Below, in pieces: positions 1 to 64,000 of a stretch of DNA of 64,000 bases. Position numbers and translations under genes: made by a program. This DNA comes from Pandoraea anhela (lineage in GTDB: Bacteria; Pseudomonadota; Gammaproteobacteria; Burkholderiales; Burkholderiaceae), in contig NZ_CABPSB010000024.1 of assembly GCF_902459655.1 (NCBI RefSeq), positions 1 to 64,000 of the forward strand. Reading direction: 5' to 3'. Position 1 is the stretch's first letter, and every line of letters begins with the position of its first letter. Under the pieces are notes generated by a model that had not been told where the DNA came from, did not search any database, and was given only the letters and a program-made list of their open reading frames with translations.

Positions 1-107
1 GCGCTAAAGATGAAGACCCCGGCCGAGGCATTCGCTTTAGCCGCTTAACCTGTGCAGGTTTTGCTAGGTCAATACACACCATTACTGTAAGTAGGTAAGG
101 TCGACAA

Positions 108-127
108 AACCCGGCTTAGGCCGGGTT
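108..127. terminator. Small perfect hairpin, terminator-like
   Basis: Arms AACCCGGC (108-115) and GCCGGGTT (120-127) are perfect inverted repeats around a 4-base loop. An A-run at 106-109 gives a short U-run only for leftward transcription, while rightward the stem is followed by a loose T-rich stretch. I see no gene in 1-107 that it would serve, so the gene may lie left of the window. Confidence 0.45.
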
Positions 128-188
128 CGCTGTTTCTTGGGCTGCTGCAGACATACCACACACCTGCAGCCCGCTTCGGGGGAACCTA

Positions 189-635
189 TCGACGCCGGTA
201 GGCAACATCGCCGCGACGATTCAGGCACCCAATCTGACGGTGACGTCGGGCGGCCAGATCGTGAACGTGGGTAACGTGGTTGGGCAGTCGGTGTCGCTCA
301 CGGGCACGAGCTTGGTGAACGGCATCACGACGGCCAACACGTACACGCCGCAGGTGATCAGTCTGGCTCCGGCGAACGGTGGTCTTAACCTGACGATCCC
401 GGCGAGCTTGGGCGGCGCAGGGTCGTCGATCCTGACGGGTGCCACAGGCCAGCAGAACGGGCCGAGCTACATCGTGGGCGGATTGGGTGCAACGCTCGAT
501 CCGGTATCGCCGCATGTGCTGCTGTCGAATTTGCCTGCGTCGCTGAAACCGAGCACGACGACGTTCTACTTCTCTCCCCGAAAAAAAGCCATTCAGCTGC
601 AGCAAGCCGCCCTGACGCAGTTAAGGGGGAGGTGA
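189..635 (+). pseudogene. Filamentous haemagglutinin (FhaB)-like adhesin fragment
   Basis: The frame is open from after an in-frame stop at 117-119 to 635, but recognisable protein starts only near 189, with no start codon or ribosome site suited to a whole gene. The residues are the Gly/Ser/Thr/Asn-rich beta-helix type of two-partner-secretion haemagglutinins (for example VTSGGQIVNVGN, then LLSNLPASLKPSTTTFYF). A full FhaB-type protein has thousands of residues; this is about 148. The last 20 residues, from SPRKKAIQ on, look unlike the preceding repeat, suggesting a recombination or decay junction. I infer a broken remnant; it could instead be a silent cassette for a larger adhesin gene elsewhere. 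Confidence 0.6.
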
Positions 636-680
636 AATCTGATAGCCGGGCATCACCCGAAAACGATACCGTGATGCCAT

Positions 681-1028
681 ATGATGAATACCGTGCTATC
701 CGTTTTCTATCGATTCGCGCTGCGGGTCTCAATCGTTGTGTTGGTGGCCATCGTGGCCGTTTGGTCTGCGGCGGTGTATCTTCGTCATCCCGGCAAGAGC
801 GGTTCCTGTCCGGATGTGACCGCGTCGGCATTGAGCAGTCATATCACACGCTATTTCCGCGTTGCTCGTCATGATGGCGACAAGACGTTCTCCGTACTGA
901 CCGGGACGAAGCAAGAAGTCAACCGCGACGACATGGTGTGGCTGGTGCCCATCGTCCACCGTGGTGCCGTCTTCACGGCGAATGTGGATTGCCGTGGCCG
1001 CGTGGAACTCTCCGACGGATGGCCTTGA
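681..1028 (+). CDS. Small exported or membrane-anchored protein
   Basis: A 115-residue protein with a basic N-terminus and one strong hydrophobic segment at about residues 10-33, which is either an uncleaved anchor or a signal peptide. The mature part has two cysteines (SCPDV near 43 and VDCRG near 104) that could form a disulfide, and a WLVPIVHRG segment before the second Cys. That pattern loosely recalls YebF/Cmi-type secreted proteins, but the resemblance is weak. It starts 45 bases after the haemagglutinin remnant on the same strand. An orphan immunity-type gene is possible on position alone; I do not recognise the family. Two ATGs sit in tandem at the start. Confidence 0.5.
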   Translation: MMNTVLSVFYRFALRVSIVVLVAIVAVWSAAVYLRHPGKSGSCPDVTASALSSHITRYFRVARHDGDKTFSVLTGTKQEVNRDDMVWLVPIVHRGAVFTANVDCRGRVELSDGWP

Positions 1029-1059
1029 CACCTCACTCCTGCCCGCTCCTACGCACCCC

Positions 1060-1971
1060 TCACTCCATATAAACCTGCAACTGGCAATAAGCCGCACGCG
1101 TCATCGTCGCATCGATCCCGTGCTTCTCCGCACGTGTGACCAGATCGCCGACGATGGCGTCTGCCTCCAACCGCTTCGCGCCTGACGCGATATCGCGGGC
1201 CATCGAAGACGCCCACGTCGACTTCGGCGCAAGTAACAACGCCTCCATCTGCTTCACGGCGGCTTCCGGGATCGGATACCCCTCGGCCTGCGCAATCGCA
1301 CGACCTTCCGACATGGTTCTGCGCATCAGCGCTTCGCCGTCGCGAGTCGCCATGATCTGACCGACATTGCCGCGCATCAGGCAAGTCATGATGCCGGCGC
1401 AAGACACCGCGATCCACTTACTCCACAACGCCTGCTCGATCTGCTCGCTGAGCGCACGCGTGCCCCTGGATTGGGCGAAAAGATCGTAGACATCCTGCGC
1501 CAACGGTCGCATCGCCTGAGTTCTCGCGCCGACGATGACATTGTCCCCGGACCCCTGATGCAGAATTTCACCGGACGGCAGCAACGTGGTCGCAATGTAC
1601 GACACACCGCCCATCACGCGATGCCTGCCGAACGTCGCATCGAGACGCTCATACACCGACATCCCATTAAGGAATGGCAGGATGACGGTGCGCTCGCCCA
1701 TCGCGGGCGCGATGGATTCGATGGCGCTGTCGAGATCGTAGGTCCTGCTCGCGAGCAGGATCAGATCGTATTCGGGCGTCACATCCCGACCCACAACCGT
1801 CGCCACCGATTGCTGCACGTCACCCAACTCGCTCCGGATCGTCAGCCCCTGCTTCGCCAGAACCTCAGCCCGTTTTTCCCGGACGAGATAAGTGACGTTC
1901 GCACCGGCCTGCGCCAGACGCGCACCGTAATAGCCACCGATAGCACCGGCGCCCAGAACAAGAATCTTCAC
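1060..1971 (-). CDS. Ketopantoate reductase family (ApbA/PanE-like) protein
   Basis: A 303-residue NAD(P)-dependent reductase of the 2-dehydropantoate 2-reductase family. The N-terminus has the Rossmann motif GAGAIGG at residues 7-13, and the C-terminal helical half carries the expected [15 protein letters not shown] and Lys/Ser substrate-site segments. I start it at GTG 1971 because AAGGAG lies eight bases upstream; a longer reading from 1995 has no such site. It stands alone and is divergent from a TetR regulator, with a perfect palindrome between them. Standalone members often act on other 2-keto acids or 2-hydroxy acids, so a pantothenate role is not certain. Confidence 0.88.
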
Positions 1972-2085
1972 GTTGACGCTCCTTCGAACCGTCATGAAAT
2001 GAATGTGGGCGACTGCGCCACATCTGAGCGCTTGTCGGCCTCACGGTAAGTCGCCGACGGCATTTCGGGCCATCGTGGCTCGTGA

Positions 2086-2101
2086 TATGATGGTCATCAT
2101 A
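2086..2101. promoter_or_regulatory. Palindromic operator candidate for the TetR regulator
   Basis: TATGATG-GT-CATCATA is a 16-base inverted repeat with perfect 7-base arms. It lies between the reductase start (1971) and the divergent tetR start (2199). Size and position fit a TetR-family operator controlling both genes; binding is inferred. Confidence 0.6.
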
Positions 2102-2198
2102 CTATGAATTTCCGGCGCGTGTTTTCAACGTCGAACGGCCTCCATGCGGACGGCTGGACGTCTGTGAAACGTGACTACCGAATGGAGGGCTGACGTCA

Positions 2199-2810
2199 AT
2201 GCGATACGGCGCAGATCACAAGCAGAAGTCTTACGAGCGGATTCTCGACGAGGCGTCGCAGGCGATTCGTCTGGAAGGACCGCACAAGGTCGGCGTGGCG
2301 TCCGTGATGCGTCAGGCGGGGCTCACGCACGGCGCCTTCTACGCGCACTTCTCGTCCAGGGATGCGCTGATCGAAGCCGCCATCGCATTCATGTTCGAGG
2401 GCAGTCTGTCGCGCTGGCAGCGTGTGACCGAAGGTGTCCCGCCGCAGCAGGGACTCGCGGCCTTCATCGATCACTATCTATCGGTCGAGCGCATGGACCA
2501 GCGTCCGCTGGGATGTCCGATGGCGGCGTTGGCGGCGGATGTCCCGCGCATGTCGCCTGCCGTGCAGACCGTATTCAGCGCAGGCGTGCGCACGTTGACG
2601 CAGGCGATGGCGGAAAAGCTCAAAGCAATCGATATCACGGATCCCGAGACCACCGCGCGGTCGATGATGAACGAACTTGTCGGCGCGATTTCGCTTGCGC
2701 GGTGCGAGCCGGACCGCGCGCGTTCATTGTCGATGCTTGAAGCGACGCGAACGAAAGTGAAAGCGCAGATTGGCATCGGCGCGCCGTCGCGCGACAATAG
2801 CTCGCCCTAA
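2199..2810 (+). CDS. TetR/AcrR family transcriptional regulator
   Basis: A 203-residue regulator. The N-terminal TetR helix-turn-helix spans about residues 10-57 and ends with the typical GLTHGAFYAHFSSRDALI segment; the remainder is the helical ligand and dimer domain with a conserved GCP segment near 104. GGAGGG nine bases upstream supports the ATG at 2199. It is divergent from the ketopantoate-reductase-like gene across a gap holding the TATGATG palindrome, so autoregulation and control of that gene are likely. The rpiR gene begins 14 bases downstream and may be co-transcribed. The inducer is unknown; the GAFYAHF form resembles regulators of electrophile or small-molecule reductases. Confidence 0.92.
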   Translation: MRYGADHKQKSYERILDEASQAIRLEGPHKVGVASVMRQAGLTHGAFYAHFSSRDALIEAAIAFMFEGSLSRWQRVTEGVPPQQGLAAFIDHYLSVERMDQRPLGCPMAALAADVPRMSPAVQTVFSAGVRTLTQAMAEKLKAIDITDPETTARSMMNELVGAISLARCEPDRARSLSMLEATRTKVKAQIGIGAPSRDNSSP

Positions 2811-2824
2811 CCACGCAAACGCTC

Positions 2825-3688
2825 ATGGCATCTCACGTGAAGAAGTCCTTCGTCGGCCGGATTCGGGACCAACTGGATCAGCTCTCGCCTTCAGAGCGTC
2901 GTCTGGCGGAGTTCGCGCTGGATTTGCCCGGCGATCTGGCAGGCTACTCGGCGTCGGAACTGGCGGCGCTCGCGCAGGTGTCCAACGCGACCGTCACGCG
3001 CTTCGTGCGACGTCTGGGGTATACGTCGTTCGACGACGCGCGCAAGCACGTGCGATCCGAGCAACGCGCAGGGTCCCCGCTGGCAATGGCCGCGACCACG
3101 CCCGTGACGGACACGGCGACCGACGATCTCGTCGGCACACAACGTCAGCAAAGCCTCGCCAACATCGACGCCACCTACCGCCGTCTCTCGTCCACCGAAA
3201 TCGAACAAATCGCCGCTGCGATTCTCGCGGCTCGCAAGGTGTGGGTCGTCGGATTCCGGTCGAGTCAACCGCTGGCGATGTATTTGCGATGGCAATTGCT
3301 GCAAATCGTGCCGAGCGCACAGGCGATCCCGGGCGCGGGCGAGACCTTGGGCGAGCATCTCGCGGGCATCGCGCCCGACGACATCGTGATCGTCTTCGCG
3401 CTGCGCCGCCGTGTGCGCCACATGCCGACGGTCGTTGCGCAACTCGCGAAAGCATGCCCCAATCTCGTCTACATCTGCGAGCGCACCGAGCATGCGACTG
3501 CCGCGAAGACGCCTGCCAAGTGGTCGCTGCAATGCGACGTGAAAGGACCGGGCGTGCTCGACAATCACACCGCGGTGATCGGCCTGTGCCACCTGATCGT
3601 CACGCAGGTGATGACCCAGGCGGGCAATCCGGGACGTCGGCATCTCGGCCTCGTGGAAGCGTTCCACGACGCGCTCGACGAAATCTGA
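2825..3688 (+). CDS. MurR/RpiR family transcriptional regulator with SIS domain
   Basis: A 287-residue protein with an N-terminal RpiR helix-turn-helix (about 1-78, including LAALAQVSNATVTRFVRRLG) and a C-terminal SIS phosphosugar-type effector domain (about 120-265, including VWVVGFRSSQPLA). It sits 14 bases after tetR and 336 bases before the carrier/racemase/carrier operon. Inverted repeats ahead of that operon (3910-3944) fit the TGAAA/TTTCA-type sites reported for proteobacterial RpiR proteins, so this is the probable local regulator. The effector is not evident; neighbours suggest an amino-acid or hydantoin-type compound rather than a sugar phosphate. Confidence 0.9.
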   Translation: MASHVKKSFVGRIRDQLDQLSPSERRLAEFALDLPGDLAGYSASELAALAQVSNATVTRFVRRLGYTSFDDARKHVRSEQRAGSPLAMAATTPVTDTATDDLVGTQRQQSLANIDATYRRLSSTEIEQIAAAILAARKVWVVGFRSSQPLAMYLRWQLLQIVPSAQAIPGAGETLGEHLAGIAPDDIVIVFALRRRVRHMPTVVAQLAKACPNLVYICERTEHATAAKTPAKWSLQCDVKGPGVLDNHTAVIGLCHLIVTQVMTQAGNPGRRHLGLVEAFHDALDEI

Positions 3689-3725
3689 ACTCCACGCCGA
3701 CGCGGGCGAATATCGAACGATTAAC

Positions 3726-3755
3726 GGGTGAGTGCGGGTGAGTGCGGGTGAGTGC
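3726..3755. repeat. 10-bp tandem repeat, three copies
   Basis: GGGTGAGTGC occurs three times without mismatch, 37 bases after the rpiR stop. It is one of several short tandem arrays in intergenic gaps of this window. Confidence 0.9.
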
Positions 3756-3909
3756 CGGCCGAAGTGCAACTCGCCGGTTCCTCCGCCTCACCTAGCCTTT
3801 ACCGTCCCTCCACTTCTATTTGCTTATCGATTGGCGTGTCCGGCCAAGGATGACGCATGTCCGAACCGACGGCCCGAGGTTCGGAAGCACGTCGGGTGAA
3901 ACCCTGATA

Positions 3910-3944
3910 TGAAAAACAATTTTCAAAAACAAATAATTTGAAAA
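3910..3944. promoter_or_regulatory. Overlapping AT-rich inverted repeats, RpiR operator candidates
   Basis: TGAAAA-N4-TTTTCA (3910-3925) overlaps a second element TTTTCAAA-N9-TTTGAAAA (3920-3944). They lie in a strikingly AT-rich stretch (3909-3958) inside otherwise GC-rich DNA, 81-115 bases ahead of the carrier gene at 4025. Position and sequence fit operator DNA for the adjacent RpiR regulator. The rest of gap 3689-4024 holds the 10-bp repeat and nothing else I recognise. Confidence 0.6.
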
Positions 3945-4024
3945 AATATTAACAAAACAGGATTCACCCGAGGGCGAGGCAAATCGGTCGCAAAGGCGCC
4001 AGTCAAGGCGCAGGGAGTTTTACG

Positions 4025-5485
4025 ATGGGCGCAGAAGTGGTCGTATCCGCGTCGGAACCCAGGTCGCAGCAGCTCGAACGGGCGCTCGACGACATTGGGG
4101 TCACGCCGTCACACAAGAAAATCCTCGCGTTGATCCTGTTCGGAGTGTTGTTCGATGTTTTCGAGCAAAACGCGGTCGGCCTCGTAGGGCCGTTGCTGCG
4201 GGAGTACTGGGGCATCTCGGCAGCGCAAATCGGCTTTCTGAATACACTGACCTTCGGCGCGGCGGCGATCGGGCGGCTCGGCTCGGGCTATATTGCGGAC
4301 CGCTACGGACGCCGCACGATGCTCAGCGTCAATCTGATGCTTTTCACGCTGGGTGCGCTGATCTGCGCACTCGCGACGAACTACAGCATGCTCGCCGCCG
4401 GACGCTTCATCGTCGGCTTCGGTCTCGGTGGTGAAATCTCGATTGCCGTCACCATGCTCGCCGAGTTCTGCTCGTCGCGCTTTCGTGGCGTGGCCGTCGG
4501 CGCGATCAACGTCGCCGGAGGCGGGCTGGGCAACATGCTCGCACCGGCTTTCGGACTGGCCGTCTTCGCGTTCTTCCCCGGGCCGGATAGCTGGCGCTGG
4601 CTGTTCGGCTGTCTGGTGCTGCCGGCCTTCTTCGTGCTGTTGTATCGCCGTTTCATCCCGGAGACGCCGCGCTTTCTGCTCTCCAAAGGCCGTGTGGAAG
4701 ACGCTAACCGCGTGCTCAACATTCTGGCGTCGGGCAAGCTCGGCAAGCCCGCAGACGGTGATGCCCGGCGTTACCTGAGCGAAGCCGCAGTGGGCGCGCA
4801 TCGCGCCGAGAGGGTGCGTCTGCGGGAAGTGTTCGTCGGACCGCTCGCGCGTCGCACGGTGGCTGTCGGCATCGCCGTGTGCATGACGTACGGTGCGCAG
4901 ATTTCCGTCCTTACGCTGATGCCGACGATTCTCATGGCGCAGGGCTACACGCTAAGCAAGAGCTTTATGTTCACGATTGTGATGCAGTCGGGCAGCTTGC
5001 TCGGGGCGATCGCTGCGTCGTACTTCGGCTTTCGCTTTCCCCGCAAGCGCGTGTTGACGCTCGGCGCCATCGCGGCATGCGTGATCGGTCTGTGTTTCGG
5101 TTTTCTCTCGAAGTCGCCACCGCTCATTCTTGCTTTCGGTGCGGCGTTCCAGTTCTGTGTATTGTTGCTCAACACGTCCATCTGGATTTACGCGCCGGAA
5201 CTTTACCCGACGCGGGTTCGCGCATTCGGCACGGCATTCATTCTGGCGCTGGGCACGCTGGCCGGCGCGGCAATGCCGCTGGTTGCCGGCCGCGTTTTCG
5301 ATCAGTACGGCATTGGCGGCATGTTCGGCATGATGGCCGCAATGTATGCCGTGTTCGCCGTCGCGCTGACCTTCGCACCGGAGACGTTCGGCAAGCCGAT
5401 CGATGGACCCGAAGCACCGGGCGATGCAGGCACCCCCACCGCCGGTCGTTCGTCGGCAGACGTGTCCGCGTCCGCCGCCTCCTGA
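4025..5485 (+). CDS. MFS transporter (sugar/aromatic-acid porter type)
   Basis: A 486-residue inner-membrane carrier of the major facilitator superfamily with about 12 hydrophobic segments. The loop 2-3 signature GYIADRYGRRTM is at residues 88-99 and a PETPRFLL segment follows helix 6, typical of the sugar porter / metabolite:H+ symporter branch. The C-terminal tail (about 460-486) is Ser/Ala-rich and probably disordered. CAGGGAG seven bases upstream supports the start. First gene of a run with the racemase (42-base gap) and a second carrier, downstream of RpiR-type operators. The substrate cannot be read from sequence; a carboxylate or amino-acid derivative is plausible from the context. Confidence 0.9.
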   Translation: MGAEVVVSASEPRSQQLERALDDIGVTPSHKKILALILFGVLFDVFEQNAVGLVGPLLREYWGISAAQIGFLNTLTFGAAAIGRLGSGYIADRYGRRTMLSVNLMLFTLGALICALATNYSMLAAGRFIVGFGLGGEISIAVTMLAEFCSSRFRGVAVGAINVAGGGLGNMLAPAFGLAVFAFFPGPDSWRWLFGCLVLPAFFVLLYRRFIPETPRFLLSKGRVEDANRVLNILASGKLGKPADGDARRYLSEAAVGAHRAERVRLREVFVGPLARRTVAVGIAVCMTYGAQISVLTLMPTILMAQGYTLSKSFMFTIVMQSGSLLGAIAASYFGFRFPRKRVLTLGAIAACVIGLCFGFLSKSPPLILAFGAAFQFCVLLLNTSIWIYAPELYPTRVRAFGTAFILALGTLAGAAMPLVAGRVFDQYGIGGMFGMMAAMYAVFAVALTFAPETFGKPIDGPEAPGDAGTPTAGRSSADVSASAAS

Positions 5486-5527
5486 TATTTCCGCAGCGTT
5501 CGCTGCCCAAGACTCGCCGAGAATGTC

Positions 5528-6208
5528 ATGACACAGATCCTGCTCATCAACCCCAACACGTCGACGGCGACGACGCGAATGATGGTCGACATTGCGCGCT
5601 CGTATCTTGCGAGCGCGGTGATGTCGCCGCCCGAGGTCGTCGGTGTGACGGCCTTGCGCGGGGCGCCGATGATCGTCGATGAGCGCGACCTGGCGGTCGC
5701 GGCCGATGCGGTGACCGACCCGGAGATCGTCGCGCTGGCGGCACAGTCGGACGGCGTGATCGTGGGGGCCTTCGGCGATCCCGGCATCGAGGCGCTGCGC
5801 GCGCGGTTGAATGTCCCCGTCGTGGGCATCGGGGCAGCGTCGGTGCGTGAGGCCGCCAGCGGCGGGCGGCGTTTCGGCATCGCCACGACGACGCCACGGC
5901 TGGCCGACTCGATCGCATCGAACGTCCGGAAACTCGGGCTCGACGCGAGCTTTGCCGGTTCGCGCTTCACGACGGGGGATCCCCTCGCGCTGGGCGACGT
6001 GCCGACGCAGTTGGAGCGCAGTCTCGCATGCGCCGTCGAAGCCTGCCTCCATGAAGACGGGGCACAGGCCGTCGTGATCGGCGGCGGACCGCTTGGTGAG
6101 GCGGCGCAGGCGTTGTGCGAGCGCTTTTCGATCCCGGTGATCGGTCCGGTGCCCGCCGCGTGCCGCGCGCTGCTTCGGTCGATGCGTTGGGGGGAGGTGT
6201 CGAAATGA
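5528..6208 (+). CDS. Aspartate/glutamate/hydantoin racemase family protein
   Basis: A 226-residue member of the Asp/Glu racemase superfamily: it opens with ILLINPNTSTATT, the hallmark of hydantoin and allantoin racemases, followed by the two-lobe fold motifs VIVGAFGDPG and VVIGGGPLGEAA. Cofactor-free racemases normally use a Cys in each lobe (as in ACFGDPG and LGCAG). Here both places carry other residues (Ala and Gly), so classical two-Cys racemisation is doubtful. The next gene's ATG overlaps its stop (ATGA at 6205-6208), showing translational coupling to a carrier. Racemase, decarboxylase or isomerase activity on an imported substrate is possible. Confidence 0.85.
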   Translation: MTQILLINPNTSTATTRMMVDIARSYLASAVMSPPEVVGVTALRGAPMIVDERDLAVAADAVTDPEIVALAAQSDGVIVGAFGDPGIEALRARLNVPVVGIGAASVREAASGGRRFGIATTTPRLADSIASNVRKLGLDASFAGSRFTTGDPLALGDVPTQLERSLACAVEACLHEDGAQAVVIGGGPLGEAAQALCERFSIPVIGPVPAACRALLRSMRWGEVSK

Positions 6209-7563
6209 ATCAACCGCTACCCACACACGCTGGCGACGCAAGCCACACGTTTGCGAATCCGTCGCAGGACATGCTCGATCCGATTTACAGGAAGATCATG
6301 AGGCGGATCATCCCGTTCATTTTCGTGTTGTGGATGCTGGCGTGGATCGATCGCGTCAACGTCGGCTTCGCGAAGCTGCAAATGCAGCAGGATCTTGGCT
6401 TCAGCGAGACGGTGTACGGCATTGGCGCGGGCATCTTCTTTCTCGGATATTTCTTTCTGGAGATCCCGAGCAACTGGCTGCTGTTGCGTATCGGTGCGCG
6501 ACGCACGCTCGCGCGCATCACGCTGGGCTGGGGCACCATCTGCGTGCTCATGATGTTCACGCACTCGCCGGCGTACTTCTACGTGATGCGGTTCCTGCTG
6601 GGAGCGTTCGAGGCGGGTTTTCAGCCGGGCGTGCTGCTGTATCTGACGTTCTGGTTTCCGGCGCATCGACGCGCGAAAGCATTCGCGTGGTTCATCTCGG
6701 CGTCGGCGGTGTCGTCGGTCGTGGGGGCGCCGCTGGCGGGGGTGATTCTGAACGGTATGCATGGCGTGAACGGCTGGGCGGGATGGCAATGGCTGTTCCT
6801 GCTCGAAGGCGTGCCGACAGTGCTCGCCGGACTCCTGGCGGTGTGGTTCCTGGTCGACAAGCCGGCGCAGGCAAGCTGGTTATCCGAGCAGGAAAAACGC
6901 TGGCTTCATGCCGATCTGGAAAAGGACCGCGCGAGTGCGGGCAAACGCGAGCACAACTTCATGCTGGCCGTGCGCAGCCCGCAACTGTGGCTGCTCACGG
7001 GCATCTATTTCGGCATCGTGGCCGCCAATGCGACGCTGTCATTCTTCGCGCCGACCATTGTGCGAGCGCTGGGACCAACCAATCCGCTGCATATCGGGTT
7101 GCTCGTGGGCGTGATGTACGTGTTCGGCGCGATCTTCCAGATTGCCATCGGATACCGCGCAGACAAGCGACGCGAAGCGCGCATGCATTGCGCGATCCCG
7201 GTCTTCGTGGGGGCGTGCGGACTGGCGGGCGTCGGGCTGTTCGCGGGGAGCAATGGTGTAGCGGCTTTCCTGTGCCTCGTGGTCGCCGTGTCGGGCACGA
7301 TGGGCGCGATCCCGGTGTTCTGGCAGTTGCCGAATGCGTATCTCGCCGGCGGCGCTGCCGCGATGGGGGTGGCGTTCATCAACTCGGTGGCGAATCTGGC
7401 GGGGTTCGGCTCGCCCTACCTGCTGGGCATCGTCAAGGATGCGACGGGCAGTTTCAACGCCGGTCTCTGGGGCGTGGCGGCGCTCGAGGCTTTCGTCGCC
7501 GTGCTGATCTGGTGGCGGATACGCCGGCGGGCGGCACCTTCGGGCGCTCAGGCTGTTGCCTGA
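6205..7563 (+). CDS. MFS transporter, anion:cation symporter (ACS) type
   Basis: A 452-residue inner-membrane carrier. The N-terminal segment (about 34-90, with WMLAWIDRVNVGFA and the FLEIPSNWLL stretch of helix 2) is characteristic of the ACS branch that imports organic anions such as tartrate, glucarate, phthalate or allantoate. GGGGAGG precedes the ATG at 6205, which overlaps the racemase stop. Two carriers of different MFS branches flank one enzyme, so the operon may import two related compounds or import one and export a product. A hairpin at 7588-7610 probably ends the operon. Confidence 0.92.
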   Translation: MNQPLPTHAGDASHTFANPSQDMLDPIYRKIMRRIIPFIFVLWMLAWIDRVNVGFAKLQMQQDLGFSETVYGIGAGIFFLGYFFLEIPSNWLLLRIGARRTLARITLGWGTICVLMMFTHSPAYFYVMRFLLGAFEAGFQPGVLLYLTFWFPAHRRAKAFAWFISASAVSSVVGAPLAGVILNGMHGVNGWAGWQWLFLLEGVPTVLAGLLAVWFLVDKPAQASWLSEQEKRWLHADLEKDRASAGKREHNFMLAVRSPQLWLLTGIYFGIVAANATLSFFAPTIVRALGPTNPLHIGLLVGVMYVFGAIFQIAIGYRADKRREARMHCAIPVFVGACGLAGVGLFAGSNGVAAFLCLVVAVSGTMGAIPVFWQLPNAYLAGGAAAMGVAFINSVANLAGFGSPYLLGIVKDATGSFNAGLWGVAALEAFVAVLIWWRIRRRAAPSGAQAVA

Positions 7564-7587
7564 AAACGATAAACGGCCTTGACGAAA

Positions 7588-7610
7588 GGCTACGTGATGC
7601 CCGCGTAGCC
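7588..7610 (+). terminator. Hairpin after the carrier operon
   Basis: GGCTACG (7588-7594) pairs with CGTAGCC (7604-7610), flanked by GAAA and TCTTTC that extend the stem imperfectly, then a T-rich stretch. It lies 25 bases after the stop at 7563. Confidence 0.6.
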
Positions 7611-7706
7611 TCTTTCGTATTTCAAGACGATTGCATCGGGAACCTAAGTAAAATCAGACCGCTTTCCGTAATGCCCTGTCTCGGCAGGCCGTATCGCATC
7701 GTCATG

Positions 7707-7742
7707 AAAAAGGTGGGACAGCAGCGCTGCCGCTGTCCCACC
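7707..7742 (-). terminator. Rho-independent terminator of the alcohol dehydrogenase gene
   Basis: Perfect 11-base arms GGTGGGACAGC (7712-7722) and GCTGTCCCACC (7732-7742), with an A-run at 7707-7711 that reads as five U for leftward transcription. It lies 41 bases beyond the stop of the gene ending at 7783. Confidence 0.85.
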
Positions 7743-7782
7743 GATCCGCGATATGCCGATAGCGCAGTGATGTCGCACTATC

Positions 7783-8931
7783 TCAAAACGCCCGCAGGAA
7801 AATCGCTTCGATTTCCGCCTGCTCTGCGCGACGCGGGTTCGTCAATCCACATGCATCCTGCATGGCGTTGGCCGCCAGCGTCGGCACGTCGGCTTCCTTC
7901 GCGCCCAACTCGGCCAGCCCCGACGGAATACCGATGTCCTTCGACAAGCGACGGATCGCGGCAATTGCCGCCCTTGCACCTTCCTCGTCGCTCAATCCCT
8001 CGACCTTTTCGCCCATCGCCTGCGCGATATCTTTCAGACGCCCGGCGCTCGTGCTCACGTTGAATTCCTCCACGTGCGGCAGCAACACGGCATTACACAC
8101 GCCGTGCGGCAGGTCGTAGAACCCGCCAAGCTGGTGCGCCATCGCGTGCACATATCCCAACGACGCGTTGTTGAACGCCATGCCGGCCAGAAACTGCGCG
8201 TACGCCATGTTCTCGCGCGCCGTCATGTCGTCGCCGTGCGATACCGCACGACGCAGGTTCTGCGAGATCAGCGTTACCGCCTTGAGCGCGCACGCATCGG
8301 TGATCGGTGTGGCCGCCGTGGAGACATAGGCTTCGGTCGCGTGCGTGAGCGCGTCCATCCCGGTGGCCGCCGTCAGGCCCTTCGGCATGGCCGCCATCAA
8401 CGCCGGATCGTTGACCGACAACAGCGGCGTGACGTTACGGTCGACAATGGCCATCTTCACATGACGCTTCTCGTCCGTGATGATGCAAAAGCGTGTCATC
8501 TCGCTCGCGGTGCCTGCCGTCGTGTTGATGGCGACGAGCGGCAGTTGCGGTTTCTTCGACCGGTCGACGCCTTCGTAGTCGGCGATATGGCCGCCATTGG
8601 TCGCGCACAGCGCGATACCTTTGGCGCAGTCGTGCGGCGAACCGCCGCCGAGCGAAATCACGAAGTCGCACTGGTTCTGCTTGAGGATCGCCAGACCCGC
8701 TTCGACGTTGGCGACCGTCGGGTTCGGCTTCGCCCCGTCGAACAATACCGACTGGATGTCCTGCCGCGTGAGCAGCTTCGCAACCTTCTCGGCGACGCCC
8801 GCTTTGGCGAGACCGGCATCGGTCACGATCAGCGCGCGTCGGAATTGGTATTGGCGCAGCGCGGCAATCGCTTCGTCGAGGCTGCCGACGCCCATCATGT
8901 TGACGGCGGGAATGAAAAATGTCGTGCTCAT
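7783..8931 (-). CDS. Iron-containing alcohol dehydrogenase
   Basis: A 382-residue group III (Fe-dependent) NAD alcohol dehydrogenase, full length for the family. The NAD motif GGGSPHD is at 95-101. The expected metal ligands are Asp193 (GMDALTH), His197, His262 (VHAMAH) and His276 (LPHG). I start at ATG 8931 because AAGGAG is seven bases upstream; the longer reading puts that site inside the gene. It lies 186 bases after the aldehyde dehydrogenase on the same strand, so the pair probably oxidises a short alcohol to the acid. A terminator follows at 7707-7742. The substrate could be ethanol, a diol or another primary alcohol. Confidence 0.93.
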
Positions 8932-9029
8932 CGACATGCTCCTTATCTGTTCTGTGAGGGGCACACCGCGTGCGCGAAAGGGCGCTCAACAGGGGGGGCG
9001 CGGTGTCCGGAATCATCACTCGCATGCTT

Positions 9030-9067
9030 CAAAGACAGCATCGCACTCGTCGTGCGATGCGTCTTTG
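9030..9067. repeat. Long imperfect inverted repeat between the two dehydrogenase genes
   Basis: CAAAGAC-A-GCATCGCAC (9030-9046) pairs with GTGCGATGC-GTCTTTG (9052-9067) around a 5-base loop, giving 16 pairs with one bulged A. It lies between the aldehyde dehydrogenase stop (9118) and the alcohol dehydrogenase start (8931). There is no U-run leftward, so an mRNA-stability or processing element that sets the gene ratio is as likely as termination. Confidence 0.7.
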
Positions 9068-9117
9068 ATCTGCTGCAAAGTCAGGCGGAACTAGAGGCAC
9101 TACTCGGGATGCGCGGC

Positions 9118-10638
<1,521 letters not shown>

Positions 10639-10701
10639 GTCGTGTCTCCGGATATCGTTGTGTCGGCAGCCGGTCGTTTGCCGGCCACACGCGAGGCACC
10701 A

Positions 10702-10717
10702 AGCAAGTCGCGGGCCA
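10702..10717 (-). promoter_or_regulatory. Sigma-54 (-24/-12) promoter of the aldehyde dehydrogenase gene
   Basis: On the minus strand the sequence reads TGGCCCG-CGAC-TTGCT, against consensus TGGCACG-N4-TTGCW. The invariant GG and GC are separated by exactly ten bases. It is 64 bases upstream of the start at 10638 and faces away from the sigma-54 activator gene. Confidence 0.8.
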
Positions 10718-10783
10718 GCCGGGCCCGATTTCGCATCGGCGCGCTGTCATGGCGCATTCATGGGGCTTTCGTGAGGGCGTCGT

Positions 10784-10793
10784 AACACGTGTT
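10784..10793. promoter_or_regulatory. Palindrome, possible upstream activator site
   Basis: AACACGTGTT is a perfect 10-base palindrome about 70 bases upstream of the sigma-54 promoter. Related GTGACAC and ATGACAC half-sites follow at about 10817-10842. The distance fits an enhancer for the adjacent activator, but the binding motif is not established. I see nothing else in 10639-10994. Confidence 0.4.
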
Positions 10794-10994
10794 GCGGTGC
10801 GGCATGTGCCGAATCCGTGACACGTCTGTCTCGCGCGATGACACCGCCTGTATCGTGAACGTGACAATGCCGGGCGCCGTCAATCGCTTCTCGTGTTCCG
10901 ATTGACATCGCGCATTGCAAACCCACCCGGCATGGGGGATGCTTCCGGGAGAACGACAAGATCCTCAGATCATCCGGCACGGGGGAGACGACCA

Positions 10995-12941
10995 ATGCCA
11001 CCATCTACCGAGTCCGCACACGCGCGCCGTGTGCTGCGCGTCTTGCAGGGCCAGCCGCCGGCGGGCGGCGCTGCGACGGATCCGAACATCGCCAGTTCGT
11101 GGCGTCGCTGTCTGGATACGCATGCGCTCGACCCGGGCGCACGCATGGCGCCGCGCGTGCTCGAATCCTCGCAACTGCGCGAGCGACGCAGCGCGTTGGC
11201 GTGTCTGCGCAGCGTCTCGATGCCGGTGCTGGAGCGTTTGCAGCGACAGTTGATGAACCCGCGTCAGGCGGTGTTGCTGACGGCGCCCGACGGCGTGATC
11301 GTCGACTCGCGTCTGCACGACGGCACCCGCGACGATTTTCATCGGGCCGGGTTATGGCCGGGGGCAGACTGGAGCGAGTCGAGTGAAGGCACGAACGGCA
11401 TCGGGACCTGTGCGGTCGAACGCGCGCCCGTCATCATCTGTCAGCAGGATCACTTTCGCGCGCTTCACACGCCGCTTACCTGCACGGCAAGCCCGGTGTT
11501 CGCGCCGCAGGGCGATCTGCTCGCGGTGATCGACGTGTCGTGCACCACGGCAGACGTCACGCGTCAGAGCCAGTTTCACACGCTCGCTCTGGTCAATCTC
11601 TCGGCGAAGGTCGTGGAGAGCGAGTATTTCTTTCAGCACTATCGTGACGAGTGGCTGTTGCAATTGCAGGAGCAACCCGATCATCTCGGCGGATTCGCGC
11701 AGGCGCTGCTCGCATTCGACGATGCAGGCCACGTGCTCGCCGCCAATCAGAGCGCATTGAACTGTCTGGGCGCGACACGCGAGGAGATCGTCGGCACGCG
11801 CATCGACCGCTGGTTCGCGCAGACGCTCGACACGTTGCTGGCACAAGCGCACCCCGCGCCGAGCGCCTGCTGGCCGATTCGCACCCATGCGGGGGCGCCG
11901 TTGCTGGCGATGTTGCGTGCGCCGGCACGCGCGGCGCGTCGCGGCGGCCCTTCCGGCGGGCCGGGCATGCCGGGCGCCGGGCGCCATGCGCTCGCACAGG
12001 TGACGGCCGATCCGTTTGCCGATCCCGCGTTGGCGCGCGCATTCTCCCGCGCCTGCCGGGTGTTTTCGCATGACGTTCCCGTGCTGATTCGCGGCGAGAC
12101 GGGCAGCGGCAAGGAAGTGTTCGCACGTGCCGTGCATGCGGCGAGCGCTCGCTCGGATGGCCCCTTCGTCGCGCTCAATTGCGCGGCCATCCCGGAGTCG
12201 CTGATCGAGAGCGAGTTGTTCGGTTACGTGGGTGGAAGCTTCACCGGGGCCCGCAAAGAGGGGATGAACGGCAAGCTGTGGCAGGCGAACGGCGGCACGT
12301 TGTTCCTCGACGAGATCGGCGACATGCCGTTCGCGATGCAGACACGGTTGCTGCGCGTGCTGGAAGATCGAATGGTGTCGCCGCTGGGCGGCGGCGAAGC
12401 GGTGCCGCTCGACATCCGCGTGCTCAGCGCCACGCACCGCGATCTGGCCGAGCGCATTGCCGAGCGACAATTCCGCGAGGATCTCTTCTATCGTCTGAGC
12501 GGACTCGAAGTCACGGTGCCGCCGCTGCGCGAACGGGAAGACAAGCTCGACCTGATCCGGCGTCTGTTGGCGCAGGCCGGCGCGAACGATCAGCATGGCG
12601 CGATTCATCTGACGGAGGACGCGCAGGATGGCCTGTGCCGCTATGCGTGGCCGGGCAATGTGCGTCAGATGCGCAGCGTGATCCGCACGTTGGCGGCGCT
12701 CAGCGAGAACGGTGTCGTCACGCTCGACGATCTGCCCGACGAAGTGCGCAACGCCGCGACGTCGGACGCTGCGCCGCCGGACGACCCTGCGGAAGCCCCG
12801 CTGGAGGCCGCGGAGCGTCAGGCGTTGCGCGCCGCGCTCGACGCCTGTCAGGGGCAGGTGAGCGCTGCGGCCCGACGCCTTGGCGTGAGCCGCAACACGT
12901 TGTACCGCAAGCTTCGGCGCTTCGGCTTGCTGCGTGGCTGA
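10995..12941 (+). CDS. Sigma-54-dependent activator, AcoR/DhaR type
   Basis: A 648-residue enhancer-binding protein: N-terminal sensory region with a GAF-type domain (about 70-220), a central AAA+ domain with Walker A GETGSGKE (367-374), and a C-terminal Fis-type helix-turn-helix (about 610-648, SAAARRLGVSRNTLYRKL). The sigma-54 contact loop reads GSFTGA (414-419) instead of GAFTGA; the change is mild but involves a conserved residue. The ATG at 10995 follows GGGGGAGA. It is divergent from the aldehyde dehydrogenase gene, whose sigma-54 promoter it probably activates in response to an alcohol, aldehyde or acetoin-like inducer. There is no receiver domain, so sensing is direct. Confidence 0.92.
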   Translation: MPPSTESAHARRVLRVLQGQPPAGGAATDPNIASSWRRCLDTHALDPGARMAPRVLESSQLRERRSALACLRSVSMPVLERLQRQLMNPRQAVLLTAPDGVIVDSRLHDGTRDDFHRAGLWPGADWSESSEGTNGIGTCAVERAPVIICQQDHFRALHTPLTCTASPVFAPQGDLLAVIDVSCTTADVTRQSQFHTLALVNLSAKVVESEYFFQHYRDEWLLQLQEQPDHLGGFAQALLAFDDAGHVLAANQSALNCLGATREEIVGTRIDRWFAQTLDTLLAQAHPAPSACWPIRTHAGAPLLAMLRAPARAARRGGPSGGPGMPGAGRHALAQVTADPFADPALARAFSRACRVFSHDVPVLIRGETGSGKEVFARAVHAASARSDGPFVALNCAAIPESLIESELFGYVGGSFTGARKEGMNGKLWQANGGTLFLDEIGDMPFAMQTRLLRVLEDRMVSPLGGGEAVPLDIRVLSATHRDLAERIAERQFREDLFYRLSGLEVTVPPLREREDKLDLIRRLLAQAGANDQHGAIHLTEDAQDGLCRYAWPGNVRQMRSVIRTLAALSENGVVTLDDLPDEVRNAATSDAAPPDDPAEAPLEAAERQALRAALDACQGQVSAAARRLGVSRNTLYRKLRRFGLLRG

Positions 12942-12971
12942 CGGTCGTCGCGTAGGCTGCGCTCGGGCTCC

Positions 12972-12997
12972 CTCGGCTCTCTCGGCTCTCTCGGCTC
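12972..12997. repeat. 9-bp tandem repeat, three copies
   Basis: CTCGGCTCT occurs twice and then CTCGGCTC, between the convergent stops of the activator gene and creA. Confidence 0.85.
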
Positions 12998-13004
12998 AAC
13001 CGGA

Positions 13005-13469
13005 TCACTTCACCGGAATCGGCGTTGCCCGGTCCACGGGAACGGCGGTCACGCTGTTCTGCGGCGAGCCGTCGATGAGTTTGTCGGAGTAGGTGAGATA
13101 GACGAGCGTATTGCGCGCCTTGTCGACCATGCGCACGATGCGCAGCTTCTTGAAAAGCGGCGACAGGCCCTCCGAGAAGACTTCCTCTTCTTTGGGCAGC
13201 GGTTTCGAAAACGAGATCGGACCGACGGGGCGGCAGGCAATCGAAGCTTCCGCCTTGTCTTCGGCGAGACCGACCATGCCCTTGAGCCCGCCGGTCTTGG
13301 CGCGCGAGACGTAGCACGTTACGCCTTGCACCTTCGGGTCGTCGTAGGCGTCGACGACGATCTTGTGGTCCGGTCCGAGAAACTTGAATGCGGTGCTGAC
13401 GTCGCCGATCTTCTCGGCATGCGCCCAACCTGCGGCGAGCATCAGCGCCAGCGCGACTACTGTCTTCAT
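13005..13469 (-). CDS. creA: CreA family periplasmic protein
   Basis: A 154-residue exported protein with a clear signal peptide (MKTVVALALMLAAGWAHA, cleavage before EKIGDV). The mature part has the CreA family landmarks: VSTAFKFLGPDHKIVVDAYDDP, then GVTCYVSRAKTGG and ASIACRPVGPI, the two Cys probably forming a disulfide. The function of CreA is not known. I start it at ATG 13469; longer readings would place the signal peptide inside the protein. It sits alone between convergent and same-strand neighbours, with 134 bases to the next gene upstream. Confidence 0.9.
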   Translation of the reverse strand: MKTVVALALMLAAGWAHAEKIGDVSTAFKFLGPDHKIVVDAYDDPKVQGVTCYVSRAKTGGLKGMVGLAEDKAEASIACRPVGPISFSKPLPKEEEVFSEGLSPLFKKLRIVRMVDKARNTLVYLTYSDKLIDGSPQNSVTAVPVDRATPIPVK

Positions 13470-13603
13470 GAGAATGTCCCGTCGAAGGCGTAAGCGGCGA
13501 CCATCGCCGAGCACGCCCGCTGCGGATTCTACTCGCCTCATATGACCCATGCGACCGGCAGTCGCGCGCCGTCACCCCGATGCGAGGCGACGGCTTTCGC
13601 GAT

Positions 13604-15043
13604 TTACCACTTGTCGTCCTGCGCAGGCGCCGCCTGTGCGCCGGCGGACGACGGGCGCGTCTTCTCTGTCTGAGCGACCTTCGCCCCCGTTGCTGCGCCC
13701 GAGGGGGCCGCCTGAGGGTTCGCTTGCTGCGCCGCCTGAGCGGGGCGACCGGCGACTTCGCCGCGCACCTGAAGCCCGGCGATGGGCAAGGTGTCGAGGT
13801 TCAGGCCCGGGCGAACATTGTCGAGGTGCCCATACGACAGGTTTTGCGTCACGCGTTCCACGACCAGTTCGCAGCACGGGTTCTCGGTGCGTCCGAGGCT
13901 TTGTCCCGTCTGCGGATCCTTGAACTCGTTGCCCATCGCGACGACCGCATAGCGATTGCCTTCACGTAAGGCCTGCCCGCCCTGACTGACGACCACATTG
14001 GTTCCGTCGCGCGCGAGCACCGTGATCGGGAACGTCGATTGCAGGATCGCGCTCACGATGGCCTTGCTCGCCTGATCGGTCATCTCGGTGAGAATGCGCT
14101 GACTGTCGACACCGTTGCTCAGCGTGGTCGGCGCCGTCGACGGCATCGCGTTGCTCAGCGACCCGGCCGCAGTGACCTGACGTGTCGCGACATTCACCAT
14201 CTTCTGGGAGAGTGCCCAGCCGCCCGAGTAGCTCACCAACTGACGATCGCTCGTGCGCAACTGCCGTGCGAGTCGCGTGTAGTTGAAGGCGCTCACGCGA
14301 GCGCTCCACACCAGATCGGCGCTCGCGGCTTGAGAGAGCTTCGTGAGTTCCGCGCTCGGGGCCTGACCGGATGCGATGATATCGAGTTCATGTTCGATCT
14401 CCGGGCTCATCTCGCGATCGAGCACGGCGAAGCGACCCGTTTGCACCAGCGCGTCGCTCACGCGTTGACGCAGCACTGCCGCGACTTCGCTCGACGGCAC
14501 CGTGACGTCGCCCATCGGCAGACGGTCCTGCGCGAACACCACCGGTCCGATCACGACTTTGAGCTTCTGCATGTCGGCAGACGGCTTGAATTTGGCGATA
14601 TCGGCTTCGATGGTCGCCTTGAAGCGCTTGTCGATGACCCCCGGTGCGTCGAGGCTCAACACGCGCAGGTGCTGAATGACACCGCCCGAGCGTTGCTCAA
14701 CGATATCCGCAAAAGCGTTCGCGCGCAGCGACGCCGAGTCCTGATTCAGGCTGACATCGAGGCCATACTTCGCCACGACCGATTGTGCCTGCACGACTGC
14801 GCCGTTGACTTGCAGCAGCGCGAGTTTCATCGCTTCGAGCGTGGCTTCGCCGGCGGTGTCGCCAAAGCCGACCGCCGTCACCTTCTCGGTCTCGACTTTG
14901 CCGACATCGGGCACAGGGGCCGCAGCGGATGCCGATGCTGCGCTCGGCGCAGCGGTCGTTTGCGGGGTGTCGGCCGACTTCTCGGAGCAGCCGGCAATAA
15001 AAAAGAGGGCCGCGAGGGCCCCCGTGAGCGAGTTACGCATCAT
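13604..15043 (-). CDS. FlgT/CsgG-like lipoprotein, last gene of a four-gene exported operon
   Basis: A 479-residue lipoprotein: signal peptide with lipobox IAGC (Cys about residue 20) and a Ser/Ala/Pro linker. Three regions follow. About 45-160 (GEATLEAMKLALLQVNGAVV) resembles the FlgT N-terminal domain. About 165-300 (LKVVIGPVVF, ALVQTGRFAVLDRE) resembles the TolB/CsgG-type middle domain. About 350-435 (VVVSQGGQALREGNRYAV, then DPQTGQSLGR) resembles the FlgT C-terminal domain. FlgT stabilises the flagellar H ring and CsgG is the curli exporter; neither system is encoded nearby. The C-terminal 45 residues are low-complexity Ala/Gln/Pro. The start MM at 15043/15040 has no clear ribosome site. 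The function is unknown; an outer-membrane-associated assembly role is inferred. Confidence 0.75.
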   Translation of the reverse strand: MMRNSLTGALAALFFIAGCSEKSADTPQTTAAPSAASASAAAPVPDVGKVETEKVTAVGFGDTAGEATLEAMKLALLQVNGAVVQAQSVVAKYGLDVSLNQDSASLRANAFADIVEQRSGGVIQHLRVLSLDAPGVIDKRFKATIEADIAKFKPSADMQKLKVVIGPVVFAQDRLPMGDVTVPSSEVAAVLRQRVSDALVQTGRFAVLDREMSPEIEHELDIIASGQAPSAELTKLSQAASADLVWSARVSAFNYTRLARQLRTSDRQLVSYSGGWALSQKMVNVATRQVTAAGSLSNAMPSTAPTTLSNGVDSQRILTEMTDQASKAIVSAILQSTFPITVLARDGTNVVVSQGGQALREGNRYAVVAMGNEFKDPQTGQSLGRTENPCCELVVERVTQNLSYGHLDNVRPGLNLDTLPIAGLQVRGEVAGRPAQAAQQANPQAAPSGAATGAKVAQTEKTRPSSAGAQAAPAQDDKW

Positions 15044-15077
15044 GTTGTTGTGATGGGATGTGTCGGTTTGCCAGCGC

Positions 15078-15728
15078 TTACAGGGCGGCCAGTGCCTTCG
15101 TGGCGTCCGACGGCACTTCGATGCCGTTGCTGCGGGCGAAGTCGACGGCGTTCTTGAGCGCCTTGCCGGCTTCCGTGACCGAACCCGGGAAGTTCGACAG
15201 CACATAAGTCGCGCCACCGAGCGACGTCAGCGCCATCGGCGATGCGCTCTTCATGTTGTTGCCCATCGACGTGACGTCGTTGCGCATGCCGGCGTAGTGC
15301 ACCATGCCGAGCGCCAGATGCCCGAGGCCCTGCGCAAAGGTCTTCTTCGAGGCATCGTCGAGCACCGGCTTTTCCTTGAGCTTCGCTGCGATCGCGCCGC
15401 TGGTGTCGCCCACCGCGTTCACGGCCTTCGATGCGGAATCCTTGTCCTGCGTCGAGCCCGACGACAGTTGCGCTACCACGGCGGCTGCTTGCTCGGCTTG
15501 CGTCTTCAGACCCAGCGCTTCGCCCATCTTGGCGTTGGCGTTGAGCACGTCGACGTTGGCGGCGACGTAGTTCTTCACCAGTGCGGCTTGCTGGCCGCTC
15601 AGATCGACCGAGCTGTCGGACTTGCTGCCGCCGCCGACCAGGCTGGTCAACCCGCCGAGCTGCGCGTACGAGACGCCCGAAACGCCAACGAGAGCCGCCG
15701 CAACGGCGCAAGCGATGATCTTCTTCAT
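15078..15728 (-). CDS. Exported helical protein of the FlgT/CsgG-like operon
   Basis: A 216-residue protein with a signal peptide (MKKIIACAVAAALVGVSGVS, cleavage near YAQLGG). The mature part begins with a Gly/Ser-rich stretch (GGLTSLVGGGSKSDSS) and continues as Ala-rich helix with no cysteine. I do not recognise the family. GGAGAAGAAG upstream supports ATG 15728. It is third in a four-gene leftward run, 39 bases after the second gene and 34 before the lipoprotein gene. Size and composition fit a small periplasmic partner or a secreted substrate of the lipoprotein; that is inference from position only. Confidence 0.75.
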   Translation of the reverse strand: MKKIIACAVAAALVGVSGVSYAQLGGLTSLVGGGSKSDSSVDLSGQQAALVKNYVAANVDVLNANAKMGEALGLKTQAEQAAAVVAQLSSGSTQDKDSASKAVNAVGDTSGAIAAKLKEKPVLDDASKKTFAQGLGHLALGMVHYAGMRNDVTSMGNNMKSASPMALTSLGGATYVLSNFPGSVTEAGKALKNAVDFARSNGIEVPSDATKALAAL

Positions 15729-15767
15729 GAACTTCTTCTCCACGTAAGGGATGGTTGAATACGACAA

Positions 15768-16898
15768 TTAGCGCAAGCTGAGATTGGTGATCTGGCTGGT
15801 CAGCTCGCGTGAGGCGTTGTTCGCCGCCAGGCGCAGCGCGTTGGTGCGGGCTTCTTCTTCGGTCGGGCCGGTGCCGGCGTACTGCACGGGGCCGACGGAC
15901 GCGACGGTGTCGGGAATGGTCTGACCGATGTCGAGCAGCTTCGCGTTGACGGTCACGGCCACGCGCATCAGGCCCGAATTCGGATCGCGATCCGCGAGGC
16001 CGACGTCGAGCGTGCCCAGCGCGATGTAGGCCATCTTCGCCACGCGCATGCCCGAGACCATCGAGGCGAGCGTCGCGGGTTTCAGATCCATGCCGCTCTT
16101 GTAGTCGTTCTCGACGTTGGCGACTTTGAACTGGCCGCCGGTGTAGGGTTCGACGAGAGCGGCTTCGTTGACCTTGAAACCGGCTTTGGCGAACGTCGAT
16201 GTGAAGACTTGCGACAGGTTGGCGCTCGGAATCAGACGGAAGGTCGTGTCGGTGGCGCGGCGCGTCGTGCTGCCCCCGGTCTCGACCGAGGCCGTGCTGT
16301 GCACCGACGCACCGACCTTCGTGTTCGTCGACGCGTTGGTGCCGATCTGATTGCCGCGAATGTTCTCGCCTTCGACACCTTGCTCGGAAGCGTTAACTTG
16401 CGCGTTCACATCGACCTTGCGATCGACGCGTTTGTACACGCGATCGTCATATGCACGCGAGGTGCCGACTTCGCGCGACACGAAGATGAAAGCGAGCGGG
16501 GAGCGCGCTGCCGGGCCGCCCTTGACGACCGCCGAGTTCGACTTCACGGCGTTGCGCAGATTCGCCACGTTCAGCGAGACGCGCACGGCCACCGTGTACT
16601 GCTTCTTGTCGGCGTTCTCGTCTTCCGCGAGGATCGTGGAGTCGAGGATGTAGCGATCCGGCTCGGCGAGGATCTTCTGGCGAATCGCATCGAAGTTCTC
16701 CGACTCGGCTTCGCCGGCCTCGGCGTAGTAAAACTCCACGGCCTTCATTTGCGCCGCGGACAGGGCGCGCGCCTTATCGTCGCGCGAAATCGACCAGCCC
16801 TCGTAGGTCACGGTCGCCTTGCCGCGCGCCTGCTGCACCTGCGCCACGGCGCTCGACGCGAACAGTGCCGCAGCGAACAGCAAAATCAGTGTCTTCAT
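15768..16898 (-). CDS. Exported protein with a FlgT_N-like region
   Basis: A 376-residue protein with a cleavable signal peptide (MKTLILLFAAALFASSAVAQ). Residues about 25-130 (ARALSAAQMKAVEFYYAEAG, then YILDSTILAEDENADKKQY) resemble the FlgT N-terminal fold, also suggested for the lipoprotein two genes on. The middle (about 165-225) is Asn/Thr/Val/Gly-rich and probably flexible. The C-terminal half alternates beta-type segments and ends ASRELTSQITNLSLR. Its ATG shares one base with the stop of the gene before it (TGATG at 16896-16900), so the two are translationally coupled. No known function; probably periplasmic, in one complex with its neighbours. Confidence 0.78.
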   Translation of the reverse strand: MKTLILLFAAALFASSAVAQVQQARGKATVTYEGWSISRDDKARALSAAQMKAVEFYYAEAGEAESENFDAIRQKILAEPDRYILDSTILAEDENADKKQYTVAVRVSLNVANLRNAVKSNSAVVKGGPAARSPLAFIFVSREVGTSRAYDDRVYKRVDRKVDVNAQVNASEQGVEGENIRGNQIGTNASTNTKVGASVHSTASVETGGSTTRRATDTTFRLIPSANLSQVFTSTFAKAGFKVNEAALVEPYTGGQFKVANVENDYKSGMDLKPATLASMVSGMRVAKMAYIALGTLDVGLADRDPNSGLMRVAVTVNAKLLDIGQTIPDTVASVGPVQYAGTGPTEEEARTNALRLAANNASRELTSQITNLSLR

Positions 16899-18091
16899 CA
16901 CTTGCATAGCTTCATCAATCCCATCGTCTTGTCGATTTGCGACGAAATGTCCGATGCCGAAGCCGCGGACTTCACCCATGACGTGTCCTTGCCCGCGACC
17001 GACTCGGCGAGCTTCACGAACAGGCCGTTGACGGCGTCGTAGTAGGCGGGGAAGTCGTCCACCCACGTTTGCGACGCCGGTACCGGTTTCACTTCGCCGT
17101 TCTTGAGCGACGTGTTGAGGTAGGTTGCACCGGTCAGCGGCTCGCGAATGGCGACGTCCGCATAGCTGCCGTAGATGTAAGCGGTGCCGACCGCGTTCTC
17201 GCTGTACTTGATCTTCTTGAAGTTCTTGAGCGAGACGTCGATCTCGTAATCGGGTTGCGGCAGCTTCAGGTTGTAGATCGTGCCGTCCATGATCTGCATG
17301 GACATGACGTTGCCGATCGCGTATCCCTTCGAGTACGGCACGACCGGCACGCCGACGCGCGTGGAGATGGCTTCGCTCACCATGTCCGCCACCCAGGTTT
17401 GCGCGGCGGCAGGCGTCGCCTTCAGATAGTCGGGCAGCACGGCGGCGGCTTCGGGCGTGACGTCCACGTGCGTGACTTGCAGGTAACGCGGGGCCTGATC
17501 GGGCAGTTGTGCCTCGGCGAGGGACGCGGCGAAGCGCGTGTACAGACCTGGCTTGCCGTTGGCGCCGTCGAAGACCATGCGCACGCGATCGAGCACTTCG
17601 GCGCGCGTGGGCTCATGGTCGAGGTTGTCGACATAGCCGAAGCTGACCGGATACGAGCGCAGCACCGTCATCGACTTGAAATCGAAGAACAGCACCTGAG
17701 CGCGTAGCAAAACGAACAGTTTGCGAATGGCCCCGAAGCGTTCGACGGAGACGGTCTCGGCGTTGATGACCAGCGAGACCACGAGCGCCTGATCGCGACC
17801 CTTGAGTTGATCGATGGGACCGGTGGTCAGTTTGAAATGTTGCGGGGGATTCTGATTCGCCGCCGCGAGCAGACGCTTGTACGGCGAGTCGCCCGTTGCC
17901 TTCAGACCGGCCTCGTAAGCGCGTGAATAAGGGAATCGTTTGTCGATGCTGGCGGCGTCGCCGCCGTAGGCAGCCCCCGCAAAGGTCACGGTCTTGTCCG
18001 TGGTCTGGGCCTGAACCTGTCCCGCAGACGTCATCGAAAATGCCATCGAAATAGCGACGGCAAGACGGAAGAGATACCCGCCGGCTTTCAT
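16898..18091 (-). CDS. Exported protein, first gene of the FlgT/CsgG-like operon
   Basis: A 397-residue protein with a signal peptide (about 1-28, ending GQVQAQ). The mature part has mixed alpha/beta character with no recognised catalytic motif. A segment near 110-135 (ERFGAIRKLFVLLRAQVLFF) and FDFKSMTVLRSYPVSFGYVD recall proteins of the TolB/LpoB-like surface assembly group, but I cannot place it firmly. A single Cys lies near the C-terminus (MKLCK). It leads the leftward run of four genes and is coupled to the next by a one-base overlap. The 309-base gap upstream (18092-18400) is shared with the tRNA genes. Confidence 0.75.
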   Translation of the reverse strand: MKAGGYLFRLAVAISMAFSMTSAGQVQAQTTDKTVTFAGAAYGGDAASIDKRFPYSRAYEAGLKATGDSPYKRLLAAANQNPPQHFKLTTGPIDQLKGRDQALVVSLVINAETVSVERFGAIRKLFVLLRAQVLFFDFKSMTVLRSYPVSFGYVDNLDHEPTRAEVLDRVRMVFDGANGKPGLYTRFAASLAEAQLPDQAPRYLQVTHVDVTPEAAAVLPDYLKATPAAAQTWVADMVSEAISTRVGVPVVPYSKGYAIGNVMSMQIMDGTIYNLKLPQPDYEIDVSLKNFKKIKYSENAVGTAYIYGSYADVAIREPLTGATYLNTSLKNGEVKPVPASQTWVDDFPAYYDAVNGLFVKLAESVAGKDTSWVKSAASASDISSQIDKTMGLMKLCK

Positions 18092-18197
18092 ATTGTTATG
18101 CTCCCCACCGTTCCCCGTATTGCGCCCGCAACGCCGGACGCGAGATCGCGGAATACTGGATGACTAACGTTTTTCCGTCAATCGATTGCATAGCGAT

Positions 18198-18215
18198 CCT
18201 ATCTAATTTGATAGG
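18198..18215. promoter_or_regulatory. Inverted repeat upstream of the four-gene operon
   Basis: CCTATC-TAATTT-GATAGG is a perfect 6-base-arm inverted repeat, 107 bases upstream of the operon start at 18091 and in a locally AT-rich patch. On the minus strand a TTGACG (-35-like) lies between it and the gene, with only a weak -10 match beyond. It is an operator candidate for the operon; no regulator is adjacent. Confidence 0.4.
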
Positions 18216-18356
18216 TATTTCTCCATTCGAATGGACGGGAGACGTCGGTGTGTTGAATGCGAATCAACGCGGCTCGGAGAATGTCTTGTTTCTGGCGGTT
18301 CAGAGGGGCGTCTGCCGGGGATGTCCGCCCGCCGATGTCGCGGTGGGGCCGGGGAG

Positions 18357-18385
18357 TTGCGGGCTTTGGTGAAATGCGCTATAGT
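18357..18385 (+). promoter_or_regulatory. Sigma-70 promoter of the tRNA genes
   Basis: TTGCGG (18357-18362) and TATAGT (18380-18385) are separated by exactly 17 bases, ending 15 bases before the first tRNA. Confidence 0.8.
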
Positions 18386-18400
18386 CACGCCTCTTCGCGC

Positions 18401-18476
18401 GGGGGTATAGCTCAGCTGGGAGAGTGCTTGCATGGCATGCAAGAGGTCAGCGGTTCGATCCCGCTTACCTCCACCA
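18401..18476 (+). tRNA. tRNA-Ala (GGC)
   Basis: A 76-base cloverleaf with encoded CCA. Acceptor GGGGGTA pairs with TACCTCC (one G-U). The anticodon stem CTTGC/GCAAG encloses the loop ATGGCAT, giving anticodon GGC. The T-loop GTTCGATCC is canonical. Confidence 0.97.
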
Positions 18477-18493
18477 AACGAATGACGATTTTT

Positions 18494-18569
18494 GTCCCCT
18501 TCGTCTAGAGGCCTAGGACATCACCCTTTCACGGTGAGTACAGGGGTTCGAATCCCCTAGGGGACGCCA
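18494..18569 (+). tRNA. tRNA-Glu (TTC)
   Basis: A 76-base cloverleaf. Acceptor GTCCCCT pairs with AGGGGAC, followed by GCCA. The anticodon stem TCACC/GGTGA encloses CTTTCAC, giving anticodon TTC. It lies 17 bases after tRNA-Ala, probably the same transcript. Confidence 0.97.
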
Positions 18570-18645
18570 TCCAACGGCAGCGGTGTGATCAACGACACAT
18601 CGAAGCCGGCCGGCGTCAGATTCGGCAACGTACGACAAAGCATGA

Positions 18646-18680
18646 AAAAAGCCGGATGTCTTCCCGACATCCGGCTTTTT
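18646..18680 (+). terminator. Strong rho-independent terminator of the tRNA operon
   Basis: Perfect 15-base arms AAAAAGCCGGATGTC (18646-18660) and GACATCCGGCTTTTT (18666-18680) with a 5-base loop and terminal T-run. The A-run makes it able to work in both directions. Confidence 0.92.
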
Positions 18681-18694
18681 GCTATGGAGCGCCA

Positions 18695-18919
18695 ATGAGC
18701 AAACCCGCCCTTACCCTCAAGTTCAAGTGCACCAGGTGCGCCAAACCCGTCACGCTGTACTTGCAAAAGACCACCGCCTGCTCGCATATCACGCCTTATC
18801 AGGGCTGGTGCAAGTGCGGCCAGTTGATGCGTCATGCGACGGGCGACAAGGACGCCGTTGCGTCGTTCGTCGATTCGATGGATCCGCTCTGGTCGCATCA
18901 CCATCACCACCACCATTGA
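18695..18919 (+). CDS. Small Cys-rich protein with a natural seven-histidine tail
   Basis: A 74-residue protein. It has CTRCAK (about 11-16), a lone Cys near 29, and CKCG (about 39-42), a spacing that suggests a small zinc-ribbon or other metal knot. The C-terminus is DPLWSHHHHHHH, seven consecutive His encoded by mixed CAT and CAC codons, so it is not a simple codon repeat. There is no signal peptide. GGAG sits five bases ahead of the ATG, and the gene starts only 14 bases after the tRNA terminator. A role in nickel, cobalt or zinc handling is possible. I do not recognise the family. Confidence 0.75.
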   Translation: MSKPALTLKFKCTRCAKPVTLYLQKTTACSHITPYQGWCKCGQLMRHATGDKDAVASFVDSMDPLWSHHHHHHH

Positions 18920-19047
18920 GCCACGCGGGTGAGCGCCGCACACCGGGCCCCGGGCGGGACGCGACACTCGATTTGATCGATTCGCTTCGACTTGGCCTTA
19001 TACATCTGACTCACGTCCGACTCGCCCGGCTGCCCTGAGTTGGCCGA

Positions 19048-20187
19048 TCAGCCGGCTTTCGCGCGTCCGCCCATCCACGCGAGACGCTGCCGAAGGTACG
19101 CCTGCGCCGGCGCTTCCCACACGCGGAAGACGACCCGGGCGAGCGAGAACACCACAATCAGATACGCCGCCAGAAACCACGGGCTCGTTGCCGCTGTCGC
19201 GCTGGACATGCCCAGCCGTTGCAGCACGATCACCGTCGTGAGTTGCAGCGGGAAGTGGGTGAGATAGCTGGCGTAGGTGGTATTGCCGAGATCGGCGATG
19301 GGCACCGCCAGCCGCTCGGGAATCCACGGCTCGATGGCATGCAGCAACACGATCGAGACCGGTGCGATCACGGTCGCCGCCAGGTACTTCGTGCCGCCGA
19401 AGACCGCGCACACCGCGAACAATCCCGCATACGCCGCGCAGCACAGCAGCACCGTCGTGCGGCGGTGCGACTCGATCGCGTCGCGCCACCGTTCGTAGAA
19501 CAGATGTACCGCGCCGCCCATGAAGAAGTAGAAGGCGCAGAACACGATGTTCGATTCGCTGCCCTTGATGTGCTGATGGATCAGCAGGCCGCCGGCCGCT
19601 GCCGACAGACACATGATCAGCAGCGTCCACACCAGTCCGATGCGCAAATACCGCGCGAGCAGGAAGAACGCAACGTAGATCACGATTTCCGTCGACACGC
19701 TCCATACCGGTCCGTTGAACGAATCGGTGTAGGGCGTGAGCCAGCCGGACGCGAAGATCACGTTGACGAAAAAGTCGTACGGCGTGTTGTACGGATAGAC
19801 GAAGAACGCCGCGTTGTGGCGCACGTAATACGCCTGCAACAATGCCACGGCGATCAGCGTGACGATATGCAACGGATACAGCCGTGAGAAGCGATTCAGG
19901 AAGAACAGACCGCCGCAGACCTTGCGCGCCACGATCTTCGACAGATAGCGATTGAAGAAGATGAAGCCCGAGATCGTCCAGAAGACATTGACCCCGAGCC
20001 AGCCGAAATCGTAGAACGGTTGCAGCAGCCCGTAGAGCGGTTGCGCGGCGCGCACGACGTCGATGGAGGCCGTGTCGGCCCGGAAGAAGAAATGCTGGTA
20101 ATGCCAGATGAGCACTGCGAATGCGCTGAAAAATCGCAGAATCTCGATGCCGACCATGCGGCCTTTGGCGCTGCCCGTACTGCCCAT
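19048..20187 (-). CDS. Acyltransferase 3 family O-acyltransferase
   Basis: A 379-residue polytopic inner-membrane protein of the OafA/acyltransferase 3 family, which transfers acetyl or other acyl groups onto sugars of surface polysaccharides. The N-terminus has GIEILRFFSAFAVLIWHYQH with the conserved active-site His, then GVNVFWTISGFIFF and NRFSRLYPLH with the conserved Arg. About ten hydrophobic segments follow. It is the last gene of a leftward set after the DUF6492-like gene (47-base gap), so it most likely decorates the repeat unit made by this exopolysaccharide locus. Confidence 0.92.
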   Translation of the reverse strand: MGSTGSAKGRMVGIEILRFFSAFAVLIWHYQHFFFRADTASIDVVRAAQPLYGLLQPFYDFGWLGVNVFWTISGFIFFNRYLSKIVARKVCGGLFFLNRFSRLYPLHIVTLIAVALLQAYYVRHNAAFFVYPYNTPYDFFVNVIFASGWLTPYTDSFNGPVWSVSTEIVIYVAFFLLARYLRIGLVWTLLIMCLSAAAGGLLIHQHIKGSESNIVFCAFYFFMGGAVHLFYERWRDAIESHRRTTVLLCCAAYAGLFAVCAVFGGTKYLAATVIAPVSIVLLHAIEPWIPERLAVPIADLGNTTYASYLTHFPLQLTTVIVLQRLGMSSATAATSPWFLAAYLIVVFSLARVVFRVWEAPAQAYLRQRLAWMGGRAKAG

Positions 20188-20234
20188 CGAATCGGGTCCT
20201 GTTGGTTCGGTTGTGCGGCGCGTTGCACGCGGCT

Positions 20235-21224
20235 TTACTTGATGCCCGCGCCGTTGCCCAGCAGCTTCTTCATCGTCTTGAGCCCCTTGCGCACGAGCGC
20301 CGAATACAACTCCGCGCCCTTGAGCGCCGGATCGACGTGCCGCTCATACGGCTGGATCTCGATCGGGAAGTACGGAGACAGCTTCGCCACGACCTGATCG
20401 AGCGGAATCTTCGTGTTGCTCTGGACCACGGCGAAGAGCCCGTCGCTCTGCGGTGCGAAGTAGTGCGCGGCGTCCCACTCCTGCATTTTGTCGGCGAACC
20501 ACACGCTTTCGTCGGCATGCAGCGTGCGTTGCGGCGGCACCGCCTGCGTATGGTACTTGTCGAGCAGCCCGGCGCGCTCGGCGTTGAGCCAGTACAGCGT
20601 GTATTCCGTCCAGTCGATGGCGTAGTTCGCGAGCAGCACGCGCTTCCACTCGGTGCCGTTCACGGCTTCGAGCCGCTCCTGCAACGACAGGCACAGCGAG
20701 CGCGACAGCGTCGCGGGCGTCCACCATACCCCGTCACGGTCCAGATGCGGATCGACGTCGAGCAGCTTGGCCGACGCTTCCCAGTAATACGGCTCGACGC
20801 TGCGCCCTTTGAGGTGCGTGATTGCCCGGCCGTCCACGATCAGCGAGTGGTAATCGAAAGCGTGCGTGGCGAAGCAATCCGGATCGAAGATCAGGAAATA
20901 CTCGGTCTCGATCCACTCCGGGGCGTTGATCTTGATGATCTGCTGGCGATGCCAGTTACGAATCTGGTGCCGCTGCGAGAACTCGTTGAACGCGCCCATG
21001 TACAGCGATTCGTCGATCACTTCGATGGGGAAGTCGGCCCATGCCTTGGCGTAGCCGCGCACTTGTTCGACCTCGTCATGCGGCACGATGATCACGAAGC
21101 GGTGAAACAGGTCCGGTGTCGTGAAGTGGCGCAACGAGGAAAACAGAATGTCACAACGCCCGATGTTGTCGGCGTAGTGCCTTCCTCGGGTCTTGATCGG
21201 CAGGATCGCGCTGATTTGTTGCAT
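20235..21224 (-). CDS. DUF6492-like putative glycosyltransferase
   Basis: A 329-residue soluble protein without signal peptide. The N-terminal half looks like a GT-A fold: SAILPIKTRGRHYADN start, then FVIIVPHDEV and an acidic metal-site candidate YFLIFDPDCF near 110-119. The family resembles DUF6492 proteins found in polysaccharide loci; glycosyltransferase activity is inferred. It starts 18 bases after the stop of the Wzc-like gene and precedes the acyltransferase gene, so the three form a leftward operon. With the WecG/TagA-type enzyme at 31762 it is one of few possible glycosyltransferases in the locus. Confidence 0.75.
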   Translation of the reverse strand: MQQISAILPIKTRGRHYADNIGRCDILFSSLRHFTTPDLFHRFVIIVPHDEVEQVRGYAKAWADFPIEVIDESLYMGAFNEFSQRHQIRNWHRQQIIKINAPEWIETEYFLIFDPDCFATHAFDYHSLIVDGRAITHLKGRSVEPYYWEASAKLLDVDPHLDRDGVWWTPATLSRSLCLSLQERLEAVNGTEWKRVLLANYAIDWTEYTLYWLNAERAGLLDKYHTQAVPPQRTLHADESVWFADKMQEWDAAHYFAPQSDGLFAVVQSNTKIPLDQVVAKLSPYFPIEIQPYERHVDPALKGAELYSALVRKGLKTMKKLLGNGAGIK

Positions 21225-21242
21225 GATGGTCTGAACCGACGG

Positions 21243-23432
21243 CTAGAAGAACCGGTAGATGAAGCTCGGAATGTATCCGCGACGATGCGTGAGCGCTACG
21301 CCGATCAGTCGTCCGCCCGCGTCTTCGACTTGGGCCTTGAGGCCGGCGATGACCGGCTTGCGCGTCGCTTCGGCGCGCACCACGAGCACCGTGGCGTCGG
21401 CCAGCGACGCGTTCTCGATGCCGCTAAACGACTGGCTCGACGGCGGGGCGTGCACGACGATGTAGTCGTGCGATTCGCGCAACGCGTCGAACAGACGCGT
21501 GACCTGCTGCCACGACGACGGGATCGTACCGCTGCGCGGGTGCGCCACGACGATGTTGTGACGCTCGACCCGCATGAACGTGAGGTCGGCGAGGACTTGA
21601 GACGTCCCGGATTCGCCGGAGACGGTTTCCTCGGCGCTCGTCGAGCCGCTTCCTCCTCCTCCTCCTCCGTTCGACGGCCATTCCAGCAGCCCCTGCGCGT
21701 TCGGCTTGCCATAGATCGGCGAGTCCGGCGTCGAGGCGATATCCAGGATCAGAATCGGTTTGCCCGAGCGGTGCTCCAACTCGCTCGTCAGCCCCTGAAT
21801 GACGGAGGACTGCCCGTCGTTCCTGCCCGTCGACAAGACCATGACGACCTTGGCGTGCGCATCGGTGCTGCTGTTGATCGCGGCGATCATCCGACCGTAA
21901 GCCAGATGGGCGGGGCGTGCATAGGCCGGCTCGGCGCCCGCCGCTCCCCCGGCGCCTGCCGTCGCCGCCGCACCGCGCCGGTCGCCGCCCAGCAGCACGG
22001 GGGCGTTCACCACCGGCAACAGCAGGGCACGCTCGACTTGCTCGGGGCTCAGGAAGGTCTCGCGCAGGCTCGACAGGATCAGCACCGTCAACGCGGAGAG
22101 TAGCAAGCCGGCTGCAATCGACGCGGCGATCAGCAGGCTGGCCGACACGCTGCGTTGCGACGGCGGGAAGGGCGCCTGAATCACACGCACGTTGGTGCCG
22201 TTGATCTGGCTGACCTGACCCTGCTGCACGCGGGCGAGTTCGACCTGACGCGAGCGCTCTTTGAAGCTGTCGGCCAGAATGTCGCGCCGCGCCTGCAACT
22301 GGCTCAACTGGCTCGAAACATCGCTCATGCCTTGGAGTTTGTTGCGCGTTTCCTTGATCTGCGCGTCGAGTTCGGCCTGCTGCGCAAGGCCGCCGGCAAT
22401 GCTCGCGTTAAGCACCGCAAGACGCTCCTGCACCACGTCGTAGTAACTGTTATGACCGAGACGCGTTGCGGTCATCATCTCCTGACGCTGCTTCGCGATG
22501 TTCGCGCGCATGTCGGCGATCTGCTTGTCGAGTTGCACGACGAACGGGGAGGTCGCCATGTAGCGCGACGCGAAGTCCGCACGCTTGTTCTCGAGTTCGC
22601 TCAGCGAGCCTTGCAGGGCGTTGATCGCGCGACTGGTCTCGGAGTCGTCGGTATAGATCGGAATCGTCGAGCGTACGTCCTTCGTCGAAGCTTGCAGCGA
22701 CTTCAGTTCGCTGCGGTCTTGCGCGAGCTTGGCATCGGTCTCCAGCTTGCGCTGCACGAGTTGCGATTCGAGCAGCACGGCACGCGACGTCTGATCGTCG
22801 ATCTTCACGATGCCGTGCTTCTTCTGGAACGCTAGCAGATCCGCGTCGGCCTTGTCGAGTTGCTTGCCGACGTCGTCGCGCTGACTGACCAGCAGATTCA
22901 CGCGACCGGACGTGAAGATCGATGCGCGCTGACGGAAATATTTGTCGAGCAGACGCGCGAGGGCATCGGCTGCCGCCTTCGGATCGGTATCCGAATACGT
23001 GAGCGTGATGGTGTTCGCGAGGTCGTTTTGCTCAATGTGCAGACGCTTCTCGAAATTCTGCAATTCGCGGTCGATGTCGCTCGCCGTGGCGCTGGGGCCG
23101 AGTTTCGACAGGATGACGTCGCGATGCAGTTCCGGGCTCGACAGAATCTGCGCTTCCACACCGTTGAGCTGTCCCGGCGGCGGTTGCAGCGACACGCCGC
23201 CGTTCGGATTGTTCGTCTGATCGTAGTAGCCCGCGTTGAGCACCAGCAGCGTGGCCTGTGCGCGATACGGAATCGGCACGAACAGCGCGACGAGCACGCC
23301 CAGCGCCACGATGGCGAGGAACACCGTCGTGGCGATCTTGCGGTAGTAGAAAAGGGTGTTGAGATAGTCGCGGATCGTCACGTCGACGACCGCGGCGTGC
23401 CGGTCAGGCCTTGTTCTGGTCGTAATTGCCAT
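21243..23432 (-). CDS. Wzc/GumC-like chain-length protein with degenerate kinase domain
   Basis: A 729-residue polysaccharide co-polymerase. Wzz domain with TM1 near 33-53, a long periplasmic coiled region (about 180-400), and TM2 near 428-452. A C-terminal BY-kinase fold (about 520-729) follows. Its nucleotide site is ruined: the Walker A place reads STGRNDGQSS with Gln where Lys is needed, Walker A' reads LILDIAST, and Walker B reads YIVVHAPP without Asp. No C-terminal tyrosine cluster is present (ends FIYRFF). A poly-Gly linker lies near 590. It is divergent from wza and likely pairs with Wza in the export complex. Length control by tyrosine phosphorylation seems unlikely. Confidence 0.92.
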   Translation of the reverse strand: MAITTRTRPDRHAAVVDVTIRDYLNTLFYYRKIATTVFLAIVALGVLVALFVPIPYRAQATLLVLNAGYYDQTNNPNGGVSLQPPPGQLNGVEAQILSSPELHRDVILSKLGPSATASDIDRELQNFEKRLHIEQNDLANTITLTYSDTDPKAAADALARLLDKYFRQRASIFTSGRVNLLVSQRDDVGKQLDKADADLLAFQKKHGIVKIDDQTSRAVLLESQLVQRKLETDAKLAQDRSELKSLQASTKDVRSTIPIYTDDSETSRAINALQGSLSELENKRADFASRYMATSPFVVQLDKQIADMRANIAKQRQEMMTATRLGHNSYYDVVQERLAVLNASIAGGLAQQAELDAQIKETRNKLQGMSDVSSQLSQLQARRDILADSFKERSRQVELARVQQGQVSQINGTNVRVIQAPFPPSQRSVSASLLIAASIAAGLLLSALTVLILSSLRETFLSPEQVERALLLPVVNAPVLLGGDRRGAAATAGAGGAAGAEPAYARPAHLAYGRMIAAINSSTDAHAKVVMVLSTGRNDGQSSVIQGLTSELEHRSGKPILILDIASTPDSPIYGKPNAQGLLEWPSNGGGGGGSGSTSAEETVSGESGTSQVLADLTFMRVERHNIVVAHPRSGTIPSSWQQVTRLFDALRESHDYIVVHAPPSSQSFSGIENASLADATVLVVRAEATRKPVIAGLKAQVEDAGGRLIGVALTHRRGYIPSFIYRFF

Positions 23433-23637
23433 AGCGATGCAAGAAGCGGAAAGGTTGCCCGGCCACGATTGATGGTTTCAAGGCGCATATCTTACGCAAG
23501 AAAGTCCCCGGAAAGTCCCCCTGAATCCGCGATTATCCTAAATCCGACGCCGATTTATCGTGCTTGGCGAGACGACGGAAGTGCACTAGAGTACGGTCCA
23601 AACCGTGTAACCACCCCGGCCTCGTGCCATCTGTCCC

Positions 23638-24357
23638 ATGAACATGCTCCGCCCGGCCTGCGTACTGGCGCTGATGACGCTGACGGCCTGCACCCACACC
23701 TGGGTCGACACCAAATACCAGCAATCCGACCGCTTCGCGACATGGGTCGATTCGACGACGCCCGCACCGTATCGACTGTTGCCCGGCGACGACATCTCCG
23801 TCGTGCTGCCGTTCAACATCGAGCTCAACTACAAGGGCCGCGTTGCGCCTGACGGCACGGTCGCCATGCCGTTCGCCGGCAACCTCCCGGCGGCCGGCCA
23901 GACGCTCGCGCAGTTCGGTGAAACGGTCAACCGCGCCCTCGCGGCCAACCACATGACCGCGAACGCGATGGCCATGGTCGCGGTGACGCAGACCGCCGCG
24001 CACGTGTTCGTCGGCGGCGAAGTCGGCAAGCCCGGCGAACTCGCGCTCACGCCCGGCATGAGCGTGATGCAGGCGATCATCACCGCGCAGGGCCTGCTCG
24101 ACACCGCACGTACCGGCGAAATCGTGCTGATTCGCCGCAGCCCGGATGGTCGTCCGATGCTGCGCACGGTCGACGTCAAGGCGCTCACGCAACAAGGCGA
24201 TCCCGCGCAGGACATCGTGCTGCAATCGAACGACACTATCTTCGTGCCGAAGTCGTCGATTGCCGAAGTGGATCTGTGGGTCGACCAGTACATCAACAAG
24301 GCATTGCCGTTCAACAAGAACGTCAACTACGACATCAACGGCGCGCGCAGCTTCTGA
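23638..24357 (+). CDS. Wza-type polysaccharide export lipoprotein
   Basis: A 239-residue outer-membrane export protein with lipobox LTAC at about 15-18. The polysaccharide export domain is at about 40-125 (YRLLPGDDISVVLPFN, GRVAPDGTVAMPF) and a SLBB domain at about 125-205 (VFVGGEVGKPGELALTPGMS). It is shorter than E. coli Wza (379), the usual form for Burkholderiales with one SLBB domain. It is divergent from the Wzc-like gene and first of the rightward wza-wzy-GH44-wzx set. The start could also be the second ATG two codons later. Confidence 0.92.
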   Translation: MNMLRPACVLALMTLTACTHTWVDTKYQQSDRFATWVDSTTPAPYRLLPGDDISVVLPFNIELNYKGRVAPDGTVAMPFAGNLPAAGQTLAQFGETVNRALAANHMTANAMAMVAVTQTAAHVFVGGEVGKPGELALTPGMSVMQAIITAQGLLDTARTGEIVLIRRSPDGRPMLRTVDVKALTQQGDPAQDIVLQSNDTIFVPKSSIAEVDLWVDQYINKALPFNKNVNYDINGARSF

Positions 24358-24495
24358 TCGCTCGACGCCGGGTGTGGCGAGCCACTCGCGACACCCGGCG
24401 CCGTCCCCGGGATCGCACCACCGCCCGAACCGATTCGCTCAAGTCTAACCACCGAATTCAACCGCTTCGTGACAGCTGCGCAGCCACCCCTCGAA

Positions 24496-25821
24496 ATGGA
24501 AACCGCGCCGGGCAATGCGACCGGGGCGACGCACGGGACGCCGGAGATGCCGGTCCACGACGACCTGCCGGCCGTCTTTGCGGGCGGCCTGCCGCGCGCC
24601 TTCGTCGTCGGTTGCCTGGTGGTGGTGCTGCCGCTTTTCGGCCAGACCTTTCACTACATCGCGACGTTGTATCCGTTGTGGGCGCTCTCGAAGGCGTTCC
24701 CGATACTGACGCTGCCGCTGGTGCTGCGTCTGGGCAGTCAGCCGCGCTTTCCCATCACGCGGCAGGTATTGCTGAGTTTCGCGTGGCTGGTCATGGTGCC
24801 GAGCTTCGCCGCCGTCATCTATTTCAACGAAAGCTTTTTCACGAGTGTCACGGCACAGGTGAAGCTGCTGCCGATCCTGTATTTCTTTTCCTTTCTGGCG
24901 CTGCTCCTGATGCTCAAGCCCACGTTGCAGGAGCTTGGGCGCAGCTTCGTGATTTTGGGCGCGGTCATCGTCGGCGCGCTGATTCTGATGTGGCTGCTGG
25001 TGCCGGCCGACTGGTACAAGGAAACCTACGTCTTCGGTCAGGCGCCGTTCTTCACGAGCGACAGTCGCGGGCACCGTATCCGCATGTCGATGTACTTCCC
25101 GTTCATCCTGCTGTTTTTCTCCTATCGTCGAGCGTTCTTCGAGCGTAACGTGGGCTATCTCGTGAGTGTGCTCATCGGGCTGGCCGTGGCGCTGCTGATC
25201 GTGAAGTCCCGTGCGCTGGCCATCGGCATCATGGGGGTGCTGGTGATCAATACGTTCGTCTGGGCGCGTCCGCGCGCGCGCATCGGCCTGATGCTGGTTG
25301 CGCCGATCGTGCTTGTCGGCATTTTCTCGATGGGATACCTGGCGACGATTTTCAGCGCCAACGCCGAGACCGGCTTCGACACGCGTCGGATCTCGGCGCT
25401 GCTCGCGACGCGCTTTCTCGGCAACGACTCGCTGCGCTGGCTGTTCGGCGTGGGGACGATCAGTCCCGCGAGCGGCGACACGCTGACCACGTATTTCCAT
25501 CACTTCTTCTTCCTCGCCGACATCACGTGGCTGGGGATCGTGTTCGAGTACGGTCTGCTCGGCGCGCTCGTTATTTTGTGTTTTCAGTTGCGCGGCCTGT
25601 TTTTCTATCGGCGCCTGCGTGCGGAAGTCGAAGACGACTTCCTGGGCGCGCTGTACGACTATCTGGTCTTCGTGCTGCTGGTATCGTTTTTCTACCCGCC
25701 AACGCTCGCGCCAGGCGAAACGGCCGTCATTCTGGCGATCTTCGTCTACATCTGGCGCGCCGGCGGATTCGATCATCGTGCTGCCCCCCGGAGTCTCCAT
25801 GCGCGTATTGCCGCGCCGTAG
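24496..25821 (+). CDS. O-antigen polymerase/ligase-like (Wzy) membrane protein
   Basis: A 441-residue polytopic inner-membrane protein with about 12 hydrophobic segments and a larger loop around 300-345 (GFDTRRISALLATRFLGNDS), the layout of Wzy polymerases. There is little sequence signature, as usual for this group; the assignment rests on topology and place in the cluster. I chose ATG 24496, but GTG 24469 in the same frame is equally possible since neither has a good ribosome site. Its end overlaps the GH44-like gene by 23 bases. Confidence 0.78.
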   Translation: METAPGNATGATHGTPEMPVHDDLPAVFAGGLPRAFVVGCLVVVLPLFGQTFHYIATLYPLWALSKAFPILTLPLVLRLGSQPRFPITRQVLLSFAWLVMVPSFAAVIYFNESFFTSVTAQVKLLPILYFFSFLALLLMLKPTLQELGRSFVILGAVIVGALILMWLLVPADWYKETYVFGQAPFFTSDSRGHRIRMSMYFPFILLFFSYRRAFFERNVGYLVSVLIGLAVALLIVKSRALAIGIMGVLVINTFVWARPRARIGLMLVAPIVLVGIFSMGYLATIFSANAETGFDTRRISALLATRFLGNDSLRWLFGVGTISPASGDTLTTYFHHFFFLADITWLGIVFEYGLLGALVILCFQLRGLFFYRRLRAEVEDDFLGALYDYLVFVLLVSFFYPPTLAPGETAVILAIFVYIWRAGGFDHRAAPRSLHARIAAP

Positions 25822-27463
25822 TGCGTATTCCCGATGGATTCAACTCGTCGGCGCGGCCGTCTTGCTGTCGTCCGCCGCCTGTACCAAAGCCACGCCGGGC
25901 GGACCGCTCGCCGTGTCGATCGCCGTGGATGCGGCGGCCGATCGCCATCCGATCAATCCGTTGATCTACGGCATCAACTTCGGCACGACGGCAATGTTGC
26001 AGGACCTGCGCGCGCCGCTGAACCGCTCGGGCGGCAACAGCGCGTCGGCCTACAACTGGCGGCTCGACGCGCGTAATGCCGGTCGCGACTGGTACTACGA
26101 GAGCCTGCCCGTCAACCCGACCGACATCAACGATCAGTTCGGCGACCGTTTCGTTGCCCTGACGCAGGCCGCAGGCGCACAGCCGATCGTCACCATCTCC
26201 ATGCTCGGCCGGGTGGCGACGCTCTCGCGTTCGCGCGACCGGCTGGCGAGCTTCTCCATCGCCAAGTACGGCCCGCAGCAGAACTACGACGTGGACGGCA
26301 TGACGGACGCCGGCAACGGCATTCTGCGCGACGGCACGCCCGTAGTGAACGATCCGGACGATGCCACCGTGCCCGACGATCCCGCAAGCCAGCAGGCGCG
26401 CGTCACGGCGTTGGTGCAGCAGTTCGGACCGGCCCGCGCGGGCGGCGTGAAGTATTACGCGATGGATAACGAGCCGAGTCTGTGGCAGTTGATCCACAAC
26501 AACTCGCATCCGACGGGCGCACATGCCAGCGAAATCGCCGCAAAGGTGATTGCCTACTCCCGTGCAGTCAAGCGCGCCGATCCGGACGCCAAGGTGCTCG
26601 CGCCGGAAGAGTGGGGCTGGAACGGTTATCTGTACAGCGGCTTCGATCAGCAGTTTTCGATAACGCACGGCTACGCGCAGGCGCCGGACCGGCTGAAGGA
26701 AACCGGCGGCATGCCGTATATCCCGTGGTTGCTCACACAGTGGAAGCATGCCGGTCGTCCGGTCGACATCTTCAGTCTGCACTTCTATCCGCAGAGCAAA
26801 GAGTACGAAGAACCTGCGACCGGGAATTCGACGGCCATCGCGCTCATGCGCAACCGTTCCACGCGCAATCTGTGGGACCCGAATTACAAGGACCCGACGT
26901 GGATCAATAGCGTGGTTGCGCTGATTCCGATGATGCGTCAGTGGGTGGATACGTATTACTACCCCGGCACGCCCATCGCGCTCACCGAATACAACTGGGG
27001 TGCGGACACTCGCATGAACGGGGCGACGGCGCAGGCCGACATTCTCGGCATCTTCGGGCGCGAACGGCTGGACATGGCGACGCGCTGGGGCACGCTCGAC
27101 CCGTCGATGCCCGTCTACAAGGCGATCAAGCTGTATCGCAATTACGACGACAAAGGCGGCGAGTTCGGCTCGATCAGCGTGTCCGCCACCGTGCCCGATC
27201 CGGATACCGTGTCGGCATTCGCGGCGTTGCGCGAAACGGACGGCGCGATGACCGTGGTCGTCATCAACAAGCAACTCGATCGCGCGGCGCAGGCCACGGT
27301 CTCGCTTGCCAATTTTGCGGCGACGGGCATGAGCGAAGTCTGGCAACTGGCGGATAACAAGCTCGCGCGCGCGCCGGATGTCCCGGTGTCCGGCGGCGAA
27401 CTGCAAGTCGAACTGCCGCCGCAGAGCATCAAGCTTTTCGTGTTGCGCAAGCCGGCCAACTGA
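25799..27463 (+). CDS. Secreted glycoside hydrolase, GH44-like
   Basis: A 554-residue exported enzyme. The N-terminus (about 1-30) is a signal peptide ending in SSAAC, so it may be a lipoprotein, though Ser at -3 is not ideal. The catalytic domain resembles GH44: INPLIYGINFG, the acid/base Glu in AMDNEPSLW, and the nucleophile Glu in IALTEYNWG, followed by a beta-sandwich. GH44 enzymes cut beta-1,4-glucans such as cellulose and xyloglucan. ATG 25799 has CGGAG six bases upstream and overlaps the end of wzy. In a polysaccharide locus it probably trims the polymer made here, which hints at a beta-glucan-like backbone. Confidence 0.88.
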   Translation: MRVLPRRSAYSRWIQLVGAAVLLSSAACTKATPGGPLAVSIAVDAAADRHPINPLIYGINFGTTAMLQDLRAPLNRSGGNSASAYNWRLDARNAGRDWYYESLPVNPTDINDQFGDRFVALTQAAGAQPIVTISMLGRVATLSRSRDRLASFSIAKYGPQQNYDVDGMTDAGNGILRDGTPVVNDPDDATVPDDPASQQARVTALVQQFGPARAGGVKYYAMDNEPSLWQLIHNNSHPTGAHASEIAAKVIAYSRAVKRADPDAKVLAPEEWGWNGYLYSGFDQQFSITHGYAQAPDRLKETGGMPYIPWLLTQWKHAGRPVDIFSLHFYPQSKEYEEPATGNSTAIALMRNRSTRNLWDPNYKDPTWINSVVALIPMMRQWVDTYYYPGTPIALTEYNWGADTRMNGATAQADILGIFGRERLDMATRWGTLDPSMPVYKAIKLYRNYDDKGGEFGSISVSATVPDPDTVSAFAALRETDGAMTVVVINKQLDRAAQATVSLANFAATGMSEVWQLADNKLARAPDVPVSGGELQVELPPQSIKLFVLRKPAN

Positions 27464-27473
27464 GATCAGCGAG

Positions 27474-28898
27474 ATGTCGACGCCGCGTAATTCGCCTGAA
27501 TCGCCTGAATCGCCTGAATCGTCTGAAGTGCCCGGCTCGCGTCCGGCGTCCGGGCCCTCGTCGGCATCGCCAGGCAAGTCGGGCGCCTCGATGATTCGCG
27601 GCAGCGTGATCAGTCTGGGCGTGCGTCTGCTGGATCTGCCGAGCCGCTACGGTTTTCACCTGCTGATCGCGGCGGCGCTGGGCGTCGTCGAGACCGGCAA
27701 TTTCTACATCGTCTTCAGCACGATGGTGGCGCTCGCCGGGTTCGGACGTCTCGGCATCGATCAGGCGCTCACGCGGCAGTTGGCGATGGATCTCGCGTCA
27801 GGCGGGGCCGCTGCCGTGCGCCCGACGATTCGCCGCGCACTGGGGCATGTCTTCCTGGCATCGACAGCCGTGTCGATGCTGCTCATGGCAGGCGCGGCGC
27901 TCTTTGCCGATCGCATTCTGCACAAGCCCGACCTGGCCGCGCCGCTCATGCTCGGTGCACTCTCTTTCGTGCCGCAGAATATGGGGGCGGCGATTGCGGG
28001 GGCGCTCGCCGGACTCCAGCGCGTGGGTGTCAGTCAGATGATCTATTCGTGGCTGTGGCCCGCGATCTTCTGCGTGGCGGCGATCCCGCTGGTGGCGACA
28101 GGCAAACTGACGGTGGCCAACACGCTGGTGCTGACGGCGGCGAGCTTTTCCGTCGCGGCTGTCGTGGGCGCGGTGTTGCTGCGACGATGCCTGCGCGAGG
28201 TGCCGTCGGGGGCGCCGCACGGCGTGGTCCCCGTCGTTCCCGGCCTGCTGAAACCGGGGCTGTCGTTGTTCACGCTCGAACTCACCAAGTTGCTGATCAC
28301 GTCCGCCCCGGCCATCGTGCTGGGGATCGTGGCGTCGTCGCGCGAGACGGGGCTGTTCGCGCTGGCGTGGCGTCTGGCGCTCGTCGTCAACATTCTGATC
28401 AGCGGCGTGACGGGAATGGCCGCGCCGCGATTCGCGAGCCTCTACGCGCGTCGGGACCTGCCGGCGCTGGAGCGCAGCGCGGCACAGGCGATCGGGCTGG
28501 TGCTGTGTCTGGCGTTGCCGGTGACGCTTGGCATGCTGCTCGTGCCGCACTTCCTGCTGGGCCTGTTCGGCCACGGTTTCGACGACGGGGCGAACGCGCT
28601 GCGCGTGCTGGCGCTCGGTCAGATCGCGGCGGCCTGCTTTACCGCGATGCCGGAACTGCTCGGCATGACCGCGCACACGCGCTCGCTCATGCGTATCAAT
28701 GTGGTCTCGGTCGTGGTGTTGCTGCTGGGCCTTGCGGCGCTCGCGCCGATGGGCGGCAGCGTCGGGGCGTCGGTGGCGGCCTCGCTGGCGATTGCGGTGA
28801 ATGGGGCGGCTGCCGCATGGGCGGCACGCCGCTTGCTCGGCGTATCACCGTTCACCACGCTCTGGCGCTGGACGGCGGGACGCCTGACGCGACGTTGA
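27474..28898 (+). CDS. Wzx-type flippase (MATE/MOP superfamily)
   Basis: A 474-residue polytopic protein with 12-14 hydrophobic segments (from GSVISLGVRLLDLPSRYGFH onward), of the polysaccharide transporter branch that flips lipid-linked repeat units across the inner membrane. The first 38 residues are a hydrophilic Ser/Pro/Glu tail coded in part by a 9-bp tandem repeat (27492-27527). The ATG at 27474 is 11 bases after the GH44-like stop with a weak GCGAG site. Last gene of the rightward set. Confidence 0.9.
   Translation: MSTPRNSPESPESPESSEVPGSRPASGPSSASPGKSGASMIRGSVISLGVRLLDLPSRYGFHLLIAAALGVVETGNFYIVFSTMVALAGFGRLGIDQALTRQLAMDLASGGAAAVRPTIRRALGHVFLASTAVSMLLMAGAALFADRILHKPDLAAPLMLGALSFVPQNMGAAIAGALAGLQRVGVSQMIYSWLWPAIFCVAAIPLVATGKLTVANTLVLTAASFSVAAVVGAVLLRRCLREVPSGAPHGVVPVVPGLLKPGLSLFTLELTKLLITSAPAIVLGIVASSRETGLFALAWRLALVVNILISGVTGMAAPRFASLYARRDLPALERSAAQAIGLVLCLALPVTLGMLLVPHFLLGLFGHGFDDGANALRVLALGQIAAACFTAMPELLGMTAHTRSLMRINVVSVVVLLLGLAALAPMGGSVGASVAASLAIAVNGAAAAWAARRLLGVSPFTTLWRWTAGRLTRR
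27492..27527. repeat. 9-bp tandem repeat inside the flippase gene
   Basis: TCGCCTGAA in three perfect copies plus TCGTCTGAA, coding Ser-Pro-Glu triplets and Ser-Ser-Glu. Because 9 is divisible by three, copy-number change would not shift the frame. Confidence 0.9.
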
Positions 28899-28913
28899 TC
28901 GCGCCGCCGTCGG

Positions 28914-29843
28914 TCAGGCGCGTGCGGCTTCCGCCTTGAGCGCTTCGCGCCAGGGCGTCCACGTCAGATCGAACGTCGTCTCGGCGCGACGGGCATCCAG
29001 ACGAATGTCCTGCTGCCACAGACGTGCGAGTGAGGGCGGCAACGGCGGCGGCAATCCCCTGACGCCGACCTTGCGACCCAGCATCTCGGCGATCTTGAGC
29101 GCGGGCGCCACGAGTTTCGTCTCGATCTTCAGACGTCGTCCACCGATGCGCCTCACGGGCGTTGCCCCCAGCGCCATCGCGTACGCGACGAAGTATTCGT
29201 TCCAGCGCGGAGCGTCGGCCATCGCAAGGTTATACGCGCGTCCGCCCGCGTCGGGACGACGCAGTGCGCCCAGCACGACCTTCACCACATCGTCGACATG
29301 CACGAGATTGCTGTGGGCGTCGCCTGCCGCGCCGAGGTCGCCGAGACGGCCGGCGCGCAGCAGGTCGGCGATGCGTTCGGACCATTGCGGACTGCCGCCG
29401 CCGTAGACGCATCCCGGACGCAGCAGCGAGACCGTCGGCAGACCCGCAAGCGCTTTCTCGGCCTCCACCTTCGCCATGCCGTACGGGCTTGCGCCCGCGA
29501 GCGCGGCGGATTCGTCGATACGCCCTTCTGCGCTGCCGTACACGGCCATCGAGCTGAAGTACACGACAGGCAGTGGCTTGCCGAGCGTGTCGAGCGCCTC
29601 GCGCAGGGCGCGGGCATTGCTCACGATGGTTTCCGGCGATCCGGCGACGCAGTTCACCAGCGCGTCGACATCGGCCAGCGCGGCAACGAGCGAAGCCGGG
29701 GAGAGCGCGTCGACGGCGCGCATGCCGGCGTCGGCCCGACGCGATGCGGCGACCGGCTCGGCCCAGTCGCTGGCGGCGAGGGCGTTGGTGACATGGCGAC
29801 CGATGAAGCCGGTCGCGCCGGTGACAAGAATGCGAGCTTTCAT
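28914..29843 (-). CDS. NAD-dependent epimerase/dehydratase family protein
   Basis: A 309-residue extended SDR. The nucleotide motif GATGFIG is at 9-15, the Ser of the active site near FSSMAVYGSAEG, and the YxxxK pair in SPYGMAKVEAEKAL. It probably epimerises, reduces or dehydrates a nucleotide sugar, or a lipid-linked sugar as in UDP-GlcNAc-Und epimerase relatives. ATG 29843 is 13 bases after the GMC oxidoreductase stop, so the two form a leftward pair. The two might act together as an oxidise-then-reduce epimerisation couple (inference). Confidence 0.88.
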   Translation of the reverse strand: MKARILVTGATGFIGRHVTNALAASDWAEPVAASRRADAGMRAVDALSPASLVAALADVDALVNCVAGSPETIVSNARALREALDTLGKPLPVVYFSSMAVYGSAEGRIDESAALAGASPYGMAKVEAEKALAGLPTVSLLRPGCVYGGGSPQWSERIADLLRAGRLGDLGAAGDAHSNLVHVDDVVKVVLGALRRPDAGGRAYNLAMADAPRWNEYFVAYAMALGATPVRRIGGRRLKIETKLVAPALKIAEMLGRKVGVRGLPPPLPPSLARLWQQDIRLDARRAETTFDLTWTPWREALKAEAARA

Positions 29844-29856
29844 ATGGCGGACGAGA

Positions 29857-31560
29857 TCAGTTAGTCGACGAGGAAGTCGGTGGTGCGGGCAGGGCGGTGA
29901 TGTTCGCAGGGCCCTGCAAATGATGCGCGAGACGCAGGGCCAGCGCCACGATGCTAAGGGTGGGGTTGGCTTGCCCGGAGGTCGGGAAGACCGCCGCACC
30001 CGCGATAAACACGTTGTCGGCCTCATGCAGGCGGGCGTCGCCGTTCACGACACTGCTGCGTGGGTCGTCGCCCATGCGCGCCGTGCCGATGTGATGACCG
30101 CCATAGGCGCCGTAGCGTGTCATTTCGGCCTCCACGTCGGCAGCATCGTACGAGAAGCGGCCCACGCCGGTGCGCGCGATTTCCTGCGCCAGTGCGGCAA
30201 GAGCGCGCGTCACGGTGAAAACGTCCTGCGGCGTGTAGCGCCAATCGATGTGGATGCGTCGCATGCCGAGCGCGTCGCGCGTATCGCTCAGCGTCACACG
30301 GCTGTTCTCGCAGGGCGCCTGTTCGGCGTGGAAGTCCAGACTGAAGCGCAGGTTGGCCGGACGCACGATCACCGACGGAAACTTGCGGGCCGCGAGCGTG
30401 CGATGTGTGGCCCAGTGTGCGAGAAAGCGCACGGTATTGGGAACGTCCGTGATCACGTTGCGTGCGTGCGCGAGCCAGTTGCCGATGCCGCCCGGAGCGT
30501 CGCCGTAAAGGCGCTTGGCGTATTCGTACGGCACGATCGGGCGCGCCAGATACAGCGCCGAGAGAATGCCGTTGCCGTGCCCGGCGTCCGGAATGCGCGG
30601 ATGATGCAGGCGAGCGATGAAGTTGCCGGCATGCAGATCGCGCTGGGCCTGTGGGCGCAATGCCAGACGGCGCCGACAGTAGGTGCCGTCGTCGGAGACG
30701 TCGTATCCGTGCCAGACCGACGTCGCCCCCGAGAGATCGACGGTGCCGATAGTCCCGGCCAGATGGCTCATGTAGTAGCGGCCGACGACGTCATGGGCAT
30801 TGCCCAGCCCTCGACCGCTCACCCCAGGGCTGTTCAGCAGCAGACGCGGCACTTCGAGACCGCCCGTCGCGAGCACATAGGCGCGCGCGGCGACGGTAAA
30901 GGTCTTGCCATCGAGCGTCTTCACCTGCGCGGGGCCGACGAGACGCGTCTGAGCATCCTGCATCGGCAGATGACAGAGGTTGGCGTGCTGGATGACCCGA
31001 ACGCGGCTTTTTGCGAGACGAGCGCGATAGCGGTTGCCGAAATCTGTCGGACAACTAAATCTCTCCAGAGTGTTCGTCGAGAACACATCGCTATCGAAGT
31101 TGCCGATCATCGGGCGCGACGGGGCCGAAGCGCGCGGGAACGCCTGCTCTGCGGTGTAAGCGAACTCGCCGGCTTCGCATAGCGCATTGGCCTGGGCATA
31201 CCACGGCATCAGATCGTCGAGCCCGATGGGCCAGCCGCTGTGCGGCATGTAGTCGCGCCTTTCGAAGTCGATGGCGTCGAGCGGCATGCAGCGTCCGCCC
31301 CACAGGGTGGTCGACCCGCCGAAGCGGCGCACGCGATAGCTGTCGGCGGGATGATGCAGGCGGGTGTCCTCGACGGTGCCGGTGTACAACTGCTGGACGG
31401 CCGGCTCGGGGGCTTCGCCGCCGCTTTCGAGCAGCACCACGTCGAGCCCGCTCGCTTCGAGCGCGAGCGCTAGGGTAATGCCGGCGGCGCCTGCGCCCGC
31501 AATGCACAGGTCGGCTTGCAGTTCGGTGCCGGAGGGAATGTCGTGAGCGTCGAGGATCAT
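29857..31560 (-). CDS. GMC-type FAD-dependent oxidoreductase
   Basis: A 567-residue flavoprotein. The FAD dinucleotide motif GAGAAG lies near residues 20-25, LLESGG follows, and the FRFGGSTTLWGG-type segment is typical of bacterial GMC enzymes. The C-terminal part has HHIGTARMGDDP and the final FAD block NVFIAGAAVFPTSGQANPT. The conserved His of HHIGTARM is the likely catalytic base. GMC enzymes oxidise alcohol groups of sugars or choline-like compounds; inside a polysaccharide locus an activated or lipid-linked sugar is a likely substrate. ATG 31560 is chosen; an in-frame TTG four codons upstream is possible. Followed directly by the epimerase gene. Confidence 0.9.
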   Translation of the reverse strand: MILDAHDIPSGTELQADLCIAGAGAAGITLALALEASGLDVVLLESGGEAPEPAVQQLYTGTVEDTRLHHPADSYRVRRFGGSTTLWGGRCMPLDAIDFERRDYMPHSGWPIGLDDLMPWYAQANALCEAGEFAYTAEQAFPRASAPSRPMIGNFDSDVFSTNTLERFSCPTDFGNRYRARLAKSRVRVIQHANLCHLPMQDAQTRLVGPAQVKTLDGKTFTVAARAYVLATGGLEVPRLLLNSPGVSGRGLGNAHDVVGRYYMSHLAGTIGTVDLSGATSVWHGYDVSDDGTYCRRRLALRPQAQRDLHAGNFIARLHHPRIPDAGHGNGILSALYLARPIVPYEYAKRLYGDAPGGIGNWLAHARNVITDVPNTVRFLAHWATHRTLAARKFPSVIVRPANLRFSLDFHAEQAPCENSRVTLSDTRDALGMRRIHIDWRYTPQDVFTVTRALAALAQEIARTGVGRFSYDAADVEAEMTRYGAYGGHHIGTARMGDDPRSSVVNGDARLHEADNVFIAGAAVFPTSGQANPTLSIVALALRLAHHLQGPANITALPAPPTSSSTN

Positions 31561-31761
31561 TGGTCGCGGCAAGGCCGGGCGGTCTTGCGGTGGATGGACA
31601 GGTGACGTCGTGAAATACGCGACATATCGTGAAAAGTGTCACTGACGGGCCGGGTGGGCGCTGCTACTATCGTGCCTGCCATCGAACGTCGCCGGTACTG
31701 CCGGACGATGAGGGCATGCGGGAAACGTTGTATTCGCTGGATATGGGGAACACGATAGGTC

Positions 31762-32577
31762 ATGAGCCGTGACACTGAACTGAAAGCCGCGCCGGAAGCC
31801 GACGCTCGCGAAGTCTTCGAGCCCAACGTTGCCTTGTTCGGTCTGAACATCGCCGCCGTGCCGTTCGGGCAGGCCGTCGATGTGCTCGCGCATGCCGCTG
31901 CGCAACGCGACGGTCGCTCGCGCATCGTGGTGACGCCGAACGTCGACCATATCGTGCGGCTCGACGTTCTGCCGGCGTTCAAGCAGCAATATCGCAAGGC
32001 CGATTTCCTCTTCGCCGACGGCATGCCCATCATCTGGGCCAGCCGACTCTTCGGCAGACCGTTGCCCGGGCGTGTGACCGGCGCCGATCTGCTGCCCGCG
32101 TTGTGCGACAGGGCACGGGCGTCGGGCCGAAAGGCGGTGTTCGTGGGTGGGCGTCCCGGGCAGGAGGCGCAACTGCACGCAGGACTCTCGCAGCGTTTTC
32201 CAGGGCTCGATTTCACGTTGATGATTCCGTCGATGACGTTCGACCCGACGGGGCCGGAAGGACAGGACATCGCGCAGCGCGTGCGCGAGCTTGCCCCCGA
32301 TCTCATCTTCGTGTGTCTGGGCATGCCCAAGCAGGAGCGCTGGGCCATGGCGTACGCGGACACGATGCCGGGCGGGGTGATGCTGTGCGTGGGGGCCGCC
32401 ATCGAGTTCGCCGCAGGCATGCAAAAGCGCGCGCCGAAGTGGATGCAGCGCAGCGGTTGCGAATGGATGTACCGCATTTTGCAGGACCCGGGTCGCATGT
32501 GGCGTCGTTACCTCGTCGAAGACCGGCGTTTTATCGGTATCTGCTGGCGGCAGTGGCGCGCGCTCTGCCGGGAATGA
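31762..32577 (+). CDS. WecG/TagA/CpsF family glycosyltransferase
   Basis: A 271-residue GT26-family enzyme. Landmarks are VVTPNVDHIVRL near 57-68, KADFLFADGMPIIWASRL near 80-97 with the catalytic Asp, and LIFVCLGMPKQERW near 190-203. Family members add a sugar (N-acetylmannosaminuronic acid, N-acetylmannosamine or glucose) to an undecaprenyl-diphosphate-linked acceptor at the inner membrane. It is the clearest glycosyltransferase in the locus and probably adds the second sugar after the initiating transferase at 32713. It is transcribed alone rightward and converges on that gene. Confidence 0.93.
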   Translation: MSRDTELKAAPEADAREVFEPNVALFGLNIAAVPFGQAVDVLAHAAAQRDGRSRIVVTPNVDHIVRLDVLPAFKQQYRKADFLFADGMPIIWASRLFGRPLPGRVTGADLLPALCDRARASGRKAVFVGGRPGQEAQLHAGLSQRFPGLDFTLMIPSMTFDPTGPEGQDIAQRVRELAPDLIFVCLGMPKQERWAMAYADTMPGGVMLCVGAAIEFAAGMQKRAPKWMQRSGCEWMYRILQDPGRMWRRYLVEDRRFIGICWRQWRALCRE

Positions 32578-32700
32578 GCGCGGTGGCCGCTAGGGCAGTG
32601 GTTTCCGCCAGCGCCACGATTGTCGCTGCCGCGTTCGCCGATATCGCGCCGGCGTTGTGATGCAATGAAGCCGTCTTGAAAGACGCCACCGAAGACGATC

Positions 32701-32724
32701 AACGCCGTCGATTCAGACGGCGTT
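32701..32724. terminator. Hairpin overlapping the stop of the initiating transferase
   Basis: AACGCCGTC (32701-32709) and GACGGCGTT (32716-32724) form a 9-base stem whose loop holds the stop codon of the leftward gene. There is no strong U-run on either side, so the terminator role is only probable. Confidence 0.45.
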
Positions 32725-34128
32725 GCGTCCCGTCACCATGACGGGAATCGTCTTGAGCAGGATCTTGATGTCGAGCCACAACGACCAGTGCGTAATGTAG
32801 TAACGGTCGTACTCCACGCGTCGCTGCATCTTGTCCGGCGTGTCGGTCTCTCCGCGCAGGCCGTTGATCTGCGCCCATCCCGTAATGCCCGGTTTGACGC
32901 TGTGACGCAGCATGTATCCGGGAATCATGCGACGGTACATCTCGTTGTGCTCCTCCGCGTGCGGACGCGGCCCCACCAGACTCATCGACCCTGCCAATAC
33001 GTCGAACAACTGCGGCAGTTCGTCGAGCGACGTGCGGCGCAGGTGCCTGCCGATCGGCGTAATACGGCTGTCGCCCGCGTGCGCCTGACGCAATCCGCCG
33101 GTCGCGGCGGCCGCGGCGTCTTCCGGCTGCATCACGCGCATCGAACGAAACTTGTGGATGACGATCGGCTCGCCGCGCTCGCCATAGCGACGCTGACGAA
33201 ACAGGATCGGTCCCGGCGAGTCGAGACGCACCGCAATGGCGACCCCCAGCATCACCGGGCTGAGCAGCACCAGAATCAGCATCGCACCGACGACATCGAT
33301 GCCACGCTTGATCATGCGTAACAAGCCCTGCACCGTGATGTCGTGCAGCGCAAGCAACGGCACGCCGGCGATGTCGGTGCTCGTCATCGGCAGATCGCCG
33401 GGGAAGCGGAACTCGGGCAGCAGGTAGATGGCCGCGGTCGAGTCGTACAGACGGTGAACGATCTCGGTGGTGAGTTCCTTGTTGTCCTGCTGACCGATGG
33501 CGATGAAGACGATTTCGTATTCGTTCGCCTGGATATTCGCTGCGGCGTCGGCGTAGCGGCCGAGGTAGGGCGGGAAGACTTCGCCGGCGTCCGGTGTGAC
33601 CGGCGTATCGTTGTAGTAACCCGCGACCTGAATGCCGAGGATGGGCGAGCGTTGCAGGCGCAGATTCAGCTTGCGCGCCTCGGGCCCCAGACCGAAGAAC
33701 GCCGCGCGACGCTGGTTGCCCGGCGCGTTGTTGATGCTGTGCGCCATGCCGCGCAGTACCGCGAGTCCGATCATCTGCAACGGCAGGGCGAGCGACGTCC
33801 ACTCGGCGACCATCATGCGTACGTCGTTCTGACTCTCGTAAGTGAGGAACAGCAGCACGATGACCGTCAGCAGCAATCGGCACCATCGCATGGCGCCGCG
33901 TCCGAGCATCCAGCCGAGATTCCGGGCGCTGGCAAGCAGATGAAAGCGTGCGAAGACGACGAATGCGGCCGCCGCCAATGCACAGACGAGTGTGATGCCG
34001 TAAGGGGTGTAGGGGTTGTGACCGTTGAGCCGAAGGACGGTGAAAAAGGCGCCCGCGTTGAGCACTGCACTGAAGCCGCCGACCATCGCCATGAAGAGCC
34101 GATGGTGGTAAGTCGTCTGAGTCGACAT
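32713..34128 (-). CDS. Undecaprenyl-phosphate sugar-1-phosphate transferase (WcaJ/GumD type)
   Basis: A 471-residue initiating transferase. Four N-terminal hydrophobic segments (about 10-125), a soluble Rossmann-like part, a fifth hydrophobic segment (about 275-300), then the catalytic bacterial sugar transferase domain: KRGIDVVGAM, FRQRRYGERGEPIVIHKFRS, RRTSLDELPQLFDVLAGSMS and LVGPRPHA. It transfers sugar-1-phosphate, commonly glucose, from UDP-sugar to undecaprenyl phosphate, starting each repeat unit. It ends 135 bases from the WecG-type gene stop in convergent orientation and marks the right border of the polysaccharide locus. Confidence 0.94.
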   Translation of the reverse strand: MSTQTTYHHRLFMAMVGGFSAVLNAGAFFTVLRLNGHNPYTPYGITLVCALAAAAFVVFARFHLLASARNLGWMLGRGAMRWCRLLLTVIVLLFLTYESQNDVRMMVAEWTSLALPLQMIGLAVLRGMAHSINNAPGNQRRAAFFGLGPEARKLNLRLQRSPILGIQVAGYYNDTPVTPDAGEVFPPYLGRYADAAANIQANEYEIVFIAIGQQDNKELTTEIVHRLYDSTAAIYLLPEFRFPGDLPMTSTDIAGVPLLALHDITVQGLLRMIKRGIDVVGAMLILVLLSPVMLGVAIAVRLDSPGPILFRQRRYGERGEPIVIHKFRSMRVMQPEDAAAAATGGLRQAHAGDSRITPIGRHLRRTSLDELPQLFDVLAGSMSLVGPRPHAEEHNEMYRRMIPGYMLRHSVKPGITGWAQINGLRGETDTPDKMQRRVEYDRYYITHWSLWLDIKILLKTIPVMVTGRNAV

Positions 34129-34283
34129 GACGAAATTCGAAGGTAGCGGTAACTGACGGACTCGGCAAAGTTCCGGAACGGCGGGGGCCCTCCGATGGTC
34201 GCACCGATTTTCGCGCGTATCTTAGCAGGTCAAATTTGCTTTGCGTGTGACCGCGCTCTGGCCGTCGATTATGGGTTGCCGCC

Positions 34284-34305
34284 GTCCCCCGGGCGTCCCC
34301 CGGGC
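34284..34305. repeat. 11-bp tandem repeat, two copies
   Basis: GTCCCCCGGGC occurs twice in the gap 34129-34423. Apart from this and the terminator at 34357-34384 I see nothing in that gap. Confidence 0.8.
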
Positions 34306-34356
34306 ATTCCTCGTCTCCTGCGCTGCGTGGGCCGGCACCGGCCACGAAAATGAAAA

Positions 34357-34384
34357 CGCCCGCCGGGGGGAATCCCGGCGGGCG
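34357..34384 (-). terminator. Terminator of the SlyB-like lipoprotein gene
   Basis: Perfect 11-base arms CGCCCGCCGGG (34357-34367) and CCCGGCGGGCG (34374-34384). Leftward the stem is followed by TTTTCATTTT. It begins 40 bases beyond the stop at 34424. Confidence 0.88.
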
Positions 34385-34423
34385 CTCGATACTGTCGACG
34401 ACGATGCTTGTCGTCGCCTCGGC

Positions 34424-34909
34424 TTAATACGGATACACCGTGTCGTTCGAGATCGCGGCGCGCTGGCCTTGCTGCACGCGCAGCGGCGGCGCTTGCGTGA
34501 CGGTGGCGACGCGGCCGTCGTCCAGACGGACCGTGATGCGGTAGAGGACGTTCGGCTCGCCCATGCTGTTTTCGATCCGGTTGCCCGCGATGCCGCCGAT
34601 CGCCGCGCCGGCGATGGTGGTGGCGGTGCGTCCGCGTCCGCCGCCCATCGTATTGCCGAGCAGGCCGCCGGCCGCTGCGCCGAGCACCGTACCCAGAATG
34701 TTCGGGCTGTTGTTCGGACCGTTCAGTTGCTCGATCGACTGGACCGTGCCGTAAAGGGCCCCCTGCTGTTGCGGCGGCTGGTAGCCTTGCTGATAGCCCT
34801 GTTGGTAACCCTGCTGCTGGTAGCCGTATTGCGGGCCCGGCGCCACGCAACCGGCCAACATGACAGCGGCCAGCGCCGCGCTGATTCCCGTAAGTGCTTT
34901 GATCTTCAT
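34424..34909 (-). CDS. SlyB-like outer-membrane lipoprotein with glycine zipper
   Basis: A 161-residue lipoprotein: signal peptide with lipobox LAGC (about 18-21), a Gln/Tyr/Gly-rich repeat (GYQQ units, about 28-48), then a glycine-zipper pair of hydrophobic segments (NILGTVLGAAAGGLLGNTMG and TIAGAAIGGIAGNRIEN) typical of the SlyB/PcpY 2TM family. A C-terminal beta domain follows (YRITVRLDDGRVATVTQ). It sits in or under the outer membrane and is usually part of the envelope stress response. It is monocistronic, with its own terminator. Confidence 0.92.
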   Translation of the reverse strand: MKIKALTGISAALAAVMLAGCVAPGPQYGYQQQGYQQGYQQGYQPPQQQGALYGTVQSIEQLNGPNNSPNILGTVLGAAAGGLLGNTMGGGRGRTATTIAGAAIGGIAGNRIENSMGEPNVLYRITVRLDDGRVATVTQAPPLRVQQGQRAAISNDTVYPY

Positions 34910-34991
34910 TTTGGATCCGTCCTCGTGAGCGTGAGGTGTTAATTCTTGGTCGTGCGCCCCGGCCGCAACTCGGTCACGGTTGCACACCATG

Positions 34992-35006
34992 TGGCACATG
35001 TATTGC
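34992..35006 (+). promoter_or_regulatory. Sigma-54 promoter candidate, rightward
   Basis: TGGCACATGTATTGC has the invariant GG and GC exactly ten bases apart and matches TGGCAC and TTGC of the -24/-12 consensus. It faces right into a 370-base leader before the MFS gene at 35376, and no sigma-54 activator gene lies close by. The leader also holds a 24-codon reading frame (35216-35290) and an imperfect hairpin GGGATTT/AAATCCC (35223-35256). Confidence 0.55.
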
Positions 35007-35215
35007 GACCACGATGCGGAATGTAGGGTTCCGCAGCCCTTCTTGCTGTAAGAAAAGGTAAGCGTCTGTTAAAGACTGTGCACTGCCGCAGACCCCCGCG
35101 CTGCGCGGATTTGCCGGCGGTCGCCCCCGACTTGGGAGATGCCTCGATGAGGTTCCCGTCCGGTGAGACATGGGGTCATGCTCTGCGATTGCTTAACTTG
35201 CGAGGGGGATTCGCT

Positions 35216-35290
35216 ATGAATTTGGGATTTGTGCAGCATATTTTAGTGCTAAATCCCGTAGGGGTGGCGGATGGCGGGGGAATCGTCTAA
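35216..35290 (+). CDS. Possible 24-residue leader peptide
   Basis: A short reading frame (MNLGFVQHILVLNPVGVADG then GGIV) preceded by GAGGGGGA eight bases upstream, downstream of the sigma-54-like promoter and 85 bases before the MFS start. Its first half overlaps the inverted repeat GGGATTT/AAATCCC, so translation could affect RNA folding. No conservation data; it may be chance. Confidence 0.3.
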   Translation: MNLGFVQHILVLNPVGVADGGGIV

Positions 35291-35375
35291 GCATATAACC
35301 AGAAAGCCCTTGGGTGCTCCGGGGGCAGACGGTAGCATCGCGACCTTTGGCGTTCGCTTTTTCCGGTTCAGTCTC

Positions 35376-36872
35376 ATGTCAGTCGACGTTTCCCTGTCTT
35401 CCCCCGTCTCCGCTCAAACGAGTGCGGACTCAGTGGCCTCGGCGCCCGCGGCGCCCGTGATTCCCGCCGGCGGTCCCGCCGTTATTCGTTCCGCCGCAGA
35501 TGTCGCACGACTCGTCAACGAGGGCGGCGCGCGCGTATCGAATGCCCGCTGGATCGTCGCCATCGCACTCGGCGGCGTTTTCCTCGACGCCTACGATCTC
35601 GGTGCGCTCGCCTTTGGATTGAAGGACGTTAGCCGCGAATTTCAACTCACGCCGGCGGGCACGGGCATGGTGGCGTCGGCCATTACGTTCGGTGCGATCG
35701 TCGGGGCGTTCCTCGGCGGTTATTTCACCGATCGCATCGGGCGTTATCGTGTATTCATGGCCGACATGCTGTGCTTCGTGATCGCGGCGATCGCGTGTGC
35801 GCTGGCACCGAACGCGTATGTGCTCGCCGGTGCGCGTTTCGTGATGGGGCTGGGCGTCGGTATCGATTTGCCGGTGGCGATGGCCTTCCTCGCGGAGTTT
35901 TCGAAACTCAAGGGACGCGGCAACAAGGCCGCGCGGGTCGCGATGTGGTGCCCCACCTGGTACGCGGCGATATGCGGGTCTTACTTGCTCGTGCTGCTGT
36001 GCTACTCGCTGCTGCCGGCGTCGCACAGCGCGCTGCTCTGGCGCATCATTCTCGGCTTCGGTGCGATTCCGGCGCTGGCGATCATCGCCGTTCGTAGCCG
36101 ATACATGAGCGAATCGCCCGTGTGGGCAGCGAATCAGGGCGACCTCGACGCCGCCGCGAAGATTCTCAAGCGCGCCTATGGGATCGACGCGGTGGTTGCC
36201 ACGGATGCCGAGCGCGCTGCGCCCCGGCGTCCGGCGGCGTGGAGCAACTACGGCAAGCTGCTCAAGGGCGTGTATCTGCGTCGTACGACGCTCGCGACCA
36301 TCATCGCGGTGGCCTCCTCGTTCGCGTACAACGCCGTGGCGTTCGGCCTGCCGGTGATCATCGCCAGCTTCCTCGCGCAGTCGATGCTCACCACCATTCT
36401 GATGTCGCTCGCGCTCAATCTGTTGTTCGCGTTCACGGGCGGTCTGCTGGGCGTGCGTCTCGTGCCGAAGGTCGGGGCCTGGAAGCTCACGGTCGTGGGC
36501 TATGCCTGCCAGTTGACGGCCCTCGTCGGCCTGGCGCTCGTGGGCAAGCCGCACGGCGCGATGCAAGTCGCGTGGGCGCTCGGTTTCCTCGCGTTGTTCC
36601 TGCTCGGTCAGGGCTTCGGCCCCGGGGCGCACTCGATGACGTTCGCGTCGCTGAGCTACCCGACGTCGTTGCGTGGCGTGGGCGTGGGCTTCAACCAGAC
36701 GCTCATGCGTGCGAGTTCGACCGTCTCCCTGTTCCTGTTCCCTGTGCTGGCCGCAGCGCTCTCGACGAAGGTGTTCTGGGTCATCGCTGCCGCGCCCGCC
36801 ATCGGCTTGCTCGCGCTGCTGGCGATTCGCTGGGAACCGTCGAATTACGATGTCGACGCGGAAGATTTTTGA
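35376..36872 (+). CDS. MFS transporter (sugar/metabolite porter)
   Basis: A 498-residue inner-membrane carrier with about 12 hydrophobic segments after an unusually long hydrophilic N-terminus (about 58 residues, Ser/Ala/Pro-rich). The signatures GGYFTDRIGRYRVF (loop 2-3) and GLGVGIDLPVAMAFLAEFS (helix 4-5) place it with metabolite:H+ symporters and sugar porters. The substrate is unknown. ATG 35376 lacks a strong ribosome site. Probably monocistronic, ended by the hairpin at 36924-36957; its long upstream gap carries a sigma-54-like promoter. Confidence 0.88.
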   Translation: MSVDVSLSSPVSAQTSADSVASAPAAPVIPAGGPAVIRSAADVARLVNEGGARVSNARWIVAIALGGVFLDAYDLGALAFGLKDVSREFQLTPAGTGMVASAITFGAIVGAFLGGYFTDRIGRYRVFMADMLCFVIAAIACALAPNAYVLAGARFVMGLGVGIDLPVAMAFLAEFSKLKGRGNKAARVAMWCPTWYAAICGSYLLVLLCYSLLPASHSALLWRIILGFGAIPALAIIAVRSRYMSESPVWAANQGDLDAAAKILKRAYGIDAVVATDAERAAPRRPAAWSNYGKLLKGVYLRRTTLATIIAVASSFAYNAVAFGLPVIIASFLAQSMLTTILMSLALNLLFAFTGGLLGVRLVPKVGAWKLTVVGYACQLTALVGLALVGKPHGAMQVAWALGFLALFLLGQGFGPGAHSMTFASLSYPTSLRGVGVGFNQTLMRASSTVSLFLFPVLAAALSTKVFWVIAAAPAIGLLALLAIRWEPSNYDVDAEDF

Positions 36873-36923
36873 TCGTGCCGCGTGATCTCGTCGCGTTTGC
36901 AGGAAATGACCGGGGAGATCGGT

Positions 36924-36957
36924 AACGCCACGATCGGGTGAAAGCGATCGTGGCGTT
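36924..36957. terminator. Convergent-gene hairpin terminator
   Basis: Perfect 13-base arms AACGCCACGATCG (36924-36936) and CGATCGTGGCGTT (36945-36957) with an 8-base loop, between the convergent MFS and phosphodiester-glycosidase-like genes. There is only a short U-run. Confidence 0.75.
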
Positions 36958-36984
36958 CTGACGCCGGGTGGCCCTCGACCGCGA

Positions 36985-38145
36985 TCAGTTGCCCTGTAGC
37001 GCCTGTGCGATGGCGATGCGACCGGCGTTGGCGTCTGCGGGAACACCCGGTTGCGCGCCCAGCGAGGGCGTCGAAACGATGATGTTCGGCGTGGGGCGAA
37101 TGCCATCACCCGAAATGCCGCCGCGACCGTGCGCCAGCGTCGTGACACCGTCGGCGTTGCGCACACCGACGTAGGTCGAGCCGCCGCCATCGAGCGCCAG
37201 TGTCGAGGCGTTGCCGCCGGTGCCGCTGAAGTGGGCGTGACCCTGGGCTGAGTCGGCCCCGATCTTCGTGAGTTTCTGCCAGTCGGCCATCTTGGCGCCG
37301 TTGGTGCGGCTGCCGCCTGCCGTGAGCGCGTGCATGACGACATCGCCACGATCTCCGGCGGCCGACATGTTGACGCTGATCGCCGAGCGCTCGATCGGGT
37401 CGCCGCAGGGCGTCATGGCTCCACCGAGTTTATTGAGCTCGTTCTCGTGCTTTCCGTCGGGGCGATACAGGAACTTGTTGTCGGTGAACGGCACGGCTTC
37501 CTGTTCGCCGTTCTGTGCGAGCAACGGACCGCTGCATAGCGCCGTTTCGTCGTTGATCTTGACCTGCCCGTAATAGGGCTTCCAGATCTCGGAGATCGGC
37601 TGATGGTCCGAGCGGTGTGAGGTCGGACCGATCGTGACGCCGATTTTGTCGATCGATTTGCCCTGATCGTCGAGCATGCCGGGTTTGTGGATGAAGTAGC
37701 CGCCATTGACGATCGCCGTCGGCACAGGCGTGTGTTGCGCCAGCACTTCGGGACGCGCCGGCAGCGCGCCATCCGTCGTGCCGATGACGCGCGTTTGCCC
37801 TGCGCCGCCTGCTACCGTGACGCGGGTGTATTCGGACGTCGGCTTCATGAGGCCTTGAATGCGGCTCAAGGGGGTGTGCGCGCTACTGGCGGGCGATGAA
37901 TCCGGCTTCGGTGGTCTGATCGTCGTTTTGACGATGCCGGGCGCGACCGATTGCACGCGCACTTGCTGGCGTACGCGAGCGCCTTCGAGAGTGGCCTTGG
38001 CGCGTGCGATCTGGCGCGCGGGTAATCCGGACAGTTGGACGTCCATCGCGTTATGGGACGAAACTTCTGCCGCACCGGTACTCGCAGGGGCGGGTGCTGC
38101 GGGTTGCGCAGTGTCGGCGGCAGGGGCATTACTTCGAATTTTCAT
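36985..38145 (-). CDS. Phosphodiester glycosidase (NAGPA/DUF2233)-like protein without signal peptide
   Basis: A 386-residue protein. The N-terminal 100 residues are Ala/Pro/Ser-rich and probably disordered, with no signal peptide. The rest resembles the NAGPA phosphodiester glycosidase domain: TAIVNGGYFIH near 160, a Cys pair (ETALCSGPLL, MTPCGDP), STLALDGGGSTYVGV near 325-340, and a final RPTPNIIVST. Known members remove sugars from phosphodiesters, usually exported. A cytoplasmic start with a polar tail could fit a secreted effector, which is speculation. The start at ATG 38145 has no evident ribosome site; the alternatives are worse. Not in an operon. Confidence 0.8.
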   Translation of the reverse strand: MKIRSNAPAADTAQPAAPAPASTGAAEVSSHNAMDVQLSGLPARQIARAKATLEGARVRQQVRVQSVAPGIVKTTIRPPKPDSSPASSAHTPLSRIQGLMKPTSEYTRVTVAGGAGQTRVIGTTDGALPARPEVLAQHTPVPTAIVNGGYFIHKPGMLDDQGKSIDKIGVTIGPTSHRSDHQPISEIWKPYYGQVKINDETALCSGPLLAQNGEQEAVPFTDNKFLYRPDGKHENELNKLGGAMTPCGDPIERSAISVNMSAAGDRGDVVMHALTAGGSRTNGAKMADWQKLTKIGADSAQGHAHFSGTGGNASTLALDGGGSTYVGVRNADGVTTLAHGRGGISGDGIRPTPNIIVSTPSLGAQPGVPADANAGRIAIAQALQGN

Positions 38146-38390
38146 GCGGCGTGTATGACAAGGAGGTGAATCGTATGGTGCGGGTGCATCGTGTGACCCG
38201 CAGGGCTCGCTCGGAGCGCGCGTAGCTTGACCGGTTCGACCCTGTCGGGACGCAGCAAACGCGAATGCGATTGGCGAAAAGCGCACGGTGTTTATCGCGA
38301 TGGGGCATTCGTCACACGGTTGTCATGCGACGGATGCCTGGCGCACGGCGCTTGACGTGACAAGGAGAAAGGGAAGGGAGGGCGGACAGC
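38146..38390. other. Intergenic gap with an isolated strong ribosome site
   Basis: The gap upstream of the phosphodiester-glycosidase-like gene holds AAGGAGGTGA (38160-38169), close to a perfect anti-16S match, five bases before an ATG that opens a 16-codon basic frame ending at 38225. No other gene or RNA is visible. Confidence 0.4.
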
Positions 38391-38420
38391 AAAAAACGGC
38401 GCTTCGTCGCGAAGCGCCGT
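38391..38420 (-). terminator. Terminator of the CBS-domain gene
   Basis: Arms ACGGCGCTTCG (38396-38406) and CGAAGCGCCGT (38410-38420) with a 3-base loop and an A-run at 38391-38396 that reads as U leftward. It begins 80 bases beyond the stop at 38500. Confidence 0.88.
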
Positions 38421-38499
38421 GCCCCTGATTACGCTGTCGGACTTATCTCTGGCGAGCGGGCGGGTGGCCGGGCAGGCGGACGGCAGGCTGCCGCGCCGC

Positions 38500-38976
38500 T
38501 CAACTCGGCCGCGACGGTGATGTGCCGACCAGAGCGGCGCTGCCGCCCATGATGTAGTTCTCCAACTGGTCGATCGTGAACTGCTGCTCGGTGATGATCG
38601 CCTTGACCAGATCGCCGATGGACAACAGGCCGACCAGTTCGCCGTCTTTCATCACGGGCAGGTGACGGATGCGATGCTGGGTCATGAGCGACATGCACTC
38701 TTCGTTGGTCTGCTCGGGGCTGACATAGCGCACGGCGGCGGTCATGACGTCGCGCACTGGCGTGTCGACCGAGGTCCGGCCCATAAGCGCCACTTTGCGG
38801 GCGTAGTCGCGCTCGGTGAAGATGCCGACGATCGCACGGTCGTCTTCGCTGACCAGCACCGCGCCGATGCGGGCCTCGGCCATCAGGGTCAGGGCATCGA
38901 GTACCGAATCGGACGGGCGTACCTTGTACACCGTGTCGACCGATTTGGACTTCAGGATCTGAGCGACGGTTTTCAT
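38500..38976 (-). CDS. Two-CBS-domain protein
   Basis: A 158-residue cytoplasmic protein made almost wholly of a CBS pair: about 15-70 (YKVRPSDSVLDALTLMAEAR, GIFTERDYAR) and about 80-135 (MTAAVRYVSPEQT, RHLPVMKDGELVGLLSIGDL). CBS pairs bind adenine nucleotides or SAM and act as energy sensors; stand-alone members have no fixed partner. AGGAGG seven bases upstream fixes ATG 38976. Monocistronic with a good terminator. Confidence 0.92.
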   Translation of the reverse strand: MKTVAQILKSKSVDTVYKVRPSDSVLDALTLMAEARIGAVLVSEDDRAIVGIFTERDYARKVALMGRTSVDTPVRDVMTAAVRYVSPEQTNEECMSLMTQHRIRHLPVMKDGELVGLLSIGDLVKAIITEQQFTIDQLENYIMGGSAALVGTSPSRPS

Positions 38977-39541
38977 GGTCAATCCTCCTGCGGGCTACGG
39001 GTACTTACAGCATAGTTGAGTGCGCGTTGCGCGTCACATCGGCGTTCACCCCGAGTGAACCGGGTATCGGTTTTCGCTCATTGGTGCATTGCGCAACAAA
39101 TAGACGACAAAGCGTGCATTTAGGCGGGCGGGCGCCATTTTTTCTACACGGGCGACACAGAAAGGCGTATCCTTGCGGGATCGGCGAAAATTCGCCGATC
39201 ATCGCCTGACGATCGCGAAATGCTTTATCGGCGCCGCGGACACCCCTGTCCTGCGAGCCGGATCACTCGCTGTGCCGATGACGCGGACCGATCCGGTCTT
39301 CGCCCTCCCGACACGCACTGCTCGTCGTTGCGGCACTGCCGCAATGTGCCTTGCTCCTTCGAACCACCGCCGCTTTTCGGTGCACCGCTCGCCTCGATGG
39401 CCGGTCCACCGGGTAGGCTCCTTTTGGCGTTCGATGTGCACCCCCGTCAGATTCCGGGTGCGGGGACGGTATTGGCGAACGAACTTTCAGTAACACCGGT
39501 GCTGCGCCCCTCGCGAGCGGCACCCTCAAGAGGACACGATA
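38977..39541. other. Long leader/intergenic region before the IF-1 paralogue
   Basis: 565 bases without a convincing gene. It holds a near-perfect palindrome GATCGGCGAA-AA-TTCGCCGATC (39179-39200) and a small hairpin TTGCGGC-ACT-GCCGCAA (39328-39344). These may be structured 5' RNA of the infA-like transcript or protein sites; short reading frames here look like chance. Confidence 0.55.
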
Positions 39542-39763
39542 TTGGCCAAGGAAGAACTGATCGAATTCAGCGGACACGTTTCGGATGTGTTGCCGGACAA
39601 TCGCTTTCGCGTCACGCTCGAGAACGGCGTGGAAGTGGTGGCATATGCGAGCGGCCGCATGCAGAAGAACCGCATTCGTATTCTCGCGGGTGACCGCGTG
39701 ACGCTGGAAATGTCGCCCTATGACCTGAGCAAGGGCCGCATCAACTACCGTCACAAGAATTAA
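39542..39763 (+). CDS. infA: Translation initiation factor IF-1 (second copy type)
   Basis: A 73-residue OB-fold protein matching IF-1 over its length: [39 protein letters not shown] and [22 protein letters not shown]-1 binds the A site of the 30S subunit during initiation. The start is TTG with AGAGGA seven bases upstream. It stands alone, away from any ribosomal-protein operon, as expected for the extra infA carried by Burkholderia relatives beside the one in the secY-rpmJ region. The long structured leader suggests post-transcriptional control, perhaps by temperature (inference). Confidence 0.95.
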
Positions 39764-39791
39764 GTCGGCGCTGGCGTTCGCCGGAACGTCA

Positions 39792-40238
39792 TCAGGTCTG
39801 GCATTTGCGCGTCAGACGTTGCCCGTCGCGGGCATAGCCATGGCGCGCATAGAAGCGATGTGCGGCGACCCGATGGTCGCTGCTCGTCACTTCGATCTTC
39901 TCGCACCCCCGCTCGTTGAACCATGCGTGAGCGGCCGCCATCAGCGCGTGCCCGACACCCGAGCCCCGCACGTTTTCCTCCACCACCAGCGCCGTAATGC
40001 GTCCCAGCCGCCCCGCCAGATGGAACATGGTGAGCGTGTGCAGTCCGATACATCCCACAAGGCTTTCGTTTTCGTCGAGCGCGACGAACGCGGCGTCGTC
40101 GCCACCGGCCGTCGATAGCGCGATATTGCGACGAACGATGTCGAGCGGCGTTTCGTAACCCAACTGGGCGAGCAGGGCGACGATGCGCGGGGCATCGTCC
40201 GGCTTGGCACGGCGTGTGCTGGGCGTGGGTGATGTCAT
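39792..40238 (-). CDS. GNAT family N-acetyltransferase
   Basis: A 148-residue GCN5-type acetyltransferase: N-terminal RRAKPDDAPRIVALLAQLGY, the acetyl-CoA binding loop VVEENVRGSGVGHALM (about 88-103), and the terminal beta-bulge part ASSDHRVAAHRFYARHGY-like with HRFYARHGYARDG. The substrate is unknown. Starting at ATG 40238, it is last of a leftward run metallophosphoesterase - acylphosphatase - acetyltransferase (26-base gap). Confidence 0.9.
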   Translation of the reverse strand: MTSPTPSTRRAKPDDAPRIVALLAQLGYETPLDIVRRNIALSTAGGDDAAFVALDENESLVGCIGLHTLTMFHLAGRLGRITALVVEENVRGSGVGHALMAAAHAWFNERGCEKIEVTSSDHRVAAHRFYARHGYARDGQRLTRKCQT

Positions 40239-40264
40239 GGGACGGGCGCGCGCGAGCGTTCGGG

Positions 40265-40561
40265 TCAGAGTTGTTCGAACCGGTCGAAACGGCGTCCGGT
40301 GTACTCCACTTCGCTTTCGAAATCCGTCACGCGTGCGCCCGGCGGGCCGCGCCGCATCCATTCGAGCATCTTGTCGACCTGATCGGGCGTGCCTTGCACC
40401 ATGGCGAGGATGTCGCCCTCCGGCAGCGCCTGCACCCAGCCGCGAACACCGATCAGGTGCCCCTCGCGCACGGCTGCCTGACGGTAGCCCACGCCCTGAA
40501 TCTTGCCGCGCAGACGCACGGCCACGGTTTCCAGCGATGAACTGGTCGAGAGAGACTTCAT
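40265..40561 (-). CDS. acyP: Acylphosphatase
   Basis: A 98-residue enzyme hydrolysing acyl-phosphate bonds. The signature RLRGKIQGVGYRQAAVREGH carries the catalytic Arg, and GVRGWVQALPEGDILAMVQG carries the region of the catalytic residue, although the usual Asn (N-x-x-DG) is replaced in this segment (WVQALPEGD). Loss of that Asn would lower activity, so the protein may be a weak enzyme. The gene starts four bases after the metallophosphoesterase stop, so it is part of that operon. Confidence 0.9.
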   Translation of the reverse strand: MKSLSTSSSLETVAVRLRGKIQGVGYRQAAVREGHLIGVRGWVQALPEGDILAMVQGTPDQVDKMLEWMRRGPPGARVTDFESEVEYTGRRFDRFEQL

Positions 40562-40565
40562 AACG

Positions 40566-41795
40566 TCATGCCTTGCCCGGCGTGCCCGGCACGAGCCGGA
40601 TGCGCGTGATTTCGGACGGGGCGCCGAAGCGTTTCGGCGGGCCCCAGTAGCCGGTTCCCCGGCTCACATAGATCGCCAGTCGGCCCAACCGGTGCAGGCC
40701 GTGTACAAACGGCTGTTGCAGGGGGACGAAGTACATCCACGGCCAGAATTGTCCCCCATGCGTGTGTCCGGACAGTTGCAGATCGAAGCCGGCCGCCTGC
40801 GCCGCCGGCGCGCTGCGCGGCTGATGGGCCAGCAGCACGCGCGGCACGCCCTGGGGCGCACCGGCCACGGCCGCCATCGGGTCGCTGCGCTTCGCTTCGT
40901 CGAAATGGTGTGCCGTGAAGTCCGTGACCCCGGCCACCGTGAGCGACGCGCCTTCGTGTTCGAGCACCACATGCTCGTTTTCGAGCACGGTGAGGCCGAT
41001 GCGTCGCAACTCTGCGACCCAGGCGGGCGCGCCCGAGTAATACTCGTGGTTGCCCGTGCACACGTAAGTGCCGTGGCGCGAGGTGAGTTGCCCGAGCGGT
41101 GCGATGTGATCGCGCAAGGCCGGCACGCCGCCATCGACCAGATCGCCGGTGATGGCGACAAGATCCGGCTTGAGTGCGTTCGATGCTTCCACGATCGCTT
41201 CGATGTAGCGGCGCCGGATCGTCGAACTCACGTGAATGTCGCTCAGTTGCACGATGGTGAAACCTTCGAGCTCGGGCGGCAGGTCGGCAATGGGAATGTC
41301 GACCTCGACGACACGCGCCAGACGCCGGGCGTTGTAGAAGCCAAGCACTGTCGAGGCCGCGGTCAGGATCAGCACGATCACGGCCGAGCGGGCGACGAGT
41401 TGCGCGTCGAGCGCGGAGAAGGCCATCGCCACGCCGAGCACGACATCGCGCAGCAATGTCAGCACGAACAGCGACGAAAAGATGCCGATGGCCGTCATGC
41501 CTGTCCACGTGAGGAGCGTGGCGAGCGGCTCCCTCTGGATGGCGCGGCTCATCAGGCCGAGCGGAATCAGCACGGTCGAGGCGGCGAGCCAGAGGCCGCC
41601 GAGCACCTTCCAGCCGAGGGCGACCGGCAGCGGCGTGAGCAGCCGCCAGCCGATGTAAGCATGCAGCAAAGCGATGATCGCGAGCATCAACCAGCGCGGG
41701 CGCGCGGGCAACGTGCGCTTGGACGGCTTGCCGTGCGTGTGGCCCGCGCCGGGCGAGGTCTGGGTGGCCTGCGAAGCTTGACGGGGTTGAGACAT
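40566..41795 (-). CDS. Membrane-anchored metallophosphoesterase
   Basis: A 409-residue protein. Four hydrophobic segments lie in the first 150 residues, followed by a calcineurin-type phosphoesterase domain with all metal motifs: QLSDIHVS, ITGDLVDGG, CTGNHEYY and LSGHTHGGQFWP. The family (YkuE/YaeI-like) includes enzymes proposed to hydrolyse UDP-diacylglucosamine or other phospholipid-type phosphodiesters. Starting at ATG 41795, it heads the leftward operon with acylphosphatase and a GNAT enzyme. Confidence 0.92.
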   Translation of the reverse strand: MSQPRQASQATQTSPGAGHTHGKPSKRTLPARPRWLMLAIIALLHAYIGWRLLTPLPVALGWKVLGGLWLAASTVLIPLGLMSRAIQREPLATLLTWTGMTAIGIFSSLFVLTLLRDVVLGVAMAFSALDAQLVARSAVIVLILTAASTVLGFYNARRLARVVEVDIPIADLPPELEGFTIVQLSDIHVSSTIRRRYIEAIVEASNALKPDLVAITGDLVDGGVPALRDHIAPLGQLTSRHGTYVCTGNHEYYSGAPAWVAELRRIGLTVLENEHVVLEHEGASLTVAGVTDFTAHHFDEAKRSDPMAAVAGAPQGVPRVLLAHQPRSAPAAQAAGFDLQLSGHTHGGQFWPWMYFVPLQQPFVHGLHRLGRLAIYVSRGTGYWGPPKRFGAPSEITRIRLVPGTPGKA

Positions 41796-41937
41796 AGCGT
41801 TGTCGGATCGGAATTCGGGGCGGACTCTTGCGGTTATGCGGGCGCGACGCCCGATTGCAAGGGGGGCGGCATCGACGTCGGTGCCGGCGCACGGGGCCAT
41901 GCCGCTTTGCGCATCCGCTCGCCCCCGCCCGGTCGTC

Positions 41938-42339
41938 CTACGTCTTTGGCGCCGGATACTTCTGCGCGTTCATCACAAGCTTCTCGGCCACCGCGCGATT
42001 GAGGTCGACACCGAGGACCATCGACAGGCGCACGAGGTACATGGCGATGTCGGCGAGTTCCTGCTCGACATGCCGCGCCTCCTCCGTTTGCATCACGGCC
42101 TTGGCTTGTGCATCCGTATGCCACTGGAAGATTTCGACCAGTTCAGCGACTTCGACCGACAACGCCATCGCGAGGTTCTTGGGCGTGTGATGGCGATGCC
42201 AGTCACGGGCATCGGCGAACGCATGCAACTCGGCCTCGAGCCCGGCGGTATCGATAAGATGAGCGGCGGGACGCGCAGTGACGGGTGGCGACGCGTCGGC
42301 GGCGGCCGGCGGGCGGAGATCCTTGGGGCTTGTGGACAT
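41938..42339 (-). CDS. MazG-like nucleotide pyrophosphohydrolase
   Basis: A 133-residue all-helical NTP pyrophosphatase of the RS21-C6/dCTPase type. The metal-binding signature is SVEVAELVEIFQWH (about 60-73) with the downstream acidic pair in EEARHVEQELADIAMYL (about 86-102). It probably removes non-canonical or excess dNTPs. ATG 42339 is chosen because the first 25 residues are already non-conserved. It is divergent from the ferredoxin gene at 42429. Confidence 0.9.
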   Translation of the reverse strand: MSTSPKDLRPPAAADASPPVTARPAAHLIDTAGLEAELHAFADARDWHRHHTPKNLAMALSVEVAELVEIFQWHTDAQAKAVMQTEEARHVEQELADIAMYLVRLSMVLGVDLNRAVAEKLVMNAQKYPAPKT

Positions 42340-42428
42340 GGGATTGGGGACTCGGAAGTAGGGTATGGTAGCGCGTTGGCGCAAGTCGCGCCGTGTAGCG
42401 TTTTGATCCCCGTCGCGCCGTTCATTCC

Positions 42429-42776
42429 TTGGACTCTCCCGTTCCCGCCAAACCCCAAGCCGCACCCGCTGCCGGGCCATACCGCGTCACGCTGCTGCCG
42501 TCCGGCTGGCAGTTCGATGCGCCGGCCGATGTGCCGATCCTGCTCGCGGCGCAGGCGGCGGGCATCAAGCTGCCGAGTCTGTGCCGCAACGGCACGTGCC
42601 GCGCCTGTCTGTGTCAGGCGCGCACCGGCGGCGCCGGCGCACCGGTCACTTACCGGATCGAATGGCCGGGACTGTCGCGCGACGAGAAGGCGGACGGCTG
42701 GTTGCTGCCGTGCTGCGCCTACGCGGGCCACGACCTCGTCATCGACGCACCCGATGCTGTGCGTGCTGCGCTTTGA
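42429..42776 (+). CDS. Plant-type [2Fe-2S] ferredoxin
   Basis: A 115-residue ferredoxin with the cluster motif CRNGTCRACLC (Cys spacing C-x4-C-x2-C) near 52-62 and the fourth ligand in LPCCAYAG near 94-95. The start is TTG 42429; no ATG or better start lies ahead of the domain and the ribosome site is weak. An electron carrier in the cytoplasm whose partner reductase is not encoded nearby. EttA follows 66 bases downstream. Confidence 0.9.
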   Translation: MDSPVPAKPQAAPAAGPYRVTLLPSGWQFDAPADVPILLAAQAAGIKLPSLCRNGTCRACLCQARTGGAGAPVTYRIEWPGLSRDEKADGWLLPCCAYAGHDLVIDAPDAVRAAL

Positions 42777-42842
42777 TAAACTTGCCGCTGTCTGGCGCTC
42801 GCCCGTGAGCCGTCATAACCGTTTCAGGATCAGGAAAGCCGA

Positions 42843-44510
<1,668 letters not shown>

Positions 44511-44516
44511 TGCAGG

Positions 44517-44542
44517 AAAAGGCGCCGCAAGGCGCCTTTTCT
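44517..44542 (+). terminator. Terminator of ettA
   Basis: Arms GAAAAGGCGCC (44517-44527) and GGCGCCTTTTC (44532-44542) with a GCAA tetraloop, starting six bases after the stop and ending in a T-run. Confidence 0.9.
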
Positions 44543-44678
44543 GTTTGTGCGGCGGCCAGGCACGCCCGCATTGTGTTCTCGGGGTATGCCAGATCGCCAT
44601 CCGCCAGTGTCCGACGCGTCGTGCGTGAGCTTTCACGCGCCGCACGACCCGCCATTTTGACGAATCAGGAGTGTGCAA

Positions 44679-45476
44679 ATGAGCCAGTCAGTGAATCAGT
44701 TGAATGGGAAGGTCGCCGTGGTGACCGGGGCCGCCAGCGGCATCGGCAAGGAGATTGCATTGACGCTGGCACGTGCCGGTGCCGCCATTGCCATCGCCGA
44801 TCTGAATCAGCAGGGCGCCGATGCCGTCGCCGAGGAGATCAAGGCCGCTGGTGGCCGAGCGATCGGTGTGGCGATGGACGTCACCAACGAGGACGCCGTG
44901 AACAGCGGTATCGACAAGGTTGCACAGACGTTCGGCGCGATCGACATCCTGATTTCGAACGCGGGCATCCAGATCGTCAATCCCATCGAGAACTACGCGT
45001 TCTCCGACTGGAAGAAGATGCAGGCGATTCACGTGGACGGCGCGTTCCTCACGACCAAGGCGGCGCTCAAGCACATGTACCGGGACGACCGCGGTGGCAT
45101 CGTCATTTACATGGGCTCGGTGCACTCGCATGAGGCATCGCCGCTGAAGTCGGCCTACGTGGCGGCCAAGCACGCGTTGCTCGGGCTGGCGCGCGTGCTG
45201 GCCAAGGAAGGCGCGAAGCACAATGTGCGCTCGCATGTCATCTGCCCGGGCTTCGTGCGCACGCCGCTCGTGGACAAACAGATTCCGGAGCAGGCGAAGG
45301 AACTGGGGATTTCGGAAGACGAGGTCATCAAGAAGGTGATGCTCGGCGGCACCGTCGATGGCGTGTTCACCACGGTCGACGACGTGGCGCAGACGGCGCT
45401 CTTTCTCGCCACGTTCCCGACAGCCGCGTTCACCGGGCAATCGTTCGTGGTAAGCCACGGGTGGTTCATGCAGTAA
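44679..45476 (+). CDS. bdhA: 3-hydroxybutyrate dehydrogenase
   Basis: A 265-residue classical short-chain dehydrogenase oxidising D-3-hydroxybutyrate to acetoacetate with NAD in poly-hydroxybutyrate breakdown. The cofactor motif GAASGIG is at 17-23, NAG near 93, and the catalytic Ser/Tyr/Lys in [21 protein letters not shown]. The C-terminus HGWFMQ and the segment [20 protein letters not shown] are characteristic of BdhA. AGGAG seven bases upstream fixes ATG 44679. A patatin-like gene follows 164 bases later. Confidence 0.95.
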
Positions 45477-45529
45477 CTCGGTCGGCGCCCGGTGGTTCGC
45501 CGTCCCCCGGGAGCCGTCGCCGCATGCAT

Positions 45530-45574
45530 CGCATTCAAGGCATTCACGGCATTCACGGCATTCACGAAATTCAC
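45530..45574. repeat. 9-bp tandem array, about five units
   Basis: Three perfect GGCATTCAC units (45539-45565) flanked by one degenerate unit on each side, between bdhA and the patatin gene. Confidence 0.88.
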
Positions 45575-45639
45575 AGCAGGCGTGTGCCGGAGTGGTGTCA
45601 GCCCTTCCGGTTCACGCAACACGCATCAGGAGAACGGTC

Positions 45640-46821
45640 ATGACGGCCAACCCGCCGAAAGTCCCCAAACGCGCCATCGATCTGCCGCCTTACGAGACGG
45701 TGGCGCTCGTCTTGCAGGGTGGCGGTGCGCTCGGGGCTTATCAGGCCGGGGTCTATGCCGGGTTGTACGAAGCGGGCATTGCGCCGAACTGGATCGCGGG
45801 CATTTCCATCGGTGCGCTGAACACCGCGATCATTGCGGGCAATGCGCCGGAGCGTCGGGTGGCGCAGCTCGAAGCGTTCTGGCGGACGATTTGCGAGCCG
45901 GGCGTCTTTCCGCCCTTGCCGGCGCCGGTCGAGGCGGCCATCCTCAACGGTCCCGAATCCGGGCGCATTGCCTACAGCGCATGGCAGGCGTGGCGCGCGC
46001 TGGTCGAGGGGCAGAAGGGGTTCTTCACGCCGCGCTGGCCGCAGCCGTTGCCGACCGCCATGGGCGACCCGGCGCATGCGAGCTATTACGACACGTCGGC
46101 GCTGCGCGGCACGCTGGAGCGGTTTGCCGACTTCGACCGGATCAACTCGCGTGAAATTCGTGTGTCGGTCGGGGCGGTGAATGTGCAAACGGGCAACTTC
46201 GTGTACTTCGACAACACACGCGAGCGGTTGCGTGCGGAGCACTTCATGGCGTCGGGTGCGTTGCCGCCGGGGTTTCCGGCGGTGGAGATCGACGGACAGT
46301 ATTTCTGGGATGGCGGACTGGTGTCGAACACGCCGCTCTCGGAAGTGCTGGGCACGTCGCCACGGCGTGACACGCTCGCGTTTCAGGTCGATTTATGGAG
46401 TGCGCGCGGGCCGCTGCCGGACAATCTGAACGATGTCGCGGGTCGGCAGAAGGACATTCAGTTTTCGAGCCGAACGCGTCTGGTGACGGACAACCTTCAG
46501 CGCGCGCAGCACTATCGTCGGGTGCTGCGGGAGGTGCTGGACCGGGTGCCGGCGGAGGTGCGTGCGCGCGATCCGTGGTGTCACGCGGCCGAGGAGATTG
46601 CGTGCAGCAAGCGGTACAACGTCATCCAGTTGATTTACCGCAACAAGGAATACGAGGGGCACTACAAGGACTACCAGTTCGGCCTGGCGACGATGCTGGA
46701 CCATTGGGGGAGCGGCCTCGACGACATGCGCCGCACGCTCGCGAATCCCGACTGGCTGGCGATGCCCGACGATGCGCGCGGTTTCGTCACGCACGACATT
46801 CATCGTCATGAAGTGATCTGA
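45640..46821 (+). CDS. Patatin-like phospholipase (DUF3734-type)
   Basis: A 393-residue serine acyl hydrolase. The oxyanion motif QGGGALGAYQAG is near 26-37, the nucleophile Ser56 in GISIG (54-58), and the catalytic Asp in FWDGGLVSN. The long C-terminal region (about 230-393, YNVIQLIYRNKEYEGHYKDYQFG) resembles the DUF3734 extension found in homologues next to bdhA in betaproteobacteria. It may release fatty or hydroxy acids from membrane lipid or storage polymer. CAGGAG precedes ATG 45640. Confidence 0.93.
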   Translation: MTANPPKVPKRAIDLPPYETVALVLQGGGALGAYQAGVYAGLYEAGIAPNWIAGISIGALNTAIIAGNAPERRVAQLEAFWRTICEPGVFPPLPAPVEAAILNGPESGRIAYSAWQAWRALVEGQKGFFTPRWPQPLPTAMGDPAHASYYDTSALRGTLERFADFDRINSREIRVSVGAVNVQTGNFVYFDNTRERLRAEHFMASGALPPGFPAVEIDGQYFWDGGLVSNTPLSEVLGTSPRRDTLAFQVDLWSARGPLPDNLNDVAGRQKDIQFSSRTRLVTDNLQRAQHYRRVLREVLDRVPAEVRARDPWCHAAEEIACSKRYNVIQLIYRNKEYEGHYKDYQFGLATMLDHWGSGLDDMRRTLANPDWLAMPDDARGFVTHDIHRHEVI

Positions 46822-46835
46822 CGTCGGCATACTAC

Positions 46836-46867
46836 CCCTGCGGCGTGCCCCCCGACACGCCGCAGGG
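46836..46867. terminator. Hairpin between convergent patatin and chemotaxis genes
   Basis: Perfect 12-base arms CCCTGCGGCGTG (46836-46847) and CACGCCGCAGGG (46856-46867). No U-run, so termination is probable rather than certain. Confidence 0.6.
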
Positions 46868-46919
46868 CCCTACGACCGGCGCTCGCGATTCGCCGGCACT
46901 TCTTTGACAGGTCGGCCGC

Positions 46920-48758
46920 TCACTGCGCCAGCGCCGTCTCCAGCCGCATCTTGAGCGGTTGCAGATCGAGCAGCATGGCGGTGCGCGCCGCGCCGTCCGC
47001 CGCCGGCAATTCCACCGCCTCGCGCATGTCGTTGCGCATCTCGTGCGTGGCGCGTCCGAGTAGCAGCGCAGGCACCGGTAATTTGTCCGCGTCGTCAAGC
47101 GTTACGATGTTCTCGATGGCGTCGACCAGCAATCCGAACTTGTCCTTGCCGTGCTCGATGACGAGAATCTTGCGCGTTTGCGTATCGTCCTGCGCCGGCA
47201 TGCCGTACAGCGCACGCAGATCGACGATCGTCACCAGTTCGCGGCGCAGATTGAGCATGCCGCGTACGAACGAAGGCGACCCCGGTGCCGGCATCACCTC
47301 CGGCGAATCGTGGATGATTTCGCGCAACTGGTCGAGGCGCACCGCGAGCATGTGTTGCAGACGAAACGACACGTAGGCATGACGCGTGCCGCGCGACGAC
47401 TTTGCGCCCGCACCGCGCCAGGCACCATCGCCCGCCGTCGCCCGCTGCGCGGGATCCGTCTCGCGATACAGCTCGCGATGCCCGCGCGTGAGTTCGAGCA
47501 CCTGCGAATGCGTGAAGAGTTCGTCTGCGTTGAGCAGCACGATGTCGTCCGCCGCCTCACGCGCAATGCATCCCGAGAACAGTTGCGCATGCGACGCGCT
47601 GAACGACGGCATCGCCAGCAACTCGTCGGCAAAATAGGTGACGATGCTATCCACGGCATCCACCAGCAAGCCGAAATGCACGTCTTCCTGTTTGACGATC
47701 AGAATACGACGCGGGTCGGACGCCGTGCCGGCAATCTCCGCATCCGGACGGCTCGCCTGCAACCCCAGAAAGTGCGCGAAGTCGATGACCGGCACGACCG
47801 TGCCGCGCAGGTTCAGCATGCCGACGCAAAACACGCTCGCCAGGGCCGAGTTCTGCAAATCGGGAATGCGGATGATTTCGCGAATCGCGCCCATCGGCAA
47901 CGCCAGGCGCGAGTGCTCGACCGTGAACGACACACATTGGAGCCGCTGACGCTGCTGGCGGCGCTGCGGTGCGGTGAGTGCCTGACGCGCGAGCAACTGC
48001 GGCATGTTCTCGATGCGCACGAGCGCGGCGGGAGCGAGGATCTGCAGGATGCGATCGCCGCCGTCGAGCTTGATCGCACCGGAAACCACGTGCGGTGCGG
48101 TATGCGACGGATCGTATTCGAAGCCCGTGCGTTGCGATGCCCGCACACGCAGGATCTCGCTCGTGCTGTCGAACAGTAACCCGACCCGTACGCCGTCCAC
48201 GTCGACGATGGCGATCTTCTCCGTCATCGGCGTCGTTATCCCCTTCACGTTCCCCGCAATCGCCAGCAATGGCTTCAGATCGACGATCGGAATGAGCGTG
48301 CCGCGCAGATTGAACAGGCCAAGCAAAAACGCCGGAGCGAGCGGCACGGGCGTGACGCGCGCCGGGTAATTCACGACCTCCTGCAACGCGGCAATCGGCA
48401 GGGCGAATTCCACATCGCCCAGATGAAACGAGCCGAAGACCTCGACGTCGTCCGAACGCGCTGCGCGGGACGAAGCGGACGAACTGGACGAAGCGGGCGT
48501 CGCGAGCGGTCGCGCTTGCGGCGCAATGGAAGCTTCGTGTGCCTGCGGGGCGTCTGACGCACGTCGGTCCGGCGCCTGCGGTGCATGGCCGACACGCGTC
48601 GTCATCCCCGGCAGGGGGCCGTAGGCCGTCGTCCCGTAGCCCGTCGTCTCCCGATACCCCTGATACCCTTGATACGGCGATATCGTTGGCGGTAAAACCG
48701 TCGATCCGGCGATGACGTCGCGTTGCAGAAACGGAAATCCCGGTGTCCGTGCATTCAT
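46920..48758 (-). CDS. Triple CheW-domain coupling protein
   Basis: A 612-residue cytoplasmic protein. A low-complexity N-terminal tail (about 1-100, Tyr/Gly, Pro/Ala and a Ser run) is followed by three CheW domains at about 105-255, 285-430 and 470-612. Each has the core pattern of a hydrophobic strand then GLFNLRGTLIPIVDL, GMLNLRGTVVPVIDF or GMLNLRRELVTIVDL. CheW links chemoreceptors to the kinase CheA, and three linked copies could cross-link arrays. ATG 48758 overlaps the cheD stop by four bases. It is the last gene of a receptor-cheR-cheD-cheW operon that lacks cheA. Confidence 0.92.
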   Translation of the reverse strand: MNARTPGFPFLQRDVIAGSTVLPPTISPYQGYQGYRETTGYGTTAYGPLPGMTTRVGHAPQAPDRRASDAPQAHEASIAPQARPLATPASSSSSASSRAARSDDVEVFGSFHLGDVEFALPIAALQEVVNYPARVTPVPLAPAFLLGLFNLRGTLIPIVDLKPLLAIAGNVKGITTPMTEKIAIVDVDGVRVGLLFDSTSEILRVRASQRTGFEYDPSHTAPHVVSGAIKLDGGDRILQILAPAALVRIENMPQLLARQALTAPQRRQQRQRLQCVSFTVEHSRLALPMGAIREIIRIPDLQNSALASVFCVGMLNLRGTVVPVIDFAHFLGLQASRPDAEIAGTASDPRRILIVKQEDVHFGLLVDAVDSIVTYFADELLAMPSFSASHAQLFSGCIAREAADDIVLLNADELFTHSQVLELTRGHRELYRETDPAQRATAGDGAWRGAGAKSSRGTRHAYVSFRLQHMLAVRLDQLREIIHDSPEVMPAPGSPSFVRGMLNLRRELVTIVDLRALYGMPAQDDTQTRKILVIEHGKDKFGLLVDAIENIVTLDDADKLPVPALLLGRATHEMRNDMREAVELPAADGAARTAMLLDLQPLKMRLETALAQ

Positions 48759-49282
48759 GATTCCCGTCCCACGAGTCTGAGCGCCGGGCGACGCGGCATC
48801 GCTGCGCCGCCGTTGGAGCCGATGGTGCGCACCACGAACGCGTGATGCGCGCAGTCGATCATCAGTTGCCGGCCGACCTCGCCGCCGACTTCGACGTGCA
48901 CGATCGGGATGCCCGTCTCGGTGATCAGCGCCTGAGCCATTTTGGCGTTGGCCACACCGATCAGCCCATGTTTGGCCGGCGGCTGGTGCGGCATCATATT
49001 GCCACCGCCTGCGATCACGGCTTCGATTTCGCTGCGACGCGCGCCGTCCGCCTTCATCAAGGCGAGCAGCGACGGCACCGCCTGCGTCACATACTTCGCA
49101 CCGATGGCAAGCATGGGTTGCGGCGCTTCGGGCAGCAGACAATGTGCGAGACCGTAAAGACCGCGCGCACGCCACATCAGCGCGATGCCGACGCACGAAC
49201 CGAGGGTCGCGCGCAGCACGTCTTCACCGCGCCCGATGCGCACCTCGCCCATCAACACCTGAATGTCATGCGACTGCCCCAT
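48755..49282 (-). CDS. cheD: Chemoreceptor glutamine deamidase CheD
   Basis: A 175-residue enzyme that deamidates receptor glutamines. The active-site Cys lies in ATLGSCVGIALM (near 27-38) and the His in LYGLAHCLLPE (near 43-53); GGGNMMP and GEVGRQLMID are also family-typical. It overlaps cheR by 17 bases and the triple-CheW gene by four, showing tight coupling. Confidence 0.95.
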   Translation of the reverse strand: MGQSHDIQVLMGEVRIGRGEDVLRATLGSCVGIALMWRARGLYGLAHCLLPEAPQPMLAIGAKYVTQAVPSLLALMKADGARRSEIEAVIAGGGNMMPHQPPAKHGLIGVANAKMAQALITETGIPIVHVEVGGEVGRQLMIDCAHHAFVVRTIGSNGGAAMPRRPALRLVGRES

Positions 49283-50108
49283 TCGATGCCCCCTGATTGC
49301 GGTAAATGAGCGGTTGCTCGAACTGATAGCCGGTCGAGAGTCGCGAGAGCGACTCGGATTCGCCGACGATCAGCACGCCTTCGGGGGTAAGCGTGCGCCG
49401 TACGTTTTCCAACACCCGTTCCTGATCGCCCGCCTCGAAATAAATCAGCACGTTGCGCAGCATGACGAGATCGAAGGCCTCGCGATAGGCCAGACGCTGA
49501 TACAGGTTGTGCTCCGCAAACGATACATGGGCGCGCAGCGCCGGCGCCACGGTGAAGCCGCCCGCGCAAGGGCGGAAGTACTTCGCGAGCATGGCGGGAC
49601 GTTGCTGCTTGAGACCGTCGATGCTGCGCCCGCCATAGTTGCCGGCCGTCGCGACGGCCAGCACCTGACTCGAAATGTCGGTCGCATGAATCTGATACTG
49701 GAAGCCCGCGTGACGCGTGCGGAATTCTTCGCAGATCATCGCCGCCGAGTAGGACTCTTCTCCGGACGACGCCGCTGCCGACCACATCCGGAACGTGCGA
49801 CCCGGGTTCGCCGCCTGCCAGCGTGGCAGGTAATGCTGGGCGAAGTAATCCCACACGCGCGGCGTGCGAAAGAACGTGGTTTCGTTCGTGGTGACGAGGT
49901 TCACGAAGTTGCGCACTTCGTCAGGCGTGTTTTCGAGCAACGCCAGATAGTCGCGATAGCAGCGTAGCGATAACGTGCGCAGGCGCGGGCGCAGACGGCC
50001 CTGCAACATCGTCCACTTCTTCTCGTTCATCGAGATGCCGGTATGCCGGTGGACAGCGCGCAGGAGTGCTTGCTGGGTGACGGCGTCGGCGTCGGCTTCG
50101 ATTTCCAT
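49266..50108 (-). CDS. cheR: Chemotaxis methyltransferase CheR
   Basis: A 280-residue SAM-dependent glutamate methyltransferase. The N-terminal helical domain (about 1-75, with LVTTNETTFFR at the junction) is followed by the catalytic domain with FRMWSAAASSGEESYS as the SAM loop and VMLRNVLIYFE near 220. No pentapeptide-binding extension beyond the usual fold. It follows the receptor gene by 30 bases and overlaps cheD. Confidence 0.96.
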   Translation of the reverse strand: MEIEADADAVTQQALLRAVHRHTGISMNEKKWTMLQGRLRPRLRTLSLRCYRDYLALLENTPDEVRNFVNLVTTNETTFFRTPRVWDYFAQHYLPRWQAANPGRTFRMWSAAASSGEESYSAAMICEEFRTRHAGFQYQIHATDISSQVLAVATAGNYGGRSIDGLKQQRPAMLAKYFRPCAGGFTVAPALRAHVSFAEHNLYQRLAYREAFDLVMLRNVLIYFEAGDQERVLENVRRTLTPEGVLIVGESESLSRLSTGYQFEQPLIYRNQGASNGAVA

Positions 50109-50138
50109 ATCGGGCCCTCCTGGTGAACGTGGGGAGGC

Positions 50139-51836
50139 TTACACCTTGAATCGCGACACGGTGCGATCGAGCTCCTCCGCCCCCTGGTTGAGGCCGGTCG
50201 TCGCCTGCGCGATGGTCTCGCACGCCCCCGCCGACTTCTCCGTCTCTTCAGCGACGTGCTGGATGGCGAGGCTCACTTCGCGCGCCGCAACGAGTTGCTC
50301 CTCGGCGGCGCACGAAATTTCGGAGATCGCTTGCGTGGTGCGCGATACGCCGTTCACGATCTTCTCGAACGCTTCACCCGCCTGACGCGATACGTCGCTG
50401 CCTTGCGTCACGCGCTTGGTCGACTCGTTGATGAGCTTGGAGATTTCCTTGGTCGCCTGCGACGACCGCTCCGCGAGCTTGCGCACTTCGTCGGCCACGA
50501 CCGAGAAGCCTAGGCCGTGCTCGCCGGCGCGCGCCGCTTCGATAGCCGCGTTGAACGCGAGCAGGTTGGTTTGCCCCGCGATCTCGCCGATGACCTTCAC
50601 GATCTCGCCGATGTCCTCCGAGGACTTGTTGATCAGTTCCATCGCTTCGATCGAACGCGCGATGGCGCGCGAGCCGGTCTCTGCTTCCTGTTGCGTCGAC
50701 TTGGCAAGCTGGTCCGCGCCTTTGGTGTTGTCCGCAATCGAGTTGATCGACGCCGTCAGTTCCTCGATGGACGCATTCATTTCCTCGACCGTCGCGCCCA
50801 GCGCCTGCGCGCCCGTCGCCACGGTATTGGCGCGGTCGGCAATGTCGCGCGACGCGCCGGAGAACTCGCCCGCCGAGTGGACCACCTTGCCGATCACGCC
50901 GCGCAGGTCGTCCATCATGTGACGAATGCCGTCGGCCAACTGGTCGATCGGGTCGGCGCCCGTGACGGTGATCTCGCCCGTGAGATCGCCGGCCGCCGCG
51001 CGATTGACGGTATCGAGCAGCAACGCCACCTTGCGCTGATCCTCCTCGGCCCGCCGCTTCACGCTCGCTTCCAATTCGACTTGCTGCGTGATGTCCGTAG
51101 CGAACTTCACGACTTTATATGGCCGGCCGTTCGCGTCGAGGATCGGGTTGTACGTGGCCTGGATCCAGATTTCGCGTCCGCCTTGACCCATGCGCTTGTA
51201 GCGGCCGGCGTCGAATTCGCCGCGATTGAGCTTGGCCCAGAAGTCGCGGTACGCGTTCGAGGCGACGTAATCCGGCTCGCAGAACATCCGATGGTGTTTG
51301 CCGCGAATCTCGTCGAGCGAGTAGCCGAGCGTTTTCAGGAAGTTGTCATTGGCCGTGATCACGGTGCCGTCGAGATTGAATTCGATGACGGCCTGCGCGA
51401 TGTCCATGGCGCGCACTTTGCCCTCGAACTCTGCCTGACGGGTGCGATCTGCCGTGATGTCCGTGGCGAACTTGATGACCTTGTAGGCGACGCCGTTGGC
51501 ATCGAACACCGGGTTATACGACGCACGGATCCACACTTCGCGACCGCCTTTGCCGAGGCGCTTGTATTCGCCGGCGTCGAACTCGCCGCGCCCGAGCTTG
51601 GCCCAGAAATCGCGATACGCGGTGGACGCTGCGTACTCCGGCTCGCAAAACATCCGATGATGCTGGCCTTGAATCTCGTCGAGCCGGTAGCCGACCGTTT
51701 GCAGGAAGTTTTCGTTGGCGTGAAGAATGCGGCCCTGCAAGTCGAACTCGATGACGGCCTGCACGCGGTTGAGTGCGGCGGTGACAGCCTGTAGTTCCTG
51801 TTGTTCCATCTGGAATTCAGGCGTGGCGATTTCCAT
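50139..51836 (-). CDS. Soluble double-PAS methyl-accepting chemotaxis protein
   Basis: A 565-residue receptor with no hydrophobic segment, hence cytoplasmic. Two PAS/PAC units (about 22-135 and 143-257) are very alike; both contain HHRMFCEP and GREVWI or GREIWI, so they arose by internal duplication. A short HAMP-like linker (about 270-330) leads to the signalling domain (about 330-565) with the tip [18 protein letters not shown]. There is no C-terminal pentapeptide tether. The PAS pair probably senses redox or a cytosolic ligand. AGGGGA six bases upstream supports the start. First gene of the cheR-cheD-cheW3 operon. Confidence 0.94.
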
Positions 51837-52201
51837 GACTATTCCCCTGAGACGCTTGCCCCGGCGCGTGTCGTGCGGCCGTCACGAAAAGGATCTGCGC
51901 ATCCCCCCCAATTGAGAACGCAGTCCTCTATAGACGCGATTACGACAGCGAAATAGGCAACTTGAGATCGGTGCCTACCCGCATCTGGTTAATGCCGATA
52001 ACGGGAGAAATCGCTTAGAAAACCGCACCCAATAAGGCTTTAAAGATAAATGAATCGCATAGGAAGGCGAAGCGGTTATAGCGTCGATACATTTCAAACG
52101 CACAGATGAAATGAAAACACAAAGGCGCATGCACGTTAGCGGTGCAGGAAATGGGCGTGATCGCTTGTCGGAATCCATGACCGGCAAGGATCGGAGAGAT
52201 G
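51837..52201. other. Gap upstream of the receptor gene, no gene seen
   Basis: 365 bases, AT-richer than the surroundings. I see no convincing gene or tRNA. A GCCGATAA element (sigma-28 -10-like) near 51994 faces right, away from the receptor, and lacks a matching -35, so I do not call it a promoter. Confidence 0.4.
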
Positions 52202-52240
52202 GGAAAAAAATCCTCCTCCCGTGTCTGCAACGGGAGGAGG
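52202..52240 (-). terminator. Orphan leftward terminator
   Basis: Arms CCTCCTCCCG (52212-52221) and CGGGAGGAGG (52231-52240) with a 9-base loop. Leftward the stem runs into A then seven T. No leftward gene lies within the preceding 790 bases (next start 53361, with its own terminator), so this suggests an unannotated leftward transcript starting between about 52240 and 52540. Confidence 0.75.
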
Positions 52241-52404
52241 GTTTGAGTTAAAGCCGCACTCTTCGGGGCATTTGAAAGGGCGACGGGAAAGAACATGCAA
52301 GCCTCATGCCAGGCGGACCGGATCCCGGAAACCCGCATGGCGTCTGGATCTCTCCGGCGGGCGAGGCACACCGGGGGCGCGATGTTACGGCCACACACCT
52401 GCCG

Positions 52405-52416
52405 TGTTACGTAACA
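52405..52416. promoter_or_regulatory. Perfect 12-bp palindrome upstream of a small lipoprotein gene
   Basis: TGTTACGTAACA lies 128 bases before the ATG at 52544, with a further TGTTAC half-site at 52383. The layout resembles a response-regulator or dimeric repressor site; the protein is unknown. Confidence 0.45.
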
Positions 52417-52543
52417 AAGTGCGACACATTGCCCGTTTGGCAACCTTCGCTTACACGGCTTACACACGCGTGATGGGCTTCCTACAGGCGCGGCGATATA
52501 AAGAAAGCGAACGGATTCGCGTTCGTCCCTGTGGAGTCAGATC

Positions 52544-52669
52544 ATGAAGTTAGTCGTTGCCGCATTGCTTGCCGTTACCCTTGCCGGGTGTGTCGTCGTT
52601 CCGGAGCGGCCGTATTACGGAGGGTATTACGGCGGCTACTACGGACATCGTTGCTGCTATCGCTATTGA
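52544..52669 (+). CDS. 41-residue lipoprotein, Tyr/Gly-rich
   Basis: A tiny lipoprotein: signal peptide MKLVVAALLAVTLAGC with lipobox LAGC, then VVVPERPYYGGYYGGYYGHR and a short end with two Cys. GTGGAG ahead of ATG 52544 is an acceptable ribosome site. After processing only about 26 residues remain, with three YYGG-like repeats. Small Tyr/Gly lipoproteins of this kind are common in Burkholderiales and have no assigned role; an envelope stress function is a guess. Confidence 0.75.
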   Translation: MKLVVAALLAVTLAGCVVVPERPYYGGYYGGYYGHRCCYRY

Positions 52670-52734
52670 TGCCCAAATCGATATTTTCCGGTGAAGTGAT
52701 TTTCATTTCGTTGCATGAGAATGCAGGGGATATC

Positions 52735-52783
52735 GGGGTTTTAAGGGGGGTTAATGGGGTTTAAGGGGGTGAGGGGGTAAGGG
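52735..52783 (+). repeat. G-run array, quadruplex-type
   Basis: Six runs of three to six G (52735, 52745, 52756, 52765, 52773 and 52781) are separated by short TTTTAA, TTAAT, TTTAA, TGA and TAA spacers, all on the plus strand. The pattern is a degenerate GGGG(T)TTAA repeat. The gap 52670-53031 otherwise holds only the terminator at 52972. Confidence 0.8.
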
Positions 52784-52971
52784 CTTTTAAGGTGAGCCAC
52801 GCCAATTCGAAATCGACCAATGCATTCGCGCGCAATCACGCGTGGCGCTTCGAGGCATGGGCGAGGTGTCATGCGGACATTGCATGAGTGACGGCGACAC
52901 CGATGGCAACGATTTGCTGAGGTGGCGGGCCCATCACGGGCCACGCCGGGGACTCGCGATCGATTGGGGGC

Positions 52972-53008
52972 AAAAAAAGCCCCGCAGGCCGACGGACCTT
53001 GCGGGGCT
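52972..53008 (-). terminator. Terminator of the Pro/Arg/His-rich exported protein gene
   Basis: Arms AGCCCCGCA (52978-52986) and TGCGGGGCT (53000-53008) with an A-run at 52972-52978 that reads as seven U leftward. It begins 24 bases beyond the stop at 53032. Confidence 0.88.
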
Positions 53009-53031
53009 TCTCGCCTTCACGACGAAGACGG

Positions 53032-53361
53032 TTAACGATGATGATGGCGGTCGTGACGATCCCAATCCCGTCGTTCCCAACCGCGTCGCTCCCAACCGCG
53101 ATCGTGGTGCCAGTGACGCGGCGGCGGACCGCGCCAGTAACGCGGGGGCGGCCCGTAGACCACCGGCGGCGGCGCCATGACCATAGGGGCCGGGGCGGCG
53201 TAAACCGGCGGCGCAGCGTAGACAGGGCCCGGCGCGACGAAGGCCGGACCGGGAATGCCGATGTTGACCGACACGTCCGTGCGGGCAAAAGCGCTACCCG
53301 ACGTGACCGCAACTGCAAGGCCGCTAATGGCAGCCGTCGCGATCCAGAAACGAAATTGCAT
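53032..53361 (-). CDS. Exported Pro/Arg/Trp/His-rich protein
   Basis: A 109-residue protein with a signal peptide (about 1-27, ending GSAFA). The mature part is low complexity: PGPAFVAPGPVYAAPPVYAA, then PPP/RGPP and WERRGWERRDWDRHDRHHHR. The strongly basic, His-ended tail recalls small YXWGXW-type or nickel/zinc-binding secreted proteins of Burkholderiales, without a set function. AGGAGGAG ahead of ATG 53361 is a strong ribosome site and a terminator follows. Confidence 0.82.
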   Translation of the reverse strand: MQFRFWIATAAISGLAVAVTSGSAFARTDVSVNIGIPGPAFVAPGPVYAAPPVYAAPAPMVMAPPPVVYGPPPRYWRGPPPRHWHHDRGWERRGWERRDWDRHDRHHHR

Positions 53362-53553
53362 CTGTTCTCCTCCTCTGATTTAGTGTGCCCCGCGCGGATA
53401 GGCATGTGCCGTTCACGTTCGCGCCTGCCTGCGGCGTCTTTGACGCATCGCACATGGCGCAAAGGCCCGCAATCCGTGACCGAATTTTACGGACGACCAG
53501 CAGCGCGCAGTGCTACTGCGGCACTACAGATGTAACAAGGCGTAAGGGAACCT

Positions 53554-53574
53554 GCGACTAGCGACTAGCGACTA
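53554..53574. repeat. 7-bp tandem repeat, three copies
   Basis: GCGACTA occurs three times perfectly, 69 bases beyond the stop of the gene at 53643. I see nothing else in 53362-53642. Confidence 0.88.
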
Positions 53575-53642
53575 GCGGCGTCGGGCGACGCGTGCCGGGC
53601 GAGGTGCGATGCCCGGCTCGGCGGCGTTGAAGGCAGACGCGC

Positions 53643-53945
53643 TCAGCGGCGCTCGTGATCGCGTGGGGCGAGAAAACTGGCGGGGCGGCGGCCGCGGCGG
53701 GCGGAAGTGGCGAAGTACGAGGGGCGGCGTAGATCCTGCGTGTCGTGCGGCGAGCGCCAGTAGGGCGTGCGCGGGGTGCCGAGCAGGTCGCCGGGGCGAT
53801 GGGGCGAGAGCGGCGGCATGGCTGTGGGCCATGCGACGTTGCGCCACCGGGCGCCGGCAGGCACCACGAGCACCAGCATGACGAAAACGAGCGTCACGAC
53901 GGCGTAGACGACGACGGGCGAAAGCGAGGAAAAAGCGGTCTCCAT
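53643..53945 (-). CDS. Small single-pass membrane protein
   Basis: A 100-residue protein with one hydrophobic segment at about residues 8-30 (VVVYAVVTLVFVMLVLVVPA) and a basic, Arg/Pro-rich cytoplasmic-type tail. CGGAG seven bases before ATG 53945 supports it over the overlapping 161-residue frame, which has arginine-rich composition typical of an antisense shadow. Family not recognised. Confidence 0.55.
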   Translation of the reverse strand: METAFSSLSPVVVYAVVTLVFVMLVLVVPAGARWRNVAWPTAMPPLSPHRPGDLLGTPRTPYWRSPHDTQDLRRPSYFATSARRGRRPASFLAPRDHERR

Positions 53946-54143
53946 GACAAAACTCCGGTCGCAAACCTGTCACACCACTGGGGGGATGCACGCCAAATGC
54001 CGTTTGGCGAGCAAAGTGTGGCGTTTTCACTATAGTCCATGCGGCTCCGGCTGACACTCGGTTGATGCCACGCGGGTTGCAGGACTACACTACAGACGCA
54101 GTTTCCCGAATGCCGTCGCCACTTCGCACGCCGGGGGATCGTG

Positions 54144-54677
54144 ATGAACTACGCCGCACCAGACCCCAGTCTTGCCGTCGAATCCACGGTACGCGTGGCT
54201 TGCATAACCCCCGTGGCGATCGATCACGTCGCATATCCGAGTTACGACGCGACCCTCACGCACCGATTCTACGTCGAGGTCATGGGATTCACGCTGGCAG
54301 GGGCGCAGACCGGCATGAGCCGTCTGTGGGGCAAGCCTTATTTGCTGGTGAGCTATCAGATCGCGCCGGGCGAAGCGCTCGCGTTTTTCAATTGCGACGG
54401 CCTCGCGCCCGAACCCCATCCAGAAACTCCCGCAACGCAGATTCACCATCTGGCCCTGCGCGTGCGCGACCGCGAATCGCTCGATCGCTGGAAATCGCGT
54501 CTGAGCGCGCATGATGTGCCGTTTGCCGCCGAGCGTCATGGCGACGGCGAGCATCTCTATCTGCTCGACCCGAACGAGATCATGCTGGAATTGTGCGTGC
54601 AGACACCGGAGTCGGCCGCCGGACAGGCGCAGGGCGCACTGGAGACGTTGCAGCGTTGGGTAGACGGCGTGCGGTGA
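54144..54677 (+). CDS. VOC (glyoxalase/bleomycin resistance) family protein
   Basis: A 177-residue protein with the paired beta-alpha-beta-beta-beta modules of the vicinal-oxygen-chelate fold: AIDHVAYPSYDATLTHRFYV (first metal His) and TQIHHLALRVRDRESLDRWK, ending with YLLDPNEIMLELCV (metal Glu). Its reaction (isomerase, dioxygenase or antibiotic binding) cannot be read from sequence. ATG 54144 follows GGGGG; a GTG one codon earlier is possible. Monocistronic, convergent with ubiX. Confidence 0.9.
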   Translation: MNYAAPDPSLAVESTVRVACITPVAIDHVAYPSYDATLTHRFYVEVMGFTLAGAQTGMSRLWGKPYLLVSYQIAPGEALAFFNCDGLAPEPHPETPATQIHHLALRVRDRESLDRWKSRLSAHDVPFAAERHGDGEHLYLLDPNEIMLELCVQTPESAAGQAQGALETLQRWVDGVR

Positions 54678-54728
54678 GCGGCTGCCGGGATGCCGCGACG
54701 GGCGGGCCGTCGTGCGTCAATGAAGGCG

Positions 54729-55352
54729 TCAGCCTTCGGCGTTCCGGTTCGCGTCTTTCGCCAGACCGTCCCAGCTGGAGGCGGCGGGAGGGGCAATCCC
54801 GAACAGATCGATGACGCGGGCGACCGTGTCGTCGACCATCGCGTCGAGCGATGCCGGCCGGTTGTAGAACGCGGGAAGTGGCGGATAGACGATGCCGCCC
54901 ATTTCGGTGACGGCGGTCATGTTGCGCAGATGCGCGAGGTTGAAGGGCGTCTCCCGCACCATCAGCACGAGGCGGCGGCGCTCTTTGAGCGTAACATCGG
55001 CGGCACGGGCGATCAGGTTGTCCGCGAGTCCATGCGCCACGCTCGCGAGCGTCTTCATCGAGCACGGTGCGACCACCATGCCCGCCGTGGCGAACGAGCC
55101 GCTGGCAATGTTCGCGCCCACCTCACGCACGCTGTGGTACTGATCGGCGAGCGCCTGCACGTCCGAACGCTCCAGGCCGAGTTCGTGACGCAGCGTGAGC
55201 CAGCCCGCACTCGACACCATCAAATGCGTTTCGACGCCGCCCATGGCGCGCAGGCGTTCGAGCAGACGCACGCCATACACCGCGCCGGTCGCGCCCGTGA
55301 TGGCCACGACCAGACGCACGGGGGGGCGGGAGGCTCCCGTCGAAACCGTCAT
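54729..55352 (-). CDS. ubiX: Flavin prenyltransferase UbiX
   Basis: A 207-residue flavoprotein that prenylates FMN to make the cofactor of UbiD-type decarboxylases in ubiquinone synthesis. Landmarks are VVAITGATGAVYGVRLLE near 15-32, MVVAPCSMKTLASVAHGLAD near 92-111 and RRRLVLMVRETP. It is the last gene of the leftward run hemA-prfA-prmC-grxD-ubiX, 25 bases after grxD. No ubiD lies in the window. Confidence 0.95.
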   Translation of the reverse strand: MTVSTGASRPPVRLVVAITGATGAVYGVRLLERLRAMGGVETHLMVSSAGWLTLRHELGLERSDVQALADQYHSVREVGANIASGSFATAGMVVAPCSMKTLASVAHGLADNLIARAADVTLKERRRLVLMVRETPFNLAHLRNMTAVTEMGGIVYPPLPAFYNRPASLDAMVDDTVARVIDLFGIAPPAASSWDGLAKDANRNAEG

Positions 55353-55377
55353 CGACCGCAGATCGACGATCGGGAGA

Positions 55378-55692
55378 TCAGGCGAGTTCCGCGAGAACCT
55401 GCTTGAGTTCGCCGCTCTGGTACATCTCCATCATGATGTCCGAGCCGCCGATGAATTCGCCGTTGATGTAGAGCTGCGGAATGGTCGGCCAGTTGGCGAA
55501 TTCCTTCACGCCCTGACGGATTTCGTCGTCTTGCAGCACGTCGACCGTGAACAGGTCGCCCACTTCGCATGCCTTCAGGATCTGCACGGCACGGCCCGAG
55601 AAGCCGCACATCGGGAATTGCGCGTTGCCCTTCATGAAAAGGACGACGGGGTGTTCGGAGACGATTTGCTGGATACGTTGCTGGGTAGTCAT
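55378..55692 (-). CDS. grxD: Monothiol glutaredoxin, Grx4 family
   Basis: A 104-residue monothiol glutaredoxin with active site CGFS (PMCGFSGR, Cys near 29) and the glutathione-binding parts WPTIPQLYINGEFIGG and IMMEMYQSGEL. It carries or senses [2Fe-2S] clusters, usually with a BolA partner. ATG 55692 gives the family length. Between prmC and ubiX on the same strand. Confidence 0.96.
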   Translation of the reverse strand: MTTQQRIQQIVSEHPVVLFMKGNAQFPMCGFSGRAVQILKACEVGDLFTVDVLQDDEIRQGVKEFANWPTIPQLYINGEFIGGSDIMMEMYQSGELKQVLAELA

Positions 55693-55772
55693 GATCGGAA
55701 GCCCGTGGGGATGCCGGAAAGTCGGCGTATCCGGCATTTTAGCGGTTTTCCGGCGCGCCCGTCGGACACCGC

Positions 55773-56666
55773 TCAGGCGCGTCGGCCGCCCGTGGTGCGC
55801 TCGATCCCGGCGAGGTCGCGCTCGGACATCACGTCCACCAGCCCCGCCGCCGTGCAGAGGTCGCGCACGTCCGCCGCCTGATGGTAGCCGTGCTCGCACA
55901 GCAGCCAGCTGTCCGGCAGCAGTCGCGAGGGGGCGCCGGCGACGATGACGCGCAAGGCGGCGAGGCCGTCCGCATGATCCGTGAGGGCGTCGACCGGTTC
56001 GAAGCGCAGGTCGTCCTGGGAGAGGTGTTCGTCGCCCGACACGATGTAGGGCGGGTTGGAGACGATGATGTCGAAGGCAGCCCCAGGCGCGCCATCCGTC
56101 GGCAATGCGGCGTACCAGTCGCTTGCGAGGAAGTCGACATGGGCGTCCAATCCGAGTTGCCGGGCGTTCTGCCGGGCGATGGCCAGCGCCTCGGCCGATC
56201 GGTCGACGGCCGTCACGCTCGCATCCGGGCGACGATGGGCGATGGCCAGCGCAATTGCGCCGCTACCGGTCCCCAGATCGAGCACGCGAGGGGCGCGCCG
56301 TGAGGCGAGGCGGGCGAGCGCCAATTCCACGAGCAGTTCGGTTTCCGGGCGGGGAATCAGCACCGACGGGCTCACCGCCAGCGTCAGCCCGAAGAATTCC
56401 CGGGTGCCGGTGAGGTAGGCGATGGGCTCGCCTGCCACGCGCCGCGCGTGCAGTGCGCGGTAGCGGGCGACCGTCTCGGGGGCGAGCGGCTCGCGGTCGC
56501 GGGTAATCAGTTGGGTGCGGCTCCAGCCCAGCACGTGAGCGAGCAGTATGCGGGACTCCGCTGGCGGCAAGCCTCGCTCGCGCAGCAACGACGCGACCGT
56601 GGCCACATCGACCTGTCCGTCCGGTCCAGGTTTTCCGTCAGTCCCCTGCGCCGCGCCCGACGTCAT
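55773..56666 (-). CDS. prmC: Release factor glutamine methyltransferase PrmC
   Basis: A 297-residue SAM-dependent enzyme that methylates the Gln of the GGQ motif in release factors. The N-terminal helical domain is at about 15-85, the SAM motif VLDLGTGSGAIALAIA near 128-143, and the catalytic IIVSNPPYIV near 205-214. Its ATG shares a base with the prfA stop (TGATG), so the enzyme is translationally coupled to its own substrate gene. Confidence 0.96.
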   Translation of the reverse strand: MTSGAAQGTDGKPGPDGQVDVATVASLLRERGLPPAESRILLAHVLGWSRTQLITRDREPLAPETVARYRALHARRVAGEPIAYLTGTREFFGLTLAVSPSVLIPRPETELLVELALARLASRRAPRVLDLGTGSGAIALAIAHRRPDASVTAVDRSAEALAIARQNARQLGLDAHVDFLASDWYAALPTDGAPGAAFDIIVSNPPYIVSGDEHLSQDDLRFEPVDALTDHADGLAALRVIVAGAPSRLLPDSWLLCEHGYHQAADVRDLCTAAGLVDVMSERDLAGIERTTGGRRA

Positions 56667-57748
56667 CAGGCGGCCTCGCCCAGCGACGCCAGCAACTCTG
56701 CCTGATGCTCGGTCACCAGCGCGTTGATCATCTCGTCGAGATCGCCGTCCATGATGTATTCGAGCTTGTAGAGCGTGAGGTTGATACGGTGATCCGTCAT
56801 CCGCCCTTGCGGGAAGTTGTACGTGCGGATGCGCTCCGAGCGGTCGCCCGAGCCGATCAGGCTCTTGCGCGTGGCCGCTTCCTTGGCTTGCTGCGCGCGC
56901 AACTGGGCGTCCTTGATGCGGGCCGCGAGCACCTTGAGCGCCTTGTCCTTGTTGCGATGCTGCGAGCGGTCGTCCTGGCATTCCACCACGATGCCCGTGG
57001 GCAAGTGCGTGATGCGCACGGCCGAATCCGTCTTGTTGACGTGCTGCCCGCCTGCGCCCGACGCGCGGAACGTGTCGATACGAATGTCCGCCGGGTTGAT
57101 TTCGACCTCGGCGACGTCGTCGGCCTCAGGCATCACGGCGACGGTGCAGGCAGACGTATGGATGCGTCCCTGCGTCTCCGTGGCGGGCACGCGTTGCACA
57201 CGATGGCCGCCCGACTCGAACTTCAGCCGCGAATACGCGCCCTGACCGATCAGCCGGACGATCACTTCCTTGTAACCGCCCAGATCCGACTCGCTCGCCG
57301 ACATGATTTCGACCTGCCAGCGCTGGCGTTCGGCATAACGCGTGTACATGCGCAACAGATCCCCCGCGAACAGCGCCGATTCGTCGCCGCCGGTGCCCGC
57401 GCGGATTTCCAGGTAGATGTTGCGGTCGTCGTTGGGATCGCGCGGCAGCAGCATGCGTTGCAGCGTGCCCTCCATGTCGTCCATGCGGGCACGGGCATTC
57501 GCGGCTTCGTCTTCCGCGAACTCGCGCATCTCAGGGTCGGACGCCATTTCCTGCGCGGCCGCGACGTCGTTCTGCGCCTGACGGTACTGCTGATATTGCG
57601 CAACGACCGGCGCCAGCTCGGCGTGTTCGCGCGTGAGCTTGCGGTAGTTGTCCAGGTCGCGGGTAACGTCGCCCTGGCTCAATAGGCCATCAAGCTCGAC
57701 CAGACGTTGCGTCAATTGGTCGAGCTTGGCTTGCATGCTCGCTTTCAT
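56666..57748 (-). CDS. prfA: Peptide chain release factor 1
   Basis: A 360-residue class I release factor for UAA and UAG. The codon-recognition tripeptide PAT lies in [15 protein letters not shown] and the catalytic GGQ in [14 protein letters not shown]. Full length. The start codon directly follows the hemA stop (57749) with no gap, and prmC overlaps its end. Confidence 0.97.
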
Positions 57749-59035
57749 CTATTTGTCGGCGGATCCCGAGGTGCGGAACAGTTCGGGAATGAGGTGAATG
57801 ATTTGCTCGCGCGAATCGCCGCGCGCGTTATTGAGCGCGTGGGTCGGGCCGTGCAGGAATTTCTTGGTGAGGGACTGGGACAGGGCTTCGAGCACGGCGG
57901 CAGGGTCGTCGCCACGCGCGAGCATGCGCTGGGCACGCTCGAGTTCGGCCACACGCATGGCCTCGGCGGTGCCGTGGATGTCGCGAATGACCGGCACGAC
58001 GCTGCGCGCGTCGAGCCATTGCATGAAGTGCTGCACGCGCGTCTCGATGATCGCTTCGGCCTGCGCGACCGCCGCCTGACGCAGTGCATTGCCTTCGCGC
58101 ACGACGGCGCCGAGATCGTCGACGGTGTAGAGGAAAACATCCGCCAGACGACCGACTTCCGGTTCGATATCGCGCGGCACGGCCAGATCGACCATGAACA
58201 TCGGCTTGTGCTTGCGGGCCTTGATGGCGCGCTCGACGGCGCCCAGCCCGATCAGCGGCAGCGTGCTCGCCGTGCACGACACGACGATGTCGAACTCATG
58301 CAGACGCTGCGGCAATTCGGACAAGCGGATGGCCGTGCCACCCAGACGCTCGGCGAGTTTCTCGCCGCGCTCGGCGGTGCGGTTGGCGATGTAGAGGGCC
58401 TTCGGATTCTGGGCGGCGAAGTGCGTGGCGCACAGGTCGATCATTTCGCCCGCGCCGATGAACAGCACTTTTTGCGTGCTGATGCTCTCGAAAATGCGCT
58501 GCGCGAGACGCACGGCGGCGGCGGCCATCGACACCGAATGCGCGCCGATCTCGGTCTGGCCGCGAACTTCCTTGGCCACCGCGAAGGTGCGCTGGAAAAG
58601 CTGGTTCAGATAGGTGCCGAGCGCGCCGGCCTCGGCGGCGGTGCGCACGGCGTCCTTCAACTGCCCGAGGATCTGCGTCTCGCCGAGCACCATCGAGTCC
58701 AGACCGCTCGCCACGCGGAAGGCGTGACGTACGGCGTCCGACTGGGGCAGGGCGTAAAGGTGGGGCGCGAGGTCGCTGGCCGGGATGTTGTGGAACTGGG
58801 AGAGCCAGTGCACCGCGCGCTCACGGGCAGCGGCGTCGTCGGTCACGCAGTAGATCTCGGTGCGGTTGCACGTCGACAGAATGGCCGCCTCGGCGGCGCT
58901 CGACCTGCTGCTGCCTGTCCACAGACTCTTGAGGCCCGCCAGCGCCGGCTCGATCCGCTCGAACGGAAACGCCACCCGTTCGCGCAGCGAGACGGGTGCC
59001 GTGTGGTGGTTCAGGCCGAGAGCGAGCAGTTGCAT
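57749..59035 (-). CDS. hemA: Glutamyl-tRNA reductase HemA
   Basis: A 428-residue NADPH-dependent enzyme that reduces glutamyl-tRNA to glutamate-1-semialdehyde, the first committed step of tetrapyrrole synthesis. Landmarks are the N-terminal [15 protein letters not shown], the catalytic Cys in [25 protein letters not shown], and the NADPH motif GAGEM. ATG 59035 matches the usual [10 protein letters not shown] start. First gene of the run continuing with prfA, prmC, grxD and ubiX. Confidence 0.97.
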
Positions 59036-59306
59036 GATGTGGGGGATCTGATAGCCCCTGATTATAGCGCGTCGACGCAATGCCGGTTTTCTCGGCCTCG
59101 CGTACCCCGCACGTTGGGACAGCGTGCCCCATCATCGCGCAGCCGACCGCTTTTGACAAATAGTCATCCCTTATACCGGGGATAGCACGGGATTGCCCAC
59201 CCCCCGGGGACGGTGGCGGCGTTCGTCGATCAACCCGAACGGCGCGACGCCAGGGGGCCGGAAGCGTAACGGCGCGGAGATCGGAATGGGGGACGGGCAT
59301 CCAGGC

Positions 59307-59339
59307 GGTAATCGAGAGGTAATCGAGAGGTAATCGAGA
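59307..59339. repeat. 11-bp tandem repeat, three copies
   Basis: GGTAATCGAGA occurs three times perfectly in the divergent gap between hemA and the GlsB-type gene (59036-59435). I see no gene in that gap. Confidence 0.9.
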
Positions 59340-59435
59340 CCGGGGCGCGAGGGATACCTCGATGGGAGACTGGGGTACGGACCTTCGGAAATCGGGGCTA
59401 TACTGCGTTCGGGTTCCCGTCCTTGGAGGTACGTC

Positions 59436-59693
59436 ATGGGCATTATCGGCACCATCGTCGTCGGTCTGATCGTCGGTCTCATCGCGCGCGCCCTGCATCC
59501 CGGGCGTGACAGCATGGGCATCATCATGACCGTCATCCTCGGCATCGCCGGCGCGCTCCTCGCCAAGTATGTCGGGCAGTTCCTGCACCTCTACACAGAA
59601 GGCGAATCGGCCGGATGGATCGCCTCGATCATCGGCGCGATCGTGCTGCTGGCGATATACGGGGTCATCAAGCGCAATCGCGGCACCGCGTGA
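59436..59693 (+). CDS. GlsB/YeaQ/YmgE family membrane protein
   Basis: An 85-residue integral membrane protein with three hydrophobic segments: GIIGTIVVGLIVGLIARALH, IIMTVILGIAGALLAKYVG and WIASIIGAIVLLAIYGVIK. These are small transglycosylase-associated/stress-response proteins of unknown mechanism. GGAGG nine bases upstream is a strong ribosome site. Confidence 0.93.
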   Translation: MGIIGTIVVGLIVGLIARALHPGRDSMGIIMTVILGIAGALLAKYVGQFLHLYTEGESAGWIASIIGAIVLLAIYGVIKRNRGTA

Positions 59694-59826
59694 CGTGCCT
59701 TGTCGCCGGCTAATGTCGACCCAGACCGCCGCGCCATAAATTCTCACTCCGTGATAATGCGATGACGCCCCGACTGCGACGATAAGCCGCAAGCGGCTAT
59801 CGCATTTCGGGACGTCGGGTGTCGCT

Positions 59827-59853
59827 CCCGGGCAACGCGTGACGTTGCCCGGG
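59827..59853. terminator. Hairpin downstream of the GlsB-type gene
   Basis: Perfect 11-base arms CCCGGGCAACG (59827-59837) and CGTTGCCCGGG (59843-59853) followed by TATTTCG. It lies 133 bases beyond the stop at 59693. The rest of gap 59694-60148 shows no gene or RNA that I recognise. Confidence 0.6.
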
Positions 59854-60148
59854 TATTTCGTCGTCCAAAACCTTCCATAACCTGGACCGCGGCAGGGTTT
59901 TGGTCACACCGGGCCGCGCCCCGTAAGGCTTGGTTGAGGACAAGTGCTGCCATCGATGAGTGTCGTACGCGTTTTGCCGCGTTCGGCTATGCTTGAGCCC
60001 ATCGCCAGGCCCAAGTCGTCTTGACTACGCGTGCGGCTGCGCCGCCACGTTCGATCCCCGTCTTCCGCTATCTGGTGTGGCTGTTGCGCCTCACGCGGGC
60101 GCCATGCCGCTTCCGCAAGTTGTTACGCACCCCCACTTAAAAAAACAC

Positions 60149-61645
60149 ATGTCTGCGACACGCAATTCCGTGCGGCCATTGATCGTGGCATCCGTCATGG
60201 CGGCAACGTCCATGGTCGCCATCGAAGCGACGATCATCTCGACGGCCATGCCGCAAATCGTCGCCCAGCTCGGTGGCCTGAATCTCTACAGTTGGGTCTT
60301 TTCCGCTTTCCTGCTCGCGCAGACGGCCATGACCGTGGTGTTCGGCAAGCTGGCCGACATCTACGGACGCAAGCCGGTCATCCTCATCGGCATTGCCGTC
60401 TTCCTGATTGCCTCGCTCGGCGGGGGACTCGCGTGGTCCATGCCGGCCATGATCGGCTTCCGCCTGTTGCAGGGCGTCGGCGCCGCGTGCATTCAGCCGG
60501 TCAGCCTGGTGATCATTGCCGATCACTATCCGATCAGCGAACGCGGCAAGGTGCAGGGCTATCTGGCGAGCGTCTGGGCCATTTCGGCCGTACTCGGCCC
60601 GATGCTCGGCGGCCTCATCATTCGCGATCTGTCCTGGTCGTGGATCTTCTGGATCAACATTCCGATCGGTCTGCTGGCGGCAGCCGGCTTTGTCGCTTAT
60701 CTGCATGAGGACGCGCCGCGCCAACGTCCGAGTATCGACGTGATGGGCGCCGTGTACTTCACCATTGCGGTCGCCGGGTTGATGATCGCGCTGACCGACG
60801 CCAACGCGTTCACCGACACGCATGTTTGGGGCGGCGTGCTCGCCTGCGCTATTGCGGGCCTGCTGTTCGTCTGGCAAGAGCGTCGCGCGAAGGATCCGAT
60901 GATTTCGTTCGCGCTGTGGAGCCGCCGTCCGATTGCGGCCGCCAATGCGGCGACGCTGCTCTCGGGCATGGTGCTCATGGGCTTGACGACATTCCTGCCG
61001 GTGTACGCGCAGGGCGTGCTGCGTCAGACGCCGGTCGTGGCTGGCATGGCGCTCACGATGATTATGGTCGGCTGGCCGATCGGCGCCACGCTTGCGGCCA
61101 AGACGTTTACGCGTTTCGGCCTGCGCCGCATTCTCGTCGGCGGGAGTCTGCTGATGCCGGTCGGCGGCATCGTCTTCGCCTTGCTCGGGCCGAACAGCTC
61201 GCCGTTGCTCGCCGGCTTCGGGTCGCTGCTGATGGGCTTCTCGATGGGCACCGGCAGCGTGAGTGCGCTCGTCCTGATTCAGGAAATCGTCGATCCGTCG
61301 CAGCGCGGCAGCGCCACCGCGTCGAACATCTTTTCGCGGAATCTGGGCAGCACGCTCGGCGCAACGCTCTTCGGCGCGGTCCTCAACTTCGGCCTCACGC
61401 ATTCCAGCGGTCTCGCGCCGGTGACGTCCGACCAGTTGCGTCACGTGCTGGAAGATCGCGGCGTGTCCACGATGGCCGATCAGGCGATTCGTGCGGTGCT
61501 GCAACATTCGCTACACCTTACGTTCCTGTCGATTCTGGCGATCTCCGTCGGCGTCGTCTTGCTGCTCCTGCTGGTGCCGACCAATGCCGTGGACGCGCGC
61601 AACATCAAACGCGACAAACCGGAGTTCGTGCCGGGCGGTCATTGA
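60149..61645 (+). CDS. MFS multidrug efflux transporter, DHA2-like
   Basis: A 498-residue inner-membrane drug:H+ antiporter-type carrier with 12-14 hydrophobic segments. Helix 1 has MVAIEATIISTAMPQIVAQL, loop 2-3 FGKLADIYGRKPV, and helix 5 the antiporter motif AISAVLGPMLGG. It lacks the long periplasmic loop of some DHA2 members. No fused or adjacent membrane-fusion protein gene, so it probably exports only to the periplasm. ATG 60149 follows an A-run, with a poor ribosome site. A terminator lies at 61748-61780. Confidence 0.92.
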   Translation: MSATRNSVRPLIVASVMAATSMVAIEATIISTAMPQIVAQLGGLNLYSWVFSAFLLAQTAMTVVFGKLADIYGRKPVILIGIAVFLIASLGGGLAWSMPAMIGFRLLQGVGAACIQPVSLVIIADHYPISERGKVQGYLASVWAISAVLGPMLGGLIIRDLSWSWIFWINIPIGLLAAAGFVAYLHEDAPRQRPSIDVMGAVYFTIAVAGLMIALTDANAFTDTHVWGGVLACAIAGLLFVWQERRAKDPMISFALWSRRPIAAANAATLLSGMVLMGLTTFLPVYAQGVLRQTPVVAGMALTMIMVGWPIGATLAAKTFTRFGLRRILVGGSLLMPVGGIVFALLGPNSSPLLAGFGSLLMGFSMGTGSVSALVLIQEIVDPSQRGSATASNIFSRNLGSTLGATLFGAVLNFGLTHSSGLAPVTSDQLRHVLEDRGVSTMADQAIRAVLQHSLHLTFLSILAISVGVVLLLLLVPTNAVDARNIKRDKPEFVPGGH

Positions 61646-61747
61646 TCGATCGACCGAGGACGGATCGACAATGGATCGACAACGGACCGATCGATCATGC
61701 GTGCGGTGGACGATGCCTCGCGGCAGACGCACATTGCAGCCTCGGAG

Positions 61748-61780
61748 ACAGCCGGCGGGAGATTCCGGCCGGCTGTTTTT
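61748..61780 (+). terminator. Terminator of the efflux gene
   Basis: Arms ACAGCCGGC (61748-61756) and GCCGGCTGT (61768-61776) followed by a T-run to 61780. A separate inverted repeat TGATCGATCG/CGATCGATCA (61643-61652 and 61688-61697) flanks GGATCGACAA repeats just after the stop codon. Confidence 0.85.
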
Positions 61781-61821
61781 CAGCGTGCTATTCACGTTGT
61801 CGCGGATTGCAGCCGCGCACA

Positions 61822-61848
61822 TAGTGAACTTAGCGAACTTAGCGAACT
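61822..61848. repeat. 9-bp tandem repeat, three copies
   Basis: TAGTGAACT then TAGCGAACT twice; the last unit touches the stop codon of the acylase gene. Confidence 0.85.
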
Positions 61849-64000
61849 CAACGCGACGCCTCCGGCACCAGATGCAGTCGTGACTCCGTGGCGGCTTCCA
61901 CCGCCGCGCGGGTGTAGGGCAACTTGAAGTATTCGCCGTCGAGCCACTTTTGCGCCAGGTCGCGATAGTGCGGGCTGTCGGGGTTGCCCGATTCCCCCGG
62001 CAGGTTTATCGCGCGCGTGTTATCCCAGTTGCCCACGTCGACGACGATGCGCAACGACGGCCCGTTCGTCTGACGGAAGTCGCTCACGCGATAGGTCGAC
62101 TGATTCGGCGTGAACGGGCTGCCGCCTTTGGGCAACGGTCCGACGTTGAGCTTGGCGCGCATCTCGACGTCCACCGCGTCCGCGAGCGGATGGGCGTTCA
62201 GGTTCGTGTGAAGCTTGCCCCATCGCCATGCGGCGGGGTCTGCGCCTTGCAGCTTGACCATTTCGCCCCACGCGTCACCCAGGCTTGAGAGCAACACGGC
62301 GTCGCGCTTTGCGGTGGCGCTGGCCGTGCCGTTATGCCCGAAGCGGGCCGCAGGCTGTTCCAGCGCGTCGAGCATCGACGCCGGATCGGGCGCGCCGAAG
62401 CTCTCGGCCGCCGTCTTCGGGAGGACCGCGTTCTTGTAGGCGCGCCCCAGATGCCGGCTGAACCAGACTTCTTCCAGCGCCGCTTGCGCCGAGTCGGCAC
62501 CCATGTGAGCGTCCCATCCCTTGAGCAGCTTCAGCGCAGCGGATGTCTGCGGGTCGTCGCTCGAGAGCGGCGCGAGCAGCGCGATCAGACGCCGGGCCGG
62601 TATCGACACGATATCGTTTTGCAAACGCTCGGAATCTTCCAGCGAGACTTTGTCCATTCCCTTCAGTACTTCGTCGATGCGTGCATGCCGCGAGCCGTTC
62701 GTCCACTCGAAGCCCAGCTTGCGCTGCGCATACGGATAGCCGGCCGGCAGGTTCATTTCGTTGGACGTCGTGAAGTAGCCGCTCGCCGGGTTGTACGCCG
62801 ACGGCAACTGGTCGCGACGCCAGAAGCCCGCCCACTCGTAACGCCCGTCGCCGGGCACCGGCATCAGGCCGTCCCAGTTCGGACGAATCGGCGCCATGCC
62901 GCTTGGCACCCACCCGATGTTGCCGGACGTGTCCGCGTAGACCTGATTCACGGTCGGCGCTCCCCAGGTATCGAGCGCCGTCCGGAATTGTGAAAACGTT
63001 TTGGCGCGCATGTAGCGCATGGCGTCGAAGTACGGCGACATGCCCGGCTCGAGCCATGCCGTGCGCACCGCATAGGCGCGATGTCTGGCGGCGTCGACGT
63101 AAATCACCGGCCCGTGCTTCGTGAATTTGAGATCGGTCTGCACCGGCGCGCCATCGCGCACCTCGATCGTTTCATGGACGGTACGCATCGGCACCCATTT
63201 GCCACGGTAGCGGTACTGATCGGGGTTCGCGGGATTGAGCGCGTAGACGTACAGGTCTTCCTGATCGATGTTGAAGATCGTGAGGCCGAAAGCAATGGTG
63301 CCGTTGTGTCCGATGGCGACGCCCGGAATCGCCGGCTCGCCCGCGCCGATCAGATCGAGCGTGGGCGTGCTGACCTGCACGATGTAGCGCAGACTCGGTG
63401 CGGCGTATGCGCGGTGCGGGTCGTTGGCCATGATGGCGCGGCCCGTTGCCGACTTTTGCGGTGCGATAACCCAGTTGTTACTGCCTTCCGCCGATTCCGT
63501 GGAGACGTCGTAAGGGCCGCTCTCGGCCAGTTGCACGACGTCTGCGTCGGCGTGTTGCAGCGAGTCCTTCGTGATCTTCACGCCTTGCGTCGCGAGATCG
63601 AAAACCTTGAGCAGATCGTCTGGCAGACACGGATCGAGGCCGTCGGGCACCTGCGTCTTCCAGGCCGGTTGCAGGCCGACACGCACACTGTCTGCGTCGA
63701 GCGACGCCTGGCATACCACCTTGGCGCGGGCGACTTCGCTCTTGAGGTTACGGGTCAGACCGTGACTGCGAATACGCACGATGTCCTCGGCCGACCATTT
63801 CGCGGGCCAGTAACCGACCTTGCGGAATTCGTACGGCATCTGGTCGGGATGCTTCGCGAGCCAGTCGATGTAGGCGTTCACGCCGGCGGCGAAGGCCTCG
63901 GCGGCCGGCTTCGCGTCCGGACCGTAGCGTCGCCATTCCTCGGCCATGTCGCCCCGGTAGACGAAGCGGCGCGCGGCGTCGTCCTGCGCGACGTAAGCGC
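61848..64000 (-). CDS. Penicillin acylase family Ntn-hydrolase, 5' end outside the window
   Basis: The last 717 residues of a penicillin amidase-type enzyme; the frame stays open to the right edge, so the N-terminal signal region is missing. The new N-terminal Ser made by self-cleavage is in AEGSNNWVIAP (cut between Gly and Ser), splitting an alpha subunit before it from a large beta subunit after it. Further catalytic-fold segments are MANDPHRAYAAPSL, GHNGTIAFGLTIFN, KHGPVIYVDA and TSNEMNLPAGY. The family covers penicillin, cephalosporin and acyl-homoserine-lactone acylases, usually periplasmic. The long size and Burkholderia-type context would fit a quorum-signal or aminolipid acylase; substrate not readable. 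Confidence 0.93.
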   Translation of the reverse strand, partial: AYVAQDDAARRFVYRGDMAEEWRRYGPDAKPAAEAFAAGVNAYIDWLAKHPDQMPYEFRKVGYWPAKWSAEDIVRIRSHGLTRNLKSEVARAKVVCQASLDADSVRVGLQPAWKTQVPDGLDPCLPDDLLKVFDLATQGVKITKDSLQHADADVVQLAESGPYDVSTESAEGSNNWVIAPQKSATGRAIMANDPHRAYAAPSLRYIVQVSTPTLDLIGAGEPAIPGVAIGHNGTIAFGLTIFNIDQEDLYVYALNPANPDQYRYRGKWVPMRTVHETIEVRDGAPVQTDLKFTKHGPVIYVDAARHRAYAVRTAWLEPGMSPYFDAMRYMRAKTFSQFRTALDTWGAPTVNQVYADTSGNIGWVPSGMAPIRPNWDGLMPVPGDGRYEWAGFWRRDQLPSAYNPASGYFTTSNEMNLPAGYPYAQRKLGFEWTNGSRHARIDEVLKGMDKVSLEDSERLQNDIVSIPARRLIALLAPLSSDDPQTSAALKLLKGWDAHMGADSAQAALEEVWFSRHLGRAYKNAVLPKTAAESFGAPDPASMLDALEQPAARFGHNGTASATAKRDAVLLSSLGDAWGEMVKLQGADPAAWRWGKLHTNLNAHPLADAVDVEMRAKLNVGPLPKGGSPFTPNQSTYRVSDFRQTNGPSLRIVVDVGNWDNTRAINLPGESGNPDSPHYRDLAQKWLDGEYFKLPYTRAAVEAATESRLHLVPEASR

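Follow-up and report, generated by a model that had tools for sequence, protein, structure and literature searches.

Analysis of a 64,000-nucleotide stretch of DNA (the window) revealed a unit of four leftward ORFs, g1-g2-g3-g4, which runs from position 18091 down to 13604 and whose four protein families occur together in 26 of the 27 further loci inspected with their surroundings. On balance, we favour the interpretation that the unit encodes a dedicated four-protein assembly at the periplasmic face of the outer membrane, with g4 as its anchored scaffold and g1-g3 as its partners, both the complex and its location being what we infer from the genes. In this unit, FlgT-type and CsgG-type domains, known from flagellar and curli machines, are joined in one lipoprotein, which is tied to three families without a Pfam or NCBIfam name. 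Distantly related, scattered bacteria encode the four together, which points to an undescribed assembly beneath the outer membrane, and if the four constitute one machine, H-ring-like parts serve outside flagella as well. The titles and abstract openings covered by our literature search contained no description of the g1-g4 unit.

All four ORFs lie on the minus strand. g1 (16898..18091, 397 aa), g2 (15768..16907, 379 aa) and g3 (15078..15728, a small protein of 216 aa) are exported proteins without a Pfam or NCBIfam family, and g4 (13604..15043) is a 479-aa lipoprotein with FlgT_N-like, CsgG-like and FlgT_C-like domains, the only one of the four with a curated family match (CsgG). The N terminus of each protein resembles a signal peptide by eye, and g4 carries the lipobox IAGC; the export signals and the four-gene arrangement reported in the initial annotation are borne out, the latter as a conserved unit. 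Ratios of dN/dS between 0.04 and 0.15 (four Pandoraea comparisons per gene) indicate purifying selection on g1-g4. No sigma70-type promoter was found in 12900-18620, where 0.9 were expected. An anti-phage defence role was considered and rejected, since PADLOC gave no good match: g1, g2 and g4 matched no family at E<=0.1, and g3 reached 0.012 with one model.

Homologues of the four genes proved to co-occur rather than to be scattered, an outcome that speaks for one system, and the order g1-g2-g3-g4 is kept in 23 of the 27 other loci (not all independent of one another), including two genomes from a different order of the same class. Because the unit recurs in these 27 loci, the clustering of g1-g4 is not due to chance. 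The count excludes L067 (genome G691), where none of g1, g3 and g4 lies close to the g2 match (E 4e-4), L064, a repeat of L031, and L029, a deletion remnant; the g2 matches in genomes G612 and G671 also stand outside it, as does L136, where position and visual inspection served to identify the g2-like and CsgG-like genes, whose hhalign scores are at most slightly above those of shuffles. Cupriavidus metallidurans CH34, a strain amenable to laboratory work, is among the carriers. Within the genus Pandoraea, orthologues of the unit are found in 12 of 32 genomes, so the unit is dispensable.

The domain organization of g4 was defined by profile comparisons with column-shuffle controls for the FlgT_N, CsgG-type middle and FlgT_C scores. 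The N domain (residues 50-152; 14588..14896) aligned by hhalign with two FlgT sequences at 93%, with a score of 40.5 against a maximum of 14.6 in 20 shuffles, while Pfam FlgT_N was not listed as a match for g4 or its relatives. A duplicated N domain had been suggested initially; a single FlgT_N-like domain was found. The C domain (residues 336-430; 13754..14038) matched the two FlgT sequences at 97.1% (hhalign score 58.6, shuffle maximum 14.1) and proteins combining CsgG and FlgT_C domains at 99%, with Pfam FlgT_C detected in just 1 of 20 g4 rows (E 0.072). A mixed profile of FlgT and CsgG+FlgT_C proteins aligned with g4 over 260 columns at 99.7%. The middle domain (residues 155-335; 14039..14581) matched CsgG-type proteins at 98%, and the comparison with the two FlgT middles, a thin profile, detected no match (0.6%, score 16.6, shuffle maximum 14.9); Pfam FlgT_M appeared in 3 of 20 rows, with a best E of 0.077. 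The proposal that g4 has the layout of FlgT is thus supported for its N and C domains, and its middle is CsgG-like. Both motifs named at the outset, TGRFAVLDRE (residues 202-211) and DPQTGQSLGR (376-385), are present, and a vicinal Cys390-Cys391 pair (13871..13876) is conserved as CC in 14 of 20 rows. The AlphaFold models of g4 and g1 were each built from ten sequences; that of g4 was poor (mean pLDDT 33.8) and in Foldseek, as a rough contrast, matched nothing at E<=0.001 and dodecins weakly (best E 0.033).

The CsgG-like middle raises the question of whether g4 is the outer-membrane barrel of a secretion channel that exports a substrate, with g1-g3 as gate, chaperone or substrate. Indeed, g4 exceeds the Pfam CsgG cut-off (26.6 bits against 20.8, a partial match over profile positions 44-102 of 210), and CsgG is detected at E<=1 in 16 of its 20 relatives. 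However, where we take the CsgG barrel hairpins to lie, g4 has segments of 14-28 and 14-24 residues, placed by eye, which are variable and polar-looking, a judgement also made by eye, amphipathicity having been computed for CsgG only. The segment at the place of the TM1 hairpin is a polar, Arg-rich loop in the window protein (residues 254-281; 14201..14284, by eye) and is shortened to 14-23 residues in 8 of 20 rows. Curli-type partners were recognised neither in the 20 other window ORFs scanned nor, by eye, in the flanks. The FlgT_N-like domain is a further addition relative to CsgG, and no csg genes were seen adjoining g4. Polar-looking, uneven in length and not conserved, the loops at the hairpin positions make a CsgG-type pore unlikely, and the idea of secretion through a pore is weakened accordingly.

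An accessory flagellar motor ring, like that of Vibrio FlgT/FlgO/FlgP, was likewise weighed. The N and C domains of g4, its export and the order of its regions are all FlgT-like. By contrast, g4 is a lipoprotein with an extra tail, whereas FlgT is not known to be one, and the three partner genes of g4 belong to other families. As the initial annotation had noted, no flagellar or curli genes turned up in its surroundings: a Pfam scan of 20 of the other window ORFs detected no such family, and visual inspection of the flanking regions elsewhere, mostly of sequence starts, revealed neither flagellar structural genes nor curli-type partners. The unit is moreover patchy across Pandoraea, and FlgT_C is unmatched in the genome itself, though the same search misses g4 too. 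We consider this flagellar role very unlikely. Chemotaxis genes (CheW/CheR/MCP) lie elsewhere in the window, at 46920-51836.

The lipobox is present in the window g4 and in most g4 rows; our script found none in 3 of 20 (L065, L066 and L089) and only doubtful ones in L032 and L090, and the true site in L082 lies further on. Three rows have an Asp after the lipobox Cys; in E. coli, Lol sorting retains lipoproteins with this residue at the inner membrane. At its other end, g4 has a low-complexity tail (13607..13753) that finishes in DDKW. In 19 of 20 rows the protein closes with Trp or Tyr, a conserved aromatic terminus that is a new observation. We also examined, and rejected, the idea that DDxW serves the genome as a general C-terminal signal: nine matches to the pattern were found, five of them ending in a stop, and g4 is the sole long exported ORF among them, the other stop-ending matches being open stretches that span 15-66 codons and lack a start.

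The long tail and its terminal Trp/Tyr would also suit a protein that regulates or assists an enzyme of the envelope, as LpoB does for peptidoglycan synthases, in which case g4 would reach out and the tail would dock on the enzyme; consistent with this, LpoB is matched at E<=1 by 12 of 20 g4 rows, with a best E of 4e-6. LpoB-like stimulators, however, are known to work with a single partner enzyme, whereas this unit co-conserves four exported proteins, and visual inspection of the flanks elsewhere showed no recurring adjacent enzyme gene; such a helper is therefore improbable. Still less credible is a role in the display or maturation of secreted proteases. At L136, the run of g1, the g2-like gene and g3 is followed, in the same direction, by genes for a subtilase and for a trypsin-like protease, both of which have Trp as last residue, and an M48 protease gene adjoins the L090 unit. 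But proteases were not seen by eye to recur at the other loci, and the solitary position of g4 among the DDxW matches speaks against this reading as well.

Returning to the favoured four-protein assembly, lipid-anchored g4 would act as the scaffold through its CsgG-like and FlgT_C-like domains and would probably form a ring, as its fold relatives do; g1 and g2 would be soluble partners and g3 a small, probably helical subunit. For g1, probably of the same alpha/beta fold kind, the AlphaFold model is poor (mean pLDDT 46.8), and Foldseek returned 13 matches at E<=0.001, with low TM-scores (query-normalised at most 0.28): Cj1090c, HpaA (4 chains), an LPHT ring chain, FlgT (3w1e), GNA1162, an H. 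pylori haemagglutinin homologue (2 chains), XCC0632 (2 chains) and 5tse, an A. baumannii minor lipoprotein. LptE, PelC and CsgG chains come next (E 1e-3 to 4e-3). These matches, which we presume to share one fold, span E 1.7e-5 to 4e-3, and those to the PqiC/PelC/LptE outer-membrane lipoprotein fold E 1.5e-4 to 4e-3; given the poor model and low TM-scores, the resemblance of g1 to FlgT/PqiC/LptE-like folds is a lead only. Passages of PMC10897342 name 5tse as LptE and describe rings formed by PqiC, XCC0632 and PelC. Unlike the PqiC, PelC and LptE proteins, the window g1 has no lipobox and is about twice as long, and the unit includes no transporter or polysaccharide gene.

Profile comparisons of g1 and g2 with CsgG, FlgT and g4, over whole profiles or domains, gave no match, and no internal duplication was detected in g1 (0.4%). 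The initial suggestion that g2 shares the FlgT N-terminal region was not sustained (3.1% in hhalign; score 17.5, shuffle maximum 16.1). Against the g4 N domain, g2 scored 20.8 (9.5%, shuffle maximum 14.0), and only 25 columns near the g2 end resemble the start of that domain (75%, 31.3 against 15.9 for shuffles). The x protein of variant units was not detected as a FlgT_N relative either (1.3% and 0.1%).

The g1 and g2 genes overlap. The likely g2 start ATGCAAGTG lies at 16907 (MQVMKTL), giving a 10-nt overlap with the g1 end (16898..16907, minus strand), with an alternative in-frame ATG at 16898. Of the 27 loci tested, the window among them, 26 have a g2 start codon 10 nt ahead of the g1 end; in the remaining one, L089, the g2 start is out of frame. 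Translational coupling probably sets a fixed proportion of g1 to g2. A Cys close to the g1 C terminus, found in 20 of 20 rows, is a second new observation; in the window it is the penultimate Cys396 (16904..16906). Its codon and the g2 start codon have the TG in common, which partly forces the conservation of the residue. Only L089 and L090, which lack the overlap yet keep the Cys, argue that it is selected in its own right. This Cys may form a disulfide that locks g1 to another subunit; the g4 proteins of L086 and L090 have no mature Cys for pairing. In a bolder version, which we put forward tentatively and regard as rather doubtful, the unit would be a new outer-membrane-anchored periplasmic machine that differs from the curli, H ring, Pel and Pqi systems. 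Its FlgT-like lipoprotein ring would be joined covalently to a two-domain g1 by the C-terminal Cys, the acidic-Trp tail would dock a cargo or effector, and the proteases would be cargo in some versions.

The unit also resembles the GNA1162/CsgG-type lipoprotein operon, in which a CsgG-family gene sits within a small group of genes for exported proteins, but the partners differ. The genome has such a place of its own, with a CsgG match at C3:357799 and a GNA1162-like partner recognised by eye, apart from the window unit.

Four neighboring leftward genes, g1 to g4, occupy positions 18091 down to 13604 of the window, which comes from a Pandoraea-type genome. g1 starts at 18091 and encodes 397 residues; g2 encodes 376 residues from the ATG at 16898, or 379 if it begins at 16907, its likely start; g3 (216 residues) lies between g2 and g4; and g4, which ends at 13604, encodes a protein of 479 residues with the lipobox IAGC. 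All four proteins begin, by eye, with a signal-peptide-like stretch. No meaningful Pfam or NCBIfam name was obtained for g1, g2 or g3, and g4 passed the Pfam CsgG cut-off over only part of the model. Purifying selection on the four genes is clear, with dN/dS of 0.04-0.15 (four Pandoraea comparisons per gene) and of 0.11-0.34 against a Comamonas MAG. The distance from a start codon in the g2 frame to the end of g1 is exactly 10 nt in the window, and likewise in 25 of the 26 loci tested (26/27, with L090, where g1 and g2 are non-adjacent, outside the count). In the exception, L089, the GTG at this position is out of frame with g2, which starts at 8173. We infer that the overlapping start codons are the true g2 starts.

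g4 was subjected to hhalign profile comparisons controlled by column shuffling. g4 matched FlgT_N (93%, score 40.5 vs a shuffle maximum of 14.6), its middle matched CsgG-type domains (98%, 89.2 vs 13.7), and its C-terminal part matched the FlgT_C of two FlgT, L091 and L094, named from their FlgT_C matches and layout (97%, 58.6 vs 14.1). The FlgT_C-like part also matched proteins combining CsgG and FlgT_C (99%, 100.9 vs 14.0). No match was found between the middle of g4 and those of L091 and L094 (0.6%, with a thin profile). In a profile search of the PDB, the top match of g4 was the type IV pilus protein TsaP, at the FlgT_C-like part (E 0.0085), followed by CsgG chains (E 0.17-0.19). At the two places of the CsgG hairpins, placed by eye, g4 has segments of 14-28 and 14-24 residues that look polar, a polarity also judged by eye; the amphipathicity measure covers CsgG alone. 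Because these segments read as polar and vary in length, a CsgG-type barrel was rejected as the common function. The own genome of the window holds a second CsgG-family gene, adjoining a GNA1162-like lipoprotein gene (the latter named by eye).

For g1 and g2, profile comparisons with each other, with g4 and with FlgT/CsgG profiles gave nothing significant over a domain; close to its end, g2 has 25 columns that resemble the beginning of the g4 N domain (75%). The best structure model of g1 (mean pLDDT 46.8) gave 13 Foldseek matches at E<=0.001, among them FlgT (3w1e), XCC0632, GNA1162 and HpaA, with LptE, PelC and CsgG chains ranking below; query-normalized TM-scores were low, at most 0.28. From this model, a FlgT/LptE/PelC/CsgG-like fold would be a lead for g1. 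The g4 model, less certain than that of g1, had no Foldseek match at E<=0.001. For g3, sequence comparison with the PDB gave nothing significant (best E 0.47); the protein appears helical by eye.

Neither a flagellar context nor curli partners were found among 20 other window ORFs scanned with Pfam or, by eye, in the flanks of the other loci, and barrel hairpins were not recognized by eye in g4. Since these features were sought and not found, and since the FlgT_M comparison decides neither way, the unit is classed as neither FlgT nor CsgG. We lean slightly towards the unit working as a FlgT/CsgG/PelC-like scaffold anchored in the outer membrane, a function that we infer.

A g4 search of 61 relatives detected full-length orthologues in 12 of the 32 genomes of the genus, and nothing in the 29 relatives outside it. 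The sole copy in G010 is divergent (38% identity), whereas G014 has a copy of each kind and G008 has a g4 fragment. Of 398 genomes of the family, 22 gave a g2 match, that in G691 being spurious. Counting the own genome each time, the g2 profile found 6 of 398 genomes in a phylum sample, and the g1 profile 8 of 300 genomes of the order and 6 of 383 in another phylum sample; a single g2 sequence retrieved only the own genome from a class sample (1/274). The unit is therefore rare, and its carriers are scattered. Those with a name comprise eight Pandoraea records, one Comamonas MAG, two records of C. metallidurans, and Caballeronia sp. SBC2. A profile search also found g2 in three genomes of one genus from a different order of the same class, two of which (G973 and G1057) were read in context.

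Besides the window, 27 loci were read in context (L018-L028, L031, L032, L061-L063, L065, L066 and L082-L090), partly close kin of one another (L027 and L028 score identically). All four families occur together in 26 of them, L090 having no recognizable g3, and the order g1-g2-g3-g4 holds in 23. The variant orders are g4-x-y-g1-g2-g3 (L032, L065, L066) and g2-g4-x-y-z-g1 (L090), where x and y encode additional exported proteins that match no family well (y was read by eye in L065 and L066). In these four variants, x has four cysteines, with the same spacing from one variant to the next, and an acidic-Phe C-terminal end. L089 has two more exported genes of unknown family immediately downstream of g4 (L089:11437-14306), one with a weak PADLOC LmuB match (3e-4); its g1 (L089:6939-8150) is lipoprotein-like by eye, which that of the window is not.

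The unit adjoins a tRNA-Ala/tRNA-Glu pair in 10 of the 12 carriers of the genus, being located elsewhere in G011 and G013. On its other side lies creA, directly or about 2.4-2.6 kb on, in all named Pandoraea loci but L024 (7/8); other DNA of this length separates g4 from creA in L018, L020, L021 and L023, and is absent from the window, L019 and L025. In seven unit-less genomes (G031, G004, G019, G012, G020, G028, G016), creA lies at most 150 bp from the tRNA pair, and in G008 the upstream region and g4 survive as short remnants; the unit has therefore been lost at least once. Past the tRNAs are exopolysaccharide-type genes (19048-34128) for an acyltransferase, a DUF6492 protein, a polysaccharide export protein with an SLBB domain, a GMC oxidoreductase, a WecG-type glycosyltransferase and a sugar transferase. 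They are not tied to the unit, because the acyltransferase gene is kept in genomes without the unit, namely G031 and G008, where the match extends to 23500. Chemotaxis genes (CheW-domain protein in three stretches, CheR, PAS-MCP) lie at 46920-51836. No recurrent neighbor gene was seen by eye in the flanks across loci.

Two terminal features recur among the 20 rows compared. First, g1 has a Cys two residues from its C-terminal end in 19 rows, and three residues from it in L090; apart from one in L089, its remaining cysteines fall within the signal peptide or N-terminal stretch. As the Cys codon and the g2 ATG share TG, the overlap alone would favor this residue, yet L089 and L090 lack the overlap and keep the Cys, suggesting, on these small numbers, that the residue itself is selected. 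The g4 cysteines past residue 45 form a vicinal CC in 14 rows; L032, L065 and L066 have a single one, L089 has two apart from each other, and L086 and L090 have none. A g1-g4 disulfide is our prediction, against which L086 and L090 g4 stand. Cysteines are absent from g2 in 15 rows, the remaining five rows having two each, and from g3 in 18. Second, g4 ends with Trp (16/20) or Tyr (3/20), immediately preceded by acidic residues; L090 g4 ends with SDDDD. A C-terminal Trp is also present in four of the eight FlgT_C-bearing proteins aligned from other bacteria (L092, L094, L098, L099).

In a distant unit of G960 (L136:204-8529), profiles identify g1 and g3, which bracket a g2-like gene. Downstream, on the same strand, two unnamed genes enclose a subtilase, a small gene and a trypsin-like protease, in this order. 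The two unnamed genes are mutually related (99.2%); a CsgG-like reading of them by eye was not supported by hhalign. The two secreted proteases and the product of the last gene all end with Trp, which hints at a cargo, on the basis of this single locus. The g3 of this locus (L136:5659-6372) is lipoprotein-like by eye, which that of the window is not.
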